Origin: an uncultured Pelagibacteraceae bacterium
GTDB taxonomy: Bacteria > Pseudomonadota > Alphaproteobacteria > Pelagibacterales > Pelagibacteraceae
NCBI GenBank assembly: GCA_902543375.1
Contig: CACBYE010000006.1
Location: 35,762-99,761 of the forward strand
Direction: 5' to 3'
DNA length: 64,000 nucleotides
Of this stretch, positions 1 to 64,000 are shown in pieces. The notes under the pieces are model-generated. The model did no database searches and had not been told where the DNA came from. It saw only the letters and a list, made by a program, of their open reading frames with translations. Made by a program: the position numbers and the translations under genes. Position 1 is the first letter of the stretch; every line of letters starts with the position of its first letter.

Positions 1-157
1 TTATAGAGGAAGTTAATTCTCTAGTCTGTTTAATGTTTTTGATATTTCTCGTAAATAAGATAACACCCCATGGTTTATACTTTTTAAGGAATTTTTTTTC
101 TTTCAGTGTCAATCTAGTAGTTTTAACACCAACAATGAAGGCACGATAATTAATCAT
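1..157 (-). CDS. nagZ: Beta-N-acetylhexosaminidase NagZ, N-terminal part (runs off window)
   Basis: Only the first 52 codons are present; the gene continues past base 1. The reading frame opens at an ATG at 157-155 and contains the motif KPWGVILFTRNI, typical of the N-terminus of NagZ, a cytoplasmic glycoside hydrolase family 3 enzyme that removes N-acetylglucosamine from recycled muropeptides. The start overlaps the stop of the upstream small gene by 8 bases (ATGATTAA), so the two are probably translationally coupled. The position fits alphaproteobacterial order, where nagZ follows argS and a SPOR-domain gene. Catalytic residues lie outside the window and cannot be checked. Confidence 0.75.
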   Translation of the reverse strand, partial: MINYRAFIVGVKTTRLTLKEKKFLKKYKPWGVILFTRNIKNIKQTRELTSSI

Positions 158-413
158 CTTGTTCTAAAAGTTCCCAAAAATTAAATTTTTTCTTCTTGTT
201 ATTATTTGATTTTTCTACATATTGGATAATATTTTTTGTGTCATTCTCTAAGATGGGAAGTTTATTTGAATATAGATCAATTTTTTTTTCAATATTGTTA
301 AACGATCTATAAGAATTTTTTTTATTATTATCTGAAAAATAATATTTTCCTACAAAAAAAAAGAATATGGAAATTATTATAGAAAATATTAAATATCTTA
401 ACTCTTTGAGCAT
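150..413 (-). CDS. Small single-pass membrane protein between argS and nagZ
   Basis: 87 residues with one hydrophobic segment at about residues 5-25, followed by a polar tail rich in Lys and Asn; most likely an inner-membrane protein with the tail outside. It starts in the TAATG overlap with the argS stop and ends overlapping the nagZ start, so it is embedded in a tight operon. In many alphaproteobacteria this slot holds a larger membrane-anchored SPOR-domain (septal peptidoglycan-binding) protein. This protein is too short to hold a SPOR domain and I see none. It may be a remnant of that gene, but this is inference from position; I recognise no family. Confidence 0.7.
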   Translation of the reverse strand: MLKELRYLIFSIIISIFFFFVGKYYFSDNNKKNSYRSFNNIEKKIDLYSNKLPILENDTKNIIQYVEKSNNNKKKKFNFWELLEQDD

Positions 414-2143
414 TACATTTTTTTTGGAGTTGAAACACCAACAATATTCATACCAGATTTAATTATATTCGAGATAGATTTTAAGAATATTAACTTATCA
501 TCTGATATTTCATTTTTATTATTAATAAATCTTTTTTCAGGATTTTCTTTGCCTAAATTCCAATATGAGTGAAATAAAGATGATAATTCATATAGGTATG
601 TAGGGATTCTATGTGGCTCAAGATTATTACAAGAATTATCTATACACTTTGGCCACTCGGAAATTTTTTTTAAAATATCAATTTCATCTTCAGAATACTC
701 AAAGTTATAACTTTCAATTTTTAATTCTGAGTCTAAATCTTTATTGAGATGGCTAAAAACAGAAGCTATTCTCGCATAACAATATTGAACATAATAGAGA
801 GGATTATCTTTAGATTTTTCAACAACGCTATCAAAGTCAAAATCTAGTTCAACATCACTACTTCTATTTAACATTATAAATCTTGTAGCATCTTTACCAA
901 CTTCATTTATCAAATCATCTATTGTTATGTAATCCCCTTTCCTTTTTGACATCTTAAAAGGTTTTTTATTTTTGATGAGTTTAACAAGTTGGCTTACTTT
1001 GCAAGTGAGTTTATCTTTTGAGCTCGATAGAGCCTCAACAGATGAAGTTATTCTTTTAATATATCCAGCATGGTCAGCACCCAAAATGTTAATTAATTGA
1101 TCAAATTTTCTATCTAACTTATTTTTGTGGTAAGCAACATCGCTTGCAAAATAAGTCCACGTGCCATCAGATTTTTGTAATGCTCTATCTTTATCGTCTC
1201 CAAAATCTGTCGATCTAAAAAGTAATTGTTCTCGCTCAATCCAATTTTTATCATTCTCACCAGCTGGTGCTTTTATTTTACCTTTATAAATAAATTTATT
1301 TTTTTCAAGAAAATCAATCACTTTTTTTACCTCATGATTTTTAACTAGTTTTTTTTCACTAATAAAATTGTCATGGTTTATACCAAGACTATTAAGATTT
1401 TTTTTAATTAAGGAAAGTGCTTCACCAATTGATAATTCGGTAAGTTTTTCGGAAATATTATCAAAATTTTTTAAATCAATATCTTTATTGGAACTCAAAA
1501 TGTTTTTTGCAAAATCGATTAGATAATCACCAGGATATAAATCTTCATTATTAGGGAATGGTTCATTTAAAGAAATTTCTCGCATTCTAAAGTAAACTGA
1601 TTTTGTAAAGTTAATAATTTGATTACCATAGTCATTCACGTAATATTCTCTTGTAACTTTGTGATTATTAAACAATAGTATATTTGCGATTACGTCACCT
1701 ATAATTGCTCCTCTACAATGACCAACGTGAAGAGGTCCTGTAGGATTAGCAGAGACAAATTCTATTAGATAATTTTTCTTTTTTTCTTTTGTATTAACTC
1801 CATATGTTTTAAAATTTTCGATAATTTCTTTGATGAAATTAGTCCAAAAAATTGGTTTAAATTTTAAGTTAATAAAACCAGGTTTTACAATGTTTGCTTC
1901 TTCAATAAAATCGTCTCTTTTCTTAATTAATTTAGCGAGATCATCAGCTAAATCCATTGGTGATTTCTTATTAATTTTTGATAAAACCATTGCAACATTT
2001 GTTGAAATATCCGAATTAAATTTTTTAGGAGGTAATTCTGTATTTATACCTTCTAAAGTATCTGGCAAAATTATTTCGCCTTTATCAGAGAGGTTCAAAA
2101 TAATTATTTTAATTTTTTCTAAATATTGGTCAAAAATATTCAT
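413..2143 (-). CDS. argS: Arginyl-tRNA synthetase
   Basis: 576 residues, a normal length for bacterial ArgRS (class I). It charges tRNA-Arg with arginine using ATP. The HIGH-type signature is HVGH at residues 139-142 within NPTGPLHVGH, and the KMSK loop is at 397-400. The N-terminal ~100 residues match the ArgRS-specific additive domain and the C-terminal part the DALR-type anticodon-binding domain. It overlaps the upstream dgt by 4 bases (ATGA) and touches the downstream small membrane gene by one base, so dgt-argS-small gene-nagZ looks like one transcript. tRNA-Arg(UCU), one of its substrates, is encoded at 38.4 kb. Confidence 0.96.
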   Translation of the reverse strand: MNIFDQYLEKIKIIILNLSDKGEIILPDTLEGINTELPPKKFNSDISTNVAMVLSKINKKSPMDLADDLAKLIKKRDDFIEEANIVKPGFINLKFKPIFWTNFIKEIIENFKTYGVNTKEKKKNYLIEFVSANPTGPLHVGHCRGAIIGDVIANILLFNNHKVTREYYVNDYGNQIINFTKSVYFRMREISLNEPFPNNEDLYPGDYLIDFAKNILSSNKDIDLKNFDNISEKLTELSIGEALSLIKKNLNSLGINHDNFISEKKLVKNHEVKKVIDFLEKNKFIYKGKIKAPAGENDKNWIEREQLLFRSTDFGDDKDRALQKSDGTWTYFASDVAYHKNKLDRKFDQLINILGADHAGYIKRITSSVEALSSSKDKLTCKVSQLVKLIKNKKPFKMSKRKGDYITIDDLINEVGKDATRFIMLNRSSDVELDFDFDSVVEKSKDNPLYYVQYCYARIASVFSHLNKDLDSELKIESYNFEYSEDEIDILKKISEWPKCIDNSCNNLEPHRIPTYLYELSSLFHSYWNLGKENPEKRFINNKNEISDDKLIFLKSISNIIKSGMNIVGVSTPKKM

Positions 2144-3258
2144 TTAAAATTTTTGTGAAGGTTGATTGCATATCTATCAGTCATTCCTGAGATAAAATCT
2201 GAAATAGCTCTGTACTTATCCTTTGAAAGTTGTTTTTTTGAAATAAATTTTGTGGGATTTAATTTAATTTTTTTAAATAATCTATTTATAATTGATTTAC
2301 CCTTGTTATTTTTATTGAGCACATTCTTATTATTATACATTTTAGTTTTTAAAAAGTATCTTATTTCATTATCAGAATTTTTTATATCATCAGAAAAATC
2401 AACTATCAAAGAGGTTGTTTTATTTATATCTTTCAAACTTTGAATATTATTATCAACTAAATTTTTTTTGGTATTTCTAATTAGATCTTTTATCATTAAA
2501 TCAATCGAGTCTCTTACAATTTGATATATTGCGATTTTGTAATTCTGTTTATTTATTTTTTTTTTATATTTTTTATAAATGTCTTTAAAAAAATTAATTT
2601 CCACTAACTCCTCTAATTTGAATAAATTTGCATTTATTCCGTCTTGAATATCATGGTTATTATAAGCTATATCATCTGAAATAGCAGAAATTTGAGCTTC
2701 TATCGATGGATATGTTTTAAAGTTAATCATATTTTTAAATTTTTTAATGCCAATTAATCTATCAACCAAGTCTAGATCATCTACTGGTCCATTATGTTTT
2801 AAAAGTCCCTCTAATGTTTCAATAGATAAGTTTAAACCATTATATTTGAGATACTTATTTTCTAAAAGCATTACAATACGCAATGTTTGTAAATTATGAT
2901 CAAAACCTCCATGCTCTTCCATACATTCATTTAAAGCATTCTCACCTGCATGACCAAAGGGCGTATGTCCTAAATCATGTGCAAGACTTAAAGTTTCAGC
3001 TAAATCTTCATTTAAATTTAAATATCGTGTTATAGATCTCGCTATTTGAGCAACTTCCATAGAATGAGTAATTCGAGTTCTATAATGATCCCCTTCAGTA
3101 TTCACAAATACCTGTGTTTTATGTTTTAGTCTTCTAAAGGAAGCACTGTGAATAATACGATCCCTATCCCTTTGAAACGGACTTCTATATTTTGTTACCG
3201 ATTCTTTAAATATTCTACCTTTACTTTTAAATTGACCAATTGGTGAGTATTTTTTCAT
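2140..3258 (-). CDS. dgt: dGTPase-like HD-domain triphosphohydrolase
   Basis: 372 residues. Deoxyguanosinetriphosphate triphosphohydrolase-like protein, expected to hydrolyse dNTPs to deoxynucleosides and triphosphate. The HD metal site is clear: H65 in TRITHSMEVA, the HD pair at H94-D95 (SLAHDLGHTPFGH), and a later Asp in SAISDDIAYNNHD. The N-terminus (SPFQRDRDRIIHSASFRRL) is the standard opening of the family. It is the first gene of the dgt-argS group and is divergent from erpA across only 50 bases. The same dgt-argS pairing is common in alphaproteobacteria. The middle section is less conserved and Lys-rich, as is usual here. Confidence 0.93.
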   Translation of the reverse strand: MKKYSPIGQFKSKGRIFKESVTKYRSPFQRDRDRIIHSASFRRLKHKTQVFVNTEGDHYRTRITHSMEVAQIARSITRYLNLNEDLAETLSLAHDLGHTPFGHAGENALNECMEEHGGFDHNLQTLRIVMLLENKYLKYNGLNLSIETLEGLLKHNGPVDDLDLVDRLIGIKKFKNMINFKTYPSIEAQISAISDDIAYNNHDIQDGINANLFKLEELVEINFFKDIYKKYKKKINKQNYKIAIYQIVRDSIDLMIKDLIRNTKKNLVDNNIQSLKDINKTTSLIVDFSDDIKNSDNEIRYFLKTKMYNNKNVLNKNNKGKSIINRLFKKIKLNPTKFISKKQLSKDKYRAISDFISGMTDRYAINLHKNFK

Positions 3259-3308
3259 CCTTTAAAATAAAATTATAAGTATTATATTAGTAATACCAAT
3301 GATCACTC

Positions 3309-3626
3309 ATGATAAAAGAAATTAAATTTACTGAAAAAGCCCTTAAACAGATCAATGTTTTGTTATCAAAAAAAGATAAAGGATCTTTTTTTAGAATCGC
3401 TATTAAAGGTGGTGGTTGCTCAGGCTTCCAATATGAATTTACTTTTGACAATGAAAAAGCAGCAGATGATTTAAATTATGAGAATATATTGATAGATAAG
3501 ACATCTGCTGATTTATTAAAGGGGTCGGAAATAGACTATGTTTCCGAATTAATTGGAGAACAATTCAAAATAACTAATCCACAAACCAAATCATCTTGTG
3601 GTTGTGGTGTTTCTTTTTCTCTTTAA
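3309..3626 (+). CDS. erpA: Iron-sulfur cluster insertion protein (ErpA/IscA, HesB family)
   Basis: 105 residues, the standard size of A-type Fe-S carriers that receive a cluster from the scaffold and pass it to apo-proteins. The three ligand cysteines are present: C37 in GGGCSGFQYEF and C97/C99 in the C-terminal SCGCGVSF. Its position divergent from dgt and ahead of xthA is common in alphaproteobacteria, where this gene is annotated as erpA or as a HesB/YadR-type protein; ErpA versus IscA cannot be settled from the sequence alone. The stop codon overlaps the xthA start by one base (TAATG). Confidence 0.9.
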   Translation: MIKEIKFTEKALKQINVLLSKKDKGSFFRIAIKGGGCSGFQYEFTFDNEKAADDLNYENILIDKTSADLLKGSEIDYVSELIGEQFKITNPQTKSSCGCGVSFSL

Positions 3627-4402
3627 TGATTATTTCCTCGTGGAATGTTAATTCTGTTCGAGCACGTATTGAAAATATTAAAAGTTATCTTCTAAAATAT
3701 AAACCAGATATTTTAATGATGCAGGAAATCAAAACTGAAGAAATAAATTTTCCTTTTGATGATTTTTCTTCAATGGATTATGAAAATCATGTATTTGGTC
3801 AAAAGAGCTACAATGGTGTTGCAATAATTTCAAAAAAAAAATTGAAGAATATCAGAACAGATTTAATAAAAGATAAACTAAAACAATCGAGGATAATCTC
3901 AGCTGAACTTGAATATAAAAAGAAAAATGTTCAATTAATTAACATTTATACTCCAAACGGTAATCCTGTTGATACTGAAAAATATGATTACAAAAAAAAA
4001 TGGCTAAATGATTTAATAAAACAATTAAAAAACCTAATTAAAAAAAATCAAAATATAATTCTAGCAGGTGACTTTAATATTATTCCAGCAGCAGAAGATG
4101 TTTATAATCCAAAAAGCTTTGAAGACGATGCTTTGTTTAGATTGGAAATTAGAAAAAAACTAAGAGAAATGATTAATCTAGGTTTTAATGATGTTTATAG
4201 ACATTTTAATGAGACTAAAGAAGGATATACCTTTTGGGATTACATGAGAGGAGCGTGGCAAAAAAATAATGGTATGAGAATAGATCATTTTTTAGTGTCA
4301 AATTCTTTAATAGATCAAATTAAGTCTATAAACATAAATAAAGATCCTAGAGGAAGAGAAAAACCCTCAGATCATACTCCAATAGAAATAACTTTAATTT
4401 AA
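3626..4402 (+). CDS. xthA: Exodeoxyribonuclease III (AP endonuclease)
   Basis: 258 residues if started at the ATG at 3626, which forms TAATG with the erpA stop; a longer in-frame start at 3596 would lie inside erpA and add ten residues not found in the family, so it is rejected. The protein is an exonuclease III/APE1-type enzyme for base-excision repair. Family motifs are in order: SWNVNSVRAR near the start, the metal-binding Glu in MQEIK (E34), GDFNI, WDYMRGAWQ, RIDHFLVS and the terminal SDHTPI with the catalytic His. It converges on znuA with a 4-base overlap of the two stop regions. Confidence 0.95.
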   Translation: MIISSWNVNSVRARIENIKSYLLKYKPDILMMQEIKTEEINFPFDDFSSMDYENHVFGQKSYNGVAIISKKKLKNIRTDLIKDKLKQSRIISAELEYKKKNVQLINIYTPNGNPVDTEKYDYKKKWLNDLIKQLKNLIKKNQNIILAGDFNIIPAAEDVYNPKSFEDDALFRLEIRKKLREMINLGFNDVYRHFNETKEGYTFWDYMRGAWQKNNGMRIDHFLVSNSLIDQIKSININKDPRGREKPSDHTPIEITLI

Positions 4403-5457
4403 CAACCTTTGAAAGATTTTGACATGTTTCCGATCAATTGAAAATATAAATCTTTACCAGGGTCAAGTGTAGCTCCTAACGGATCTATAACTCCTGTTGC
4501 AATATTCGTATCTTTTGCAACTGCCTTGATAATATCTGGATTGAATTGAGGTTCTGAAAATATACAACTCACTTTATCATGTTCAATTATTTCTCTAATT
4601 TCAGCTAATTGTTCGGCTCCAGGCATTACATCTGTATTAACAGTAAATGCTCCTAGAATATTTACACCAAATCTTTTTTCGAAATATTGATATGCATCAT
4701 GAAAAACAATTGATCTAAAATCTTTATTTAAATCGGATTTTACTTTTTTAGTAAGCTTATCTAAATCTTTGTGAGCTTTTTTAAGGTTGGCTTTATATTT
4801 CGTCTCATTCTTTTTGTCATTTTCGATCAGATGTTCTGCCATTTCACTCAAAATTACTTTTGCATTCATAGGATCTAACCAAATGTGTGGATCAAATTCA
4901 CCGTGCGCATGACCTTCGTGTCCGTGACCATGATCATCATGGTCGTCTTCTTTATGCCCCTCTTTGTCATGATCATCATCATGTCCATGTTCTTTATCTT
5001 TATCATGGTCGTGATCGTCGTGATCATCCTCTTTTTTCGCATGATCATCATGATCATCCTCTTTGTGCCCATGATCATCATGTTCCTCAAAAATATTTCT
5101 TTCTCTAAATTTAAGTTTAGTTAAACCTTTAATTTCCATTAACTCAATTTTTTCAGCTTTTTTTGCAATAGACTTCAGTGGTTTTTCTAAGAAACTTTCT
5201 ATATCTTCACCAACCCAAAATATAATGTCTGCATTTTGGATCATTTTTGCATGTGATGGCTTAAGTGCAAATCCATGTGGGGAGGCGTAACCATCAACAA
5301 TTAAATCTGGTTTCCCAACACCATCCATCAGATAACTTGCAAGAGAATGAATTGGTTTAATTGTTGCTACAACTTTGATTTCAGCATTAACGGGTGTAAA
5401 AATTGTTAAGAATGATAATAATGATAATAATAATGGAAGTTTTTTAAAAGTTTTCAT
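4399..5457 (-). CDS. znuA: Zinc ABC transporter, periplasmic zinc-binding protein
   Basis: 352 residues. A signal peptide covers about residues 1-25 (ends PVNA). It is a cluster A-I metal-binding protein that captures Zn2+ in the periplasm and delivers it to ZnuB. Expected ligands are visible: H61 (SPHGF), H191 (DPHIWLDP), H253 (FHDAY) and D325 (VIDPLGA). Between the first two ligands lies a very long His/Asp/Glu-rich loop (about residues 126-186), longer than usual and typical of zinc rather than manganese transporters. It is transcribed divergently from znuCB-zur over a region with two Zur operator-like palindromes, so zinc should repress it. It ends overlapping the xthA stop. Confidence 0.95.
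   Translation of the reverse strand: MKTFKKLPLLLSLLSFLTIFTPVNAEIKVVATIKPIHSLASYLMDGVGKPDLIVDGYASPHGFALKPSHAKMIQNADIIFWVGEDIESFLEKPLKSIAKKAEKIELMEIKGLTKLKFRERNIFEEHDDHGHKEDDHDDHAKKEDDHDDHDHDKDKEHGHDDDHDKEGHKEDDHDDHGHGHEGHAHGEFDPHIWLDPMNAKVILSEMAEHLIENDKKNETKYKANLKKAHKDLDKLTKKVKSDLNKDFRSIVFHDAYQYFEKRFGVNILGAFTVNTDVMPGAEQLAEIREIIEHDKVSCIFSEPQFNPDIIKAVAKDTNIATGVIDPLGATLDPGKDLYFQLIGNMSKSFKGC
4900..5082. repeat. Low-complexity coding repeat for the ZnuA His-rich loop
   Basis: A run of imperfectly repeated GATGATCAT-like units encoding about 60 residues made almost only of His, Asp, Glu, Lys and Gly. The near-palindromic unit (ATGATCAT) keeps several other frames open on both strands, which explains apparent overlapping ORFs here. 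Such arrays change length by slippage, so the loop length is likely to vary between relatives. Confidence 0.85.
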
Positions 5458-5475
5458 AGTTTAATTAAGTTAAAT

Positions 5476-5490
5476 TGTTATAATATAACA
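5476..5490. promoter_or_regulatory. Zur operator 1 (znuA/znuC divergent promoter)
   Basis: The 15-mer TGTTATAATATAACA is a perfect dyad around a central base and equals the core of the known Zur consensus (TGTTATANTATAACA). It sits in the 71-base region between znuA and znuC, so one bound Zur could repress both directions. Confidence 0.85.
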
Positions 5491-5493
5491 TTT

Positions 5494-5508
5494 TGTAATA
5501 ATATAACG
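5494..5508. promoter_or_regulatory. Zur operator 2 (weaker copy)
   Basis: TGTAATAATATAACG matches operator 1 at 13 of 15 positions and lies 18 bases further on, centre to centre, nearer to znuC. Two such sites less than two helical turns apart suggest cooperative binding of Zur dimers or one site per promoter. Confidence 0.65.
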
Positions 5509-5528
5509 TTTGTAAGTCAAGAGATAAA

Positions 5529-6275
5529 ATGAGTTCTAATCAAAATATATTGGTCAAATTGAAAGATGCCGGCTTTAAAATAAATGACAAATGGCTTGTC
5601 CAAGGAGTTTCATTTCAAGTTGAAAAAGGTAAAATAGTTACTCTCATTGGACCGAATGGGTCAGGAAAAAGCACCACTGCAAAAATTGCTTTAGGAATTT
5701 ATAAAAAAATCGAGGGCGCAGTTGAAAAATTCACTAATAAGGTTGGATATGTTCCCCAAAAAATTTCAATTGATTGGACGTTACCACTTAGAGTTAATGA
5801 TTTCATGGTACTTACTGAAAATCTTAAGTCTGAAACAATAGATGAAGCTTTATCGTTAACTGGTGTTATTCATTTAAAAGATAAAAATTTAGGTGATTTA
5901 TCTGGTGGTGAATTTCAAAGAGTATTGCTTGCTAGAGCTATATCAAAAAAACCTGACTTGCTGGTACTTGATGAGCCAGTTCAAGGCGTAGATTTTACTG
6001 GTGAAATAGCATTATACGAACTAATCAAGAAAATTTCTGATGAACTTAATTGTGGTATTTTATTAATCTCTCATGACTTACATACTGTAATGAGTGCTAC
6101 AGACCATGTGGTTTGTCTAAATGGTCATGTATGTTGCTCGGGATCACCTATAGATGTTGCAAAAAATAACGAATATAAAGCGCTATTTGGTGAGCAAGCT
6201 TCACAAATATTGTCAAGGTATGAACATAAACACGATCATATTCATACTAATGAAGGAAAAATTAAAAAAAATTAA
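5529..6275 (+). CDS. znuC: Zinc ABC transporter, ATP-binding protein
   Basis: 248 residues. The ATPase of the ZnuABC importer. Walker A is GPNGSGKS at 41-48, the Q-loop Gln near 78, the ABC signature LSGGE at 125-129 and Walker B LLVLDE at 145-150, followed by the H-loop in ISHDLH. The C-terminus carries a His cluster (EHKHDHIH, about residues 232-241), a feature of ZnuC proteins thought to bind zinc. It is directly followed by znuB with no gap, and preceded by the Zur operators, so zinc-dependent repression is expected. Confidence 0.95.
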   Translation: MSSNQNILVKLKDAGFKINDKWLVQGVSFQVEKGKIVTLIGPNGSGKSTTAKIALGIYKKIEGAVEKFTNKVGYVPQKISIDWTLPLRVNDFMVLTENLKSETIDEALSLTGVIHLKDKNLGDLSGGEFQRVLLARAISKKPDLLVLDEPVQGVDFTGEIALYELIKKISDELNCGILLISHDLHTVMSATDHVVCLNGHVCCSGSPIDVAKNNEYKALFGEQASQILSRYEHKHDHIHTNEGKIKKN

Positions 6276-7079
6276 ATGTTTGATGATTTTTTTATAAGAG
6301 CTTTAGTAGCAGGAATTGGAGTTGCTTTAGTAACCGGACCTCTTGGTTGTTTTGTAGTTTGGAGAAGGTTATCATACTTTGGTGATACTCTGGCCCACTC
6401 TGCTTTATTGGGAGTAACATTAGCCTTTACAATGGAATTCAACATTGCAATATCTGTATTTATAATTTCTTCCTTAATAGCGTTAACTTTAATACAACTT
6501 CAAAAAAGAACTAATCTTCCAGGAGATGCCTTGCTTGGACTTTTAGCTCACTCATCTTTAGCAGTTGGGCTTGTTGTCATAGGTTTTTTAACATTTATTA
6601 GATTTGATATCATGGGATTATTGTTTGGTGACATATTAGCAGTGACGGTAGATGATTTATTAATCATATGGATTGGAGGAGCTATAATTCTCTTAATTCT
6701 AAAGTTGATTTGGAAGCCCTTATTTGCATCAACAGTTAATTATGAATTAGCGGAAGCTGAAGGTTTAAATCCTGATAGAGCTAAAGCTATATTCACAATT
6801 TTAATGGCAGCAATCATTGCTATATCAATTAAAATGGTCGGATTATTATTGATTACTGGAATGTTAATTATACCTGCAGCAATGGCTCGAAATATTTCAA
6901 CGAGTCCACAAAAAATGGTTGTCTACTCAATTATAGGAGGTTTGTTGTCAGTAATTTTAGGATTATTTTCCTCACTGGAGTTTAACACTTCATCAGGACC
7001 TTCAATTATAACTGCTGCTTTTTTGTTGTTTATAATCTCATTATTTAGAATCAAACAAACAATTAAATTGAAAAATTAA
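6276..7079 (+). CDS. znuB: Zinc ABC transporter, permease protein
   Basis: 267 residues, almost entirely hydrophobic with about seven or eight membrane segments; ABC-3 family permease forming the Zn2+ channel in the inner membrane. The motif around GDTLAHSALLGVTLAF, followed by the PGDALLGLLAHSS region, is typical of ZnuB/MntB proteins. The start ATG comes immediately after the znuC stop (TAAATG), so the two are co-translated. No truncation is seen. The zur gene follows after 16 bases. Confidence 0.95.
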   Translation: MFDDFFIRALVAGIGVALVTGPLGCFVVWRRLSYFGDTLAHSALLGVTLAFTMEFNIAISVFIISSLIALTLIQLQKRTNLPGDALLGLLAHSSLAVGLVVIGFLTFIRFDIMGLLFGDILAVTVDDLLIIWIGGAIILLILKLIWKPLFASTVNYELAEAEGLNPDRAKAIFTILMAAIIAISIKMVGLLLITGMLIIPAAMARNISTSPQKMVVYSIIGGLLSVILGLFSSLEFNTSSGPSIITAAFLLFIISLFRIKQTIKLKN

Positions 7080-7095
7080 TTAGGAAAATGTAAAA

Positions 7096-7500
7096 ATGAG
7101 TAAAATGCAAAATCTCTCAAAAAATCAACAAATTATTTTTGATTTAATCGATAAATCTCCAGAACCTCTAAAAGCTTATTCAATACTATTTAATGTGCAA
7201 AAAAGAGGTATTAAAGCCCCATTACAAGTTTATAGAGCATTAGACAAATTAGTTGAAATTGGAAAAATTCATAAAATTGAAAGCAGAAACGCTTTCATTG
7301 CCTGTCAAAATTCAAGTTGTCAAATCTCAAAAGCTACAGCTTTTTCAATATGTGAAAGTTGTGAAAAAGTTACAGAGATTAATAATTCTAATCTTTCAAA
7401 ATATCTTACAGGGTTTAAAGATAAAAATGGAATGAAATATAACAAATATAACCTTGAATTTTTTGGATTATGCAAAAAATGTGTATCTAAAAAAAGTTAA
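7096..7500 (+). CDS. zur: Zinc uptake regulator, Fur family
   Basis: 134 residues, short for the family. An N-terminal winged helix (about residues 8-70) is followed by a dimerisation domain with CxxC pairs at C86/C89 and C126/C129, the structural zinc site of Fur proteins. C70 and C75 may contribute to the regulatory site in place of the His-rich motif found in Fur. Its place at the end of znuCB, and the Zur-type operators upstream, make Zur the natural call. It would sense Zn2+ and repress znuA and znuCB-zur, giving autoregulation. The C-terminus lacks the long His-rich tail of some Fur proteins. Confidence 0.9.
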   Translation: MSKMQNLSKNQQIIFDLIDKSPEPLKAYSILFNVQKRGIKAPLQVYRALDKLVEIGKIHKIESRNAFIACQNSSCQISKATAFSICESCEKVTEINNSNLSKYLTGFKDKNGMKYNKYNLEFFGLCKKCVSKKS

Positions 7501-7508
7501 AGCCATTA

Positions 7509-7847
7509 ATGATATTTTTTACTTTAAAGATTGTGCTTGCTGCAATCATAATAGCCTTTGCTAGCTGGCTTTCAGGTCAAAATCCAAAAATTGCAGGTTT
7601 TATTATTGCTTTACCTCTTGTATCACTAATAGCTATAGCTTTGTCTTACTACGAGCATAATGATGTTGAAAAAACAGTTCTTTTCACCAAAAGTATATTA
7701 ATTGCAGTACCTGTAAGCTATTTATTTTTTTTACCATTCTTTTTTTCAAAATCTTTAAATATGAATTTTTTCTTAATGTATGGTGCAGGATTAGGTTTGT
7801 TAATTATCGGTTTTTTTATTCATAAATATATAACTAATTTTCTTTAA
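7509..7847 (+). CDS. Small integral membrane protein (DUF3147-like)
   Basis: 112 residues with four predicted membrane segments (about 3-20, 27-47, 61-82, 86-108). The segment FIIALPLVSLIAIALSYYE resembles the conserved ALPLVSL motif I associate with the DUF3147 family of uncharacterised membrane proteins; that assignment is from memory and only moderate. It begins 8 bases after zur and may be read from the same transcript, but nothing links it to zinc by sequence: no His/Cys metal motif is seen in the membrane segments. It ends facing the ATP-grasp gene. Confidence 0.75.
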   Translation: MIFFTLKIVLAAIIIAFASWLSGQNPKIAGFIIALPLVSLIAIALSYYEHNDVEKTVLFTKSILIAVPVSYLFFLPFFFSKSLNMNFFLMYGAGLGLLIIGFFIHKYITNFL

Positions 7848-7893
7848 TACATTTAATCTAAAATAAACTTGTACAAATAATAAAAAATAGAAT

Positions 7894-9336
7894 TTATTCT
7901 ACTATCAAGGTGTCTTTAGATCCACCACCTTGAGAACTATTTACAATTGTGCTTCCTTTTCTAAGTGCAACTCTTGTCAGACCACCAGTTGTAACATAGC
8001 TTGTTTTACCACTTAAAACGAAAGGTCTTAAATCTAGATGTCTAGGTTCTATGTTTTTTTCAGTGATAGTTGGCGCTGTTGATAAAGTTTCTAAAGGTTG
8101 TGCAATATATTCCCTTGGATTTTTTTTAATTTTTTGTGCTACTTCTTCTCTCTCTTTTGTGGAAGCCTTAGGACCTATCATTATCCCATACCCACCTGAA
8201 GCATTAGCTGGTTTTACAACTAATCTAGACATATTTTCTAATACATACTCTCTTTGTTTTTTGTCATGACACAAATAGGTTTCAACTTGATTCAATGTAG
8301 GTTGCTCACCTAAATAATAAACAATCATCTTATTTACATATGAATAAACTACTTTATCATCAGCTACACCTGTCCCTATTGCATTAAAAATACCTACATT
8401 TTTTTTCAACCAGCATTTAAAAAGTCCTGGAACACCAATTAAAGAGTCTTTATTAAAGGCTTTAGGGTCTAAGAAATTATCATCTAGTCTTCTATAGATG
8501 CAGTCAACTTTTAAAGGACCTTTTACAGTTTTCATGTAAACCATATCGTTTTCTACAAAAAGATCTTTTCCCTCTACCAATGCAATACCCATTTGCTCAG
8601 CTAAAAAAGAATGTTCAAAGTAAGCAGAATTATAAATACCTGGCGTTAATACTACCATGTGTGGATGAGCAGTTTTTTTAGGTATACATTCATTCATACA
8701 ATTAAAAAGTTTGTTAGTATATTGATGTATTGATGCAACTTTATACCTAGTAAAAAGTTCAGGAAAAACATCTCTCATAACCATTCTGTTTTCAAGCATA
8801 TACGAAACTCCTGAGGGTACTCTAAGATTATCCTCCAAAACTAAATAATCCCCATTTTTATTCCTGATTAAATCTACTCCAGATATATTTGCCCAAGATT
8901 TATATTTAGGTGAAAATCCTTCACATTCTTTAACATAATAAGGTGAATTAAAAATAATTTCTCTTGGTACAACATTGTCTTTAAAAATTTTCTTTTGATT
9001 ATAAACATCATCAATAAACAAGTTTAAGGCTTTAACTCTTTGTTTAAGACCTTTGGTTACTTTGTTCCATTGTGCTTTTGGTATAATTCTTGGAATTATA
9101 TCTAGGGGCCATTTTTTTTCCTCCGCCCTATTGTTAGCAGCATAAACTCTAAAATTAATCCCTCTAGCACTTATTGTACTTTGGCAATTTTTTTCAATTT
9201 CTTGAAGTTTATCTTTTCCGTATCTTTCTAAAATATTTGAAATTATAACCGCATGTTTTCGTAGTTTATTTTCACTAGTAAAATAGCCATCGTATGCTTT
9301 TGTAGCATTGTAGTTATCCCAGAGTTTCCCCGCCAT
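7894..9336 (-). CDS. Circularly permuted type-2 ATP-grasp protein
   Basis: 480 residues, the usual length of the DUF404/DUF407-type circularly permuted ATP-grasp family. Recognisable segments are the N-terminal region ending in GINFRVYAANN, the YVKECEGFSP and DNLRVPSGVSYMLENR blocks, and the C-terminal KPANASGGYGI and SQGGGSKDT near the end. ATP-grasp enzymes form amide or ester bonds by acyl-phosphate activation; no substrate is established for this family. In many bacteria it sits with an alpha-E protein, a transglutaminase-like protein and the proteasome-like peptidase Anbu. Here only Anbu is adjacent, divergently, across 105 bases. It may make a peptide or conjugate acted on by Anbu; this is inference. 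Confidence 0.88.
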   Translation of the reverse strand: MAGKLWDNYNATKAYDGYFTSENKLRKHAVIISNILERYGKDKLQEIEKNCQSTISARGINFRVYAANNRAEEKKWPLDIIPRIIPKAQWNKVTKGLKQRVKALNLFIDDVYNQKKIFKDNVVPREIIFNSPYYVKECEGFSPKYKSWANISGVDLIRNKNGDYLVLEDNLRVPSGVSYMLENRMVMRDVFPELFTRYKVASIHQYTNKLFNCMNECIPKKTAHPHMVVLTPGIYNSAYFEHSFLAEQMGIALVEGKDLFVENDMVYMKTVKGPLKVDCIYRRLDDNFLDPKAFNKDSLIGVPGLFKCWLKKNVGIFNAIGTGVADDKVVYSYVNKMIVYYLGEQPTLNQVETYLCHDKKQREYVLENMSRLVVKPANASGGYGIMIGPKASTKEREEVAQKIKKNPREYIAQPLETLSTAPTITEKNIEPRHLDLRPFVLSGKTSYVTTGGLTRVALRKGSTIVNSSQGGGSKDTLIVE

Positions 9337-9441
9337 ACAACAATTCTTTAATAATTAACCTAAATATTCAAATGCGTTATAGTTATATCAGATATGCTTG
9401 ATTTTAAATATATGATAGATAAATAAGGTTTATTAATAGTT

Positions 9442-10170
9442 ATGACTTATTGTGTTGGCATTAAAGCTCAAGACGGAATTGTATTTGCATCAGATTCTAG
9501 AACAAACGCTGGATTAGACAATGTTAACATTTATTCAAAAATGTTTGTTCATGATGTTGGTGATAGAAGTGTCATTATAGTTACTTCTGGAAACTTAGGT
9601 ACATCTCAAGCAGTTTATAAATCTATTGAAAAAGATCTTAAAGGTGACAGTGGAACAAATTTAAATACTTGTAAAGATTTCGATCAGATCGCATCCTATA
9701 TTGGATCATTAAACATTAAACATTCAGCACCTAAAGGAATAAACACAGATACAGTTTTATTAGGTTCCTCATTTTTAGTTGGTGGTCAGATTAAAGGTCA
9801 ACCATTAGAATTATACTTAGTGTACTCTCAAGGAAATTATATTAAGCCAGCTGATAGCAAACCTTATCTAGTTATTGGTGAAGTAAAATACGGCAAACCT
9901 ATTTTAGATAGAGTTATAAAACCAAGCGTATCTATTGGTGATGCATCACGTTGTGCCCTAATCTCAATGGACTCAACATTAAAAAGTGATTTAACCGTAG
10001 GCCCTCCTATCGATTTTGCTGTCTATAAAAAAGATGAATATAAAATTGCCTCACAAAAATGCTTAAATATCACTGATACTGAATATTCTAAGGTCTGTGA
10101 TCAATGGTCAGATGGTATCTTTAAGATTTTTGACTCTTTTCCAAGATTTGATTGGGAAAACAATAAATAA
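9442..10170 (+). CDS. Anbu, proteasome-related self-compartmentalised peptidase
   Basis: 242 residues. The N-terminus MTYCVGIKAQDGIVFASDSRTNAG is the Anbu signature: after Met removal Thr2 becomes the N-terminal nucleophile, with D18 and K33 in the positions expected for the Ntn-hydrolase site. Anbu is homologous to HslV and proteasome beta subunits and is reported to assemble into open ring or spiral particles; its substrates are not known. It is slightly longer than HslV and lacks a propeptide. The divergently encoded ATP-grasp protein is its usual genomic partner. No unfoldase (HslU, ClpX-like) is nearby. Confidence 0.9.
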   Translation: MTYCVGIKAQDGIVFASDSRTNAGLDNVNIYSKMFVHDVGDRSVIIVTSGNLGTSQAVYKSIEKDLKGDSGTNLNTCKDFDQIASYIGSLNIKHSAPKGINTDTVLLGSSFLVGGQIKGQPLELYLVYSQGNYIKPADSKPYLVIGEVKYGKPILDRVIKPSVSIGDASRCALISMDSTLKSDLTVGPPIDFAVYKKDEYKIASQKCLNITDTEYSKVCDQWSDGIFKIFDSFPRFDWENNK

Positions 10171-10188
10171 AATTATTTTTCCTATAAA

Positions 10189-10217
10189 CTGTAATAAATT
10201 CTTAACATAACTGAAAT
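10189..10217 (+). promoter_or_regulatory. Possible Pho box upstream of the ars operon
   Basis: Three seven-base units with 11-base spacing: CTGTAAT at 10189, TCTTAAC at 10200 and CTGAAAT at 10211. This is the 7+4+7 direct-repeat layout of a PhoB site and resembles the clearer copies before pstS. If the first two units form the box, AATAAT at 10215-10220 could serve as the -10 element. The repeats are degenerate and AT-rich, so chance is possible. Confidence 0.45.
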
Positions 10218-10239
10218 AATAACAACGAAAGGGGATTTT

Positions 10240-10461
10240 ATGTTTATAAAAAAATATCTAAAGTGGATCAGTACTTTTTTAGTTTTAGTAGGAATACTTC
10301 TTACAAACTTAAATATATATCCATTAAATATATATTTTCATGGATTAGGAGTTGTCGGATGGACTATCGCTGGATTTATTAGCAAAGATAAAGCGATACT
10401 TACTAACTTTGGATTACAAATTCCATTATTTGTTATTGGAATTTATAAGATTATTTTTTAA
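10240..10461 (+). CDS. Small membrane protein, first gene of the ars operon
   Basis: 73 residues with two or three hydrophobic segments (about 9-26, 31-48 and 56-72) and almost no polar extramembrane part. A strong ribosome site (AAAGGGG, 10228-10234) precedes the ATG. It stops directly before the arsC start (TAAATG), so it is co-translated with the arsenate genes. I do not recognise a named function; it has no metal-binding Cys or His pattern. Its position suggests a role linked to the aquaporin or to phosphate/arsenate stress, but this is only context. Confidence 0.75.
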   Translation: MFIKKYLKWISTFLVLVGILLTNLNIYPLNIYFHGLGVVGWTIAGFISKDKAILTNFGLQIPLFVIGIYKIIF

Positions 10462-10893
10462 ATGAAGAATATTTTGTTTGTATGCACAGGTAATTCAGCA
10501 AGAAGTATTATTGCTGAAAGTATAATAAATAACGAGTATGACGATAAGTATAAAGGTTTTAGTGCTGGGAGTAATCCAACAGGAAAAATTAATGAGGATG
10601 TGAAGAATTATTTATTATCAAAACATTATGATCTTTCAAATTATAGATCTAAAAATTTTAATACGTTCGTTGATAGTCAAATTAAAATGGATTATGTGAT
10701 TACAGTTTGTAATAATGCCAATAACGAAGTCTGTCCTATTTGGCCAAATAAAGATCAGATAATTCATTGGGACATAGTGGATCCTGTTAAATTACTTAAT
10801 GAAACAAACGACTTAAATAAAAAAGATGAAATAATAGAAAAAGTTTACAATAATATTCATAAAAGAATAAAGGAACTGCTTTATGAAAAATAA
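10462..10893 (+). CDS. arsC: Arsenate reductase, low-molecular-weight phosphatase fold
   Basis: 143 residues. The LMW-PTP P-loop C8-T-G-N-S-A-R14 is at the N-terminus and the general-acid Asp is in VDP (D107). A second Cys pair, C83 and C91 (VCNNANNEVCPIWP), matches the redox cysteines of thioredoxin- or glutaredoxin-coupled arsenate reductases, distinguishing it from a tyrosine phosphatase. It would reduce arsenate to arsenite. It overlaps the aquaporin gene by 11 bases, pointing to a coupled reductase-channel system like the aqpS-arsC arrangement known from Sinorhizobium. There is no arsB, acr3 or arsR in the window. Confidence 0.92.
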   Translation: MKNILFVCTGNSARSIIAESIINNEYDDKYKGFSAGSNPTGKINEDVKNYLLSKHYDLSNYRSKNFNTFVDSQIKMDYVITVCNNANNEVCPIWPNKDQIIHWDIVDPVKLLNETNDLNKKDEIIEKVYNNIHKRIKELLYEK

Positions 10894-11542
10894 AAGCCGC
10901 TATTTTCTTGCTGAACTATTAGGCAGTTGTTTTTTAGTAATGATTATTGTTGGTTCAGGTTTAATGGCTGAAAACTTAACTAATGATGTTGCTGTGATGT
11001 TAATAGCTAATACTATAGCAACAGGAGCAGGTTTATTTGTGCTCATTACAGTATTTGCTGATGTATCAGGAGCTCACTTTAATCCATTTGTAAGTATCGC
11101 AATGACAATAACAGGTAAATTAAAAAAGAAACTATTACCCTACTATATCATTGCTCAATTAGTTGGTTGCTTAATTGGTGTTGGTTTAGCTAATTTCTTT
11201 TTTGAACATGAGATTTATGAATTATCTACTAAGTCAAGAGATGGGATTTACATATTCACATCTGAGGTAATAGCAACATTAGGGCTTATAACAATAATTT
11301 TTGGTTCAATGAAGTCAGGTAAAATTGCTGTTGCTGCTAGTGTTGGGCTTTACATTACTGCAGGTTATTGGTTTACTTCCTCAACCTCTTTTGCAAATCC
11401 AGCTGTTGCTATTGCTAGAACATTTACAGAGTCTTTTACTGGTATTAGTTATTTAAATACTCCTTATTATATTTTAGCTGAGCTTATTGGAATGTTAATT
11501 GCTGTACTTATTGTTAAAAAGTTATTTTTAGAAAAAAATTGA
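10883..11542 (+). CDS. Aquaporin/MIP-family channel, AqpS-like
   Basis: 219 residues with six membrane segments and the two half-helix pore motifs. The first is NPF (N67-P68-F69) rather than NPA; the second is a normal NPA (172-174) with the selectivity-filter Arg at R179. The overlap with arsC and the pattern SFANPAVAIART match the arsenite-permeable AqpS group, so the likely role is downhill exit of arsenite made by ArsC in the cytoplasm. A general solute role (glycerol, small uncharged molecules) cannot be excluded. The Ala-to-Phe change at the first motif could narrow or reshape the pore. Confidence 0.88.
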   Translation: MKNKSRYFLAELLGSCFLVMIIVGSGLMAENLTNDVAVMLIANTIATGAGLFVLITVFADVSGAHFNPFVSIAMTITGKLKKKLLPYYIIAQLVGCLIGVGLANFFFEHEIYELSTKSRDGIYIFTSEVIATLGLITIIFGSMKSGKIAVAASVGLYITAGYWFTSSTSFANPAVAIARTFTESFTGISYLNTPYYILAELIGMLIAVLIVKKLFLEKN

Positions 11543-12030
11543 AAAATATAAAACTTACCAATCGAATAAGTTTAATTAACAAAAAATTTAAAAAAAAAGA
11601 GTTTTATCATTATCTTAAAACTTCTAATCTTTCATTAGTAATACCTAAGATTAAAGACAAATATGTAGTAGTTTCCCAAAAAAGAGTTCCAATTAATAAA
11701 ATTAATTACGAGTTTCCTTCTGGCATAGTGGAAAAAAAGGAAACAACTCTGCAATCAGCATATAAGGAATTAAGAGAAGAAACAGGATATAGATCAAGAT
11801 CAAAATTGAGTAAAATAATAACTTTTTATACTGAACCTGGAAGACTAACTACTAAAATTACTGGTTATTACACAGAAGACTTAATTAAAATTTCGAAACC
11901 AGAACAAGGTATTAGAATTCATCTTTTTAATCAAAGAGAGATATTTAAATTAATATTAAATCAAAAATTCAATAATAGTTCTCATATAGCAATGTTTTTT
12001 TATTTTATAACAGGTCTTAAAAAACTATAA
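11539..12030 (+). CDS. NUDIX hydrolase
   Basis: 163 residues. The Nudix box reads G-x5-E-x7-KELREETGY (starting at SGIVEKKE), matching the consensus with Lys for the first Arg, so the metal-binding EE pair is intact. The EFPSG before it and the overall layout resemble ADP-ribose pyrophosphatases. Translation most likely starts at a TTG at 11539, forming TTGA with the aquaporin stop (4-base overlap); no ATG fits. That makes it the last gene of the ars operon. Substrate is unknown: ADP-ribose, a damaged nucleotide or another nucleoside diphosphate derivative are all possible. Confidence 0.85.
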   Translation: MKNIKLTNRISLINKKFKKKEFYHYLKTSNLSLVIPKIKDKYVVVSQKRVPINKINYEFPSGIVEKKETTLQSAYKELREETGYRSRSKLSKIITFYTEPGRLTTKITGYYTEDLIKISKPEQGIRIHLFNQREIFKLILNQKFNNSSHIAMFFYFITGLKKL

Positions 12031-12109
12031 ACTATAGGTTGTAACAAAATATCCTTTTTATTTTAGGATTATATGATTAAATTAAGTATCAAATAATTCG
12101 GAGGCAGTA

Positions 12110-12319
12110 ATGAGAAAAAAACTAAAAAAGAATGAAAAGAAAAAAACAAAAATATTAAAATCAATTGATAAACTTAAAAATAAAATTACAGCTAAAGAAA
12201 AAAAATTATCAAGCCTTAATATTAAAATTGCTGGTCTAGAAAAAAAGGTTGCTGAAAAAAAAGCAAAAAAACTTGCTAAGAAGAATGCAGAGCAGTCTCC
12301 TGCATCTATAAATAATTAA
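12110..12319 (+). CDS. Lysine-rich coiled-coil small protein
   Basis: 69 residues, 24 of them Lys (35%), with no aromatic residues and no Cys. A heptad pattern of I/L/V at 15, 19, 22, 26, 33, 36, 40, 43 and 47 predicts a coiled coil, followed by an Ala/Lys helix and a short neutral tail. The ATG has a near-ideal ribosome site (GGAGG at 12100-12104), which supports a real, well-translated gene. It stands alone between the ars operon and ppx. A nucleic-acid or polyphosphate-binding role is plausible from charge and location, but I recognise no family. Confidence 0.7.
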   Translation: MRKKLKKNEKKKTKILKSIDKLKNKITAKEKKLSSLNIKIAGLEKKVAEKKAKKLAKKNAEQSPASINN

Positions 12320-12330
12320 TTCCAAATTGT

Positions 12331-12364
12331 CTTTCTTCCTTCTCTTAAATGAGAAGGAAGAAAG
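12331..12364. other. Perfect 14-bp hairpin with pyrimidine/purine arms
   Basis: CTTTCTTCCTTCTC at 12331-12344 pairs perfectly with GAGAAGGAAGAAAG at 12351-12364 around a 6-base loop. It starts 12 bases after the stop of the Lys-rich gene. There is no T-run on either side, so it is not a canonical intrinsic terminator; it may be a 3' stabiliser, a factor-aided terminator for both convergent genes, or part of a small RNA. Confidence 0.7.
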
Positions 12365-12375
12365 AAGCTAATTAA

Positions 12376-12418
12376 CAAAATTTAAACAGGGGAAAAAATA
12401 ATAAATATTTAAATTTTG
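12376..12418. repeat. Second inverted repeat in the ppx downstream region
   Basis: CAAAATTTAAA (12376-12386) and TTTAAATTTTG (12408-12418) are perfect complements separated by 21 bases that contain an AGGGGA element. The arms are AT-rich, so a chance origin is possible. It follows the 12331 hairpin closely, and together they fill the 166-base gap before ppx. Confidence 0.5.
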
Positions 12419-12485
12419 TAGATTATCTTAAAAAGATTAAGTTACAGAAATATTTACTTATTATTAAAGTTTAATTAATTTAAGT

Positions 12486-13997
12486 TTATTTTGAATTATT
12501 TGAATAAATTACTCTTGGCTCTAAAAATAATTCTCTAGCAAGAGCTTTAAATCTTTTGGTAACTTGTTTTGAGATTATTTCTTGATGTTGTGATGGAATT
12601 TTTAAAAATACAGCATTACCTCTTTTATACAATTTAAACTCTTCAAGAAATATCGTAGATATCGAGGTCAATGATTGTGAAAATCTCAATGCTGCACCAA
12701 CTTGTTTGCTTGAAAAAATTTCATTATTATTCAAAAAAGTTAAATACTCGATCTTTGGATTATACTTGATACTACAGTACCGCCAATAGCATGACAAAGC
12801 TAATTGTATTCTTTCTTTATGAGTCAATCTAAGTAAAGGAGTATTTATCGTTTCTTGAAATACCAATTCAGCTTTTTGAAATGCTCCCAATCCCCAATCC
12901 ATATGACTTAATACACATGCCAGATATAATAATTTCTTATTAAAGTGCTCATTACCTTCAAAAACTGGATGAATAAAATCATAATATTTTTTATAATTTG
13001 ACCCTAAATCACCTCTTTTTTGCGCAACCTTCTCAATTGCTTTGTAAAAAATTTCAGATTCTTTTACATCTTTAAAATGGTCAATTGATAAAGATCCTTC
13101 ACGCAAACCACTGATAGAACAAATAATTTTTTTTGGATTTGAAACTTTCATAATTTCATCAAGTATAATACAGCTATAAGGTAAATATGGTGTTCTAGAT
13201 TTTGAAATATACTCAACTGTTTTAAGTTTGGATTTATTAAAAGAAGAAACTTTTTCAACAAACTTAGATAAAACATTATTATCAATACTATATTGATGAA
13301 TTATGTGTACTGGATGATTATTTTGAAAAAGATGTAATTTAAATAATGCACGCCAAGTACCTCCAACTAAATATAAATTATTAAATTTCTTTTTTGAGAG
13401 CCATTTTTCATCTCTTAATAATTTTTTAATATATTTTGCTAAATTTCTTTTTTTAACTATAGGATTATTCATTAATCTTAAAACACCAACAGGTAATGAG
13501 GTTTTATTGGTTACTATATTGTTTTCAACTCGGGCTAACTCCAAGCTACCACCGCCAAGGTCAGCAACTAATCCATCAACATTTTCAAAACCTATTTTTA
13601 CTCCCTCAGCTGTGCATTTAGCTTCTTCTTCGCCTGATAATATATTAATCTTAGTTTTAAAAAGTTTTTCAACTTCATCAATAAAAGGTTTTGTATCAGT
13701 TGCTTCTCTCATAACTGCTGTTGCAATAATCTTTAGATTTGTGATTTTTGAAACATTTAAAATTTCAGAAAATCTTTTTAAAACTTTTAAAGCATATTCA
13801 GTACCAGATCTGTGAAGTTTTCTCGATTTATCTAAATTTTTTCCAAGTTCACAAACTGCTTTTTCATTAAAAAAAGGCACACGAGAAGAACTGAAATCTT
13901 CATAAATTAGCATTCTTATAGAGTTTGATCCAATGTCTATTATAGCTAATTTTGCCTGATTTAATTTTAAACTATTTTTACTTTTAATTACTTCCAC
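12486..13997 (-). CDS. ppx: Exopolyphosphatase / pppGpp phosphohydrolase (Ppx/GppA family)
   Basis: 503 residues. The actin-like ATPase fold opens with AIIDIGSNSIRML (phosphate 1 loop near residue 21) and has the second phosphate loop LVADLGGGSLEL near residue 145. A longer C-terminal domain with helical HD-like character follows. The enzyme releases phosphate from the ends of polyphosphate; Ppx and GppA cannot be separated by sequence reading. It overlaps the end of ppk by 14 bases, so synthesis and breakdown enzymes are made together. It belongs to the phosphate-starvation island that extends to about 27.4 kb. Confidence 0.93.
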   Translation of the reverse strand: MEVIKSKNSLKLNQAKLAIIDIGSNSIRMLIYEDFSSSRVPFFNEKAVCELGKNLDKSRKLHRSGTEYALKVLKRFSEILNVSKITNLKIIATAVMREATDTKPFIDEVEKLFKTKINILSGEEEAKCTAEGVKIGFENVDGLVADLGGGSLELARVENNIVTNKTSLPVGVLRLMNNPIVKKRNLAKYIKKLLRDEKWLSKKKFNNLYLVGGTWRALFKLHLFQNNHPVHIIHQYSIDNNVLSKFVEKVSSFNKSKLKTVEYISKSRTPYLPYSCIILDEIMKVSNPKKIICSISGLREGSLSIDHFKDVKESEIFYKAIEKVAQKRGDLGSNYKKYYDFIHPVFEGNEHFNKKLLYLACVLSHMDWGLGAFQKAELVFQETINTPLLRLTHKERIQLALSCYWRYCSIKYNPKIEYLTFLNNNEIFSSKQVGAALRFSQSLTSISTIFLEEFKLYKRGNAVFLKIPSQHQEIISKQVTKRFKALARELFLEPRVIYSNNSK

Positions 13998-16140
13998 TTT
14001 TAATCAATCTTAAGTGCAGTTGTTTAGGCTGCATTCTTAGTTTAGCTTTACCTCTTCCAGATAAGCTCGGATTATTCATAAAATATTCATGAGCTGAAAA
14101 GGAATCGCTCTTACTATATTTAATTTTTTTATAATTACCATCAGCTTCAAGTTCCCAGCTCTGATTAGTATCAAGATAATTTGCCAACATTATTTGATCT
14201 AAGATCTGTTCATGAACAGTCTCATTTTCAATTGGGACTAGAAGTTCTACCCTTCGATTTAAATTTCTTGGCATTAAATCAGCTGACGAAATATATACTT
14301 TTGCATTTCTATTAGGCATTTTTTTTGTGCCATTACTAAAGCAGTAAATTCTAGAATGCTCTAAAAATCTTCCTATGATACTTTTTACAAATATGTTTTC
14401 TGATCTATCTTTTACTCCTGGTCTTAAACAACAAACACCCCTTACAAATAAATGAATTTTTACACCAGCATTCGAAGCTTCATAAAATTTATCAATAATT
14501 TCTGGATCTACTAAAGAGTTCATTTTTGCCCAAATAGCTGCAAATTTTCCATTTTTAGAATTTTTAATTTCAGCATCAATATTTTCATTTAAGGTTTGTC
14601 TCATATTTACTGGCGAAATAGAAATTTTATTTAAATTTTTTGGTTTTGCGTATCCTGTTACATAATTGAAAAACTTTTCAACATCTGATGCCATTTTCTT
14701 ATCACAACTAAATAAAGACAAATCAGTATAAATTTTAGCATTTACTGGATGATAATTGCCAGTTCCTAAATGAAAATAAGTTTGTATTTTACCCTGTTCT
14801 CTTCTTAAAACTAATGATGATTTTGCATGAGTTTTATATTTAGCAAAACCATAAACAATTTGAACACCTACTTTTTCTAAACTTCTTGATAGTTGAATAT
14901 TAGCTTCCTCATCAAATCTAGCTTTAATTTCAATTAAAGCGGTAACTGTTTTTCCGTTTTCTGCAGCTGTTATTAAAGCTTTAACAATAGGTGAGTCTAG
15001 AGTTGTTCTATATAGAGTTTGTTTTATAGCTATAACTTTTTTATCATTTGCTGCTTGGTTTAAAAATTCAATTACTGAGTCAAATGTTTCAAAAGGATGA
15101 TGAACAACTAAATCTTTCTTTTTAATAGTTTCAAAAAAATTATCATTATATTCTTTTAATCTTTCAACTTCTCTAGGTGTAAAATGTTTAAATCTTAATT
15201 TTGGATTTTTTACTTTACATATTTGATCTATATCTTGAATTCCAACAAGGCCAGCAACATCATAAATATAGTCAGGATTTATATCTAATTTATTAGTTAT
15301 AAATCTTATCAATTCGTTATCACTATTTTCAAGAACCTCTAAACGAACAATATCACCCGTTCTACGTCTTTTTAAAGCCAATTCAAAAGATCTAACCAAA
15401 TCTTCTGCTTCCTCTTGAATCTCTACATCGCTGTCTCTTATTACTCTAAAAATCATTTTCTTTTCTAAATCATGATCTGGAAAAATTTCATTAGCAAAAA
15501 AACTTATTACATCATCTAGAATCACAAATTTCTTATGATTTTTTGAAGACTCAATTTCAATAAATCTAGATAATGCTTTTGGTATTACTATTATTGAGTT
15601 TAAAATCCTTTTTTTATTTTTTTTTCTTAGCTTCATTACAATTGCTCTTCCTTGATTGATTATAAATGGAAATGGATGTGCAGGATCAATTGCTGATGGT
15701 GTTAATAAAGGGTAAATCTCTTCTTTAAATATTTCTAAAAGTTTTTTTTTATCCTTAGTATTTAAATTAACTGGTTTAACTAAATTGATATTATTTTTTT
15801 TTAATTCCATAATCAGTTGAATAAAAATTTTGTTCTGTTTTTTTAATAGATTCTTAGTTTCAAGCACTACCTCATCCATTTGCTCTTCAGGTGTCAAACC
15901 ATCAGAGCTTAGTGAGTCAACTTCTTGTTTTATTTGACTATATAACCCAGCTACACGGACCATAAAAAATTCATCTAGATTAGACCCAGCAATTGATAAA
16001 AACTTTACTCTTTCATATAGAGGATTTTCGATATTTTGCGCCTCTAAAAGTACTCTATCGTTGAATTTTAACCAAGAAAGCTCTCTATTTATATATTTAG
16101 ATTTCAACTCTTCTTTATGTTGTTTTTTTAAAGCAGTCAT
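13984..16140 (-). CDS. ppk: Polyphosphate kinase 1
   Basis: 718 residues, typical for PPK1. It makes polyphosphate from ATP reversibly. The N-terminal domain begins YINRELSWLKFNDRVL; the catalytic phospholipase-D-like half contains the phospho-acceptor His in KTHAKSSLVLRR and the motif HLGTGNYHPVNAK, and a second active-site block SSADLMPRNLNRRVE. It is divergent from sixA with only 13 bases between starts, so its promoter must lie within the sixA coding region. Its place next to ppx and the pho/pst genes indicates phosphate storage linked to phosphate supply. Confidence 0.96.
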   Translation of the reverse strand: MTALKKQHKEELKSKYINRELSWLKFNDRVLLEAQNIENPLYERVKFLSIAGSNLDEFFMVRVAGLYSQIKQEVDSLSSDGLTPEEQMDEVVLETKNLLKKQNKIFIQLIMELKKNNINLVKPVNLNTKDKKKLLEIFKEEIYPLLTPSAIDPAHPFPFIINQGRAIVMKLRKKNKKRILNSIIVIPKALSRFIEIESSKNHKKFVILDDVISFFANEIFPDHDLEKKMIFRVIRDSDVEIQEEAEDLVRSFELALKRRRTGDIVRLEVLENSDNELIRFITNKLDINPDYIYDVAGLVGIQDIDQICKVKNPKLRFKHFTPREVERLKEYNDNFFETIKKKDLVVHHPFETFDSVIEFLNQAANDKKVIAIKQTLYRTTLDSPIVKALITAAENGKTVTALIEIKARFDEEANIQLSRSLEKVGVQIVYGFAKYKTHAKSSLVLRREQGKIQTYFHLGTGNYHPVNAKIYTDLSLFSCDKKMASDVEKFFNYVTGYAKPKNLNKISISPVNMRQTLNENIDAEIKNSKNGKFAAIWAKMNSLVDPEIIDKFYEASNAGVKIHLFVRGVCCLRPGVKDRSENIFVKSIIGRFLEHSRIYCFSNGTKKMPNRNAKVYISSADLMPRNLNRRVELLVPIENETVHEQILDQIMLANYLDTNQSWELEADGNYKKIKYSKSDSFSAHEYFMNNPSLSGRGKAKLRMQPKQLHLRLIKSGSN

Positions 16141-16153
16141 ATATTTAGATTTT

Positions 16154-16678
16154 ATGTATCAATTATACGTCATGAGACACGCAAAATCTAGTTGGGATGA
16201 TTTAAGTATTAATGATTTTGATAGACCACTTACTAAAAGAGGCAAGAAAAATGCAAAAATGATTTGTGAATTTTTTGTTAAAAAAAAATTTGAATTTGAT
16301 TATGCATTAATTTCATCATCAAAAAGAACAAAAAAAACTTTTCAAATTTTATCCAAGAAAATTAATAAGCCAAAAAAAGTTAATTTTTCAAAAGATTTAT
16401 ATTTAGTTGATGAGAATGCAATTGTAAAAAAAATTAAAGAAATATCCAGTGAATATAAATCAATTTTGATTATAAACCATGAACCATCAGTGAAAAATTT
16501 AGTACGAAATCTTACAAAAAATCATAATACGAATAATTTTAAACTAATGAATTATAAATTCCCAACAGCAGCATTTGCAAAAATTGAGTTTGATATTAAA
16601 TCCTGGAATGAAGTTGAGAAAAAGGGAGTATTAAAAAAATTTATAAGACCCAAAGATCTTCAAGATTCTAAAGAATAA
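16154..16678 (+). CDS. sixA: SixA-type histidine phosphatase family protein
   Basis: 174 residues from the ATG at 16154 (YQLYVMRHAKSSWDD); an upstream in-frame start at 16061 would overlap ppk and is rejected. The RHAKSSWDD motif carries the catalytic His of the phosphoglycerate-mutase-like histidine phosphatase superfamily and matches SixA, which dephosphorylates phospho-His proteins. A second His is in NHEPS. It is the only plus-strand gene inside the phosphate island, squeezed between ppk and phoB and overlapping the phoB end by 19 bases. A role in signalling is possible, but SixA-like proteins also act on other substrates. Confidence 0.85.
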   Translation: MYQLYVMRHAKSSWDDLSINDFDRPLTKRGKKNAKMICEFFVKKKFEFDYALISSSKRTKKTFQILSKKINKPKKVNFSKDLYLVDENAIVKKIKEISSEYKSILIINHEPSVKNLVRNLTKNHNTNNFKLMNYKFPTAAFAKIEFDIKSWNEVEKKGVLKKFIRPKDLQDSKE

Positions 16679-17343
16679 CCAGCTGATCTTACTGTTCTAA
16701 TTAAAGGTTTTGTATTTTGTATGTTAATTGCTTGTCTTAATCTTCTAATATGAACATCAACTGTTCTAGACTCAACATATATATTTTCTCCCCAAACATT
16801 GTTTAAGAGTTGTTCTCTTGAATAAACTCTTTTTGGATTTTTGATAAAAAAATCTAAGAGTTTAAATTCAGTTGGACCCAAAGTAATTTCTTTATCTTTT
16901 CTATAAACTCTTTTTGTAATCCGATCTATTTTTAAATCAGTAAATTCTACAATGTCTGATGATGATTGAGGTTTAGATCTTCTCAATAAAGATTTAATTC
17001 TAGCATTCAATTCTTTTTGACTAAAAGGTTTAGTTACATAATCATCTGCACCTGTATCAAATGCTTTTAATTTGTCTTCTTCCTCTCCTTTTGCAGTTAA
17101 CATAATGACAGGAATATCATTAAACTTATTATCTTTTTTTAAGTTTTTACAAATTTCAACACCAGATAATTCTGGTAACATCCAATCCATTAATATTAAA
17201 TCTGGCTGTTTTAATTTTATTTGTTTAAGAGCATCTTCTCCATTTTCTGAATGACTGACTTTATAACCTTCTTTTTCAAGATTGTACTTTAACAAACTAA
17301 CAATTGATGCTTCATCTTCAGCTATGAAAACATGAGCTGACAT
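16660..17343 (-). CDS. phoB: Phosphate regulon response regulator PhoB
   Basis: 227 residues. A receiver domain (about 1-120) with phospho-acceptor D53 in LMDWMLP, the T in MLTAKGEE and Lys in VTKPF, followed by an OmpR-type winged helix (about 130-226) ending RTVRSAGYSLE. PhoB binds Pho boxes and activates phosphate-uptake genes when phosphorylated by PhoR. It is last in the pstSCAB-phoU-phoB series, 3 bases after phoU, an order standard in alphaproteobacteria. Its cognate kinase lies 6 kb upstream on the same strand. The 3' end overlaps sixA. Confidence 0.95.
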   Translation of the reverse strand: MSAHVFIAEDEASIVSLLKYNLEKEGYKVSHSENGEDALKQIKLKQPDLILMDWMLPELSGVEICKNLKKDNKFNDIPVIMLTAKGEEEDKLKAFDTGADDYVTKPFSQKELNARIKSLLRRSKPQSSSDIVEFTDLKIDRITKRVYRKDKEITLGPTEFKLLDFFIKNPKRVYSREQLLNNVWGENIYVESRTVDVHIRRLRQAINIQNTKPLIRTVRSAGYSLES

Positions 17344-17346
17344 AAA

Positions 17347-18054
17347 TCATTTTTCTCCGGTTACAATTGGCTCTGTTCCCTTGGGTCTATCACCTTCTAA
17401 ATATTCGCCTTTAACTAAATAATAAACTTGTTCTGCAACATTTGTAGTATGATCACCAATACGCTCTATGTTTTTAGTTACAAACAATAAATGGGTTCCA
17501 TCTTCTAAATTTTTTTCATTTTCTTTAAGATATTTTATAACTTCTTGCATACAAAGATTTGTTAGATCATCTATTTGCTCATCACCTTCCCAAACATTTA
17601 CTGCCATTGGCGCAGATCTTTCTAGATAAGCATCTAATGTTGATTTTAATTGTTTTTGAACATTGGTAGATACTCTATTCAATGAGTCTACCAAGTTCTT
17701 TGGAAGATTTTCGTTAAGCAAAAGTGTTCTCTTGGATATATTTTTTGCTAAATCACCTATTCTTTCTAAATCTGAAGACATCTTCAAAGCCGTTACTGTC
17801 TCTCTTAAATCAATTGCCATAGGTTGTCTTAAAGCAATTAAATTCACAACTTGCTGTTCAATTAAAGTCTCATATTTATCTATTTTTTCATCTTCTTGAA
17901 TAACAGCTTCTGCAATATTATTATCTCTTGTTGTAATGGCTTGAATTGCTTTACCTAAAGAATCTTCACATGCACTTCCCATTTTAATTATATTAGCATT
18001 AAGATTTTTTAGTTCTTCTTCGTAAGATTTGACTGTATGTGGTGCTTCAGACAT
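17347..18054 (-). CDS. phoU: Phosphate signalling protein PhoU
   Basis: 235 residues, two PhoU three-helix repeats (about 17-110 and 120-215). The conserved segments DLRETVTALKMSSDLERIGD and ERIGDHTTNVAEQVYYLV carry the metal-binding E/D motifs of the family. PhoU transmits the state of the Pst transporter to PhoR and limits phosphate uptake. The gene overlaps pstB by one base and is followed by phoB after 3 bases, so it is expressed with the transporter. No unusual feature. Confidence 0.95.
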   Translation of the reverse strand: MSEAPHTVKSYEEELKNLNANIIKMGSACEDSLGKAIQAITTRDNNIAEAVIQEDEKIDKYETLIEQQVVNLIALRQPMAIDLRETVTALKMSSDLERIGDLAKNISKRTLLLNENLPKNLVDSLNRVSTNVQKQLKSTLDAYLERSAPMAVNVWEGDEQIDDLTNLCMQEVIKYLKENEKNLEDGTHLLFVTKNIERIGDHTTNVAEQVYYLVKGEYLEGDRPKGTEPIVTGEK

Positions 18055-18809
18055 TATCCAAACCTCCCTGTTATATAATCTTGCGTTTTTTTATTATCAG
18101 GATTCTTAAATATTTTATCAGTAGATCCATGCTCAATCAATTGTCCTAAATGAAAAAAACCTGTATTTTGAGAAACACGTGCTGCTTGAGCCATAGAATG
18201 AGTTACAATTATTATTGTGTGCTCTTTTTTTAACTCATCAATCAATTCTTCAATTTGTGCTGTTGCTATTGGATCTAATGCTGAACAAGGTTCATCCATT
18301 AATATAACTTCAGGTCTTACAGAAATCGCTCTAGCAATACAAAGTCTTTGCTGTTGTCCTCCAGATAATCCAGTTCCAGGTTCATGCAACCTATCTTTTA
18401 CCTCTTCCCATAGTGCAGCCTTTTTCAAACTAGTTTCAACAATTTCATCCATTTCTTGTTTTGATTGAGCCATACCATGAATTGTTGGACCATAAGACAC
18501 ATTTTCATATAAAGTTTTTGGGAAAGGATTGGGTTTTTGAAAAACCATACCAATTTTTTCTCTTAGTCTTACGACATCACAACTTTTATCATTGATATTA
18601 AAATCATTAATTAAAATTTCTCCTTTAACACTACAGATATCAATTACATCATTCATTCTATTAAGACATCTTAGGAAAGTTGATTTACCACAACCAGATG
18701 GACCAATTAATGCCGTTACTTGATTTTCCTCAATATCTAAACTTATATTAAAGAGCGCTTGTTTTTTTCCATAAAAAACATCAACATCTTTTGCTTTAAT
18801 CTTTATCAT
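18054..18809 (-). CDS. pstB: Phosphate ABC transporter, ATP-binding protein
   Basis: 251 residues if started at the ATG at 18809, which has a GGAG ribosome site seven bases upstream. A possible TTG start at 18830 would overlap pstA by 20 bases and add seven residues, and is less likely. Walker A is GPSGCGKS, the ABC signature LSGGQQQR and Walker B VILMDEP. The helical region [15 protein letters not shown] is diagnostic for PstB. It energises phosphate import through PstA/PstC in the inner membrane. Part of the pstSCAB-phoU-phoB operon. Confidence 0.96.
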
Positions 18810-18810
18810 T

Positions 18811-20079
18811 TTAACTCCATTTTTTCTCAAACTTATGTCTTATTATTTGGGCAAATAAATTCATTATTATTAAAAAGCCAAGTAAGACCATTATACATGC
18901 CGAAACTTTTTCTACAAATCCCCTTTCAGCACTTTCAGCCCAAATATAAATTTGAACTGGTAAGCTTGCAGCAGGATCCATGGGTGATCCAGGTATCGTG
19001 TTAACAAAAGCAACCATTCCAATTAAAATTAAGGGTGCAGTTTCTCCTAAAGCTTGAGCTAAACCAATTATTGTTCCTGATAACGTGCCAGGCATAGAAA
19101 GAGGAACTGTATGATGCATTGTGGTTTGCATTCGACTTGCTCCCATAGCAAGTGCTGCCTCTCTTATACTTGGTGGAACTGCTTTTAAAGATGCTCTAGC
19201 AGCTATAATTATTGTTGGTAAGGTCATTAAGGACAAAGTGATACCTCCAACTAATGGGGTAGACCTTGGTAATTGAAATATAGCCAATAAAACTCCTAAC
19301 CCTAATAGACCAAAAACTATAGATGGAACCGCTGCTAAGTTGTTTATATTAACTTCAATAAAATCAGTAAATCTATTTTTAGGGGCAAATTCTTCAAGAT
19401 AGATTGCAGCTAGAACCGCAACAGGAAAAGCTATCATTAAACAAACAAGTATAGAAAAAATTGAGCCCATAAATGAACTTGCTATTCCAGCTAGCTCAGC
19501 TTCTCTTGAGTCAGCATTTGTAAAAAAACTTATATTAAATTTACTTTCAACCTTACCATTTGCAACAAGTTGATCAAAAATTTTTAATTGATAATCGCTT
19601 ACTCTTCTTTGGTCTTCAGGTAAATCTCTTGGATAATTTCCTTTAAAGACTTGGTCTAAATCATCTGAAGCAGTTAGATAAACTTCCTTTGTTTTTCCTA
19701 TTAAATTAGGGTCATTTAAAAGTTCATTTTTAATTTCTTTTTCAAAAAAATAAGACACCATTCTCTTCAATTCATTTTCTTGATCTTCATTGGCGTTTGG
19801 ATCTAAATCAGCCATTGATTTTAATGCTATATCGTAATAATCAGCGTCCTGTAAATCTTCTTTAGAAGGATTTTGGTCTAACATCATTAATTCAGCATCG
19901 AAAGTTACTGGAACAATAAGCCATGTTTTTTGAAAAGCTGAATAGCCAGTTGAAAAAATTTTAAAAATAAAGATTGTTAAAAATAAAAGTGCCATAAAAA
20001 TTGCACTCAGACCGTATAAGCGAAATCGCTGTTCAGCTTTATATCTTTTATTTAATAATTGTTCTTTATTTTTATTCAT
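18811..20079 (-). CDS. pstA: Phosphate ABC transporter permease with N-terminal extension
   Basis: 422 residues, longer than the ~290 of E. coli PstA. After a first membrane segment (about 23-43) comes a soluble, acidic insertion of about 140 residues before the five-helix permease core, as in alphaproteobacterial PstA proteins with a DUF3333-type domain. The permease coupling loop [13 protein letters not shown] and the [13 protein letters not shown] motif are intact. The insertion is expected to lie in the periplasm and may contact PstS; that is inference. It overlaps pstC by 8 bases. Confidence 0.94.
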
Positions 20080-21457
20080 ATTTTTCTCTATATTTTTTAA
20101 CTACTCTCAAGGCCACAATATTTAAACAAAGTGTTACTAAAAATAATGACATACCTAAAGCAAAAGCAGCTTGCGTTTTTGGGTCGCCAAAAGCTTGGTC
20201 ACCAATTAGAATAACTACAATTTGAGCTGTAATCGTTGAAGTAGACTCTAAAGGATTTAAAGTTAAATTAGCAGCTAAACCAGAGGCCATAACAACTATC
20301 ATTGTTTCTCCAATAGCTCTTGAAACACCAAGTAAAATAGATCCAACTATCCCCGGCAATGCCGCGGGAAAAATAACTCTCTTAATTGTTTCTGATTTAG
20401 TTGCTCCCATAGCGTAACTTCCATCTCTTAAACTTTGAGGCACACTTGTAATGACATCGTCACTTAAACTTGAAATAAATGGTATAATCATAATACCCAT
20501 TACCCCTCCTGCTGCTAAAGCACTTTCAGCTGAAACTTCAAGACCCATTGAAGTTCCTAATTCTTTCAAAAATGGTCCAACAGTTAGGGCAGCAAAAAAA
20601 CCATAAACAACTGTTGGTATACCAGCTAAAATTTCAATTAATGGTTTTGCATATTGTCTAACTTTAGTTGATGCATATTCAGCTAAATAAATTCCACTCA
20701 TTAATCCAATTGGGATAGCAACGCACATAGCAATAAATGCAATAAAAAAAGTACCTGCAAAAATAGGGACTGCTCCAAAAGTATCTGAATACATTGTCGG
20801 ATCTAAAGCCTCAGAAGAATCTCTAACAAAAGCTTTTGCTGGATACCAGTGAGTTCCAAAGACAAAATCAAATAATGGAATTACTTTAAAAAAATCTATA
20901 GTTTGAAATATAAGTGAGAAAACTATTCCAACAGTAGTTAATATTGCAGCTAAAGAAGCTGTAAATAAAACTGCGTTCAAAAATTTTTCAACTGGTTCTC
21001 TTGTTCTAGAATTAGATGAAATTCTTTTATACGCATAAGCAACAGAGGCAATAATTGCAGATAATACTATAACAACTTTTGAACTTTGAGCTATTGATCG
21101 AAGACTTAAATATTTTTCAGCTGAAGCTTCAATAAAAGGTGTAATTTCTCCAGTGAATTGCCCTCGAGACAATGCTTTTGATTTTTCGTATAATAAATTT
21201 AATTCATCATCAAGATAACCTTGATTTGAATAATCACTTAAGATTAATAGTTTTACAATTGTGGGCTCAAAAATTGCCCATAATGAAAAAATTATAAAGG
21301 CTGGTATTGCACACCAGATTGCAAGATAATAACCATAAAACTGTGGTAATGCGGTTAATCTTTTTTTTGTAGATTGAATTGTATATGCTTTTTTGCGTCC
21401 AAAATAATAGCTTGTGAAACCTAGAAGAACAATAAATGTAAATAATATTAAGTTCAC
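20072..21457 (-). CDS. pstC: Phosphate ABC transporter permease PstC
   Basis: 461 residues, again longer than the E. coli protein because of an N-terminal section with additional membrane helices (about 1-20, 45-70, 125-145) and a soluble loop. The core permease has the coupling loop RDGSYAMGATKSE and VSRAIGETMIVVMASG. It pairs with PstA to form the channel. It is separated from pstS by 91 bases containing an intrinsic terminator, so its expression is probably only a fraction of that of pstS. Confidence 0.94.
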   Translation of the reverse strand: MNLILFTFIVLLGFTSYYFGRKKAYTIQSTKKRLTALPQFYGYYLAIWCAIPAFIIFSLWAIFEPTIVKLLILSDYSNQGYLDDELNLLYEKSKALSRGQFTGEITPFIEASAEKYLSLRSIAQSSKVVIVLSAIIASVAYAYKRISSNSRTREPVEKFLNAVLFTASLAAILTTVGIVFSLIFQTIDFFKVIPLFDFVFGTHWYPAKAFVRDSSEALDPTMYSDTFGAVPIFAGTFFIAFIAMCVAIPIGLMSGIYLAEYASTKVRQYAKPLIEILAGIPTVVYGFFAALTVGPFLKELGTSMGLEVSAESALAAGGVMGIMIIPFISSLSDDVITSVPQSLRDGSYAMGATKSETIKRVIFPAALPGIVGSILLGVSRAIGETMIVVMASGLAANLTLNPLESTSTITAQIVVILIGDQAFGDPKTQAAFALGMSLFLVTLCLNIVALRVVKKYREKYE

Positions 21458-21492
21458 AGAATCTCCTTAAGTGAGGACTTTACTCTTTTTTT

Positions 21493-21524
21493 AAAAAAAA
21501 GGGGTCTAAAAAGACCCCCTTTTT
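21493..21524 (-). terminator. Intrinsic terminator between pstS and pstC
   Basis: Read on the minus strand, GGGGTCT... pairs as AGACCCC (arms 21512-21518 and 21501-21507, 4-base loop) and is followed by eight T residues (21500-21493), a textbook rho-independent terminator. It lies after the pstS stop and before pstC in the same direction, so it probably acts as a partial terminator that sets PstS above PstCAB. Confidence 0.9.
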
Positions 21525-21548
21525 AATCATTTGTTAACTGAGGAATAA

Positions 21549-22580
21549 TTAATTACCCATAGCAACTAGCTTCGTAGCATTAGTTCTAGTTGTTTTATAC
21601 AACTTAGAGTCTAATGGCACTAAACCAATGTCTGCTAAGTAACCACCTTTTCCAATAGCTTTCTTAGTTGTGAATTCTTTCACAAACTCATGTAAGCCTG
21701 GAATTACTCCAACGTGTGCTTTTTTCACGTAGAAGAATAAAGGTCTAGCAACAGCATAACTGTAGTCTTGAATAGACTTTAATGACGGTTGTCCACCATC
21801 AATACTTGCTGCTTGCAATTTATCTTTTGCAGCTAAGAAATAACTGAAACCAAAGAAACCAAACATTTCTTTATCTTGAGTTAACTTTTGGATGATTAAA
21901 CTATCGTTTTCTCCAACTTCAATAGCAGCACCATCTTCTCTGTAAAGTTTTTGAGGTTTTTTGTATTTTTTATTTCCAGCTTCAAAACCAGCTTTATAAA
22001 GAGCTTTAGCTTCTTTAGTCATACCTTTTTTCATTACTAAAGAATTCCAAGCATCTCTAGTTCCTGATGTTCCTGGTGGGATCATCACTGAAATTTTTTG
22101 TTTTGGTAAGCTAGGGTCAATTTGGTCCCAAGTTTTATAAATATTTGGAACTAATTTACCATCAACAACTGTATGAGCAGCAAGTGCTAAATATAATTGT
22201 TCTTTAGTAAAGTTTACTGGTTTTGCATCTTTGCTGTAAGCTAATGTAATACCATCGTTACCAATTACGATCTCAACGATATCATTAACACCATTTTTCT
22301 TACATAGAGCTTTTTCTTTATCTTTCATAGCTCTTGATGCATTTGTAATATCTGGATGTTGTTCACCTACACCAGCACAGAATAGTTTAGCTCCACCACC
22401 AGTACCAGTAGACTCGATTACAGGAGTTTTAAATCCTGAACCACCAAATCTTTCAGCAACAACTGTTGCATAAGGGAATACTGTAGAAGAACCAACTATC
22501 TTAATTTGATCTCTTGCTTGAGCAACAGTTGCAATTGAAAGTGCAACTAAAGAAGCAATTACTATAGTTAGTTTTTTCAT
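21549..22580 (-). CDS. pstS: Phosphate ABC transporter, periplasmic phosphate-binding protein
   Basis: 343 residues with a signal peptide (about 1-22, ending VAQA). The phosphate-binding segments KIVGSSTVFPYA, ESTGTGGGAKLFC and PPGTSGTRDAW are all present. PstS captures phosphate with high affinity in the periplasm. Its codon usage looks richer in C and G than that of neighbours, as expected of a highly expressed gene. Upstream lie a triple Pho-box-like repeat and, downstream, a strong terminator, consistent with strong induction under phosphate limitation. Confidence 0.97.
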   Translation of the reverse strand: MKKLTIVIASLVALSIATVAQARDQIKIVGSSTVFPYATVVAERFGGSGFKTPVIESTGTGGGAKLFCAGVGEQHPDITNASRAMKDKEKALCKKNGVNDIVEIVIGNDGITLAYSKDAKPVNFTKEQLYLALAAHTVVDGKLVPNIYKTWDQIDPSLPKQKISVMIPPGTSGTRDAWNSLVMKKGMTKEAKALYKAGFEAGNKKYKKPQKLYREDGAAIEVGENDSLIIQKLTQDKEMFGFFGFSYFLAAKDKLQAASIDGGQPSLKSIQDYSYAVARPLFFYVKKAHVGVIPGLHEFVKEFTTKKAIGKGGYLADIGLVPLDSKLYKTTRTNATKLVAMGN

Positions 22581-22648
22581 TTTTTAATCCTTTCGTTATT
22601 TATTAATTAAAAGATGATTGACTCGTATAAATTTTTTGAATCTTTAAT

Positions 22649-22677
22649 ATTACAGAATTGTTACACTTTTGTTAAAA
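22649..22677 (-). promoter_or_regulatory. Pho box (three repeats) upstream of pstS
   Basis: On the minus strand the units TTTTAAC (22677-22671), GTGTAAC (22666-22660) and CTGTAAT (22655-22649) recur every 11 bases with four-base AT spacers. This is the direct-repeat layout bound by PhoB. It ends 68 bases upstream of the pstS start. A TATACG element at 22629-22624 is a possible -10. Confidence 0.8.
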
Positions 22678-22687
22678 AGGTAACTTT

Positions 22688-23296
22688 TTAGTTGTATTTT
22701 TTTGATATAATTATTTGATCAATATCAGTTTCTAAGCCACCAATACATGAAACAGGGTTTACCTGTTCATTAAGAGCTAGTTCTTTGGTTGGACGTAAAG
22801 TTATTTCTAGTTTTACTAAGTTTACTAATTCCTCTCTAATTTCTTCATCATATCTCCAGCTTGGCCATGAACTTGGGGTTGAAAATATAGAGGTTAAATA
22901 GCTTGTAGCCATAGTATATCTATAATTACTCAAATTTTCATTCCTCAATAAAAAATCTCTTACAGAATTAAAAATATTCCTACATCTAAAAGAATCTGAA
23001 AAATAATTTTCCTTCTTGAGATTTCTATTCATAGGAACAGAAACAATTAAATCAATTGAATTTTTAGAATACGAGGTAACTACGTCTGTATAAAATTCAG
23101 CTTCAGTAACTTCTAAATGATCTTTAATAGAAGGATATGAAGTTTTCAAATCTGCCTCTAATCTAAAAATTCCAATATCAAAAACTGTAAGTTGCTGATT
23201 TCTTAATAATGTTGTGATATCTTTAGAAAAAACACTTGTTGTTATAGAGCTTAATAAAAAAGCAAAAATCAAAATATTTTTGAATATTTTAACCAT
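22688..23296 (-). CDS. Exported protein of unknown function in the pho cluster
   Basis: 202 residues. A signal peptide is clear (about 1-24, ending SVFSK); the mature part is about 178 residues, soluble, mixed alpha/beta in composition, with two Cys (in SFRCRNIF and VSCIGG) that could form a periplasmic disulfide. No known motif is recognised. It lies between phoR and pstS, all on the same strand, with the pstS Pho box just after its stop. The context suggests a periplasmic role in phosphate stress or PhoR signalling, which is inference only. Confidence 0.75.
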   Translation of the reverse strand: MVKIFKNILIFAFLLSSITTSVFSKDITTLLRNQQLTVFDIGIFRLEADLKTSYPSIKDHLEVTEAEFYTDVVTSYSKNSIDLIVSVPMNRNLKKENYFSDSFRCRNIFNSVRDFLLRNENLSNYRYTMATSYLTSIFSTPSSWPSWRYDEEIREELVNLVKLEITLRPTKELALNEQVNPVSCIGGLETDIDQIIISKKYN

Positions 23297-23387
23297 ATAA
23301 AAAAATTAATTAAAAGATTAACATTAATCAAGTAAAGAATTGTTAAAAAAACCTTCTAAAACTATTACAATATAATATTTTTTAAAT

Positions 23388-24533
23388 TTAAGTTTTCGCT
23401 GGTAAATAAATTTGAATTTCAGTTCCTTGGTTTTCCTCACTTAGAATCTCATAGTGTCCACGATGTTGAGTAACTATATGTTTAACAATAGCTAATCCTA
23501 AACCGGTTCCACCAACCTTGTTACTTTGTTCAAGATCTACCCTAAAAAATCTTTCTGTAATTCTAGAAATATATCTTTGAGGAATGCCAACACCTTCGTC
23601 TTTAATACTGATCATAAAATTTTTTTCTAACAATTTACCGTCGCTAATTTTGCTTGATATAAAAATAGACTTATTTTCCTTTGAATACTTAATTGCATTA
23701 TCTAAAAGATTAGAAAAAACAGTTTGTAAATTTTTTTCATCTCCAATAACAACTGTTGGATTGGCGAGAGATAAATTAATATTTAATTTCTTTCTTTTTA
23801 AAATAATCTCAAAATTACTGATGATTGTTTTGAAAAGATCATTTATATCAACTAAAAAGTTTGGCCTTATGTGTTCTTCTAATTCAATTCTTGTGAGTAT
23901 TAAAAGATCATTAATTAAATTTTCCATTCTATTTGATTGATCAGTCATTATTTTCATAAATTTTTTTTTAGCCTTTTCATCATCTGACGCTGGGCCCTCA
24001 ATTGTTTCTAGTGATCCTTTGATTGCCATTAAAGGTGTTCTTAATTCATGGCTTACATTTGCTACAAAATCAGTTTTAAATTTTTGTGCTTTTGTAATTT
24101 CAGTAAAATCTTTTAAAAATAACACAACGGAGTCTGGTTCAGTAAACAAATGAGTTGGGCCAGGAATAATATAAATTTTATAGAATTGATATGATGGGAG
24201 GTCTATTTCAACATCGATATTTTTTGTTTTATTTTCTACGATAGCTTTTTCAATATTTTCTATTAATTCTGGTTTTCGAATTATAGAAGATATGTTTTTA
24301 TCAATTAAATTACTTCCAAATCTTTTTAATGCACTTGGATTGGCATATTTAATTATGTTAAATTTATTTAATGCAAAAAATTGATCTTCAAGCTCATCAA
24401 TAATTACTCTTTTTGTTTTTTCTTCTCTTTTATTAACTATTGTAGCGGTATTTATTGATTTATTTTTTTTTTGATTAAGTAAATAGAGAAGATAAACTAT
24501 CACAACTATAAGTAGAATGACGAAATATTCCAT
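23388..24533 (-). CDS. phoR: Phosphate regulon sensor histidine kinase PhoR
   Basis: 381 residues. One N-terminal membrane segment (about 3-19), a PAS-like domain (about 45-145), then a HisKA domain with the phospho-acceptor His in FVANVSHELRTPL and a HATPase domain with N box LLDNAIKYS, DEGVGIP and GGTGLGLAIVKH. This short PhoR architecture with a single anchor and no periplasmic sensor domain fits sensing through PhoU/Pst. It lies upstream of pstS on the same strand, separated from phoB by the pst genes, and follows agt by 65 bases. Confidence 0.92.
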   Translation of the reverse strand: MEYFVILLIVVIVYLLYLLNQKKNKSINTATIVNKREEKTKRVIIDELEDQFFALNKFNIIKYANPSALKRFGSNLIDKNISSIIRKPELIENIEKAIVENKTKNIDVEIDLPSYQFYKIYIIPGPTHLFTEPDSVVLFLKDFTEITKAQKFKTDFVANVSHELRTPLMAIKGSLETIEGPASDDEKAKKKFMKIMTDQSNRMENLINDLLILTRIELEEHIRPNFLVDINDLFKTIISNFEIILKRKKLNINLSLANPTVVIGDEKNLQTVFSNLLDNAIKYSKENKSIFISSKISDGKLLEKNFMISIKDEGVGIPQRYISRITERFFRVDLEQSNKVGGTGLGLAIVKHIVTQHRGHYEILSEENQGTEIQIYLPAKT

Positions 24534-24598
24534 AAATTTAGATGGCTTAATTTTGCATCATTACACTTTTTAATGCAAATAAATTAAGGAAAAATTAA

Positions 24599-25606
24599 CT
24601 AATGATTTGGTGAAATATTGTTAAAAAATATTTTTGCTGTTTCTTCCCAAGTGAATTTTTTTGCAAATTCAAGACAATCATTTCTGTCAACTTTTAAAGC
24701 TTTTTGTGCTGATACTTTAAGATCATCATCTAAACAATTTATTTTGGATCCTTCAAATATATCTTTAGGGCCTGGAACAGGATACGCAGCAACAGGTGTT
24801 CCGCAATTTAAAGCTTCTGTAACTACAATTCCAAATGTATCTGTTTTACTAGGGAAAACAAAAACATCAGAGGATGCAAAATGTGATGCTAATTCACCAT
24901 TTGTTTTTTCTCCTAAAAAAATATCTTTAGGGAATTCTTTTTTCAATTTTTTTAAATCAGGTCCTTTTCCTATAATTATTTTTGTACCTTCTAAATCACA
25001 TTCTAAAAAAGCTCTTATGTTTTTTTCAACTGCAACTCTTCCAACATAAATCCAAATAGGTCTTTTATGAGGTAAATCAATTTTTTTAGGGTTCTTAAAA
25101 GCTCCATGATTTCCTCCTCTAGTCCAAGTAATCATTTTATTGTCATCTATACCTATATCGATTAATTCTTTTCTCATAGACTCTGTAGTTACTAAAATTC
25201 TCTCAGCCTTATTATGAAAATTTGCTAAGAATTTTTCAGCCCATTTTGCTGGTATAATAGGAAAGTAAAGTTTTAGATATTTATCAAATCTTGTATGGAA
25301 ACTCGTAGTAAACTTTAGATTATTTTTTAAACAATATCTTCTTGCCATAGTGCCTATCGGGCCTTCGGTAGCGATATGAATTGCATCTGGATTGATTTTC
25401 TTTATTAAATTACCAACTCTTGGCCATACATTTATAGACAACTTAATTTCATTATATTTCGGCATCGGAAAAGTAAAAAATAAGTCAGGTGTAATATATT
25501 CTATTCTATGACCTTGTTCTTTTAATACATTACCTGTTTCATGTAAGGTTCTTACGACACCATTTACTTGTGGAAAATATGCATCTGTAGCAATTAAAAT
25601 TTTCAT
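24599..25606 (-). CDS. agt: Glycosyltransferase family 4, Agt-like glycolipid synthase
   Basis: 335 residues with a GT-B fold. The N-terminus (TDAYFPQVNGVVRTLHETG) and the C-terminal donor-binding block (SKTDTFGIVVTEALNCGTPVAAY with the EX7E-type acid residues) mark GT4. It closely resembles in layout the glycosyltransferase that follows plcP in SAR11 and other bacteria and adds sugar to diacylglycerol to make glycolipids during phosphate starvation. It begins 3 bases after the plcP stop, so the two are co-transcribed from the Pho-box promoter at about 26.49 kb. The sugar transferred (glucose, glucuronic acid) cannot be read from the sequence. Confidence 0.82.
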   Translation of the reverse strand: MKILIATDAYFPQVNGVVRTLHETGNVLKEQGHRIEYITPDLFFTFPMPKYNEIKLSINVWPRVGNLIKKINPDAIHIATEGPIGTMARRYCLKNNLKFTTSFHTRFDKYLKLYFPIIPAKWAEKFLANFHNKAERILVTTESMRKELIDIGIDDNKMITWTRGGNHGAFKNPKKIDLPHKRPIWIYVGRVAVEKNIRAFLECDLEGTKIIIGKGPDLKKLKKEFPKDIFLGEKTNGELASHFASSDVFVFPSKTDTFGIVVTEALNCGTPVAAYPVPGPKDIFEGSKINCLDDDLKVSAQKALKVDRNDCLEFAKKFTWEETAKIFFNNISPNH

Positions 25607-25609
25607 TAA

Positions 25610-26422
25610 TTATGAAGCTTTTTTTAATTCTTCAGTTTTAATTGGTTTAATTATTTCTTTATCGTCTAAATATTGTTCTCTTATTTTGTCCCAATATAAT
25701 ATTTCAAAACTACCATCATAATTTTCGGCTAATGCGGTACAAGATTCAACCCAGTCTCCACAATTTAAATAATTGACCCCATTAAAGTCTCTATCCTCAG
25801 CATGATGGATGTGGCCACAAATAATTCCATCAAATTTTTTTCTTTTTGCATAATCTGAAAGTGTTTTTTCATATTCACCAATATATTTAACTGCATTTTT
25901 GACTTTATACTTTAAAAATTTTGCAAGAGACCAATATTCTTTTCCTCTCAATCTTCTAAAAAAGTTAATTATTACATTTAATTTTAATAGTAAATTATAG
26001 GCTATTGATCCAAGTTTAGATAACCATTTAGCATGTTTCATAACACCATCCCAAGCATCACCATGAACAACAACATATTTTTTTCCTGCATTTGTTTCAT
26101 GAATAACTCTATTAACCATATGGATGTCACCAAAATGCATTGGAATAAATTTTCTTAACATTTCGTCATGATTACCCATTATGTAGAAAACTTTGGTACC
26201 ATGTCTAGCTTTTCTTAAAATTTTTTGGATTACATCATTATGTTCTTGAGGCCAAAAAAAACTTTTTTGCATTTCCCAGATATCTATAATGTCCCCTACA
26301 AGATAAAGATTTTCGGATCTTGAGTTTTTAAAAAACTCTAAAAGTTTTTTCGCCTGACAACCCTTGGTACCTAAATGAACATCAGAAATAAATATACTTT
26401 TATATTTAAGTAAATTAGGCAT
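25610..26422 (-). CDS. plcP: PlcP-like metallophosphoesterase (phospholipase C)
   Basis: 270 residues. All five motifs of the calcineurin-like dimetal site are present: SDVHLG, VGDIIDIW, GNHDE, VVHGDAWDG and GHIHHAE. The family includes LpxH, but lipid A synthesis in this genome has LpxI (61.5 kb), which does the LpxH reaction, so this enzyme is free for another task. Its coupling to a GT4 gene, its place beside phoR-pst and an upstream Pho box match PlcP, which removes the phosphate headgroup from membrane phospholipids to release diacylglycerol. It probably acts at the inner face of the membrane. Confidence 0.85.
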   Translation of the reverse strand: MPNLLKYKSIFISDVHLGTKGCQAKKLLEFFKNSRSENLYLVGDIIDIWEMQKSFFWPQEHNDVIQKILRKARHGTKVFYIMGNHDEMLRKFIPMHFGDIHMVNRVIHETNAGKKYVVVHGDAWDGVMKHAKWLSKLGSIAYNLLLKLNVIINFFRRLRGKEYWSLAKFLKYKVKNAVKYIGEYEKTLSDYAKRKKFDGIICGHIHHAEDRDFNGVNYLNCGDWVESCTALAENYDGSFEILYWDKIREQYLDDKEIIKPIKTEELKKAS

Positions 26423-26446
26423 TTAAAGACCTATATTTTAATACAA

Positions 26447-26464
26447 CTGTAACACGAATCATGT
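26447..26464 (+). promoter_or_regulatory. Possible Pho box toward the lipid kinase gene
   Basis: CTGTAAC at 26447 followed after 4 bases by the degenerate unit ATCATGT, on the plus strand, 57 bases before the 26521 start. Only the first unit fits well. Confidence 0.4.
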
Positions 26465-26484
26465 ACTTCTTATTTCATTTGAAT

Positions 26485-26502
26485 GTTACAAATTTGTTAA
26501 AA
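26485..26502 (-). promoter_or_regulatory. Pho box upstream of plcP-agt
   Basis: On the minus strand TTTTAAC (26502-26496) and TTGTAAC (26491-26485) are separated by four bases, the same 7+4+7 pattern and nearly the same units as before pstS. It ends 62 bases upstream of the plcP start. Confidence 0.7.
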
Positions 26503-26520
26503 ATTTTTTAAGGATTAATT

Positions 26521-27405
26521 ATGTTATGTTGTTTGATTTATAATTTGAATTCTTCCTCTGGAAGAAAATCTATATTCATAAATAGGATTTTATCTAAGTT
26601 AAAAGAGAATATTTCTGTAGACTACTTTGAAACAAAAACAATAAATCAAGCTAAGAAAATTTTCAAAAATTTTAATCAAAAAAATTATGATCGACTAATA
26701 GTAGCTGGTGGTGATGGTTCAGTTTCTTTTGCAATTAATGAATTAATTAAAAATAATTTTGATTTTAAAGACAATTTTGCCATAGGTTATATTCCTGCTG
26801 GCACTGCAAATTTGCTTCAAGCTGAATTATCAATGAATAAAAAAGTTGATGATATAGTAAATGTGTTGGTTTCTAATAATTATAAATCCTCTAATCTTGT
26901 AAAAATTAACGATAATTATTTCTTTTTAATGGCTGGTATAGGATGGGATGCAAAAATTGTTCATTCAATTAATTCAAAAATTAAAAAGATTCTAGGTAAA
27001 ATTATATTTGGTATCAAAGGTTTTCAATATTTCTTGTTTATGAATAATAAAAAGTTAAATGTCACTTTTGATGGTCAATTTTATCAAGCAGACTGGATAT
27101 TATCTTCAAATACCAAATATTACGCTGGACATCATAAAATAAATAAAACAAATATTTTTGAAGAGAAATTAGTCACCTATATATTTAAAGATTTGACTAG
27201 GATTAGTTTATTATATTCAATTTTTTTAATAATTCTTAATGGTGATTTAAGTAAAAATAAAAATGTTATTACTACTTATGCACAAAACATTACAATTGAT
27301 GGAAATGATTTGATACCTGTTCAAATTGATGGAGATAATTTTGGTTCATATAAAAAAATTCATTTAAATCTATCAAATAAAAAAGTGAATTTTCTTGTAA
27401 AATAA
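26521..27405 (+). CDS. Diacylglycerol kinase-like lipid kinase
   Basis: 294 residues. The DAGK catalytic domain shows the nucleotide loop AGGDGSVSFAINELI and the IPAGTANLLQAEL motif, with the conserved terminal segment VQIDGDNFG. The family (DgkB, YegS, BmrU) phosphorylates diacylglycerol or related lipids. It is divergent from plcP-agt across a 98-base region with Pho-box-like repeats on both strands. Making phosphatidic acid from the diacylglycerol that PlcP releases would return it to phospholipid synthesis, or balance glycolipid formation; which of these is unclear. It meets manC end to end with no gap. Confidence 0.85.
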   Translation: MLCCLIYNLNSSSGRKSIFINRILSKLKENISVDYFETKTINQAKKIFKNFNQKNYDRLIVAGGDGSVSFAINELIKNNFDFKDNFAIGYIPAGTANLLQAELSMNKKVDDIVNVLVSNNYKSSNLVKINDNYFFLMAGIGWDAKIVHSINSKIKKILGKIIFGIKGFQYFLFMNNKKLNVTFDGQFYQADWILSSNTKYYAGHHKINKTNIFEEKLVTYIFKDLTRISLLYSIFLIILNGDLSKNKNVITTYAQNITIDGNDLIPVQIDGDNFGSYKKIHLNLSNKKVNFLVK

Positions 27406-28599
27406 TTATTTTATTCTTCCATAAATATCTTGGTATCTAACTATATCAGTTTCTTTTAAAATTGAGCCTACTTGTGCTTCAATTATTTTTACTGGTTTTT
27501 TATATGGGTTTTCTATTCTATGGATTGCACCTAATGGTATAAAAATAGTTTCATCAGGTTTCATGGTAAAATATTTTTTATCTAACGTAATTTTAGGTTT
27601 ACCTTGGGTTACTACCCAGTGTTCAGCTCTATGATGATGTTTCTGAAGACTTAATATACCTTTAGGTTTTACATATAGTTCTTTTATCAAGAATTCTTTA
27701 CCATTAAATAAATTAACATAACTACCCCAAGGTTTATGGAATACATTTTTCTTTTTATAATAATGTTTCTTATTTCTTCCGTACATTTTACAGATTTCTT
27801 TCCAAGATCCTAAATCAGACCAAGGAATATCCAACTTGATAGCATTTATATCTTTAGTTTTTTCTAATATTGCATAGTCAAAAGACTTAGCTGTTGCTTT
27901 GGTGAATGCTTGTTTGTTTAAATAATACACGTTACTTTTATATTTTGCTTTTATTAAAGCGTTATTGCAGTTTCGATAAATATTTGGCTGGTATTTCTTA
28001 AAATTATTAATTATTGAGTCTTTTCTCAAATAAAACATTCCAGAATTCCAATAACCTTTTTTACTAATTATTTGTTTAGCTTTAGCCACTTTTGGTTTTT
28101 CTACAAATCTAGATACTTTGTTATTTCTGGTTAAAAAATAACCAAATTCACTAGAGGGCATTTTGGGTTTAATCCCAAAGATAAAAATATTGTTTTGAGT
28201 AAGTTTCTTTTGATTTTTTTTGATAGCTTTATTAAATAATGCAACCTTCTCTATCAAATGATCGGCAGCAAAGAACATTAAAGGTTGTTCGTTAGGTATA
28301 TCCTTTATCAATGCCGTACTTAAAATAGCTGGTGCAGTATTTCTTTTAGCTGGTTCTAAAACTATTTTGAATTTTCTTATCTTGTGTTTTTTTAAGTGTT
28401 GTTTTACTTGTCTTAAATATTTTGCATTAGTGCTTATAATTGGTGCATCAAATATAGATGCTTTAACTCTCTCAAGAGTTTTTCCCAATAAAGTCCAATT
28501 ACCAAAATTTATAAACTGTTTAGCTTGATGTTTTTTAGCTTTAGGCCAAAGTCTTGTTCCAGCGCCACCACATAAGATAACTGGGCGAATTTTCATCAA
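27406..28599 (-). CDS. manC: Mannose-1-phosphate guanylyltransferase / mannose-6-phosphate isomerase
   Basis: 397 residues. The nucleotidyltransferase half opens [11 protein letters not shown] and has FVEKP; the C-terminal cupin holds the isomerase motif [17 protein letters not shown]. The bifunctional type II enzyme turns fructose-6-phosphate to mannose-6-phosphate and later mannose-1-phosphate to GDP-mannose for surface polysaccharide or glycolipid. At 397 residues it is about 70 shorter than the usual ~470, with loss mainly in the N-terminal half, yet both active-site motifs remain. No phosphomannomutase is nearby. It overlaps ilvD by 4 bases. Confidence 0.88.
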
Positions 28600-30314
28600 A
28601 TTTTTGAGTAATCCTTAACTTCTTTTTTCTTACCTGGATGAGTTGGTGCTCCTAAAAATGCTGGTCCAACAGTTTGTGCATATTTCCAAAGTGTTCCTGA
28701 TCCAAAATCAGATTTTCTAGCCTTCCATTTTCGTCTTCTTGAAGCTAATTGTGCTCTTGTTAATCGAACATTAATTGTTCCCTTCTTGGCATCAATATCA
28801 ATGATATCTCCATTGCGTAATAAAGCTATTGGACCACCTAATGCAGCCTCAGGTCCTACATGACCAACGCAAAAACCTCTAGTTGCTCCAGAAAACCTTC
28901 CATCAGTAATTAAAGCAACTTTCTCTCCTTTACCCTGACCATAAATAGCCCCAGTTGTTGAAAGCATTTCTCTCATACCTGGTCCGCCTACTGGACCCTC
29001 ATATCTAATAATAATTACATCACCGTCTTTGTATTTTTTACTTTGCACTGCTTTCATTGCACTTTCTTCATTATCAAAACATCTTGCTTTACCAGTGAAT
29101 TGTAATTTTTTTAAACCTGCAATTTTAACTATTCCTCCATCAGGTGCTAAGTTTCCTTTTAATCCAACTACACCACCAGTTGGTGATAAAGGATTTTTAT
29201 AAGATCTCATTACTTTTTGTTTTGGATTAAATTTAATTTTCTTTAAATTTTCTTTCATAGTTTTACCTGTAACTGTCATACAGTCACCATGAATAAAACC
29301 ACCTTCATAGAGAGTTTTTAATAACATTGGAACACCACCAGCTAACCACATATCTTTAGCAACATATTTTCCACCTGGTTTTAAATCAGCAAGATATGGA
29401 GTTCTTTTAAATATTTTTGCAACATCCATTAAGTCAAATTTTATTCCAGCTTCATTAGCAATTGCAGGTAAATGTAATCCTGCATTTGTTGATCCCCCTG
29501 TTGCAGCAACTATTGTTGCAGCATTTTCTAAAGCTTTTCTTGTAACAATATCTCTTGGTTTAATTTTTTTAGCTAATAATTCCATTACCATTTTTCCGCT
29601 ATTTTTTGCATACTTATCTCTTTCTTCATAAGGAGCAGGAGTTCCTGCAGAATAAGGTAAAGCTAAACCAATTGCTTCTGAAACACATGCCATTGTGTTT
29701 GCAGTAAATTGACCTCCACATGCACCAGCTGTTGGACACGCAACTAATTCTAATTTTCTTAATTCTTTTGCAGACATTTGACCTGAAGAGTGTTTTCCAA
29801 CTGCTTCAAAAACATCAACAACAGTTACATCTTTACCTTTATATTTTCCCGGAAGGATTGAGCCACCATAAATAAATACACTTGGCACATTTAATCTAAC
29901 CATCGACATCATTAAACCTGGTAAAGATTTATCACAACCTGCGATACCTACTAATGCATCGTAACAGTGACCTCTAACGGTAAGTTCTGCAGAATCTGCA
30001 ATCACTTCTCTAGAAATTAATGAGGATTTCATTCCTTCATGACCCATTGCAATACCATCAGTAACGGTAATTGTGCAAAATTCTCGAGGTGTACCACCTG
30101 AAGCTCTGACGCCCTTTTTGACTGATTGGGCTTGTCTCATTAAAGCAATATTACAAGGAGCAGCCTCATTCCATGTGGATACAACGCCTACAAATGGTTT
30201 TGAAACATCTTTTTCTGTTTCACCCATTGCGTAATAAAAAGATCTATGAGGCGCTCTATCAGCTCCTAAAGATGTATGTCTGCTTGGTAATTTTTTCTTA
30301 TCAAACTTTCGCAT
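28596..30314 (-). CDS. ilvD: Dihydroxy-acid dehydratase
   Basis: 572 residues, standard for IlvD. It dehydrates 2,3-dihydroxy-acids to 2-keto-acids in valine, isoleucine and (through valine) leucine and pantothenate synthesis, using an Fe-S cluster. Cluster ligands sit in GCDKSLPG and the [16 protein letters not shown] block, and the family motif [14 protein letters not shown] is near the C-terminus. It lies between valS and manC with 1- and 4-base overlaps, so valine synthesis and valine charging are encoded side by side. Confidence 0.97.
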
Positions 30315-32941
30315 TATAAACTTTCAATGGTTAATGATATTTTTTGGATATCATTTTTTAGATTACTATAGTTAGTTTTCTCTTGTTCAACAATATTTTT
30401 TGGAGCCCTATCGGTGAATCCTTTATTAGATAACCGCTGAGATATTTTGTCCATTTCCTCTTTGTATTTATTCTGTCTTTTAACTAAGTTTTCTTTGATT
30501 AAATTTAAATCCACATTTTCATCAAAATAAATCTTAAATATATCCCCTGAAATAACCAAAGTTGCAGACGGTTTTTTTTGGTCTTTATCATAGAAATTAT
30601 TGATACGACCAAGCTTTTTGAGAATAATCTCATTGTTAGTCATTAATGTTTTATTTTTTTTAGCAATTTTAGTCATTGAAATATCAATAAATGAACCTGG
30701 GCTTACATTTAGTTCATTTTTAAAAGATCTAAGTTCAGAAATAACACTTATGATCTTCTCTACTTCCTTTAAAGATTGATCTTTTTTAGCCTTTCCTGAT
30801 GGCCAATTAGCATACATTAGAAAGTTCTTGTCTGATTTATCAAATTTATTTTTTAACCAGATTTGCTCAGTAACAAATGGAATAAATGGATGAAGAATAA
30901 TAAGTATTTGTTTAAATACGTAGGCGGATACTTCTTTCACCTCTTTTTTAGCTCTTTCATCGTCTGAAAACAGAATAGTTTTTGAAAGCTCGATATACCA
31001 ATCACAATAAGAATGCCAAGCAAACTGATAAGCATTTTTAGCGGCCTCATCAAATCGATAATCTTTGAGATTTTTTTCTATTTTTTCTTTTGTTTGTATA
31101 AGCTCTGAATAAATCCACTTATTGATATTTAGCTTAGTTTTGGGGGCTTTATCTGTTTTATTAAAATCACATTTATTTGTAATTAAAAAATTATTAGCAT
31201 TCCATAATTTATTTAAAAAATTTCTATATCCTTTAACTCTATCTTCTGAAAGCTTTACATCCGTTCCGGGTGATGCCATTGAAAGAAGAGTAAATCTTAA
31301 AGCATCTGCACTATACTTTTCAATTAAATCTAATGGATCAATTACATTTCCTTTTGACTTAGACATTTTTTGACCTTTTTCATCTCTAACTAAGGCATGA
31401 ACATAAATATCTTTAAATGGCTCTTTCTTTAAAAATTCCATTCCAAACATCATCATTCTTGCTACCCAAAAGAAAATAATATCAAAACCAGTTACCAATA
31501 CAGTTGTTGGATAAAATTTTTTAATATAATCCTTTTTATCAGGCCAACCTAATGTTGCAAAAGGCCATAAACCAGACGAAAACCATGTATCTAAAACGTC
31601 AGGATCTCTCGTAATTTTAACATCTTTTTTATAAAATTTTTTAGCTTGTTTTTTTGCATCTGTTTCATTTGTTGCAACAAAGATTTTTTTATCAGGACCA
31701 TACCAAGCTGGTATTTGGTGCCCCCACCAAAGTTGCCTAGATACACACCAAGGTTCTATATTGTTCATCCATTGAAAATAAGTTTTTGACCAATTTTCTG
31801 GAAAGAAATTTGTCTTCTTTGATTTAACTATTTGTTTAGCTTTTACAGATAATTTTTTTGCATTTACAAACCACTGTTCAGTTAGAAAAGGCTCTATGAC
31901 TGAATTTGATCTATCTCCATAAGGTACTTTATTTTTGATGTTTTCTTCTTTAACGAAAAATTCTTTTTCTTTTAACTCATTTAAAATTTTTTTACGCGCT
32001 TCAAATCTATCTAATCCAACATATTCATTTGGAGCATTATTATTTATTTTACCATCTTCAGTAAATACATTTATAATTTCCAGTTTATTTCTTTGACCAA
32101 CATCATAATCATTAAAGTCATGTGCTGGTGTAATTTTTAATGCACCAGTTCCTTGTTCAGGATCTGCATAATTATCTTTTATAATTTTAATCTTTCTACC
32201 TACTATTGGGATAGTGACAGTTTTACCCACATATTTTTTAAACCTCTTATCTTTTGGGTTCACTGCAATAGCCGTGTCCCCAAGCATAGTTTCAGGTCTT
32301 GTTGTGGCTATAGTAATAAATTCAGATGACTTATCTATTGGATACCTAATATAGTAAATCTTAGAGTTCATCTCCCTTTGATCAACCTCTAAATCTGATA
32401 TTGCAGTTTTTAAAACCGTGTCCCAATTAACTAGTTTTTCTGCTTTATAAATTAATTTTTTTTTATGTAATTCAACAAAAACCTTAATTACTGATTTTGA
32501 TAAATTATCATCCATTGTAAAAGCGTTTCTGGACCAATCACATGAACACCCGAGTTTTTTGAGTTGATTGATGATTATGTCTCCATACTGATTTTTCCAT
32601 TCCCAGACTTTCTCAATAAATTTTTCTCTACCTAAATCATTCTTATTTAAATTTTCTTTTTCTAATTTTTTTTCTACAAGTGCTTGCGTTGCAATACCAG
32701 CGTGATCAGTTCCAGGTTGCCACAAAGTCTCATAATTATTCATTCGATAATAACGAACTAAAAGATCCTGGATTGAATTATTTAAAGCATGACCCATATG
32801 TAAACTTCCAGTTACATTTGGTGGTGGAATTACAATTGAATATTTTTTAGAATTTTTCTTTGGTTTAAATAATTTGTTTTTTTCCCAATAAGTATAAATA
32901 TTATCCTCTACTTCAGAATGTATATATTTATCACTATTCAT
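30314..32941 (-). CDS. valS: Valyl-tRNA synthetase
   Basis: 875 residues, class I synthetase. HIGH-type motif [15 protein letters not shown] near residue 40 and [19 protein letters not shown] near 525; the editing domain includes [19 protein letters not shown]-terminal coiled coil (from about 810) is the tRNA-binding arm of bacterial ValRS. It charges tRNA-Val. It leads the valS-ilvD-manC series, and two tRNA genes lie upstream on the other strand. Confidence 0.97.
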
Positions 32942-33061
32942 GGATTAAGTAGTTTATAATTTATTAATCCAAATTAACAATAATCAAATTAGATCGTTAT
33001 TTAATAGACTAATCACAAATATTTAATATAAAACTCTTTGTAGCTATCTACTAAAACATCT

Positions 33062-33135
33062 GGCAACGTGGCGGAATGGTTACGCAGAGGATTGCAAATC
33101 CTTGTATCCCGGTTCGATTCCGGGCGTTGCCTCCA
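33062..33135 (+). tRNA. tRNA-Cys (anticodon GCA)
   Basis: A 74-base cloverleaf with encoded CCA. The acceptor arms GGCAACG (33062-33068) and CGTTGCC (33125-33131) pair fully, with T as discriminator. The anticodon loop TTGCAAA carries GCA. The T-arm has GGTTCGATTC. It reads in the opposite direction from valS. Confidence 0.95.
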
Positions 33136-33184
33136 AAAAAAATCTTGTTTTAGTTTTAAAAGAAAGTAAGTTGAGTTTTTATAT

Positions 33185-33260
33185 TCCTCGGTAGCTCAGT
33201 TGGTAGAGCAGTTGACTGTTAATCAATTGGTCGCAGGTTCGAGTCCTGCCCGAGGAGCCA
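33185..33260 (+). tRNA. tRNA-Asn (anticodon GTT)
   Basis: A 76-base cloverleaf with encoded CCA. TCCTCGG (33185-33191) pairs with CCGAGGA (33250-33256), G discriminator. The anticodon loop CTGTTAA carries GTT and the T-arm has GGTTCGAGTCC. It follows tRNA-Cys by 49 bases and is likely co-transcribed with it. Confidence 0.95.
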
Positions 33261-33267
33261 ATTTTTT

Positions 33268-33633
33268 TTATCCGACCTTTGAAATATTTGAAACCTGTAA
33301 TGATTTAGTAAATTTTATTTTTTGATCAGAGTTTAACTCTGAATATAATTTTACTAAAAAATTATAATTTACATTCATATGTCCTTCTTGTGATTTTTCC
33401 AAATTAATTGCATATTCTGAAAAATCTTCAAAAAAATAATTAATTGGTACTTTTAAATAATTTGAAAGTTGTAATAATCTTATTGAACTTACGCCATTAG
33501 TACCTTTTTCATATTTTTGTATTTGTTGAAATGTTACGTTGATTGCTTTTGCTACTTTTGTTTGAGTTAAACCTAAAGCTAGCCTTCTAAGCTTAAGCTT
33601 ATTGCCTAAATGCTTATTAAAATTATCTTCCAT
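33268..33633 (-). CDS. XRE-family transcriptional regulator
   Basis: 121 residues. A cro/C1-type helix-turn-helix covers about residues 10-65 (LKLRRLALGLTQTKVAKAINVTFQQIQKYE split over helices 2-3), followed by a short helical C-terminal domain of unknown ligand. This type with FQQIQKYEKG and a C-terminal ~50 residues is frequent in alphaproteobacteria. It stands alone, facing the tRNA genes, downstream of the aap operon on the same strand but 163 bases from it. The target is unknown; autoregulation or control of neighbouring genes would be a guess. Confidence 0.88.
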   Translation of the reverse strand: MEDNFNKHLGNKLKLRRLALGLTQTKVAKAINVTFQQIQKYEKGTNGVSSIRLLQLSNYLKVPINYFFEDFSEYAINLEKSQEGHMNVNYNFLVKLYSELNSDQKIKFTKSLQVSNISKVG

Positions 33634-33744
33634 TAAGACCCCTCTTAATTTTATTTAAATAACGATTGAACTAGTTTTTAATCTTCACTGCAACAAAATT
33701 CTTTTTTATTTTTGAATAAAAAACCAGTTATATGAGAAATATGT

Positions 33745-33783
33745 CAAGTAATACTTAGAGCATTATTTAACAATTATTACTTG
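33745..33783. repeat. Inverted repeat downstream of aapP
   Basis: CAAGTAATA (33745-33753) and TATTACTTG (33775-33783) are perfect complements, 21 bases apart, starting 14 bases after the aapP stop. There is no T-run, so a terminator role for the aap operon is only possible. Confidence 0.4.
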
Positions 33784-33796
33784 AATTTATTGGTAT

Positions 33797-34531
33797 CTAT
33801 AGTATCTGGCTCAAGAAAAGCTTAGTCCTATCATTTTTTGGATTAGCAAAAAACTCCTTAGTATCTGCCCTCTCCACTATCATTCCTTCGTCCATGAATA
33901 TCATCTGGTCAGCTACCTCTTTTGCAAAACCCATTTCATGAGTAACAACAATCATTGTCATCCCTTGTTTAGCAAGATTTACCATTACATCTAATACTTC
34001 TTTAATCATTTCAGGGTCTAACGCAGATGTTGGCTCATCAAAAAGCATTATTTTAGGTTCCATACATAAAGCTCTAGCTATTGCTACTCTTTGCTGCTGT
34101 CCTCCAGACAGTTGACCTGGGTATTTTTGAGCTTGATCTAATATTTGTACTCTTTCTAAATGTTTAAGTGCTAATTGCTCAGCTTCTTTCTTTGGCATTT
34201 TTTTTACCCAAATGGGAGCTAATGTGCAATTATCAAGAATTGATAAATGTGGAAATAAATTAAATTGTTGAAATACCATCCCAACCTCTGCTCTAATTTG
34301 TTCTATATTTTTAGTATCCTCAGTTAATTCAGTACCATCAACTATTATTTCACCTTCTTGATGTTCTTCTAATCTATTTATACATCTTATTAACGTAGAC
34401 TTTCCTGAGCCTGACGGGCCACAAACAACTATTTTTTGTTTCGGTTTTACTTCTAAATTAATTCCCTTTAGAACTTGGAAATCCCCAAACCATTTATTCA
34501 TATTGTTTATTTGGATTATGTTATCTGACAT
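33797..34531 (-). CDS. aapP: General L-amino acid ABC transporter, ATP-binding protein
   Basis: 244 residues. Walker [11 protein letters not shown]-loop in [10 protein letters not shown], signature LSGGQQQR, Walker [14 protein letters not shown] and the H-loop in VTHEMGFA define the polar amino acid transporter ATPase group. It energises the AapQM channel. It is the last gene of aapJQMP, 6 bases after aapM. The substrate range (broad L-amino acids, as in Rhizobium Aap) is inferred from the operon, not from this subunit. Confidence 0.95.
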
Positions 34532-34537
34532 TATACT

Positions 34538-35980
34538 TTATCGATCTGTTTTATATTTTTGTTCTAAATTATAGCTATATTTACTCATTGCATAACAAAT
34601 AATCCAGAAAATTATAGCAGCAAAAACGTAACCTTCCATCGCGAAACCTAGCCATTCTGGATTTGTTTTAGCCAAATTTAACATTCCCACTATTTCTAAA
34701 AGACCAACAACAAAAATTAGTGGTGTATCTTTAACTAAAGCTAAAAATGTATTAGCTATGCCTGGAATTACGAGTTTTAAAGCTTGGGGTAGAATTACAA
34801 ATATATGCATTCTCCAATATCCCATACCTAGAGATTTTGCAGCCTCGTATTGACCTCTCGGAAGAGCTTGTAGGCCACCTCTTATAACTTCAGCAACGTA
34901 TGCTGCTTCAAATAACGAGATAGCTATTATGCATCTTACCAATTTATCAATGAAAAAATCTGCTGGTAAAAACATTGGAAACATTACCGCAGACATAAAC
35001 AATACTGTAATTAATGGTACGCCTCTCCAAAATTCAATGAAACCGATTGATATGTATCTAATTAAAGGAAATCCAGATCTTCTTCCAAGAGCAAAAGCCA
35101 TACCTATTGGGAAACAAAAGATCAAGCAGAAGAAGGAAATTATAAAAGTTAAAGATAATCCACCCCAAGCACCAGTTTCTACCCAGTTTAAGCCATCTAA
35201 TTTTCCGAGTTCAATTAACTCCTCGTAAAAAATAAAATATTTTAATAAAATATAAAGACCAAAAGGAACAATTAAAAAGTAATAAAACTTAAATTTACTT
35301 GGAATAAAAAAACCAATTATTATAGAAAGTATCGCAGCAATTATTCCATATGAAAAATCAAAAAATACTGGGCCTCCTGAAATAAAGAAAAAGATAAACA
35401 AGAAAGCGATAAAAGGATAAATTACAACATAGTATAAGGTTAAATATTTTTTAAACTTATCAGTTGCAAAGTATCCAACTGATCCAAGTAAAGCTAGCGC
35501 AATAAATGATAGATTTATTCTCCATTGTTCTCCGTTAGGATACATCCCGTACATAAATCTTCTCATCCAAACTTTTATATAAGTCCAGCAAGCACCTGTG
35601 CCTGTACAAACATCTTTTGAGTCACCTGCAAAGCTAGCATCAACAAAAAACCAACTTAGTATTGGGGGAATTGATTTTATAATTATAAATATAATTAATA
35701 ATGATAATATGGCATTAAAGTTATTAGTATTTATATGCTTATTAAGTTGATCTAGATGTTTAATGCCGCTTAATTCAATTCTTATAAAATAAAGACCAAC
35801 AAATCCAAGTATCAGTGGTAAAAAATAGCTTAAAAAACCAGGTAAAAAACCCGTTAAGTTCAAACTAAAAAAGGAGTTTAAAAGAACATCTAAAACACTA
35901 ACAAAAAACAGAAAAGAACCCAAATATAAGAAGGTATTAAGGTTAGACTTATCTGGTTTTAAAAAATTAATCTTAGACAT
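34538..35980 (-). CDS. aapM: General L-amino acid ABC transporter, permease AapM
   Basis: 480 residues from the ATG at 35980, which forms TAATG with the aapQ stop and has an AGGAA ribosome site six bases upstream; a start at 36016 would overlap aapQ by 37 bases. An N-terminal part with several membrane segments and a long loop precedes the C-terminal His/Glu/Gln/Arg-type permease domain with IEFWRGVPLITVLF and the coupling loop EAAKSLGMGYWR. This extended form is characteristic of AapM/BztC. It imports amino acids with AapQ and AapP. Confidence 0.94.
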   Translation of the reverse strand: MSKINFLKPDKSNLNTFLYLGSFLFFVSVLDVLLNSFFSLNLTGFLPGFLSYFLPLILGFVGLYFIRIELSGIKHLDQLNKHINTNNFNAILSLLIIFIIIKSIPPILSWFFVDASFAGDSKDVCTGTGACWTYIKVWMRRFMYGMYPNGEQWRINLSFIALALLGSVGYFATDKFKKYLTLYYVVIYPFIAFLFIFFFISGGPVFFDFSYGIIAAILSIIIGFFIPSKFKFYYFLIVPFGLYILLKYFIFYEELIELGKLDGLNWVETGAWGGLSLTFIISFFCLIFCFPIGMAFALGRRSGFPLIRYISIGFIEFWRGVPLITVLFMSAVMFPMFLPADFFIDKLVRCIIAISLFEAAYVAEVIRGGLQALPRGQYEAAKSLGMGYWRMHIFVILPQALKLVIPGIANTFLALVKDTPLIFVVGLLEIVGMLNLAKTNPEWLGFAMEGYVFAAIIFWIICYAMSKYSYNLEQKYKTDR

Positions 35981-37131
35981 TATTTTTCCTGAATTGCTAT
36001 TTTGTTGTTGTACCAATTCATGAATAATGAAATTGCTATACTTAAAGATAAATATGTAAACATTGTAATAGATACTATTTCAATTGCCTTACCTGTTTGC
36101 ATTAAAGCGGTTCCAGCAAAAACTAAAACTAAATCAGGATATGCTATAGCCGCAGCCAGTGAAGAATTTTTAGTGAGATTAAGATATTGGTTTGTTGTAG
36201 GTGGTATTATTATTCTTAAAGCTTGAGGCATCACCACTAACTTAAGTACCTGATTTGGTGTTAAACCAATTGATGCAGCAGCTTCTTTTTGACCTTTACC
36301 TATACCTTGAATTCCTGCTCTAACACACTCAGCTATAAAAGTTGCAGTGTATAAAGATAAAGATAACGCTAAAGCTATCAACTCAGGAGGCAAGCTTACA
36401 CCTCCCTCATAGATAAATGATGTGGTTGCTAATTGCTTTAAAACAGGAACTTCAAAGGACAATCTAACACCTCCTATCAAAAAACTTATAAGAGGTAAAA
36501 CAAGGATTAAGCCTATCGATATAAGTAAGACTGGTGTTTGTTTACCTTTGGTTTCTTGTAATTTTTTTGCTTGGTATCTAATTACTATTATAGCAATAAT
36601 TGCGGCCACTATTGAATAAAAGAAAATATTAAAGTTTTGCCAAATAAAAGCAGGAACATACAAACCTTTTATTGTTAAAAACGCAATTCCAAACATCGCT
36701 TCAGCATCTTGTGGAAGCGGTAAAGCTCTCAAGGCAGCAAAATACCAAAAAAATATTTGTAAAAGTAGAGGTATATTTCTAAAAAATTCTACGTAAAAGG
36801 CGGCAAATTTATTTATTAAATAATTCGGTGAAAGCCTCGCAATTCCAACTATCACACCCAGAATAGTTGCAATAACGATACCAATTACTGAAACAAGAAT
36901 AGTATTAAGTAAACCAACTAGATATGCTCTAAAATATGAGTGGGATCCGTCATACTCTATTAGGGAAAATTGAACATCAAAAGAAGATTCTTGTGACAAA
37001 AATCCATATCCAAAGTCAATACCTCTGTTTTCCATATTGACTTGTGCATTATACGTAAAAAAGCCAAAGACAAGGACAACAGCTATAACTGTCAATAATT
37101 GTGGGCCTATATCTTTAAGTTTAAAATTCAC
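35980..37131 (-). CDS. aapQ: General L-amino acid ABC transporter, permease AapQ
   Basis: 383 residues. Membrane segment near the N-terminus, a periplasmic loop, then a permease domain with VEFFRNIPLLLQIFFWYF and the coupling loop KEAAASIGLTPNQVLK, typical of AapQ/BztB. A second set of helices (about 160-210) interrupts the permease core as in other members. It is separated from aapJ by 74 bases with an intrinsic terminator, implying lower expression than the binding protein. Confidence 0.94.
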   Translation of the reverse strand: MNFKLKDIGPQLLTVIAVVLVFGFFTYNAQVNMENRGIDFGYGFLSQESSFDVQFSLIEYDGSHSYFRAYLVGLLNTILVSVIGIVIATILGVIVGIARLSPNYLINKFAAFYVEFFRNIPLLLQIFFWYFAALRALPLPQDAEAMFGIAFLTIKGLYVPAFIWQNFNIFFYSIVAAIIAIIVIRYQAKKLQETKGKQTPVLLISIGLILVLPLISFLIGGVRLSFEVPVLKQLATTSFIYEGGVSLPPELIALALSLSLYTATFIAECVRAGIQGIGKGQKEAAASIGLTPNQVLKLVVMPQALRIIIPPTTNQYLNLTKNSSLAAAIAYPDLVLVFAGTALMQTGKAIEIVSITMFTYLSLSIAISLFMNWYNNKIAIQEK

Positions 37132-37153
37132 AATTTTGATAATATATGAGTTT

Positions 37154-37186
37154 AAAAAAAAAGGGCTAGATAAATCTAGCCCTTTT
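37154..37186 (-). terminator. Intrinsic terminator between aapJ and aapQ
   Basis: On the minus strand GGGCTAGAT and ATCTAGCCC (37182-37174 and 37171-37163) form a strong hairpin followed by nine T residues (37162-37154). It lies between aapJ and aapQ in the same direction and probably stops most transcripts after aapJ, as the pstS terminator does. Confidence 0.9.
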
Positions 37187-37205
37187 CAATTATTTATAAC
37201 TTAAA

Positions 37206-38246
37206 TTATCTTGATGGTGGAACGTATAAAATACCACCTTTAGTCCATAATTCATTTGGACCTCTGTCTGGTAAAATACCAGTGTCAGCTATATTTCTCT
37301 TATAACTTTCACCATAATTTCCAACTTGTTTGATAATTCTTAAGTTCCACTCATTATCTAAACCGAATGCTGCACCCATTTCACCTTCAGCTCCAACTAG
37401 TCTTTTAATAGCTGGGTTATCTGAAGTTTTCATCATATCAGCATTTGCTGAAGTAATTCCATATTCTTCAGCTTCGATCATTGTATTTAAAGACCATCTT
37501 ACGATATCTTCCCATACTGAATCTCCCTGTCTTACTACAGGACCTAAAGGCTCTTTAGAAACAGTTTCAGGTAACACAATGTGTTCATCTGGATTAGACA
37601 TTTTTGTTCTTTGTGCAGCAAGACCTGATTTATCTGTAGTATATGTATCACATCTACCAGCATCATATGCAGCTACAACTTCATCAGCTTTTTCAAAAGC
37701 TACTGGTTCATACTTGATTCCTTTTGAATTAAAAAAGTCTCTCATATTTAACTCAGTTGTTGTACCAATATTTGTACAAGCTGAGATACCATTCTTGAAT
37801 TGGCTTGTTGAAGTAATACCAGAACTTTTTCTAACCATAAAACCTTGACCATCGTAGAAGTTTACTCCAACGAAAGTAAGTCCGATATCAGCATCTCTTG
37901 AAAGTGTCCAAGTTGTGTTTCTTGATAAGATATCGATCTCACCAGAAGTTAAAGCTGTAAATCTTTCTTTAGCACTTAGTGGTGTAAACTTAACTTTGTT
38001 TGCATCACCTAGTACTGCAGCAGCTACCGCTCTACATACATCAACATCTATACCAGTCCAATTTCCTGCAGCGTCAGCATTAGAAAATCCTGGAAGACCT
38101 TGAGATACTCCACATCTTACAAAACCCTTTTTTTGAGTGTTTTTAAGTGTTTTAGATTTTTTAGCGGCCATAGACTCTGTTGTAAAAGTGAACAACACAG
38201 CTACCATAGCAACTAAAGAAGTTAATTGTTTTAAGTATTTAAACAT
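37206..38246 (-). CDS. aapJ: General L-amino acid ABC transporter, periplasmic binding protein
   Basis: 346 residues with a signal peptide (about 1-27, ending SMA). Family 3 solute-binding fold; the N-terminal segment VRCGVSQGLPGFSNADAAG and GIDVDVCRAVAAAVLGD are typical of AapJ/BztA. Codon choice is comparatively C- and G-rich, consistent with high expression; amino-acid binding proteins are among the most abundant SAR11 proteins. A strong GAGGAAG ribosome site precedes the ATG and two palindromic elements lie just upstream. Confidence 0.95.
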   Translation of the reverse strand: MFKYLKQLTSLVAMVAVLFTFTTESMAAKKSKTLKNTQKKGFVRCGVSQGLPGFSNADAAGNWTGIDVDVCRAVAAAVLGDANKVKFTPLSAKERFTALTSGEIDILSRNTTWTLSRDADIGLTFVGVNFYDGQGFMVRKSSGITSTSQFKNGISACTNIGTTTELNMRDFFNSKGIKYEPVAFEKADEVVAAYDAGRCDTYTTDKSGLAAQRTKMSNPDEHIVLPETVSKEPLGPVVRQGDSVWEDIVRWSLNTMIEAEEYGITSANADMMKTSDNPAIKRLVGAEGEMGAAFGLDNEWNLRIIKQVGNYGESYKRNIADTGILPDRGPNELWTKGGILYVPPSR

Positions 38247-38265
38247 ATTTCTTCCTCTTGTTTAT

Positions 38266-38302
38266 TTATTTGTTAACAAATAATTCAAAATTACTTTTGA
38301 AT
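38266..38302. promoter_or_regulatory. Tandem palindromes in the aapJ leader
   Basis: TTATTTGTTAACAAATAA (38266-38283) is an 18-base perfect palindrome, and ATTCAAAA-TTAC-TTTTGAAT (38283-38302) an adjacent perfect dyad. They lie 20-56 bases upstream of the aapJ start, where an operator or a leader hairpin would act. In such AT-rich DNA single palindromes arise by chance, so a regulatory role is only suggested by their pairing and position. Confidence 0.45.
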
Positions 38303-38399
38303 ATTCATAATTTAAGCATGTAAGAAATAACTGTTCAAGATAAAATTAATTCAAAACAGTCACTATAATAGCACATAGAAACCCATTTTGGCCTCTTAA

Positions 38400-38476
38400 T
38401 GGCGCGCCCTGGAGGATTCGAACCTCCGACCCTCGGTTTAGAAAACCGATGCTCTATCCAGCTGAGCTAAGGGCGC
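38400..38476 (-). tRNA. tRNA-Arg (anticodon TCT)
   Basis: A 77-base cloverleaf on the minus strand with encoded CCA (38402-38400). The acceptor GCGCCCT (38476-38470) pairs with AGGGCGC (38410-38404). The anticodon loop TTTCTAA carries TCT, reading AGA/AGG, the preferred Arg codons in this AT-rich genome. It lies between trkH and aapJ. Confidence 0.95.
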
Positions 38477-38508
38477 AACTGACTTAAGCATAGGTATACA
38501 ATAATTAT

Positions 38509-39915
38509 CTAATTTTTAAAAAGAAATTTTCTTATTAAAAGTAAGATTGTTAATAACTCAATTCTGCCAACAATCATAAAGAAAATAAGACAATATTTTG
38601 TAAAAAATTCAAGACTATTAAAATCTAGATTATCTAAACCATAAATTGACGAATTCACTGTATTCATTAAAGTTAGAATAGATAATTTAAATGAACTAAT
38701 AAAATCCATACCATTTAAGCTCAATAATGATGCTAAAAAAAATAATGATAAAATGAATATTATTACTGACAAAAAGTATTTATTAATTTCTTCTAGATTA
38801 AAATTAATCTTAGTAAAAATAAGCTTATTCATAAATACGTTTTTTGGTCTACTGAATGATAAGATTTGATTTAAAGAAAATTTTAAAAGTGAGTAAATTT
38901 TAATAAATCTCAAACCAGAACTTGTTGAGAAAAAGGAACCTCCAATTATCACCAATATCAAATAAATGAAATTCAAATTTAATTGATCTGAATTGAGAGA
39001 AAAACCGATGTTCGATATACTACTGGTAATAGCTAATAGGTTGTATGAAAAGTTATAATTAAAACTAAAAAAAAGAAAAAAAATAGTTATTACAGCTATT
39101 AAATATATAACTAAATGTAAATCCTCATAAAAAAAATTAATATTTTTTTTCTTTGAAAAAAATAAATTGTAAATAAAAAATAAACTAAAAAAAGATAAAA
39201 GCATCAATAAAGACATAACTATTACTTGGGTATTATCTCTTATAATATTTGACAGATCATTAACTGGTAAAAATCCACCTGATGAAATTATTGTCAAAGC
39301 AAGATTTAAAGAATCAAATGTTCTTATTGAAAAAAAATTTAATATTGCAAATATAAATACAGTTAAAGAAGAATATAATATAAAAATTTTTGTTGCTTGT
39401 TTTAAGCTTTCTGAGCTACTTAATGATGTAAAATTAGTCAAAGTTTTTTTGAAACTTTCATCATAAATATCAATTAAATAGATTATAGAGAATAAAAAAT
39501 ATAAACCACCAATCCACTGAGTCGAAGATCTCCAAATTATAAGGCTCTGGTCTATTAATCTTATATTTTCAAATATCGTAAATCCTGTTGAGGTAAATCC
39601 CGAAATAGATTCAAAATAAGAATTTAAAAATGTTAAATTATATATACTTAAATAAAAAGGTATAGATAAGATCAATGGTAGCACCAAATATCCTAAAAAT
39701 ATAATTAATATTTTATCAAATATGCTTGGCCTTTTAATATTTTTACCAAAAATATAAAGCACAATAAATATTAGAAATGAGAATATTAATGTATAAAAAT
39801 AAGTACCTAAATTTAGGTAAAGATTAAAATAGTAAGAATAAACAATATTAAAAAAAGAAAATATTGAAATTATACCAAAAAAGAAACTAAGATATCTGAC
39901 TTGTAACCCAAACAT
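38509..39915 (-). CDS. trkH: Trk potassium uptake protein TrkH
   Basis: 468 residues, about ten membrane segments. Four pore-loop regions of the Trk/Ktr/HKT type are visible, including SGFTSTGFTIF, ISSGGFLPVND and SISNIGFSL. It forms the K+ channel subunit and works with TrkA, encoded just upstream with a 4-base gap. The ntrY-ntrX-trkA start of this operon is conserved in alphaproteobacteria, where hfq usually follows trkA; here trkH takes that place. It ends 33 bases before tRNA-Arg. Confidence 0.93.
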   Translation of the reverse strand: MFGLQVRYLSFFFGIISIFSFFNIVYSYYFNLYLNLGTYFYTLIFSFLIFIVLYIFGKNIKRPSIFDKILIIFLGYLVLPLILSIPFYLSIYNLTFLNSYFESISGFTSTGFTIFENIRLIDQSLIIWRSSTQWIGGLYFLFSIIYLIDIYDESFKKTLTNFTSLSSSESLKQATKIFILYSSLTVFIFAILNFFSIRTFDSLNLALTIISSGGFLPVNDLSNIIRDNTQVIVMSLLMLLSFFSLFFIYNLFFSKKKNINFFYEDLHLVIYLIAVITIFFLFFSFNYNFSYNLLAITSSISNIGFSLNSDQLNLNFIYLILVIIGGSFFSTSSGLRFIKIYSLLKFSLNQILSFSRPKNVFMNKLIFTKINFNLEEINKYFLSVIIFILSLFFLASLLSLNGMDFISSFKLSILTLMNTVNSSIYGLDNLDFNSLEFFTKYCLIFFMIVGRIELLTILLLIRKFLFKN

Positions 39916-39919
39916 TTAA

Positions 39920-41311
39920 TTAAACAGAGCTTAATCTAAAAAGATTTTCTACAACTGAAATAGTATCTTTTTTAACAATCAATATGATTTGGTCATCATT
40001 TTGAAAAATAAAATCTGATTTTGGAATAATTACTTTTTTATCTCTTAAAATAGCTCCAATTCTAATCTCATCTGGTAAATTAGCATCTTTTAATTCTTTG
40101 TTGATAAGCTCAGAGGTTTCAATTATTTCAGCTTCAATAACCTCATACTCACCATCTGATATAGTATAAGCATTTTCTATGGTTCCTTTATGAACATGTT
40201 TTAATATGCTTGATACTGTATTCATTCGAGGATCAATTAAATCATCAATTTTTAGTGAAGACTGTAAAAGAGAATAATTTGGTTTATTCACTAACGCCAT
40301 TGTTCTTTTATCATCAACATTCTTTTTATCTTTTGCAAATTTTTCAACAAGAACACTTACCATTAAATTGTCCTCATCATCATTAGTTAGCGCAAGGACT
40401 GTTTCGGCTTCATCTAAGTTAGCTTCTAATAAAACCTCTTCATCTAATCCGTCACCATTAATTACAATGGTATTATTTAATTCATTCGCTAAATATTCTG
40501 CACGTAATTTATTCTTTTCGACAACCTTGACTCTTACACCCTCAAGTGTTTCCTCAATGTTTTTAGCAAGATTATAACCAATATTACCACCCCCGATTAT
40601 CAAAATTTTTTTAGATATTTTTTCTGTATGACCAAAAGCCTCCAATGTTTCTCCCATTTGAGATGAATTTATGATTACATATATTTTATCGTTTTCTTTA
40701 ACCATATCTGTCTTTTTTGGTATAAAAGATTTATCTTCTCTAGTAATTGCTATAATGTTAGCATCAAGATTTGGAAATTTATTTGTTAACTCATTTAATT
40801 TCGAATCTATCAATTTACAATTATCTTTAATTAATATTTCTAAAAGTCTTATTTGGTTATCTGCAAAAGGTACACTATCTAGTGCTCCTGGTGCCTCTAA
40901 TTTTCTTTGTATAGACCTAGCTATTTCTATTTCAGGAGAAATTATTACATCTATCGGCAAATTCTCTTTATTATAAACTCTAGTAAATTTTGGGTTTAAA
41001 TAATCCTGAGATCTTATTCTCGCAATTTTCTTTGAAATATTAAAGATTGAATAAGCTATTTGACAAATTAACATGTTAATTTCGTCATTTCTTGTAACGG
41101 CAATAATCATGTCAGTTTCATTTGCATTTGCTTTTTCTAAAATTGAGGGAAAAGTAGCTTTTCCAACTATTGCTTTCACATCTAAAGCATCGTTTATTTT
41201 TTGTATATCATCACTGGATTGATCAATAACAGTTATTGAATGACCTTGTTCACTTAATAATTTAGCTATTGTAAAACCTACTCTACCGGCACCACAAATT
41301 ATAATATTCAT
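39920..41311 (-). CDS. trkA: Trk potassium uptake regulatory protein TrkA
   Basis: 463 residues with two tandem RCK units, each an NAD-binding Rossmann half and a TrkA-C half. The nucleotide motifs are GAGRVGFTIAKLL (residues 6 on) and GGGNIGYNLAKN (about 238 on). It is a cytoplasmic gating subunit that binds NAD(H)/ATP and controls TrkH. It follows ntrX by one base, so potassium uptake is co-expressed with the NtrYX two-component system. Confidence 0.95.
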   Translation of the reverse strand: MNIIICGAGRVGFTIAKLLSEQGHSITVIDQSSDDIQKINDALDVKAIVGKATFPSILEKANANETDMIIAVTRNDEINMLICQIAYSIFNISKKIARIRSQDYLNPKFTRVYNKENLPIDVIISPEIEIARSIQRKLEAPGALDSVPFADNQIRLLEILIKDNCKLIDSKLNELTNKFPNLDANIIAITREDKSFIPKKTDMVKENDKIYVIINSSQMGETLEAFGHTEKISKKILIIGGGNIGYNLAKNIEETLEGVRVKVVEKNKLRAEYLANELNNTIVINGDGLDEEVLLEANLDEAETVLALTNDDEDNLMVSVLVEKFAKDKKNVDDKRTMALVNKPNYSLLQSSLKIDDLIDPRMNTVSSILKHVHKGTIENAYTISDGEYEVIEAEIIETSELINKELKDANLPDEIRIGAILRDKKVIIPKSDFIFQNDDQIILIVKKDTISVVENLFRLSSV

Positions 41312-41312
41312 C

Positions 41313-42668
41313 TTAATTAAATTCTTTAATTCCTAAGCCTTTAAGCTTTCTATGAAGGGCACTTCGTTCCATCCCTACAAAAGTTGCTGTTTTAGATATA
41401 TTTCCATTAAATTTTTTTAATTGTATAGTTAAATACTCCTTTTCAAATTTTTCTCTAGCCTCTTTTAATGGCACTGAAAGGTTGTTTTCATTTAATCTAT
41501 TTGTATTATTATCACTTTTTAGAGACTCTTTAATTATATTTGAAATTTTTTCTTGAGAATTAGGCTGTAATATTGCAATTCTCTCTATTAAATTTCTTAA
41601 TTCTCTAACATTTCCATGCCATTCATGATTTAAAATATAACTATTATTTTCATCAATATCTAATTTTTTTATATTATAACCTTCGGAAATCTTATTTGAG
41701 AAATAATTGATTAAATGTGGAATATCTGAAATTCTTTCGTTTAAAGGTTTGATATTTATTTCAAATACATTTAATCTGTGAAATAAATCTTCTCGAAAGT
41801 TTCCTAATTCAATTTCATTTTTAAGATCCTTACTAGAAGAGCAGATTAATCTTACATCAACATTGATATCATTGCTACCATTTACTCTTTTAAATTTTTG
41901 ATCTGTTAAAACACGCAAAATCTTTGATTGAATTGCTAATGGTATTTCTGATACTTGGTCAACTAAGAGAGTACCTTTATTGGCTTTTTCTAAAGCACCA
42001 TATGAAATTGATCCATCATTCTTTTCTTCGCCAAATAACTCAAGTTCATATTTATCATTGTCTAATAGCGCTCCATTTATAATTACAAAAGACTCATTTT
42101 TTCTTTTTGATTTTTTATGAATCTTTCTCGCAATTAATTCTTTTCCTGATCCTGAGGGTCCATTAATAAAGATTCTACTTTCTGTAAGAGAAATCTTTTC
42201 AATTTGATCTCTAATATTTGAAATATTTTTACTCTCACCTATTAAATCATATGATGAGAAAAGTTTATTTTCATATTCCTTATTTTGTGTTTTCAAATTT
42301 AAATTTTCTACAGCTCTGCTGATGAAATTTAATAATCTTGAACGGTCGAAAGGTTTTTCAACAAATTCAAATGCACCGTGCTTTAAAGAATTTATTGCCA
42401 TTTCAATATTAGCATGACCAGAAATCATTATTACTGGTACATCACTATTTTTAGACTTAATGTGAGATAATAATTGTATTCCATCGTTATCTCCTTTATC
42501 TAGTTTAACATCAAGGATAGCAACATCAGGCATTCTTTTATCAATTTCACTGAGTGCTTGATTAAAATTCGCCGCTACTCTAGTTTTATAACCAGCATCA
42601 ATAATAAGCTCATTGAGTATATTTCTTATATCTGAGTTATCGTCAACAATTAAAATTTCTATATTCAT
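41313..42668 (-). CDS. ntrX: Response regulator NtrX with atypical AAA+ domain
   Basis: 451 residues. Receiver domain with D53 (ILDVKL), AAA+ domain with Walker A GPSGSGKE at 170-177, Arg-finger region FREDLFHRL at 291-299, and a C-terminal Fis-type helix-turn-helix. Two departures from sigma-54 activators are visible. The L1 loop after ELFGEEK has no GAFTGA (it reads NDGSISYGALEKAN), and Walker B is LLVDQ (D237, Q238) instead of DE. Loss of GAFTGA is known in NtrX of several alphaproteobacteria that regulate sigma-70 promoters. The Glu-to-Gln change suggests ATP is bound but poorly hydrolysed. Partner kinase NtrY is immediately upstream. Confidence 0.92.
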   Translation of the reverse strand: MNIEILIVDDNSDIRNILNELIIDAGYKTRVAANFNQALSEIDKRMPDVAILDVKLDKGDNDGIQLLSHIKSKNSDVPVIMISGHANIEMAINSLKHGAFEFVEKPFDRSRLLNFISRAVENLNLKTQNKEYENKLFSSYDLIGESKNISNIRDQIEKISLTESRIFINGPSGSGKELIARKIHKKSKRKNESFVIINGALLDNDKYELELFGEEKNDGSISYGALEKANKGTLLVDQVSEIPLAIQSKILRVLTDQKFKRVNGSNDINVDVRLICSSSKDLKNEIELGNFREDLFHRLNVFEINIKPLNERISDIPHLINYFSNKISEGYNIKKLDIDENNSYILNHEWHGNVRELRNLIERIAILQPNSQEKISNIIKESLKSDNNTNRLNENNLSVPLKEAREKFEKEYLTIQLKKFNGNISKTATFVGMERSALHRKLKGLGIKEFN

Positions 42669-42669
42669 T

Positions 42670-44445
42670 CTAAAATGTAATCTTTATTTTTGCCCCATGA
42701 GGTATTGAAACAAAATTTAATTTACCATTATGATCATTAATTATTTTATTAACTATTGAGAGCCCTAAGCCTGTTCCATTTTTTTTTGTTGTAAAATATG
42801 GATTTAGAACATCTTTGATATTATTGGTAAAGTTTCCAAAACCTATTCCACTGTCATTAATTACAATTGAAATGTGGCCATTTTCATCAGAAATTTCAAT
42901 AGTAATTTTTTTGTCAAAATCGCTTGTGTTTTGTGCTTTTTGTTGAATACTTTCTATTGAATTTTTAACTAAATTAAAAATCACCCTATTCATTTGCTCC
43001 TTATCACATTCAAAAATGATCGCGGATTTCCTAGAAACAATATTAATATTTATTGATAAATCAATTTCAGACAATAGTTTTATGTTATCTTTGATTATCT
43101 CAATCAAATTATTCTTTTTAAAAATTGGTTTGGGCATTCTTGCAAAATCTGAAAACTCATTTAATAAATTACCAATTTGAATTATTTGATTATTAATAAT
43201 TTTAAGATTTTCTTCAAAATTAATTTTTTCATTACTATCAATTTGGTTAGTGTATTTTTCTTTTAAACGATCAATAGATAATTGAATTGGAGTGAGTGGA
43301 TTTTTTATTTCATGAGCGAGCTTTCTAGCAAGACTGCCCCAGGCTTCATGTCTTTCATTAATAATGAGCTTTTCTTGTTGATCTTTTAATCTTAAAATCA
43401 TTGAATTAAAATTTTTATTTAATTTTTCTAAATCCTTATCCGTTTTTGTTTCAGGAACTTTTATATTCAAATCACCTTCTCCAATTGCTGTTGAAGCTAA
43501 AATCAAATTATTTATAGATCTAAAAAAACGTGATGAAAATCTTATTGCAATTGTAATAGAAATAAAGAGTAATAAAGTTACAATTATTAAATAAATAATT
43601 GCAAAAGATATTTTTATACCAGTACTTCTTTCTTCAACTGTATAATAAAAATTAATAGCTTCCTGGGATTCATTGAGATATTTTGATATATCTTTGTCTA
43701 AATATTTTACAACATATAAAAATCTATTTTCAAATGCTTGAAGTCTGATTATGGCTGCAGAAATATTTTCAGGAGCGTTAATAATCTTTAATGGTCTATC
43801 ATCATCTAATACCAATTTTAACGCACCATCTAATGGTGGCACATATTTTCTTAAGTCATCTATATTTGTAAATAATAAATTTTTATTTTGATCAATTATG
43901 TGAATTTCATCAATATCTCTTATTAGTTTCTGAGTTTTTAGAAATCTTGTATATTCTTTGTTATTATCATTAAGAAATTTTGCACTCTTATTTGTATCAA
44001 ATGCAATCAAAATAACATCTGACTCAATTTTATTTCTTACTTCCTGAACATAACTTTTGGCAAGTTCATAAGAATTATTTACAACAGTAGTTACCTTTTT
44101 ATCAAAATATTTTTCAAGGGCAAAAGAGAATAAAAAAAGTGAAAAAATCGAAATTAATATTGAGGGTATTAAAGTAAAAAGAGAAAAATAAGTAATATAT
44201 TTTTTGTTAGATTTAAGCCCATCTTTATCAATATCAGTCTTAATTGAATTTTTTATCTCAAGAAAAATAAAAATGAATAATAATAGAAGTAGTATGATGT
44301 TAGTTATTAGAAGAAACTGTAAATTATTTTGATTTAATTCAACAAAACTTCTATCTATGAATGTTAAAAATGTTAAAAATCCAATAAATAGTGTGATAGT
44401 AGATAATATAATAATGAATATATTTTTTTTTAAAAAATTAATCAT
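42670..44445 (-). CDS. ntrY: Sensor histidine kinase NtrY
   Basis: 591 residues, shorter than the ~700-770 of typical NtrY. Four membrane segments (about 9-30, 43-62, 86-108, 283-305) frame a periplasmic or extracytoplasmic region of about 170 residues; then a HAMP domain and HisKA with the phospho-acceptor His in RKLAHEIKNPLTPIQLS, and a HATPase with NLVKNSIESI, NDSGIGFG and GTGLGLSIV. The PAS domain usually found between HAMP and HisKA is absent, which accounts for most of the missing length. It is first in ntrY-ntrX-trkA-trkH. Confidence 0.93.
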   Translation of the reverse strand: MINFLKKNIFIIILSTITLFIGFLTFLTFIDRSFVELNQNNLQFLLITNIILLLLLFIFIFLEIKNSIKTDIDKDGLKSNKKYITYFSLFTLIPSILISIFSLFLFSFALEKYFDKKVTTVVNNSYELAKSYVQEVRNKIESDVILIAFDTNKSAKFLNDNNKEYTRFLKTQKLIRDIDEIHIIDQNKNLLFTNIDDLRKYVPPLDGALKLVLDDDRPLKIINAPENISAAIIRLQAFENRFLYVVKYLDKDISKYLNESQEAINFYYTVEERSTGIKISFAIIYLIIVTLLLFISITIAIRFSSRFFRSINNLILASTAIGEGDLNIKVPETKTDKDLEKLNKNFNSMILRLKDQQEKLIINERHEAWGSLARKLAHEIKNPLTPIQLSIDRLKEKYTNQIDSNEKINFEENLKIINNQIIQIGNLLNEFSDFARMPKPIFKKNNLIEIIKDNIKLLSEIDLSININIVSRKSAIIFECDKEQMNRVIFNLVKNSIESIQQKAQNTSDFDKKITIEISDENGHISIVINDSGIGFGNFTNNIKDVLNPYFTTKKNGTGLGLSIVNKIINDHNGKLNFVSIPHGAKIKITF

Positions 44446-44471
44446 AATTTAGAATTATAGTATTTAAAAGA

Positions 44472-45581
44472 ATGAACAACTATATTGTAATATTAGCAGC
44501 AGGTAAAAGTAAGAGATTTCATAATAAAATTGCTAAAGAATTTTATATTTACAAAAATAAAGAAATGATAGATCACTCAATAGAAAAATCATTAAATTCA
44601 AAGCTTTTTAAAAAGATAATTGTTGTATCAAATAACCCCAACCGTCTTAAGAAAAAAGGATACCCAAAATTAGTTAAGATAATTAAGGGTGGTAAAGAAA
44701 GATCAGACTCCTCTTTAAATGCTTTAAGATATATCAAAAAATTTAAACCAAATAATGTACTTATTCATGATGCAGCTAGACCAAATTTTTCAATAAATTT
44801 GTTGAGAAATCTAATTAACAAATTAAAGAAAAATAAAGCAGTTATTCCATATATTTTACCAACTGATTCGATTAAATATAAATCTCAAGGTCAACTTTTT
44901 AATTTAAATAGAGATAAAACTCTACTAGCTCAAACTCCTCAAGCTTTTAAGTTTAAAGATTTATATAATTTATCATTAAAAAAAAATGAAACTATAACAG
45001 ATGAGTCAACATTGTTTATTGAAAATGACTATAAAATTTTCTTTATCAAAGGTGAAAATAAAAATAAAAAGATTACATATCTTGATGATGTAAAAATACA
45101 TAAAACCACATTTGGTATCGGTTTTGATATACACAAATTAAAAAAAAACAAAACTCTATACCTTGGTGGAACAAAAATACCTTTCCACTCTGGTTTACAG
45201 GGTCATTCTGATGGTGATGTGATTTTACACGCAATAACAGATGCAATATTAGGTGCCATTCAAAAAAAAGATATTGGTACATATTTTCCAAGTAACAAAA
45301 ACCAATATAAAAATATTAGATCTCCAAAAATGCTTAAACCTATAATTGAAAATTTGTATAAAAATAATTTTTCAATAAATAATTTAGATATAAATCTAAT
45401 TTGTGAAAAACCAAAAGTTTCTAAATATAGAAATAAAATAATTAAATCAGTATCAAATTTATTAAATTTAGATAAAAAAAGGATTAATCTAAAAGGTAAA
45501 ACGGTAGAAAAGTTAGGCTTAATAGGTAAAGAAAAAGCTATTGCATGTGAGGTTATAACTTCAATTACAAACTATGATTAA
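44472..45581 (+). CDS. ispDF: Bifunctional IspD/IspF isoprenoid enzyme
   Basis: 369 residues, a fusion of IspD (about 1-210) and IspF (about 212-369). IspD opens ILAAGKSKRFHNKIAKEF, the CTP-binding loop for MEP cytidylyltransferase; IspF begins GIGFDIHKL, with metal ligands D and H, followed by GHSDGDVILHAITDA. They do non-consecutive steps of the MEP pathway. The fusion is common in alphaproteobacteria. It starts 26 bases from divergent ntrY and overlaps pgpA by 8 bases. Confidence 0.96.
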   Translation: MNNYIVILAAGKSKRFHNKIAKEFYIYKNKEMIDHSIEKSLNSKLFKKIIVVSNNPNRLKKKGYPKLVKIIKGGKERSDSSLNALRYIKKFKPNNVLIHDAARPNFSINLLRNLINKLKKNKAVIPYILPTDSIKYKSQGQLFNLNRDKTLLAQTPQAFKFKDLYNLSLKKNETITDESTLFIENDYKIFFIKGENKNKKITYLDDVKIHKTTFGIGFDIHKLKKNKTLYLGGTKIPFHSGLQGHSDGDVILHAITDAILGAIQKKDIGTYFPSNKNQYKNIRSPKMLKPIIENLYKNNFSINNLDINLICEKPKVSKYRNKIIKSVSNLLNLDKKRINLKGKTVEKLGLIGKEKAIACEVITSITNYD

Positions 45582-46077
45582 AAACTTTAATTTGTTATTT
45601 GTTACCATGTTCGGTTTGGGAAAAATTAAAATAATTCCTGGAACTTTAGGCTCATTAGCAACAATAATAATACTTTATATCTTGTTTCATACTTTAAGTA
45701 TTTCACCCTATTTAATACTTGTAGGATTAATTATTATCTCAATTTATTCCTTTTTAGCTATTAATAGTTATATTGAAAATAACGAAAATAAGGATCCAAA
45801 AGAGATTGTAATAGATGAATTTATAGGACAATCAATTCCAATTTATCTATATGAAATTTCACATGGAACAGAAAAATCACCTGATGAGGCTATAATATTT
45901 TACGGCATATGTTTTATATTATTTAGATTTTTTGATATTAAAAAACCTTTTCCAGTTAGTTTCTTTGATAAAAATTATAAAAATAGTTTTGGTGTAATTA
46001 TGGACGATGTATGTGCTGGTTTATATGTTGTTTTATCATTAATTTGTTTTATGGTTTTAAGTAGCTATTTTATTTAA
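45574..46077 (+). CDS. pgpA: Phosphatidylglycerophosphatase A
   Basis: 167 residues with about four membrane segments. The family motifs GLGKIKIIPGTLGSLAT and VIDEFIGQSIP are present, with the acidic residues of the active site; a further DDVCAG motif is near the C-terminus. It removes phosphate from phosphatidylglycerophosphate to give phosphatidylglycerol. It lies in ispDF-pgpA-pncC, linked by 8- and 1-base overlaps, an order also seen in other alphaproteobacteria. Confidence 0.93.
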   Translation: MIKNFNLLFVTMFGLGKIKIIPGTLGSLATIIILYILFHTLSISPYLILVGLIIISIYSFLAINSYIENNENKDPKEIVIDEFIGQSIPIYLYEISHGTEKSPDEAIIFYGICFILFRFFDIKKPFPVSFFDKNYKNSFGVIMDDVCAGLYVVLSLICFMVLSSYFI

Positions 46078-46535
46078 TGAAGTTTTTAGTAAAAAAATTA
46101 ATCAAAAAAAAAATTAAAGTATCCTTTGCAGAGTCTTGCACTGGGGGCATGCTTGCAAGTTCTATTACGTCTATAAGTGGAGCTTCTAAAGTATTCAATT
46201 TAGGCTTAATTACTTATTCAAATTTAGCAAAAATCAAAATTTTAAAAATAAATAAAAAGATAATCCAAAAATATGGTGCTGTAAGTCAAGAATGTTGTAA
46301 AGCTATGGTTGTTAATCTTTCAAAAATATCTAGAGCACATATTAATATTTCTATAACTGGTATCGCCGGACCAAAAGGAGGAACTGAAAAAAAACCTGTT
46401 GGATTAGTCTATATTGGACTAAAAAAAGGTAAAAAAATAATAATAAGTAAAAATATATTTAAATCTAAAAATAGAAAAGCTATCCAAAAATCAACAGTCA
46501 AAAAAGCCATTGCAATTTTAAATTCTGAAATTTAA
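46077..46535 (+). CDS. pncC: Nicotinamide-nucleotide amidase (CinA C-terminal domain)
   Basis: 152 residues, a stand-alone CinA C-terminal (PncC) domain. Motifs FAESCTGGMLASSIT with the catalytic Ser and SITGIAGPKGGTEKKPVGLVYIG are intact. It deamidates nicotinamide mononucleotide to nicotinate mononucleotide for NAD recycling. The N-terminal MoaB-like CinA domain is absent, as in the E. coli YgaD/PncC form. It converges on the coq10-like gene, overlapping by 4 bases. Confidence 0.92.
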   Translation: MKFLVKKLIKKKIKVSFAESCTGGMLASSITSISGASKVFNLGLITYSNLAKIKILKINKKIIQKYGAVSQECCKAMVVNLSKISRAHINISITGIAGPKGGTEKKPVGLVYIGLKKGKKIIISKNIFKSKNRKAIQKSTVKKAIAILNSEI

Positions 46536-46969
46536 AGACTTTCAGCTTTTTTTTGAAAGGCATCTGCTATTTTACTTAGTCCAAATTCAAAGGATTTCGC
46601 CATGATCATATCTAAAAATTTATTTTTAATTTCGAAATCAACATCAAAATGAACTTCTGTAAAATTTTCTTTTTGTACAAATTTCCAATTATTTTCTAAA
46701 TGTTTTAAAGGACCGCCTAAATTTGTCACGTGAATTAAGTCATCTTTTTTTTTAAATCTCACATCACTTTTATAAGTATCTACAAACGGTTTTTTACCAA
46801 TAGTAAGATCAGCAATAATTGCTATTTCATCTTTTTTATCATTTCTTTCATGAACTTTTGAGTCTATACAAAAAGGAATAAATTCAGGGTACTTTTCTAT
46901 ATCTAAAACAAAGTCAATTAATTTTTGTTTTTCACGTGCTATTTGACGTTTAACAGAAGCTTTTGGCAT
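46532..46969 (-). CDS. COQ10/RatA-type START-domain protein
   Basis: 145 residues, a polyketide-cyclase/START fold. The pattern REKQKLIDFVLDIEKYPEFIPFC at the start and FEFGLSKIADAFQKKA at the end match the COQ10/RatA family. In mitochondria Coq10 binds ubiquinone and aids respiration; E. coli RatA was named as a toxin blocking ribosome association, but the alphaproteobacterial protein next to lipA is usually seen as the Coq10-like form. No antitoxin partner (RatB) is adjacent. It starts one base from lipA stop (TAATG-like junction). Confidence 0.87.
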   Translation of the reverse strand: MPKASVKRQIAREKQKLIDFVLDIEKYPEFIPFCIDSKVHERNDKKDEIAIIADLTIGKKPFVDTYKSDVRFKKKDDLIHVTNLGGPLKHLENNWKFVQKENFTEVHFDVDFEIKNKFLDMIMAKSFEFGLSKIADAFQKKAESL

Positions 46970-47901
46970 TAATGAATATTAATTCTATTTTGCTGTAATT
47001 TAGCAAAATCTTCATCAGCGTGATACGATGATCTTGTTAATGGTGAGGAAGAAACTAACAAAAATCCTTTTGCTTTTGCAATAGTTCCAAGTTCATCAAA
47101 TTCTTTTGGGGTATAATATCTGTCTAAAGGAAAATGTTTTACTGATGGTTGTAAGTACTGTCCTATTGTTAAAAAATCAACTTCTGCCGCTTTAAGATCA
47201 TCCATCACCTGTAAAATTTCATCTCTATTTTCACCTAATCCAACCATAATACCTGATTTAGTAAAAATTTTTTTATTTATCTTTTTTGCATTTTTTAAAA
47301 GCTCTAGAGAAGCAAAGTATCTTGATCCGGGTCTTACTTTTAAATACAGGCTTGGTACAGTTTCAATATTATGATTAAAAACATCTGGATTTGCCTCCAA
47401 AACTTTTTTATATGCATCACCTTTTCTTAAAAAATCTGGAGTTAAAACTTCTATAGTAGTATTCGGATTTGTCTTTCTAGTTTGATTTATAACCTTGGAA
47501 AAATGATTTGATCCACCATCTTTTAAATCATCTCTGTCAACAGAAGTTATTACAACATGCTTTAAATTTAGTTTTTTTACGGCTTGAGAAATTTTGATTG
47601 GTTCAAGTTCATCTAATTTTCCAGGTTTACCTGTTTTGACATCACAAAAACCGCATGCCCTTGTACAAGTATCTCCCATAATCATGAATGTTGCATGTCT
47701 TTTACTCCAACATTCACTAATATTTGGACAGTTTGCCTCCTGGCATACGGTTACTAAATTATTTTGATTAACTATAGTCTTCGTTAAAAAAAATTCTTTG
47801 CTGTTAGAAAGTTTAGACCTTATCCACTGAGGTTTTTTCTTAATAGGGTTTACAGGATTATTAACTTTTTCTGGGTGCCTATGTTTAATTTTTTGGTTCA
47901 T
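46969..47901 (-). CDS. lipA: Lipoyl synthase
   Basis: 310 residues, a radical-SAM enzyme that inserts two sulfurs into octanoyl groups on lipoyl domains of 2-oxoacid dehydrogenases. Both Fe-S motifs are present: the auxiliary cluster set [13 protein letters not shown] and the radical-[13 protein letters not shown]. The terminal Ser ligand motif is in [13 protein letters not shown]. It touches ftsB by one base upstream. The order eno-ftsB-(pdh)-lipA-coq10 is common in alphaproteobacteria; the pyruvate dehydrogenase genes usually found in between are not here. Confidence 0.96.
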
Positions 47902-48194
47902 TATTTTTCTATAATAAAAATTTGCTCATTTTTCTTACCATAAAGAAATCTTTCTCTAATCAAAGTCTCAATATAATCAAGATCTAGATTGTCACTTAGT
48001 AATGAATTCTTAAAATCCAAGTCATTTATTTGGGTTTTTAGTGATAATTCTTTGATTTTTAAGTTATTGAGTATCTTTTTTTTTTCAAAGTACGAAATTA
48101 ATCCTCTTTCACCTGATAAAAAATTGAAAAAAAAATATATGATTAAAAAAAAGGATATTAATAATAGATAATTTTTTTTTAAACTTTTGAACAT
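47901..48194 (-). CDS. ftsB: Septum formation initiator, FtsB/DivIC family
   Basis: 97 residues: a single membrane segment (about 9-25), a short coiled coil (about 35-70) and a conserved tail [23 protein letters not shown]. This is the size and layout of FtsB, which joins FtsQ and FtsL at the division site. Its position directly after eno, sharing one base with its stop, is the usual location of this gene in alphaproteobacteria. Confidence 0.87.
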
Positions 48195-49446
48195 TAATGA
48201 ATTTTATTCATTATAGCCTTTTTTCCAAGTTTTTCTTCTATCCGAATTAATTGATTATATTTAGCTACGCGCTCAGATCTAGCTAAAGATCCTGTTTTTA
48301 TTTGATTTGAGTTAGTCCCCACCGCTAAATCCGCAATAAAAGTGTCTTCACTATCACCTGATCGGTGAGAAATTATTGTTTTAAATCCAATTATTTGTGC
48401 AAATTTTATTACCTCTAATGTTTCAGAAACTGTGCCTATTTGATTTAGTTTTATCAAGATAGCATTAGATGATAGATTTAGAAATCCCTTTTTAAGTCTC
48501 TCAAGATTAGTAACGTAAAGATCGTCTCCCACAATTTGTACTTTTTTTACTGACTTCATTAATTTATTCCATGAATTCCAATCATTTTCAGCAAAAGGAT
48601 CTTCTATTGATTTAATTTTATATTTTTGAATTATTTTTTTATATTCCAGAATTGATTTTTCTACTGAAACATAATTCGTTGAATGAATTGAATATTTATT
48701 TTTTTTAATTAGTTCATTTGCTGCCACATCCAAACAAATTGATACATCTTTACCATTCTTAAATCCTGACTTTTGAATAGCTTTCTCAATTAGATCTAAC
48801 GCTTGATTATTTCTTTTTATCATAGGTGCAAATCCTCCCTCATCGCCAACTGATGTGGATAAACCTTTGGTTTTAATAAGTTTATTTAAATTTTTAATTA
48901 CCATAAAACAAATTCGCATTGCATCAGAAAAACTTTTAGCACAGTCTGGTCTGATCATAAACTCTTGTATTCTCAATCCATTGTTTGCATGAGCTCCACC
49001 ATTAATTATATTCATTAATGGAAAAGGTAATTTGAAATTTTTTTTCACAAGAAAAGCTTTATATAGAGGTATCTTTTTAATTTTTGCAGAAAGTTTTTTG
49101 ACTGCCATTGATACTGATAGAATAGAATTAGCTCCTAATTTTATTTTCTGTTTAGTACCATCTAAATTTATCATTAAAGCATCTATTTTTTCTTGATTAT
49201 GAATGCTCTGACCTTTTAATTTTTTTGAGATTTTTGAGTTAATCAAATTAACTGCGGTAAAAACACTTTTTCCTAAATATTTTTTATTATTAATGTCTCT
49301 TTTTTCAAAAGCCTCATAAGTTCCTGTTGATGCTCCAGAGGGGCATATAGCTTTAGCACTTTTATTTTTGGTAAAGACTTCAGCTTCGATTGTTGGATTA
49401 CCTCTGCTATCGTAAACTTGCCGGGCTATTACTTTAATAATTTTAC

Positions 49447-49450
<4 letters not shown>
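48194..49450 (-). CDS. eno: Enolase
   Basis: 418 residues, slightly shorter than average. It converts 2-phosphoglycerate to phosphoenolpyruvate. Start motif ARQVYDSRGNPTIEAEV, the catalytic GDEGGFAP loop, Mg ligands in SIEDPFAE and GDDLYVTN, active-site Lys in LIKLNQIGT, and SHRSGDSEDTFIADLAVG are all seen. It overlaps kdsA by 4 bases and ftsB by one, in the tpiA-secG-pyrG-kdsA-eno-ftsB block. Confidence 0.97.
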
Positions 49451-51896
<2,446 letters not shown>

Positions 51897-51927
51897 TTAT
51901 AGCTAATAAAAAAGTAAATGAAAAGTA

Positions 51928-52221
51928 TTAATTATTATTTTCTGGAATAGTAGGTGTATCTTCATCAACTTGATCTAAAACCGAGCTAGATGGTGTCAAA
52001 TCACCTCTAGAAACAATCGTTAAAGCTAAACTACATATTATAAATAGAGTTGCAACGACACCAGTTGCTTTTGTCATAAAATTTCCTGCTGACTTTGAAA
52101 ACATCATATTTTCTTGAGAAACTCCAATTCCAAGAGCTCCGCCCTCAGATTTTTGCATTAAAACTAGTAAAACTAAAATTAAAGCTAGAATAATATTTAT
52201 TACTAACAGTATATTTTCCAT
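51928..52221 (-). CDS. secG: Preprotein translocase subunit SecG
   Basis: 97 residues, two membrane segments (about 3-21 and 55-74) and the signature LVLMQKSEGGALGIG between them. SecG supports SecYE-mediated export. The C-terminal tail is acidic and variable, as usual. It follows tpiA by 5 bases, the usual order in proteobacteria. Confidence 0.92.
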   Translation of the reverse strand: MENILLVINIILALILVLLVLMQKSEGGALGIGVSQENMMFSKSAGNFMTKATGVVATLFIICSLALTIVSRGDLTPSSSVLDQVDEDTPTIPENNN

Positions 52222-52226
52222 TGAGT

Positions 52227-52964
52227 TTAATTATATGTTTTTTTAATTATATCAATGAATTTTTTGGGATCTTGAGAGGCTCCTCCTATTAGAAATCCAT
52301 CGATATTTTTTATTAATTTTAATTCATTTATATTTTTTGGATTTACGGAACCACCGTATAAAACTTTGATATTTCTAACTTTTTTTTTTATAAAATTGAC
52401 AGTACTGAGCAGGTCATCTGGTTTGGGTATTACACCTGTCCCAATTGACCACACAGGTTCGTAAGCGATTACAATATTTTTTCTTTTCTTAACTTTCTGC
52501 AAACCTAAGGTAATTTGCTTTGATAAAATTTTTTTAGTAATTTTTTTTCTTTTTTGACTTAAGGTCTCACCAATACAAAAAATAACTTTTAAACCTGATT
52601 TAGTTGCTGATTTGATCTTTGCATTAATTAATTTATCTGTTTCACCGGTCTCGCGATTCTCTGAATGACCTAGAATAACATACTTGGCGCCAACATTTTT
52701 TAGCATTGTAGGATTTATGGAACCAGTTGCAGCACCATATGTAAAGCTTTCATGGCAATTTTGAGCACCAACTTGAATTTTGGAATTTATAATCTTTTTA
52801 GACAGAGGACGAATTAATGTGCTTGGTGGACAATAAATAATTTTAGTATTATTAGACTTTTTAAAAATTTTTAAAAATTTGATTACTTTATTAAGTGAAT
52901 TTAATGTGCTTAATCCACCAAACATTTTCCAATTAGCAATAAAATACATATATTTATTTGTCAT
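52227..52964 (-). CDS. tpiA: Triosephosphate isomerase
   Basis: 245 residues, TIM barrel. Catalytic residues are in the expected motifs: K13 in ANWKMFGG, the His in ILGHSENRE and the Glu in IAYEPVWSIGTG, followed by the phosphate loop LYGGSVNP. It interconverts dihydroxyacetone phosphate and glyceraldehyde-3-phosphate. It is the first gene of the block down to ftsB and is divergent from ppiD across 55 bases. Confidence 0.97.
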   Translation of the reverse strand: MTNKYMYFIANWKMFGGLSTLNSLNKVIKFLKIFKKSNNTKIIYCPPSTLIRPLSKKIINSKIQVGAQNCHESFTYGAATGSINPTMLKNVGAKYVILGHSENRETGETDKLINAKIKSATKSGLKVIFCIGETLSQKRKKITKKILSKQITLGLQKVKKRKNIVIAYEPVWSIGTGVIPKPDDLLSTVNFIKKKVRNIKVLYGGSVNPKNINELKLIKNIDGFLIGGASQDPKKFIDIIKKTYN

Positions 52965-53019
52965 CTAGTAAAATTTAATCTATAGAATTGCTTTTTATAG
53001 ATCAATAAATTTATATGTA

Positions 53020-54435
53020 ATGATAAGTAGTTTTAGAAATTTTGCCAAAACAAAGATTGCTGGGATATTTGTTTTTATAATGATTATTCCTTTTGTATTT
53101 TGGGGTATGGGAAGTATGTTCAGCAGTGGAAATACAAATACAATTGTTAAAATTAATGATACCAATATTTCTACAGAAGAATTTATTGATTACCTAAATA
53201 ATTCTGGAGTCCCTCAAAATACAATAAGAGAAAACTTAAATGATAATATTATTGAGGAATTACTATCTGGATTGATTTCGACTAAAATTTTAGATTTAGA
53301 AATTGAGGAATACGAATTAATTATTTCAAAAGAATCACTACTTAAACTTATAAAAAAAAATCAGAATTTTTTAGATGATCAGGGAAATTTTCAAAGACTT
53401 AAATATGAAAAATTTTTACTTGAAAATAATCAATCAGCACCTCAGTTTGAATTACGTCTAAAAAATCGTGAATTACAAAAAAACTTATTCAGTTTTGTAG
53501 GCGCTGGGACTGTTTCTCCAAAATTTTTAGTAAAAAAACTTTATAAGGATGAAAATAGAAAATTAGAAGTAGATTACATAAATTTGGATATGTTTTATAA
53601 AAAAAAAGATAGTTTTACAGACAACGATATAAAAAAGTTTTTAGAGGAAAATAAAGATACTTTAAAGGTAGAATATATTGATTTTAATTATTCCGTAATA
53701 AATCCAAAAAATTTGATTGGTGTAGATGAAATTAATCAGACATTCTTTGATAAAATTGATCAAATAGAAATCGATATTTCAAATGAACTCCCTTTTGAAA
53801 CTATTGTTACAAACTTTAACTTAAAATCTAAACAAATAAAAGATTTTAGACTTACTTATGATAAGAGCGATATAGAAAAAAAAATATTTGAGGTAAGAAA
53901 TAATGAATTTGATATCATTGAAGTAAAAGATGATTATATACTTTACAAAATATTAAAATCAGACCAACGGTCTCCTAACATAGATGATCTGGTTTTGAGA
54001 GAAGAGATCTTGGGACTTATGTATGAAAAAAATAAGTATGAATATAATAAAGATTTAATAAAAAATATTGATGAAAAAAATTTTAATAATAAAAATTTTG
54101 TTGAAATGGGAAGCAATAAAATTAAAAATTTATTATTAAATTCTATCAAAGATAACAAAAAATTTGATATTAAAGCTGTAGAACTTCTTTATTCATTACC
54201 TGTAAATTCTTTTACTCTTATAAATGATGAGATGAACAATATTTATTTAGCTAAAATAAAGAATTTTCAAAATGAAAAAATGACGAATAATGATAAAATG
54301 AGCGAATATGGGAGTAAACAAAATTCAAACTTAAAAAATAATATGTTAAAATCTTATGATCTTTATCTTAATAGTAGATATGATGTAACATTAAATCAAA
54401 AAACAATAGAACGAGTTAAAAATTTCTTTCAATGA
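53020..54435 (+). CDS. ppiD: PpiD-like SurA-N-domain membrane chaperone
   Basis: 471 residues, against about 620-640 in typical PpiD. One N-terminal membrane anchor (about 15-33, IAGIFVFIMIIPFVFWGMG) is followed by a SurA-N-type periplasmic chaperone region (VKINDTNISTEEF). The central parvulin domain is short and I see no clear PPIase motif, so catalytic activity is doubtful. PpiD assists folding of exported proteins at the Sec exit. Its place before trpE, with a 4-base overlap, is conserved in alphaproteobacteria and supports the call. Confidence 0.82.
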   Translation: MISSFRNFAKTKIAGIFVFIMIIPFVFWGMGSMFSSGNTNTIVKINDTNISTEEFIDYLNNSGVPQNTIRENLNDNIIEELLSGLISTKILDLEIEEYELIISKESLLKLIKKNQNFLDDQGNFQRLKYEKFLLENNQSAPQFELRLKNRELQKNLFSFVGAGTVSPKFLVKKLYKDENRKLEVDYINLDMFYKKKDSFTDNDIKKFLEENKDTLKVEYIDFNYSVINPKNLIGVDEINQTFFDKIDQIEIDISNELPFETIVTNFNLKSKQIKDFRLTYDKSDIEKKIFEVRNNEFDIIEVKDDYILYKILKSDQRSPNIDDLVLREEILGLMYEKNKYEYNKDLIKNIDEKNFNNKNFVEMGSNKIKNLLLNSIKDNKKFDIKAVELLYSLPVNSFTLINDEMNNIYLAKIKNFQNEKMTNNDKMSEYGSKQNSNLKNNMLKSYDLYLNSRYDVTLNQKTIERVKNFFQ

Positions 54436-55892
54436 ACATAAATCGAAGCTTCAAAGATTTTAAGTTTCGACATAGAAGCAATAAAAATCAAATCATATAT
54501 ACTTCAAAAAAAATCAGAGCAGATGAAGAAATTTTAAATTTAATAGATAATTTTTTAAATGAAAAAAATAGTTTTATATTTGAATCAGTAGAGAAAGGCA
54601 AAATTAAAGGAAGATATACTATATTTGGTAAAAATCCTGATAAGATATGGGAATTTAAAAATAGAAATTCTTATTTAATTCATAATGAAAAAAAAATTAA
54701 ACTCAAAGATAAACCTGAAAATTTAATTGAGAAAATAATTGAAGAATTTAAATTTGAAACTCCTAAAAGTTTACCAAAAATTTGTTCCCTAATTTCAGGA
54801 TATTTCTCTTATGATGCTATAAGATATATAGAGAAAATTCCTAATAATTGTAAGGATGATCTAAATATACCTGATGTAAGACTTCTCCGACCTAGAACGC
54901 TTATAATTCATGATAATCTAAAAAAAGAGATATTCTATATTAGAAATATCTATAAAGATGAAAAAATTAGTGATTATCAAAAAAAATATGATGAAGTAAA
55001 GTCAGATCTATTTAGATTACTAATTCAATCATCAATTAAGAATATAAATATTAAGACTGAATCAAAACCAAAAAATATTAGAGTTAAATCGAATACTTCT
55101 AAAAATAAATTTTTACAAATAGTCAGTAAAGCAAAAAAATATATAAAATTGGGAGATATATTTCAGGTAGTTTTAAGTCAAAGATTCGAAGCTAAATTAA
55201 CAAAAAAACCAATTGATATTTATAAAAAACTTAGGGTGACTAACCCATCGCCTTTTATGTTTTTTTTCAATTTTAGTGACTTTCAAATTATTGGTGCCAG
55301 CCCAGAAATACTGGTGCGACTAAGGGATAATAGAATTACTGTAAGACCAATCGCTGGAACAAGACCAAGGGGCAAAACATTGAAGGAGGATCGTTTTTAT
55401 GAAAAAGATCTTATTAATGATAAAAAAGAACTTTCAGAGCACTTAATGTTATTAGATTTAGGAAGAAATGATGCTGGTAAAGTTTCAAAAATTAATACGG
55501 TAAAAGTAACTGAGAGCTTTATTATAGAGAGATATTCTCATGTAATGCACATAGTATCAAATGTAATTGGTGAATATAATAAGAAATTTTCAAAGTTTAA
55601 ATCACTCCTAGCTGGTTTCCCTGCTGGAACCGTTTCTGGAGCACCAAAAATTAGAGCTATGGAAATAATTGATGAACTAGAAACAACTAAGAGGAAAGTT
55701 TATGCTGGTGGTATTGGCTATTTTTCTGCCAACGGAGAATTTGATACATGTATAGCTTTAAGAACGGCTGTTGCTAAAAAAGATAAATTTTATGTTCAAG
55801 CGGGTGCTGGGATTGTTGCTGATAGCAAACCTTTAAAAGAATATGAAGAAACTATAAATAAAGCAAAAGCTTTAATTAATGCTTTAAAATGA
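54432..55892 (+). CDS. trpE: Anthranilate synthase component I
   Basis: 486 residues. Chorismate-binding enzyme of tryptophan synthesis. Feedback-site motif FESVEKGKIKGRYTIFG near residue 50; catalytic blocks RPIAGTRPRG, EHLMLLDLGRND, and AGFPAGTVSGAPKIRAMEI. It overlaps ppiD by 4 bases and trpG by 4 bases, so tryptophan genes share a transcript with a folding factor and no leader attenuator is possible here. Confidence 0.96.
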   Translation: MNINRSFKDFKFRHRSNKNQIIYTSKKIRADEEILNLIDNFLNEKNSFIFESVEKGKIKGRYTIFGKNPDKIWEFKNRNSYLIHNEKKIKLKDKPENLIEKIIEEFKFETPKSLPKICSLISGYFSYDAIRYIEKIPNNCKDDLNIPDVRLLRPRTLIIHDNLKKEIFYIRNIYKDEKISDYQKKYDEVKSDLFRLLIQSSIKNINIKTESKPKNIRVKSNTSKNKFLQIVSKAKKYIKLGDIFQVVLSQRFEAKLTKKPIDIYKKLRVTNPSPFMFFFNFSDFQIIGASPEILVRLRDNRITVRPIAGTRPRGKTLKEDRFYEKDLINDKKELSEHLMLLDLGRNDAGKVSKINTVKVTESFIIERYSHVMHIVSNVIGEYNKKFSKFKSLLAGFPAGTVSGAPKIRAMEIIDELETTKRKVYAGGIGYFSANGEFDTCIALRTAVAKKDKFYVQAGAGIVADSKPLKEYEETINKAKALINALK

Positions 55893-56458
55893 AAAAAATA
55901 ATTCTTATAGATAATTACGATAGTTTCACTTTTAATCTTTATCATTATTTATCTTCATTTAAAGTTAAAGTAGATGTAATAAGAAATGATCAGATTACAT
56001 CTAATGAGATATTAAAAAGAAGATATAATAAAATTGTAATCTCACCAGGCCCAGGTAATCCTAATCAATCAGGCAATTGTCTAAAAATAGTTAAATCTTT
56101 ATATAAAAAAATTCCAATACTTGGTGTTTGTCTTGGTCATCAAATTATAGGACAGGTATTTGGCTCCACAATTGTTCAAGCTAAAAAACTAATGCATGGT
56201 AAAACGAGTAAAATTATCTCAAAAAAAATAGGCATTTTAAGAAATCTTCCAAAATCATTTGAGGCAACACGGTATCACAGCTTAATTATTGATAAAAAAT
56301 CACTATCTAAAAGTCTTGAGATCACAGCTGAAACCAAAGATGGTTTAGTTATGGGTGTTCAGCATAAAAGATATGCTGTTCATGGAGTGCAATTTCATCC
56401 TGAAAGTATTAAAACTAAATTAGGTATTAAAATTTTAAAAAATTTTATAAAAATTTAA
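55889..56458 (+). CDS. trpG: Anthranilate synthase glutaminase component
   Basis: 189 residues, class I glutaminase. Catalytic Cys in LGVCLGHQ, His-Glu in VQFHPES, and the oxyanion motif SPGPGNPNQSG. It supplies ammonia to TrpE. In many bacteria this subunit is shared with para-aminobenzoate synthesis; no pabA is seen in the window. Confidence 0.96.
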   Translation: MKKIILIDNYDSFTFNLYHYLSSFKVKVDVIRNDQITSNEILKRRYNKIVISPGPGNPNQSGNCLKIVKSLYKKIPILGVCLGHQIIGQVFGSTIVQAKKLMHGKTSKIISKKIGILRNLPKSFEATRYHSLIIDKKSLSKSLEITAETKDGLVMGVQHKRYAVHGVQFHPESIKTKLGIKILKNFIKI

Positions 56459-56463
56459 AATCG

Positions 56464-57456
56464 ATGAAACAATTTATAGATAAGATTAAAAATAAAGAAG
56501 ACCTCTCTTTTGAAGAAAGTAAGTCAGCTTTTGAATTATTAATGGAAGGTAAGGCAAATGAACAAGAAGTATTTGATTTTTTAACACTTTTATCCGCTAA
56601 AGGTGAAGTATCAAATGAGATTGCAGGGGGTGTTTACGTTCTAAGAAATAAATCAAAAAGAGTTAATGTACAAAATTGTGTCGATACATGTGGTACAGGT
56701 GGTGATGGAATGAACACACTCAATATTTCAACAGCTTCTGCATTATTACTTGCAAGCATGGGTGTTAAAGTAGCAAAACATGGAAATAAAGCGGTATCTT
56801 CTAAATGTGGATCTGGCGATGTTTTAGAGGCTTTAAATATAGAAATTAATTTAGAACCAAATGATATTGAGTCACAAATTGAAAAAAATAATTTTGGTTT
56901 TATGTTTGCACCAAATTATCATAGTGCAATGAAATACGTTGGGCCTACTAGAAAAAAAATTGGAAAAAGAACAATTTTTAATATGATTGGTCCTTTAAGT
57001 AGTCCAGCTTTAGTTAAAAGGCAAGTTGTTGGTGTTTTTGATAAAAAGTTATTAAATACATTTGCTAACGCTTTAAAAAGTTTAGATATCAAATTTGCAT
57101 GGATCGTTAATAGCGAAGACGGTTTAGATGAAATTTCACCTTATGCTAAAACAAATGTTATTCAATTAAAAAACAATATTATATCAGAAATCGTTATTGA
57201 TCCACAAGAATTAAATATAAATGCAGATAGATTTGAAAATCTTGTTGGTGATGATGCAAAATTTAATGCTAACAAAACGCTCGAAATATTTAAAGGTGAA
57301 GATAATGATTTTTCTAAAGCAGTATGTTTAAATGCTGCAGCAGGACTGATTGTTAATGAAACTTATGGAGAGTTTATTGAAGCATATAAAAATGCAAGAG
57401 AGCATATTTTATCAAATAAAGTTATTAAATATTTAGAGACTATTCAAAATGCCTGA
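56464..57456 (+). CDS. trpD: Anthranilate phosphoribosyltransferase
   Basis: 330 residues. PRPP-binding motif DTCGTGGDGMNTLNIST and KHGNKAVSSKCGSGDVLE are intact, with GPLSSPA further on. It attaches phosphoribose to anthranilate. It is 5 bases after trpG and overlaps trpC by 8 bases. Confidence 0.96.
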   Translation: MKQFIDKIKNKEDLSFEESKSAFELLMEGKANEQEVFDFLTLLSAKGEVSNEIAGGVYVLRNKSKRVNVQNCVDTCGTGGDGMNTLNISTASALLLASMGVKVAKHGNKAVSSKCGSGDVLEALNIEINLEPNDIESQIEKNNFGFMFAPNYHSAMKYVGPTRKKIGKRTIFNMIGPLSSPALVKRQVVGVFDKKLLNTFANALKSLDIKFAWIVNSEDGLDEISPYAKTNVIQLKNNIISEIVIDPQELNINADRFENLVGDDAKFNANKTLEIFKGEDNDFSKAVCLNAAAGLIVNETYGEFIEAYKNAREHILSNKVIKYLETIQNA

Positions 57457-58240
57457 AAATGTTCTCGAAAAAATAATTAAAAAGAAAATAGAAAAAATAG
57501 AAATTTCTAAAAAAAATATTTCAATAGGCTCATTAAATGAATTAATAGAGAAAAATAAAATGTTTATTAATTTTAAAGAAAATATTGAAAAAAATATTAA
57601 GGAAAATAAATTTTCAATTATTGCTGAGATCAAAAAAGCTAGTCCTTCTGCAGGTGTAATCATAAATGATTATAACCCTGTGAAAATAGCTAGTATATAC
57701 AATGATAATAAAGCTACTTGTTTATCTGTTTTGACTGAAGAAAATTTTTTTTTAGGAGATTTGAGACATATAAGTGAAATTAAACAGAATATTAATTTAC
57801 CAATTCTTTGTAAGGACTTTTTTGTTGATAAATTTCAAATCCCATTAGCAAAGAGTTATGGAGCAGATGCAATATTAATTATATTAGCTGGTGTAAGTGA
57901 AAGCCTTGCAAATGAGTTATATGAGGAAGCTTTAAAATTAAATATGTCTATTATAGTTGAGGTGCATACAGTTGAGGAAGCAAAACAAGCTTTAAAATTT
58001 GAAGATGCATTAATTGGTATCAATAATAGGAACTTAAAAACTCTTAAAACTGATATAAATACAACTTTTGATATTCATGATGTTTTGGTTAATCATAAAG
58101 GTCCATTAATTTCTGAGAGTGGAATAAAAACGAAAGATGAACTATTGGAGCTCTCAAATAAAACATCTATTAAAACTTTTCTAATTGGTGAATCACTTTT
58201 GAAAAATTTGGAAAATAATTCTATTTTCACAGTTCTTTAG
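57449..58240 (+). CDS. trpC: Indole-3-glycerol phosphate synthase
   Basis: 263 residues, TIM barrel. Catalytic Lys/Glu motifs IIAEIKKASPSAG, LCKDFFVDKFQI, IEVHTVEEA and GINNRNLKTL, and the phosphate loop ISESGI. It forms the indole ring. In other alphaproteobacteria moaC and moeA often lie between trpC and lexA; both are absent here, where only 88 bases separate trpC from lexA. Confidence 0.96.
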   Translation: MPENVLEKIIKKKIEKIEISKKNISIGSLNELIEKNKMFINFKENIEKNIKENKFSIIAEIKKASPSAGVIINDYNPVKIASIYNDNKATCLSVLTEENFFLGDLRHISEIKQNINLPILCKDFFVDKFQIPLAKSYGADAILIILAGVSESLANELYEEALKLNMSIIVEVHTVEEAKQALKFEDALIGINNRNLKTLKTDINTTFDIHDVLVNHKGPLISESGIKTKDELLELSNKTSIKTFLIGESLLKNLENNSIFTVL

Positions 58241-58289
58241 TCAAATAGTTCCCTATTTTATTAGGTTTTTTACTATTGTGAATTGAAAA

Positions 58290-58304
58290 GAACTTTTGTA
58301 GAAC
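58290..58304. promoter_or_regulatory. SOS box upstream of lexA
   Basis: GAAC-TTTTGTA-GAAC is the reverse complement of GTTC-N7-GTTC, the LexA operator of alphaproteobacteria. It lies 25 bases before the lexA start, next to a possible -10 (TACGATAT, 58313-58320), so LexA should repress its own gene. Confidence 0.85.
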
Positions 58305-58328
58305 AGATTTTGTACGATATTTGTTCTT

Positions 58329-59006
58329 ATGCTTACAAAAAAACAAAAAAACCTGCTTTTATTTATCAACAAAAAGTTGAGAAGCTCTGGTGTTTCTCCA
58401 TCTTATGAAGAAATGAAAGCTTCATTAAACCTTAAATCTAAGTCTGGAATTCATAGACTTATAAGTGCATTAGAAGAGAGAGGTTTTATCAAAAGACTTG
58501 CTCATAAAGCAAGAGCATTAGAAGTAATTAAATTGCCAGAAACGGCTTCTGCAAACGACATTTATAACAGTTTTTCACCAAGTGTTATTAAAGGTGGTTT
58601 AGATGAGGAAAATTTATCATCAGATGATGCTGAGGTACCAGTTTTAGGAAAAATTGCTGCTGGAACACCTGTTGAAGCTATTCAAAATGAGGTTTCAAGA
58701 ATACCTTTGCCAAGTAATTTAGAGAAAAATGGAGATTATTTTGGTTTAAAAGTTCAAGGGGACTCGATGATCGAAGCTGGAATTCATGAAGGTGATACAG
58801 TAATCATTAAAAGAACAGATACAGCTGACAATGGAAAAATTGTTGTTGCTCTAATTGATGAGCATGAAGCAATGTTAAAAAGAATTAGAAAAAAAGGTAA
58901 AGTTGTTGCATTAGAAAGTGCCAATAAGAATTACGAAACTAAAATTTTTGGCCCTGATAGAGTAAAAGTTCAGGGTGTATTAGTATCTTTATATAGAAAC
59001 TTCTAA
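58329..59006 (+). CDS. lexA: LexA repressor
   Basis: 225 residues. Winged helix at about 1-65 ([23 protein letters not shown]) and a C-terminal S24 peptidase domain. The autocleavage site Ala-Gly is in [12 protein letters not shown], the catalytic Ser in [11 protein letters not shown] and the Lys in EAMLKRIRK. RecA-induced self-cleavage derepresses the SOS genes. An alphaproteobacterial SOS box precedes it. gltX follows after 22 bases and may be read through from the lexA promoter. Confidence 0.96.
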
Positions 59007-59028
59007 AAAAATAGTCTAAACCATTTTA

Positions 59029-60426
59029 ATGAAAAAAGTAGCAACTAGATTTGCTCCCTCCCCTACTGGTGCATTACATATTGGTGGTGTTAGAACAGCT
59101 TTATTTAATTGGTTATATTCCAAAAATCAAAATGGTAAATTTTTCTTAAGAGTAGAGGATACAGATAAAGAAAGATCTAAAGATGAATATAAAGATCAAA
59201 TAATACAATCTCTTAAATGGATTGGAATTAACTATGATGGAGAGGAATATATTCAATCAGAAAAAGTAGACGACCACATAAAAGTTGCAAATGAGCTTCT
59301 TAAAAATGGTCATGCATATAAATGTTATTGTTCAAGTGAAGAAATAGAAGAACAAAAAAAAAGAGCAAGGCAGAAAAAGACTCCCTATATCTACGATAGA
59401 AAATGGAGAGATAAAAAAGATTCTGATGCTCCCAAAGATATTAAACCTGTCATAAGATTTAAAAGTAAGATTGATGGAACATCAGTATTGAAAGATTTAG
59501 TTCAAGGTGATGTCGAAATAGAAAATAATACTATTGAAGATTTTGTTATCTTAAGAAACGACGGAACTCCTACATATAATTTATCAGCATCTGTAGACGA
59601 CCACCAAATGAATATGACACATATTATTAGAGGCGATGATCATAAAATAAATACCTTCAAACAAATACAAATTTATCAGGCTATGAAATGGGAATTACCC
59701 TCATTTGCTCACATACCATTGATACATACAATAGAAGGAAAGAAACTATCAAAGCGAGATCAGGCTTCTACATTAGATGATTATTCCAAAATAGGTATCA
59801 TGCCAGATGCTCTTCGAAATTACCTTTTAAGACTAGGTTGGTCTTACAAAGATAAGGAAATATTTACATTAGAGGAAAGTATAAAATTTTTTAGTTTAGA
59901 AGGTATCGGTAAATCTCCCTCTAAACTTGATATGAGTAGAATTTTGTCAATGAACGAACATTATATTAAGAATATTAATGAAAATGATTTATTCAATCAA
60001 TTAACTGGATATTGCAAATTATATAAGAGAGAAATTCTATCAGATAAAAAAGATAAGATTAAAAAATCTCTTACTTTCTTGAAAAATAAAGCAAAAACTT
60101 TAGAGGATATATTTAATAATGGTCAATATATCATAAAAGATAAGGTCGATTTTAACAAGGATGATCTTAAATTAATTGACGATAAAGCAAGAAAAGTAAT
60201 TTCTGATTTTAAGAATCAATTTGAAAAAATAGACCTGCCTTCTAGAGAAATTTTAGAACCAATAGTAAACGAGCTTATAAAATCGCATGAAACAAACTTT
60301 AAGGGTGTTGGACAACCACTAAGGATTGCACTAACTGGTTCAAAGTTTGGGCCTGGTATATATGATATTATTTTATCATTAGGAAAGGAAGAAGTCCAAA
60401 AACGATTAAGCGTTCAGATAACTTGA
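59029..60426 (+). CDS. gltX: Glutamyl-tRNA synthetase
   Basis: 465 residues, class I synthetase. HIGH-type motif APSPTGALHIGGVRTAL at the N-terminus and KLSKR near residue 243. Discriminating or non-discriminating GluRS (charging tRNA-Gln as well) cannot be decided by reading. In many relatives gltA follows; here lpxB converges directly, overlapping the gltX end by 21 bases, so the two proteins share 3' coding sequence on opposite strands. Confidence 0.96.
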   Translation: MKKVATRFAPSPTGALHIGGVRTALFNWLYSKNQNGKFFLRVEDTDKERSKDEYKDQIIQSLKWIGINYDGEEYIQSEKVDDHIKVANELLKNGHAYKCYCSSEEIEEQKKRARQKKTPYIYDRKWRDKKDSDAPKDIKPVIRFKSKIDGTSVLKDLVQGDVEIENNTIEDFVILRNDGTPTYNLSASVDDHQMNMTHIIRGDDHKINTFKQIQIYQAMKWELPSFAHIPLIHTIEGKKLSKRDQASTLDDYSKIGIMPDALRNYLLRLGWSYKDKEIFTLEESIKFFSLEGIGKSPSKLDMSRILSMNEHYIKNINENDLFNQLTGYCKLYKREILSDKKDKIKKSLTFLKNKAKTLEDIFNNGQYIIKDKVDFNKDDLKLIDDKARKVISDFKNQFEKIDLPSREILEPIVNELIKSHETNFKGVGQPLRIALTGSKFGPGIYDIILSLGKEEVQKRLSVQIT

Positions 60427-61542
60427 AACTACTGCTGAGGCTTCTGAAGATGAAGAAGTTTTAGATTTGATCTCATTTAAAGTATTGTTCACATCAAAGA
60501 TTTGTTTTTTCATAAACTCAGGGTTTTTTAAAAAATATACTACAGATCTAAAAATTTCTTTTGGATTACATTCTTTTTGAATTAATTCTGGAATTATTTC
60601 TTTTTGATTAATTATATTAATTATATTTGCATATTTTGTTTTTACTAAAAATTTTACAATTAAAAAATTGATAAAATTCATTTTATAAATAATAATAGAT
60701 GGAACTTTTGCATTACAAATTTCAAGAGAAACAGTTCCTGATTTTGCTACAGCAAATATAGAATTTGACAGTATTTTTGATTTTATATTCTCGTCAGATA
60801 TGACTTCAACATTATTGTAGTTTGTTTTTTTAATCTCATCTTTTATTAAATCTTTGTTTCGATCAGTCGCATGAAAAACAAAATTGTATTCGTTGAATTT
60901 TTCATTCATTAATTTAATAAAGTTTACTAAAATTGGTAAAAGAATGTTGGTTTCAGATGTCCGGCTTCCAGCAAATAAAGATATAATCTTTTTATTGTCA
61001 TCAATTATATTTGATAAATTTGTTTTAAAATTTTCTTTATTTTCAATTAATGGATGACCAACGAAAGTGTTCTTAATATTTTCTTCATCAAAGTATTTCT
61101 TTTCAAAATTAAATAATAATAAAACATGGTCTAAAAACTTTTTAAAATTCTTAACCCTACCTTCTCGCCATACCCATACTTGTGGTGCAACATAATGTAT
61201 TGTTTTAATATTGGGATTTATACTTTTTACTTTTTCAGCAACTCTTAGCGTGAAATCCGGACTATCTACACTGAATAGAATATCAGGATTAAATTTAATT
61301 ATTTTTTTTACAGTATCATTTATTTTATTTCTAATTTTAAATAAATTCAAAATAACACTAGTAAAACCAATGTAGGTTACCTCCTTAAGATCATATATTG
61401 ATTTAACACCAATTTTGTTTAAATGAGAGCCTCCAACACTTAAATATTCTATATCTGAGCGACTTTGTTTAAGCTTTGTAACAACTGTAGATGCTAATTT
61501 ATCTCCAGAAGGTTCACCCGTTAATATAAAAATTTTTTTCAT
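60406..61542 (-). CDS. lpxB: Lipid A disaccharide synthase
   Basis: 378 residues, GT19 family. It joins UDP-2,3-diacylglucosamine and lipid X to the lipid A disaccharide. Motifs ILTGEPSGDKLAS at the start, IHYVAPQVWVWREGRVK and SLFAGSRTSE are typical. It overlaps lpxI by 4 bases upstream and gltX by 21 bases at the 3' end. Confidence 0.95.
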   Translation of the reverse strand: MKKIFILTGEPSGDKLASTVVTKLKQSRSDIEYLSVGGSHLNKIGVKSIYDLKEVTYIGFTSVILNLFKIRNKINDTVKKIIKFNPDILFSVDSPDFTLRVAEKVKSINPNIKTIHYVAPQVWVWREGRVKNFKKFLDHVLLLFNFEKKYFDEENIKNTFVGHPLIENKENFKTNLSNIIDDNKKIISLFAGSRTSETNILLPILVNFIKLMNEKFNEYNFVFHATDRNKDLIKDEIKKTNYNNVEVISDENIKSKILSNSIFAVAKSGTVSLEICNAKVPSIIIYKMNFINFLIVKFLVKTKYANIINIINQKEIIPELIQKECNPKEIFRSVVYFLKNPEFMKKQIFDVNNTLNEIKSKTSSSSEASAVVSSYLNA

Positions 61543-62333
61543 TTTACTGATATAAACATCTTATTTTCATTAGCAAAACTAATACATTTTTTTTTATCTA
61601 AAAATATATGTTGTTTAGCCTTTACAGCAATGCCTTTTAACCCAGCTGTCTTACTTTGTTTTAACGTTTTTAAACCAATGGTAGGTAAGTCAACTCTTAG
61701 GTCTTGTTTCTTTTTTGGAAACTTAACTAAAACACCATGGTTTCGAAATTTCTTACTTTTGCTTTTTTCAAGCATTTTTTTAGTTCCACCTTTTCCCTCT
61801 ATTGAAATTACTTTTTTATTTCTGACTACTACAGCTTGGCTGTAATTATATTCTCTTAAATTATTAAGTATTTTAATACCTTTTTTAATATCTAATTGAT
61901 CAGTATCATTTGGTTTAATTTTTGAGTAATTTCCCTTTTTAAGAGTAAGCTCCGGATTAAATTTAAGAGAATTTACAGTTTTTATCTTATTTTGAGCCAA
62001 TATTTTTATAATTTCTTTCAGAATTGCAGCATCACCAAGCTTTGATGCTTTGATAATTCTTGGGATATAATAAATTCCTTTAAAGTCCAATCTTAACTTT
62101 GAAAAGTTTGGCTTGTTAACTTTACCTGCGAATAAAACTTTTTTACAACTGTTTTCCTTAAGGATATTAATTATTTTACCAAATTGACCTATAGAAACCA
62201 CATGAGATTTTCTATCTTTTTTAAATTTCTTAGATGTAGATAAATCTATTATTAGGTACTTTATTTTTCTTTTCTTAATTATTTTAAGTATTTTATTTGG
62301 AAAATCTGTATCACCAAAAATTAATCCTATCAT
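61539..62333 (-). CDS. lpxI: UDP-2,3-diacylglucosamine pyrophosphatase LpxI
   Basis: 264 residues, DUF1009/LpxI family, the enzyme that replaces LpxH in alphaproteobacteria. The N-terminal motif IGLIFGDTDFP and the C-terminal VDLPTIGLKTLKQSKTAGLKGIAVKA region match. Its position between lpxA and lpxB is conserved. Its presence means the metallophosphoesterase at 25.6 kb is not required as LpxH. Confidence 0.93.
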   Translation of the reverse strand: MIGLIFGDTDFPNKILKIIKKRKIKYLIIDLSTSKKFKKDRKSHVVSIGQFGKIINILKENSCKKVLFAGKVNKPNFSKLRLDFKGIYYIPRIIKASKLGDAAILKEIIKILAQNKIKTVNSLKFNPELTLKKGNYSKIKPNDTDQLDIKKGIKILNNLREYNYSQAVVVRNKKVISIEGKGGTKKMLEKSKSKKFRNHGVLVKFPKKKQDLRVDLPTIGLKTLKQSKTAGLKGIAVKAKQHIFLDKKKCISFANENKMFISVK

Positions 62334-62334
62334 C

Positions 62335-63111
62335 TTATGAAAATGGAGTACAAATAGATCTTTTTTTATCCTTAGTAATAAATTCTATTACCTCTTTAAC
62401 TAATGGATTATCCTGAAATGAACCATTTAATTTGGTTATATTTTCATTAATATTTTTGGTAGCAAAAATCTCCTTATACGCCTCGCTTAATCCTAAAATA
62501 TCCTTATTTTCAAATTTAGCTCTTCTTAAGCCTATTAGATTTAATCCTTGTAATGAGTTTCTATTTCCTGTTGATAATCCATACGGAATAACATCGTTTA
62601 ACACACCAGTCATTCCTCCAATCATCGCCATTTTACCGATTCTTGTAAACTGTTGAACAGCAGAATTCCCGCCAATAACCACGTTATCTTCTATAATAGC
62701 GTGACCACCTAAAGGTACATTGTTTGCTATAATTACATTATTACCTACCTGACAATCATGAGCTATGTGGGATGAAATCATAAATAAACAATTATTTCCA
62801 ATTATAGTCTTACCTCCACCACCAATAGTTCCAGGATTTATTGTTACATATTCTCTTATTTTATTATTATCTCCAATCACCAAACTTGTTTCTTCACCAT
62901 TATATTTTAAATCTTGAGGATCATTAATTGAAACAAATGGATAAATCTTATTACCTCTTCCAATTTTAACATTTCCAGTGATGCTTACATGCGATTGAAT
63001 TTCTGTATTGCCTCCAATTTCTACATTTGGACCAATAATAGAATATGCTCCAATTTTAACACCAGAATGAACTTTTGCAGCTTTATTAATTATTGCTGTT
63101 TTATCTATCAT
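62335..63111 (-). CDS. lpxA: UDP-N-acetylglucosamine acyltransferase
   Basis: 258 residues. Left-handed beta-helix made of hexapeptide repeats (about 1-190) with the active-site His in SSHIAHDCQVGNN, followed by a helical C-terminal domain. It starts lipid A synthesis by adding a hydroxyacyl chain to UDP-GlcNAc. It overlaps lpxD by 4 bases; the fabZ gene normally found between lpxD and lpxA is missing here. Confidence 0.95.
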   Translation of the reverse strand: MIDKTAIINKAAKVHSGVKIGAYSIIGPNVEIGGNTEIQSHVSITGNVKIGRGNKIYPFVSINDPQDLKYNGEETSLVIGDNNKIREYVTINPGTIGGGGKTIIGNNCLFMISSHIAHDCQVGNNVIIANNVPLGGHAIIEDNVVIGGNSAVQQFTRIGKMAMIGGMTGVLNDVIPYGLSTGNRNSLQGLNLIGLRRAKFENKDILGLSEAYKEIFATKNINENITKLNGSFQDNPLVKEVIEFITKDKKRSICTPFS

Positions 63112-64000
63112 TTATTTTCCCTAATAAATTTTTTCAAATCTTTTGCTGGATAACCCATTACTTTAGAATTATCAGGAATATTCTTTATAACTCCACTCCC
63201 ACCACCTATTTGCACATTGCTACCAATCTTAAGATGACCTGAGATTCCTGCCTGACCTCCTATCATAACGTTATTACCTAAAATAGAACTTCCAGCAAAT
63301 CCTACTTGTCCAGCAATAATGCAATTCTCACCAATTTTAACATTGTGAGCTATGTGAATTTGATTATCTAAATATGTATTTTTTCCTATTATTGTGTTTG
63401 AAAGTGAACCTCTATCTATTGTAGATCCGCAACCTATTTCAACGTTATCTTCAATGATTACAATACCTATCTGAGGATACCTAAAATTGTTATCTTTATT
63501 CGGAAAAAAACCAAATCCTTTTTTTCCAATCACACAACCATCTAAAATATGAACATTATTTTTAATTAATGAATTTCTAATAACTACATTTGATCCAATA
63601 GAACAATTATCACCTATATTCACATTTTTTTCTATGATTGAATTATGACCAATTAAACAATTAGTACCAATCTTTACATTTTCACCAATAAGTACATTTT
63701 TTCCAAATTTAACTTTATCTTTAAATTCTGTCTCATAAATATTTTTAACAGTGTTATCATAATCATCAGTAATAGAATCTGGATAAAAAATTTTTGTTAT
63801 TTTAGCAACATGTAATAAGACTTTATCAGTAATGATAGCCTTACAGTTATTTGGCAAAAATGATTGAAAATTTTCAGATGTTAAACAATAAGAAGCTTTG
63901 GTTTTTGATGCTAAATCAGTGTATTTTTTTGAGTGAAGGAAAGTTATTTCATTTTTTTTAGATGAATTAAGATCTTTAATATCAGTAATTTGATCATCTG
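63108..64000 (-). CDS. lpxD: UDP-3-O-acylglucosamine N-acyltransferase, partial (5' end beyond window)
   Basis: About 297 codons are present and the frame stays open to the window edge, so the true start lies beyond base 64000. A TTG at 63857 is not the start: upstream in the same frame the sequence encodes the conserved N-terminal LpxD domain (NEITFLHSKKYTDLA). The remainder is a hexapeptide-repeat beta-helix with the catalytic His in QIHIAHNVKIGEN. It adds the second, N-linked acyl chain in lipid A synthesis. Family length is about 340 residues, so about 40 residues are missing. Confidence 0.93.
   Translation of the reverse strand, partial: DDQITDIKDLNSSKKNEITFLHSKKYTDLASKTKASYCLTSENFQSFLPNNCKAIITDKVLLHVAKITKIFYPDSITDDYDNTVKNIYETEFKDKVKFGKNVLIGENVKIGTNCLIGHNSIIEKNVNIGDNCSIGSNVVIRNSLIKNNVHILDGCVIGKKGFGFFPNKDNNFRYPQIGIVIIEDNVEIGCGSTIDRGSLSNTIIGKNTYLDNQIHIAHNVKIGENCIIAGQVGFAGSSILGNNVMIGGQAGISGHLKIGSNVQIGGGSGVIKNIPDNSKVMGYPAKDLKKFIRENK

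Follow-up and report, generated by a model that had tools for sequence, protein, structure and literature searches.

In the window, by which we mean the whole 64-kb stretch of DNA analysed here, a gene for a DgkB/YegS-type lipid kinase stands head-to-head with plcP, and the 98-bp gap between the two genes holds two PhoB-type sites, one directed at each gene. Judged from the sequence, this arrangement is probably a Pho-controlled branch point, at which diacylglycerol made by PlcP would pass either to glycolipid through Agt or, likely, to phosphatidate through the kinase, with both arms switched on in starvation.

Gene content and setting of the phosphate island

The host genome of the window comprised 1.07 Mb in 20 contigs, with a completeness of 91.8%. 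Relatives of the kinase were found at 80 loci (73–100% identity), and the nearest named ones belonged to uncultured Pelagibacteraceae (SAR11), with identities up to 100%. A preliminary description of this DNA had grouped ppx-ppk, sixA, phoB-phoU-pstBACS, an exported protein, phoR, agt, plcP and the kinase, and all of these were recovered in place, all but the exported protein with family support. The genes, including those of the operon at the left end, were as follows:

10240..12030, plus strand: DUF6552, LMWP/ArsC-type reductase, MIP aquaporin and NUDIX genes (ORFs, Pfam, NCBIfam)
12486..13997, minus strand: ppx, exopolyphosphatase family (TIGR03706, 265.1 bits, below the cut-off of 307)
13984..16140, minus strand: ppk1 (Ppk1, 1044.8 bits, over the cut-off)
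16154..16678, plus strand: sixA-like phosphohistidine phosphatase (70.5 bits, cut-off 74.5)
16660..17343, minus strand: phoB (329.6 bits, over the cut-off)
17347..18054, minus strand: phoU (220.5 bits, over the cut-off)
18054..18830, minus strand: pstB (over the cut-off)
18811..20079, minus strand: pstA (over the cut-off)
20072..21457, minus strand: pstC (over the cut-off)
21549..22580, minus strand: pstS (PstS family, 135.9 bits, below the cut-off of 206.6)
22688..23296, minus strand: predicted exported protein of 202 aa (ORF; kept between pstS and phoR in relatives)
23388..24533, minus strand: phoR-like histidine kinase (279.9 bits, below the cut-off of 334.2)
24599..25606, minus strand: agt, GT4 glycosyltransferase (Pfam and NCBIfam; GTcp residues)
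25610..26422, minus strand: plcP, metallophosphoesterase (Pfam PF00149; agt directly downstream)
26521..27405, plus strand: dgk, DgkB/YegS-type lipid kinase (PF00781, DAGK_cat, 75.4 bits, over the cut-off of 23.6)

The order was ppx-ppk-(sixA)-phoB-phoU-pstBACS-exported protein-phoR-agt-plcP, followed by the divergent lipid kinase. The sixA-like gene probably starts at 16154 rather than 16061, as judged by eye. A comparison across SAR11 genomes, which the preliminary description had called for, showed that the synteny of the gene block extends to g1 and g5 relatives, and a mosaic of identity ran across the block in three relatives (L034–L036). Three f2 loci (L044, L045 and L049) retained plcP-agt with sixA, ppk, ppx, phoR and pst genes and had neither a kinase nor an exported-protein match. 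The 202-aa exported protein had no Pfam or NCBIfam family match at E 0.001; its structure model reached a pLDDT of 82.7, and a fold search with the model gave no clear match. The phosphate-starvation island is real, and it reaches left to the arsenate-reductase/aquaporin operon, which has a Pho-type site of its own.

The cluster is known in outline, and the HIMB59 version is very similar. The phosphate islands of HIMB59 hold genes for a DGK, an LpxH-named phosphoesterase, an RfaG-named glycosyltransferase, ppk, ppx, sixA, Wzb and GlpF (PMC10734472), and its fGIp-C island shares all of these with the window, along with pst, phoU and phoBR. In the available text of that paper, the DGK and the glycosyltransferase are given no direct phosphorus function, whereas the window links both genes to plcP and to Pho-type sites.

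The product of the gene at 25610 is predicted to be a PlcP-type phospholipase C and not LpxH. It contained a PF00149 metallophosphoesterase domain (49 bits, cut-off 21.5) and fell far short of both LpxH families (49.1 against a cut-off of 134 and 39.2 against 190.35). The agt gene begins 3 nt behind plcP, and the same direct succession was seen in 93 of the 97 genomes of the class with plcP. The Agt product contained GT4 domains and residues L56, H104, T162, R163 and W320 of GTcp (PMC8231724), with positions counted by eye on the translation. Remodelling by PlcP and Agt, the biochemistry of agt and Pho boxes at plcP clusters have already been published (PMC4796936, PMC8231724, PMC9239053, as far as their available text goes). 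The systems of HTCC7211, Agrobacterium, Erythrobacter and Methylosinus share with the window plcP followed by agt, an upstream Pho box and H104/R163/W320 of agt. The gene-context text available for them makes no mention of a head-to-head kinase: the word "kinase" occurs zero times in the main text of the two papers that describe the gene context (PMC4796936, PMC9239053), and our literature search found no description of a head-to-head plcP-kinase pair.

Pho-type sites in the window and in SAR11 relatives

Sites were sought with a matrix built from nine distinct pstS boxes (the window and relatives) in a 29-bp and an 18-bp form, and the 64 kb were scanned on both strands. The sites of interest were:

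10190..10218, plus strand: arsC-operon Pho-type site, 29-bp rank 3 (score 16.1), 21 nt before the first ATG
22648..22676, minus strand: pstS Pho box, three units at 11-bp spacing, 29-bp rank 1 (score 37.9) and 18-bp rank 1, 67 nt before the ATG
26437..26454, plus strand: kinase-facing Pho-type site, two units, 18-bp rank 3 (score 19.6), 66 nt before the kinase ATG
26484..26501 (29-bp form 26484–26512), minus strand: plcP-facing Pho-type site, 29-bp rank 2 (score 19.6) and 18-bp rank 2

Pho-box-like repeats had been proposed before pstS and in the plcP/kinase region, and in the 18-bp form these proved to be the top three matches of the pstS-trained matrix across the 64 kb. The fourth-ranked 29-bp match (14.4) fell within a manC-like gene, at 27952, and the kinase-facing site scored only 5.9 in the 29-bp form. 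Upstream direct repeats with an 11-bp period, a hallmark of the Pho regulon, were present at the predicted plcP/kinase sites as at pstS, and the gaps from site to ATG were 61 nt for plcP, 66 nt for the kinase and 67 nt for pstS. The plcP-facing site also lies 19 nt ahead of the kinase ATG; the two sites are crossed, each sitting just ahead of the ATG of the gene that it faces away from. The earlier suggestion that the kinase shares a control region with plcP-agt thus took a more definite form in the window's clade, namely separate PhoB-type sites facing each gene. PhoB would be expected to bind and activate at these sites, and with one facing each side of the 98-bp gap, both arms would probably be turned on when phosphate runs short. 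Because the sites are crossed, occupancy of one could also dampen the opposite promoter and set the split.

The SAR11 plcP/kinase gaps formed 32 distinct regions (43 loci, with related sequences that are not independent). The plcP-facing site was found in all 32 (p 0.01 or less), and a kinase-facing site was found in 22, including the window, at 63–66 nt before the kinase; pstS sites in the same genera lay 66–71 nt before the start. The kinase-facing site was not found in the other ten regions (p 0.07 or more), where the edge of the plcP site lay 1–14 nt from the kinase start. A single site in that position is a misfit with PhoB activation of the kinase in these ten regions. Since the kinase-facing site is present in 22 regions and missing from ten, the wiring differs between SAR11 clades. 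PhoB would activate both arms in the clade of the window, and in other clades the kinase would be without a site or possibly blocked. Control by CcrM (GANTC) is not claimed. GANTC occurred in 31 of 31 distinct SAR11 plcP/kinase regions (3.7 expected) and in 13 of 15 stretches upstream of pstS (3.3 expected), but the Pho box itself contains GTNAC, and this motif was equally common (29 of 31 and 14 of 15), and across the window GANTC was no commoner between genes than GTNAC.

The site before the arsC operon was absent from the preliminary description. Pho-type sites scoring 10.5–16.7 (scores without a shuffle control) were found upstream of DUF6552 in 11 of the 11 relatives that carry it, out of 14 fetched; of the remaining three, one had no arsC match, and the other two gave scores of 2.0 and 3.2 in the stretch ahead of arsC. 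The sites in relatives ended 23–32 nt before the start, nearer than the pstS box, which is a point against a Pho-type reading. The operon resembles the LMWPc_ArsC-AqpS pair of SAR11 strains of low phosphate in having an arsenate reductase followed by an aquaporin, and arsC of HTCC7211 was up 2.3-fold at low P (PMC6426599). It differs in that the pair is preceded by a DUF6552 gene with a Pho-type site ahead of it; the available text of that paper reports no Pho box.

Recurrence of the head-to-head pair

Among 147 genomes of the order, PF00781 scored over its cut-off in 51, plcP was present in 74 and PF01219 in one; three PF00781 matches below the cut-off were left out of the count. Kinase and plcP occurred together in 50 genomes, the kinase alone in one, plcP alone in 24 and neither in 72 (Fisher p 1.5e-19, kinship ignored). 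The kinase was head-to-head with plcP, less than 200 bp apart, in 49 of 51 cases. Both exceptions were kinases of genus g4 (38–40% identical). In one genome (G109) the kinase was divergent from pstS, and in the other (G097) the contig ended beside the kinase, in sequence resembling the pstS box of the first. The kinase was absent from 21 f2 genomes with plcP and from three same-family genomes with plcP; in two of these three, plcP lay less than 50 bp from a contig end on the kinase side.

The class sample comprised 289 alphaproteobacterial genomes, the window genome included. plcP was counted in 97 of these, after five of an initial 102 were dropped for a partial or under-40% match, and at least 69 of the 97 also had a DAGK_cat gene among the matches listed. 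Kinase and plcP were head-to-head in 46 plcP genomes from 32 families (the window genome and 45 genomes from 31 others), and among the matches listed no kinase was adjacent to plcP in any other orientation. A DAGK_cat kinase was missing among the matches listed, which extend to E ~1e-13, in 28 of the 97, an upper bound. With the kinase missing in the 21 f2 genomes and in up to 28 of 97 plcP genomes of the class, the kinase arm is dispensable.

A non-adjacent listed kinase was present in 23 plcP genomes, for most of which the best-listed kinase alone was taken; ten carried a same-family kinase, which in one case stood where a contig ends. Pairing therefore holds for approximately 46 of the 56 kinases of this family in genomes with plcP (45 of the 46 checked by tree). 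An HMM of the linked kinases divided 56 further kinase loci into two groups, over 250 bits and under 195. The idea that the kinase family is exclusive to plcP was rejected, as 13 of 20 sampled kinases from genomes without a plcP match fell in the high-scoring group. Same-family kinases in genomes without a plcP match had assorted neighbours, and in one such genome (G419) the kinase was head-to-head with agt itself. G325 was considered as a second pair of this kind and rejected, another gene (by eye an orotate phosphoribosyltransferase) lying between. No same-family kinase was found within 3 kb of plcP at any of six loci from replicons with a named host (Sinorhizobium, Shinella, Methylobacterium, Sphingomonas, Mitsuaria and Thiodictyon). 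In a tree that left out seven of 16 unlinked kinases, which the first HMM had missed, a 99/99 branch separated 44 linked, 15 SAR11 and two unlinked kinases from seven other unlinked kinases (bootstrap unsettled).

PhoB-type repeats were sought in 44 of the 45 linked gaps outside SAR11 (G369, from the same genus as G266, was left out), using site weights of our own, set from a consensus, and shuffles at p 0.02. A repeat with an 11-bp period was found in 24 of the 44 gaps, or 26 with 800 shuffles. Control periods of 8, 9, 10, 12, 13, 14 and 15 were found in 1, 5, 0, 2, 5, 4 and 3 gaps, respectively. No site was found at p 0.02 in 18–20 of the gaps. Kinase-facing sites were found in 12, 15 and 17 of the 44 in three shuffle runs and at none of 18 upstreams of unlinked same-family kinases (Fisher p 0.013, 0.003 and 0.001 by run); these upstreams may lie inside operons. 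The 18 were drawn from 23, leaving out two at contig ends and three from genera already sampled. At plcP genes without a paired kinase (20 sampled of 51), a site faced plcP in eight and faced away in two. The contrast in away-facing sites between linked gaps (12–17 of 44) and lone plcP genes (2 of 20) is weak, with p 0.19, 0.066 and 0.02 by run.

The lipid kinase and the fate of diacylglycerol

The kinase belongs to the DAGK_cat lipid kinase family, with PF00781 over the cut-off and a DgkB fold. DgkB was its closest solved structure by both sequence and fold, and identity to S. aureus DgkB (2qv7) was 21%. The score against TIGR00147 (the YegS/Rv2252/BmrU subfamily) was 99.1 against a cut-off of 118.65, and the other NCBIfam lipid-kinase cut-offs were likewise not reached. 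Where DgkB has GGDGT-x-N-E, the SAR11 kinase has GGDGS-V-S-F. S-V-[SC]-F followed GGDG in 14 of 14 aligned kinases of SAR11 g1/g5, and the glutamate of the GGDGTxNE-type motif was kept in all 44 linked relatives. Its loss in the g1/g5 kinases may have shifted substrate or activity, yet by the tree the window kinase falls inside the linked group. Values of pN/pS were 0.09–0.23 in six comparisons, indicating purifying selection, which argues against decay of the kinase. No second diacylglycerol-kinase gene was detected in the window genome (91.8% complete) beside 26521..27405, and the SAR11 genomes with this kinase likewise yielded no other diacylglycerol kinase. Diacylglycerol is its likeliest substrate because PlcP is expected to make diacylglycerol and Agt to use it.

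In the proposed branch point, PlcP would cut phospholipid to diacylglycerol, Agt would turn diacylglycerol into glycolipid, and the kinase would likely return part of the diacylglycerol to phosphatidate. The cycle from phospholipid through diacylglycerol to phosphatidate would cost ATP and be approximately phosphorus-neutral, since PlcP would free one head-group phosphate for each phosphate added by the kinase. Such a cycle would keep free diacylglycerol low and would allow the membrane to swing back once phosphate returns. In Pseudomonas putida BIRD-1, the diacylglycerol kinase DagK rose along with PlcP when Pi was depleted and was termed PHO-dependent (PMC5082522). This offers a precedent, though from a gammaproteobacterium and for a DagK whose locus the available text does not give.

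The kinase could instead use another lipid, such as phosphatidylglycerol, monoacylglycerol or a glycolipid, or could have lost catalysis in SAR11; we give this a small chance of being right. The lipid kinase family includes kinases with several substrates, phosphatidylglycerol having been reported as a substrate of YegS, and the SAR11 g1/g5 kinases lack the glutamate of the GGDGTxNE-type motif and score below the subfamily and equivalog cut-offs. These points are countered by DgkB as the closest solved structure, by a partner enzyme predicted to make diacylglycerol and by purifying selection on the kinase; moreover, eukaryotic diacylglycerol kinases have an aromatic residue at the position of the glutamate.

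The crossed sites of the window also admit a reading in which PhoB at the plcP-facing site would turn plcP-agt on and block the kinase, and returning phosphate would free the kinase to recycle left-over diacylglycerol to phosphatidate. The plcP-facing site fits this in all 32 SAR11 regions, with its edge 1–19 nt from the kinase start, and it is the sole site found in ten of them. We nevertheless think it unlikely in view of the kinase-facing site at 63–66 nt in 22 regions (near the 66–71 nt of pstS), the kinase-facing sites in 12–17 of 44 class-wide regions and the rise of P. putida DagK with PlcP (PMC5082522). Passive co-location, in which phosphate genes move jointly as an island with the kinase as a bystander, is disfavoured and would surprise us. 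The flexibility of phosphate islands in HIMB59 (PMC10734472), the mosaic identity in L034–L036 and the occurrence of the kinase family away from plcP are in its favour, but the pair is head-to-head in 32 families and divergent in 46 of 46 cases, with facing sites, no site was found at the 18 unlinked relatives, and a genus g4 kinase is divergent from pstS.

Beyond the Pho-controlled branch point in the window, we tentatively put forward a wider proposal. The dgk><plcP-agt arrangement may be an ancient class-wide module for PhoB-controlled partition of diacylglycerol, whose phosphorus-neutral cycle would make the lipid trade tunable and quickly reversible, and some SAR11 clades may have rewired the kinase from PhoB-activated to PhoB-occluded by losing one box.

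Clusters of SAR11 kinase, phosphoesterase, glycosyltransferase and 20S proteasome-like genes are over-represented at BATS, and the table of the same paper gives the SAR11 diacylglycerol-kinase cluster as 0.785 at BATS, 0.215 in the Mediterranean and 0 in the Red Sea and at HOT (PMC3686209). The kinase-plcP pairing fits this enrichment in low-phosphate seas. Published lipid remodelling, in the available text of the literature found, is a one-way exchange of phospholipid for glycolipid. The pairing of the kinase with plcP-agt in 32 families, apparently under the same regulator, suggests that a return path belongs to the programme, and the most abundant bacteria of the ocean would thereby gain a testable means of diacylglycerol control.

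Exported protein and promoter sites

The gene between pstS and phoR was also investigated:
22688-23296, predicted exported protein, 202 aa

Its position is conserved in the SAR11 relatives, and an alignment of 30 sequences identified two invariant cysteines, C105 and C184. Neither a known family (Pfam and NCBIfam at E 0.001) nor a clear fold (fold comparison) was found for this protein, which we consider a candidate accessory of phosphate sensing. Across the window and its relatives, GANTC sites (CcrM-type) occurred in 13 of 15 distinct pstS promoter sequences and in all 31 distinct plcP/kinase promoter sequences, compared to about 3-4 expected in each set. In the window these sites lie at 22620, 22638 and 26456.

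Variation of the block and related genes in other genomes

In the syntenic SAR11 loci L034, L035 and L036, proteins from phoB to agt shared 90-100% identity with those of the window, and identity dropped to 82-83% for plcP and 59% for the kinase. This drop suggests that the block is a mosaic in which a recombined stretch ends between agt and plcP. In other relatives, the loci L037-L040 carried approximately 1.6-1.8 kb of additional DNA between agt and phoR, enough for one gene.

Searches of 147 genomes of the order identified a sole PF01219 (DgkA-type) gene, G026:C1:559751-560047, in a SAR11 genome that gave neither a plcP match nor a DAGK_cat match. On a plasmid of the betaproteobacterium Mitsuaria sp. 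7 (L233), plcP is followed by ppk1 with an adjoining Ppx/GppA gene, which places predicted lipid remodelling once more next to polyphosphate genes.

Left flank and arsenic operon

The following lie left of ppx:
9442-10170, proteasome-subunit-like gene (PF00227), adjoining the island
10190-12030, a Pho-type site followed by the DUF6552, arsC, aquaporin and NUDIX genes

SAR11 genes described as over-represented at BATS include a 20S proteasome A/B gene (PMC3686209). By eye, a small lysine-rich open frame (12110-12319) with a ribosome-binding-site-like stretch was seen between the NUDIX gene and ppx. Given the predicted PhoB target upstream of the arsC operon, arsenate defence is probably switched on jointly with phosphate uptake.
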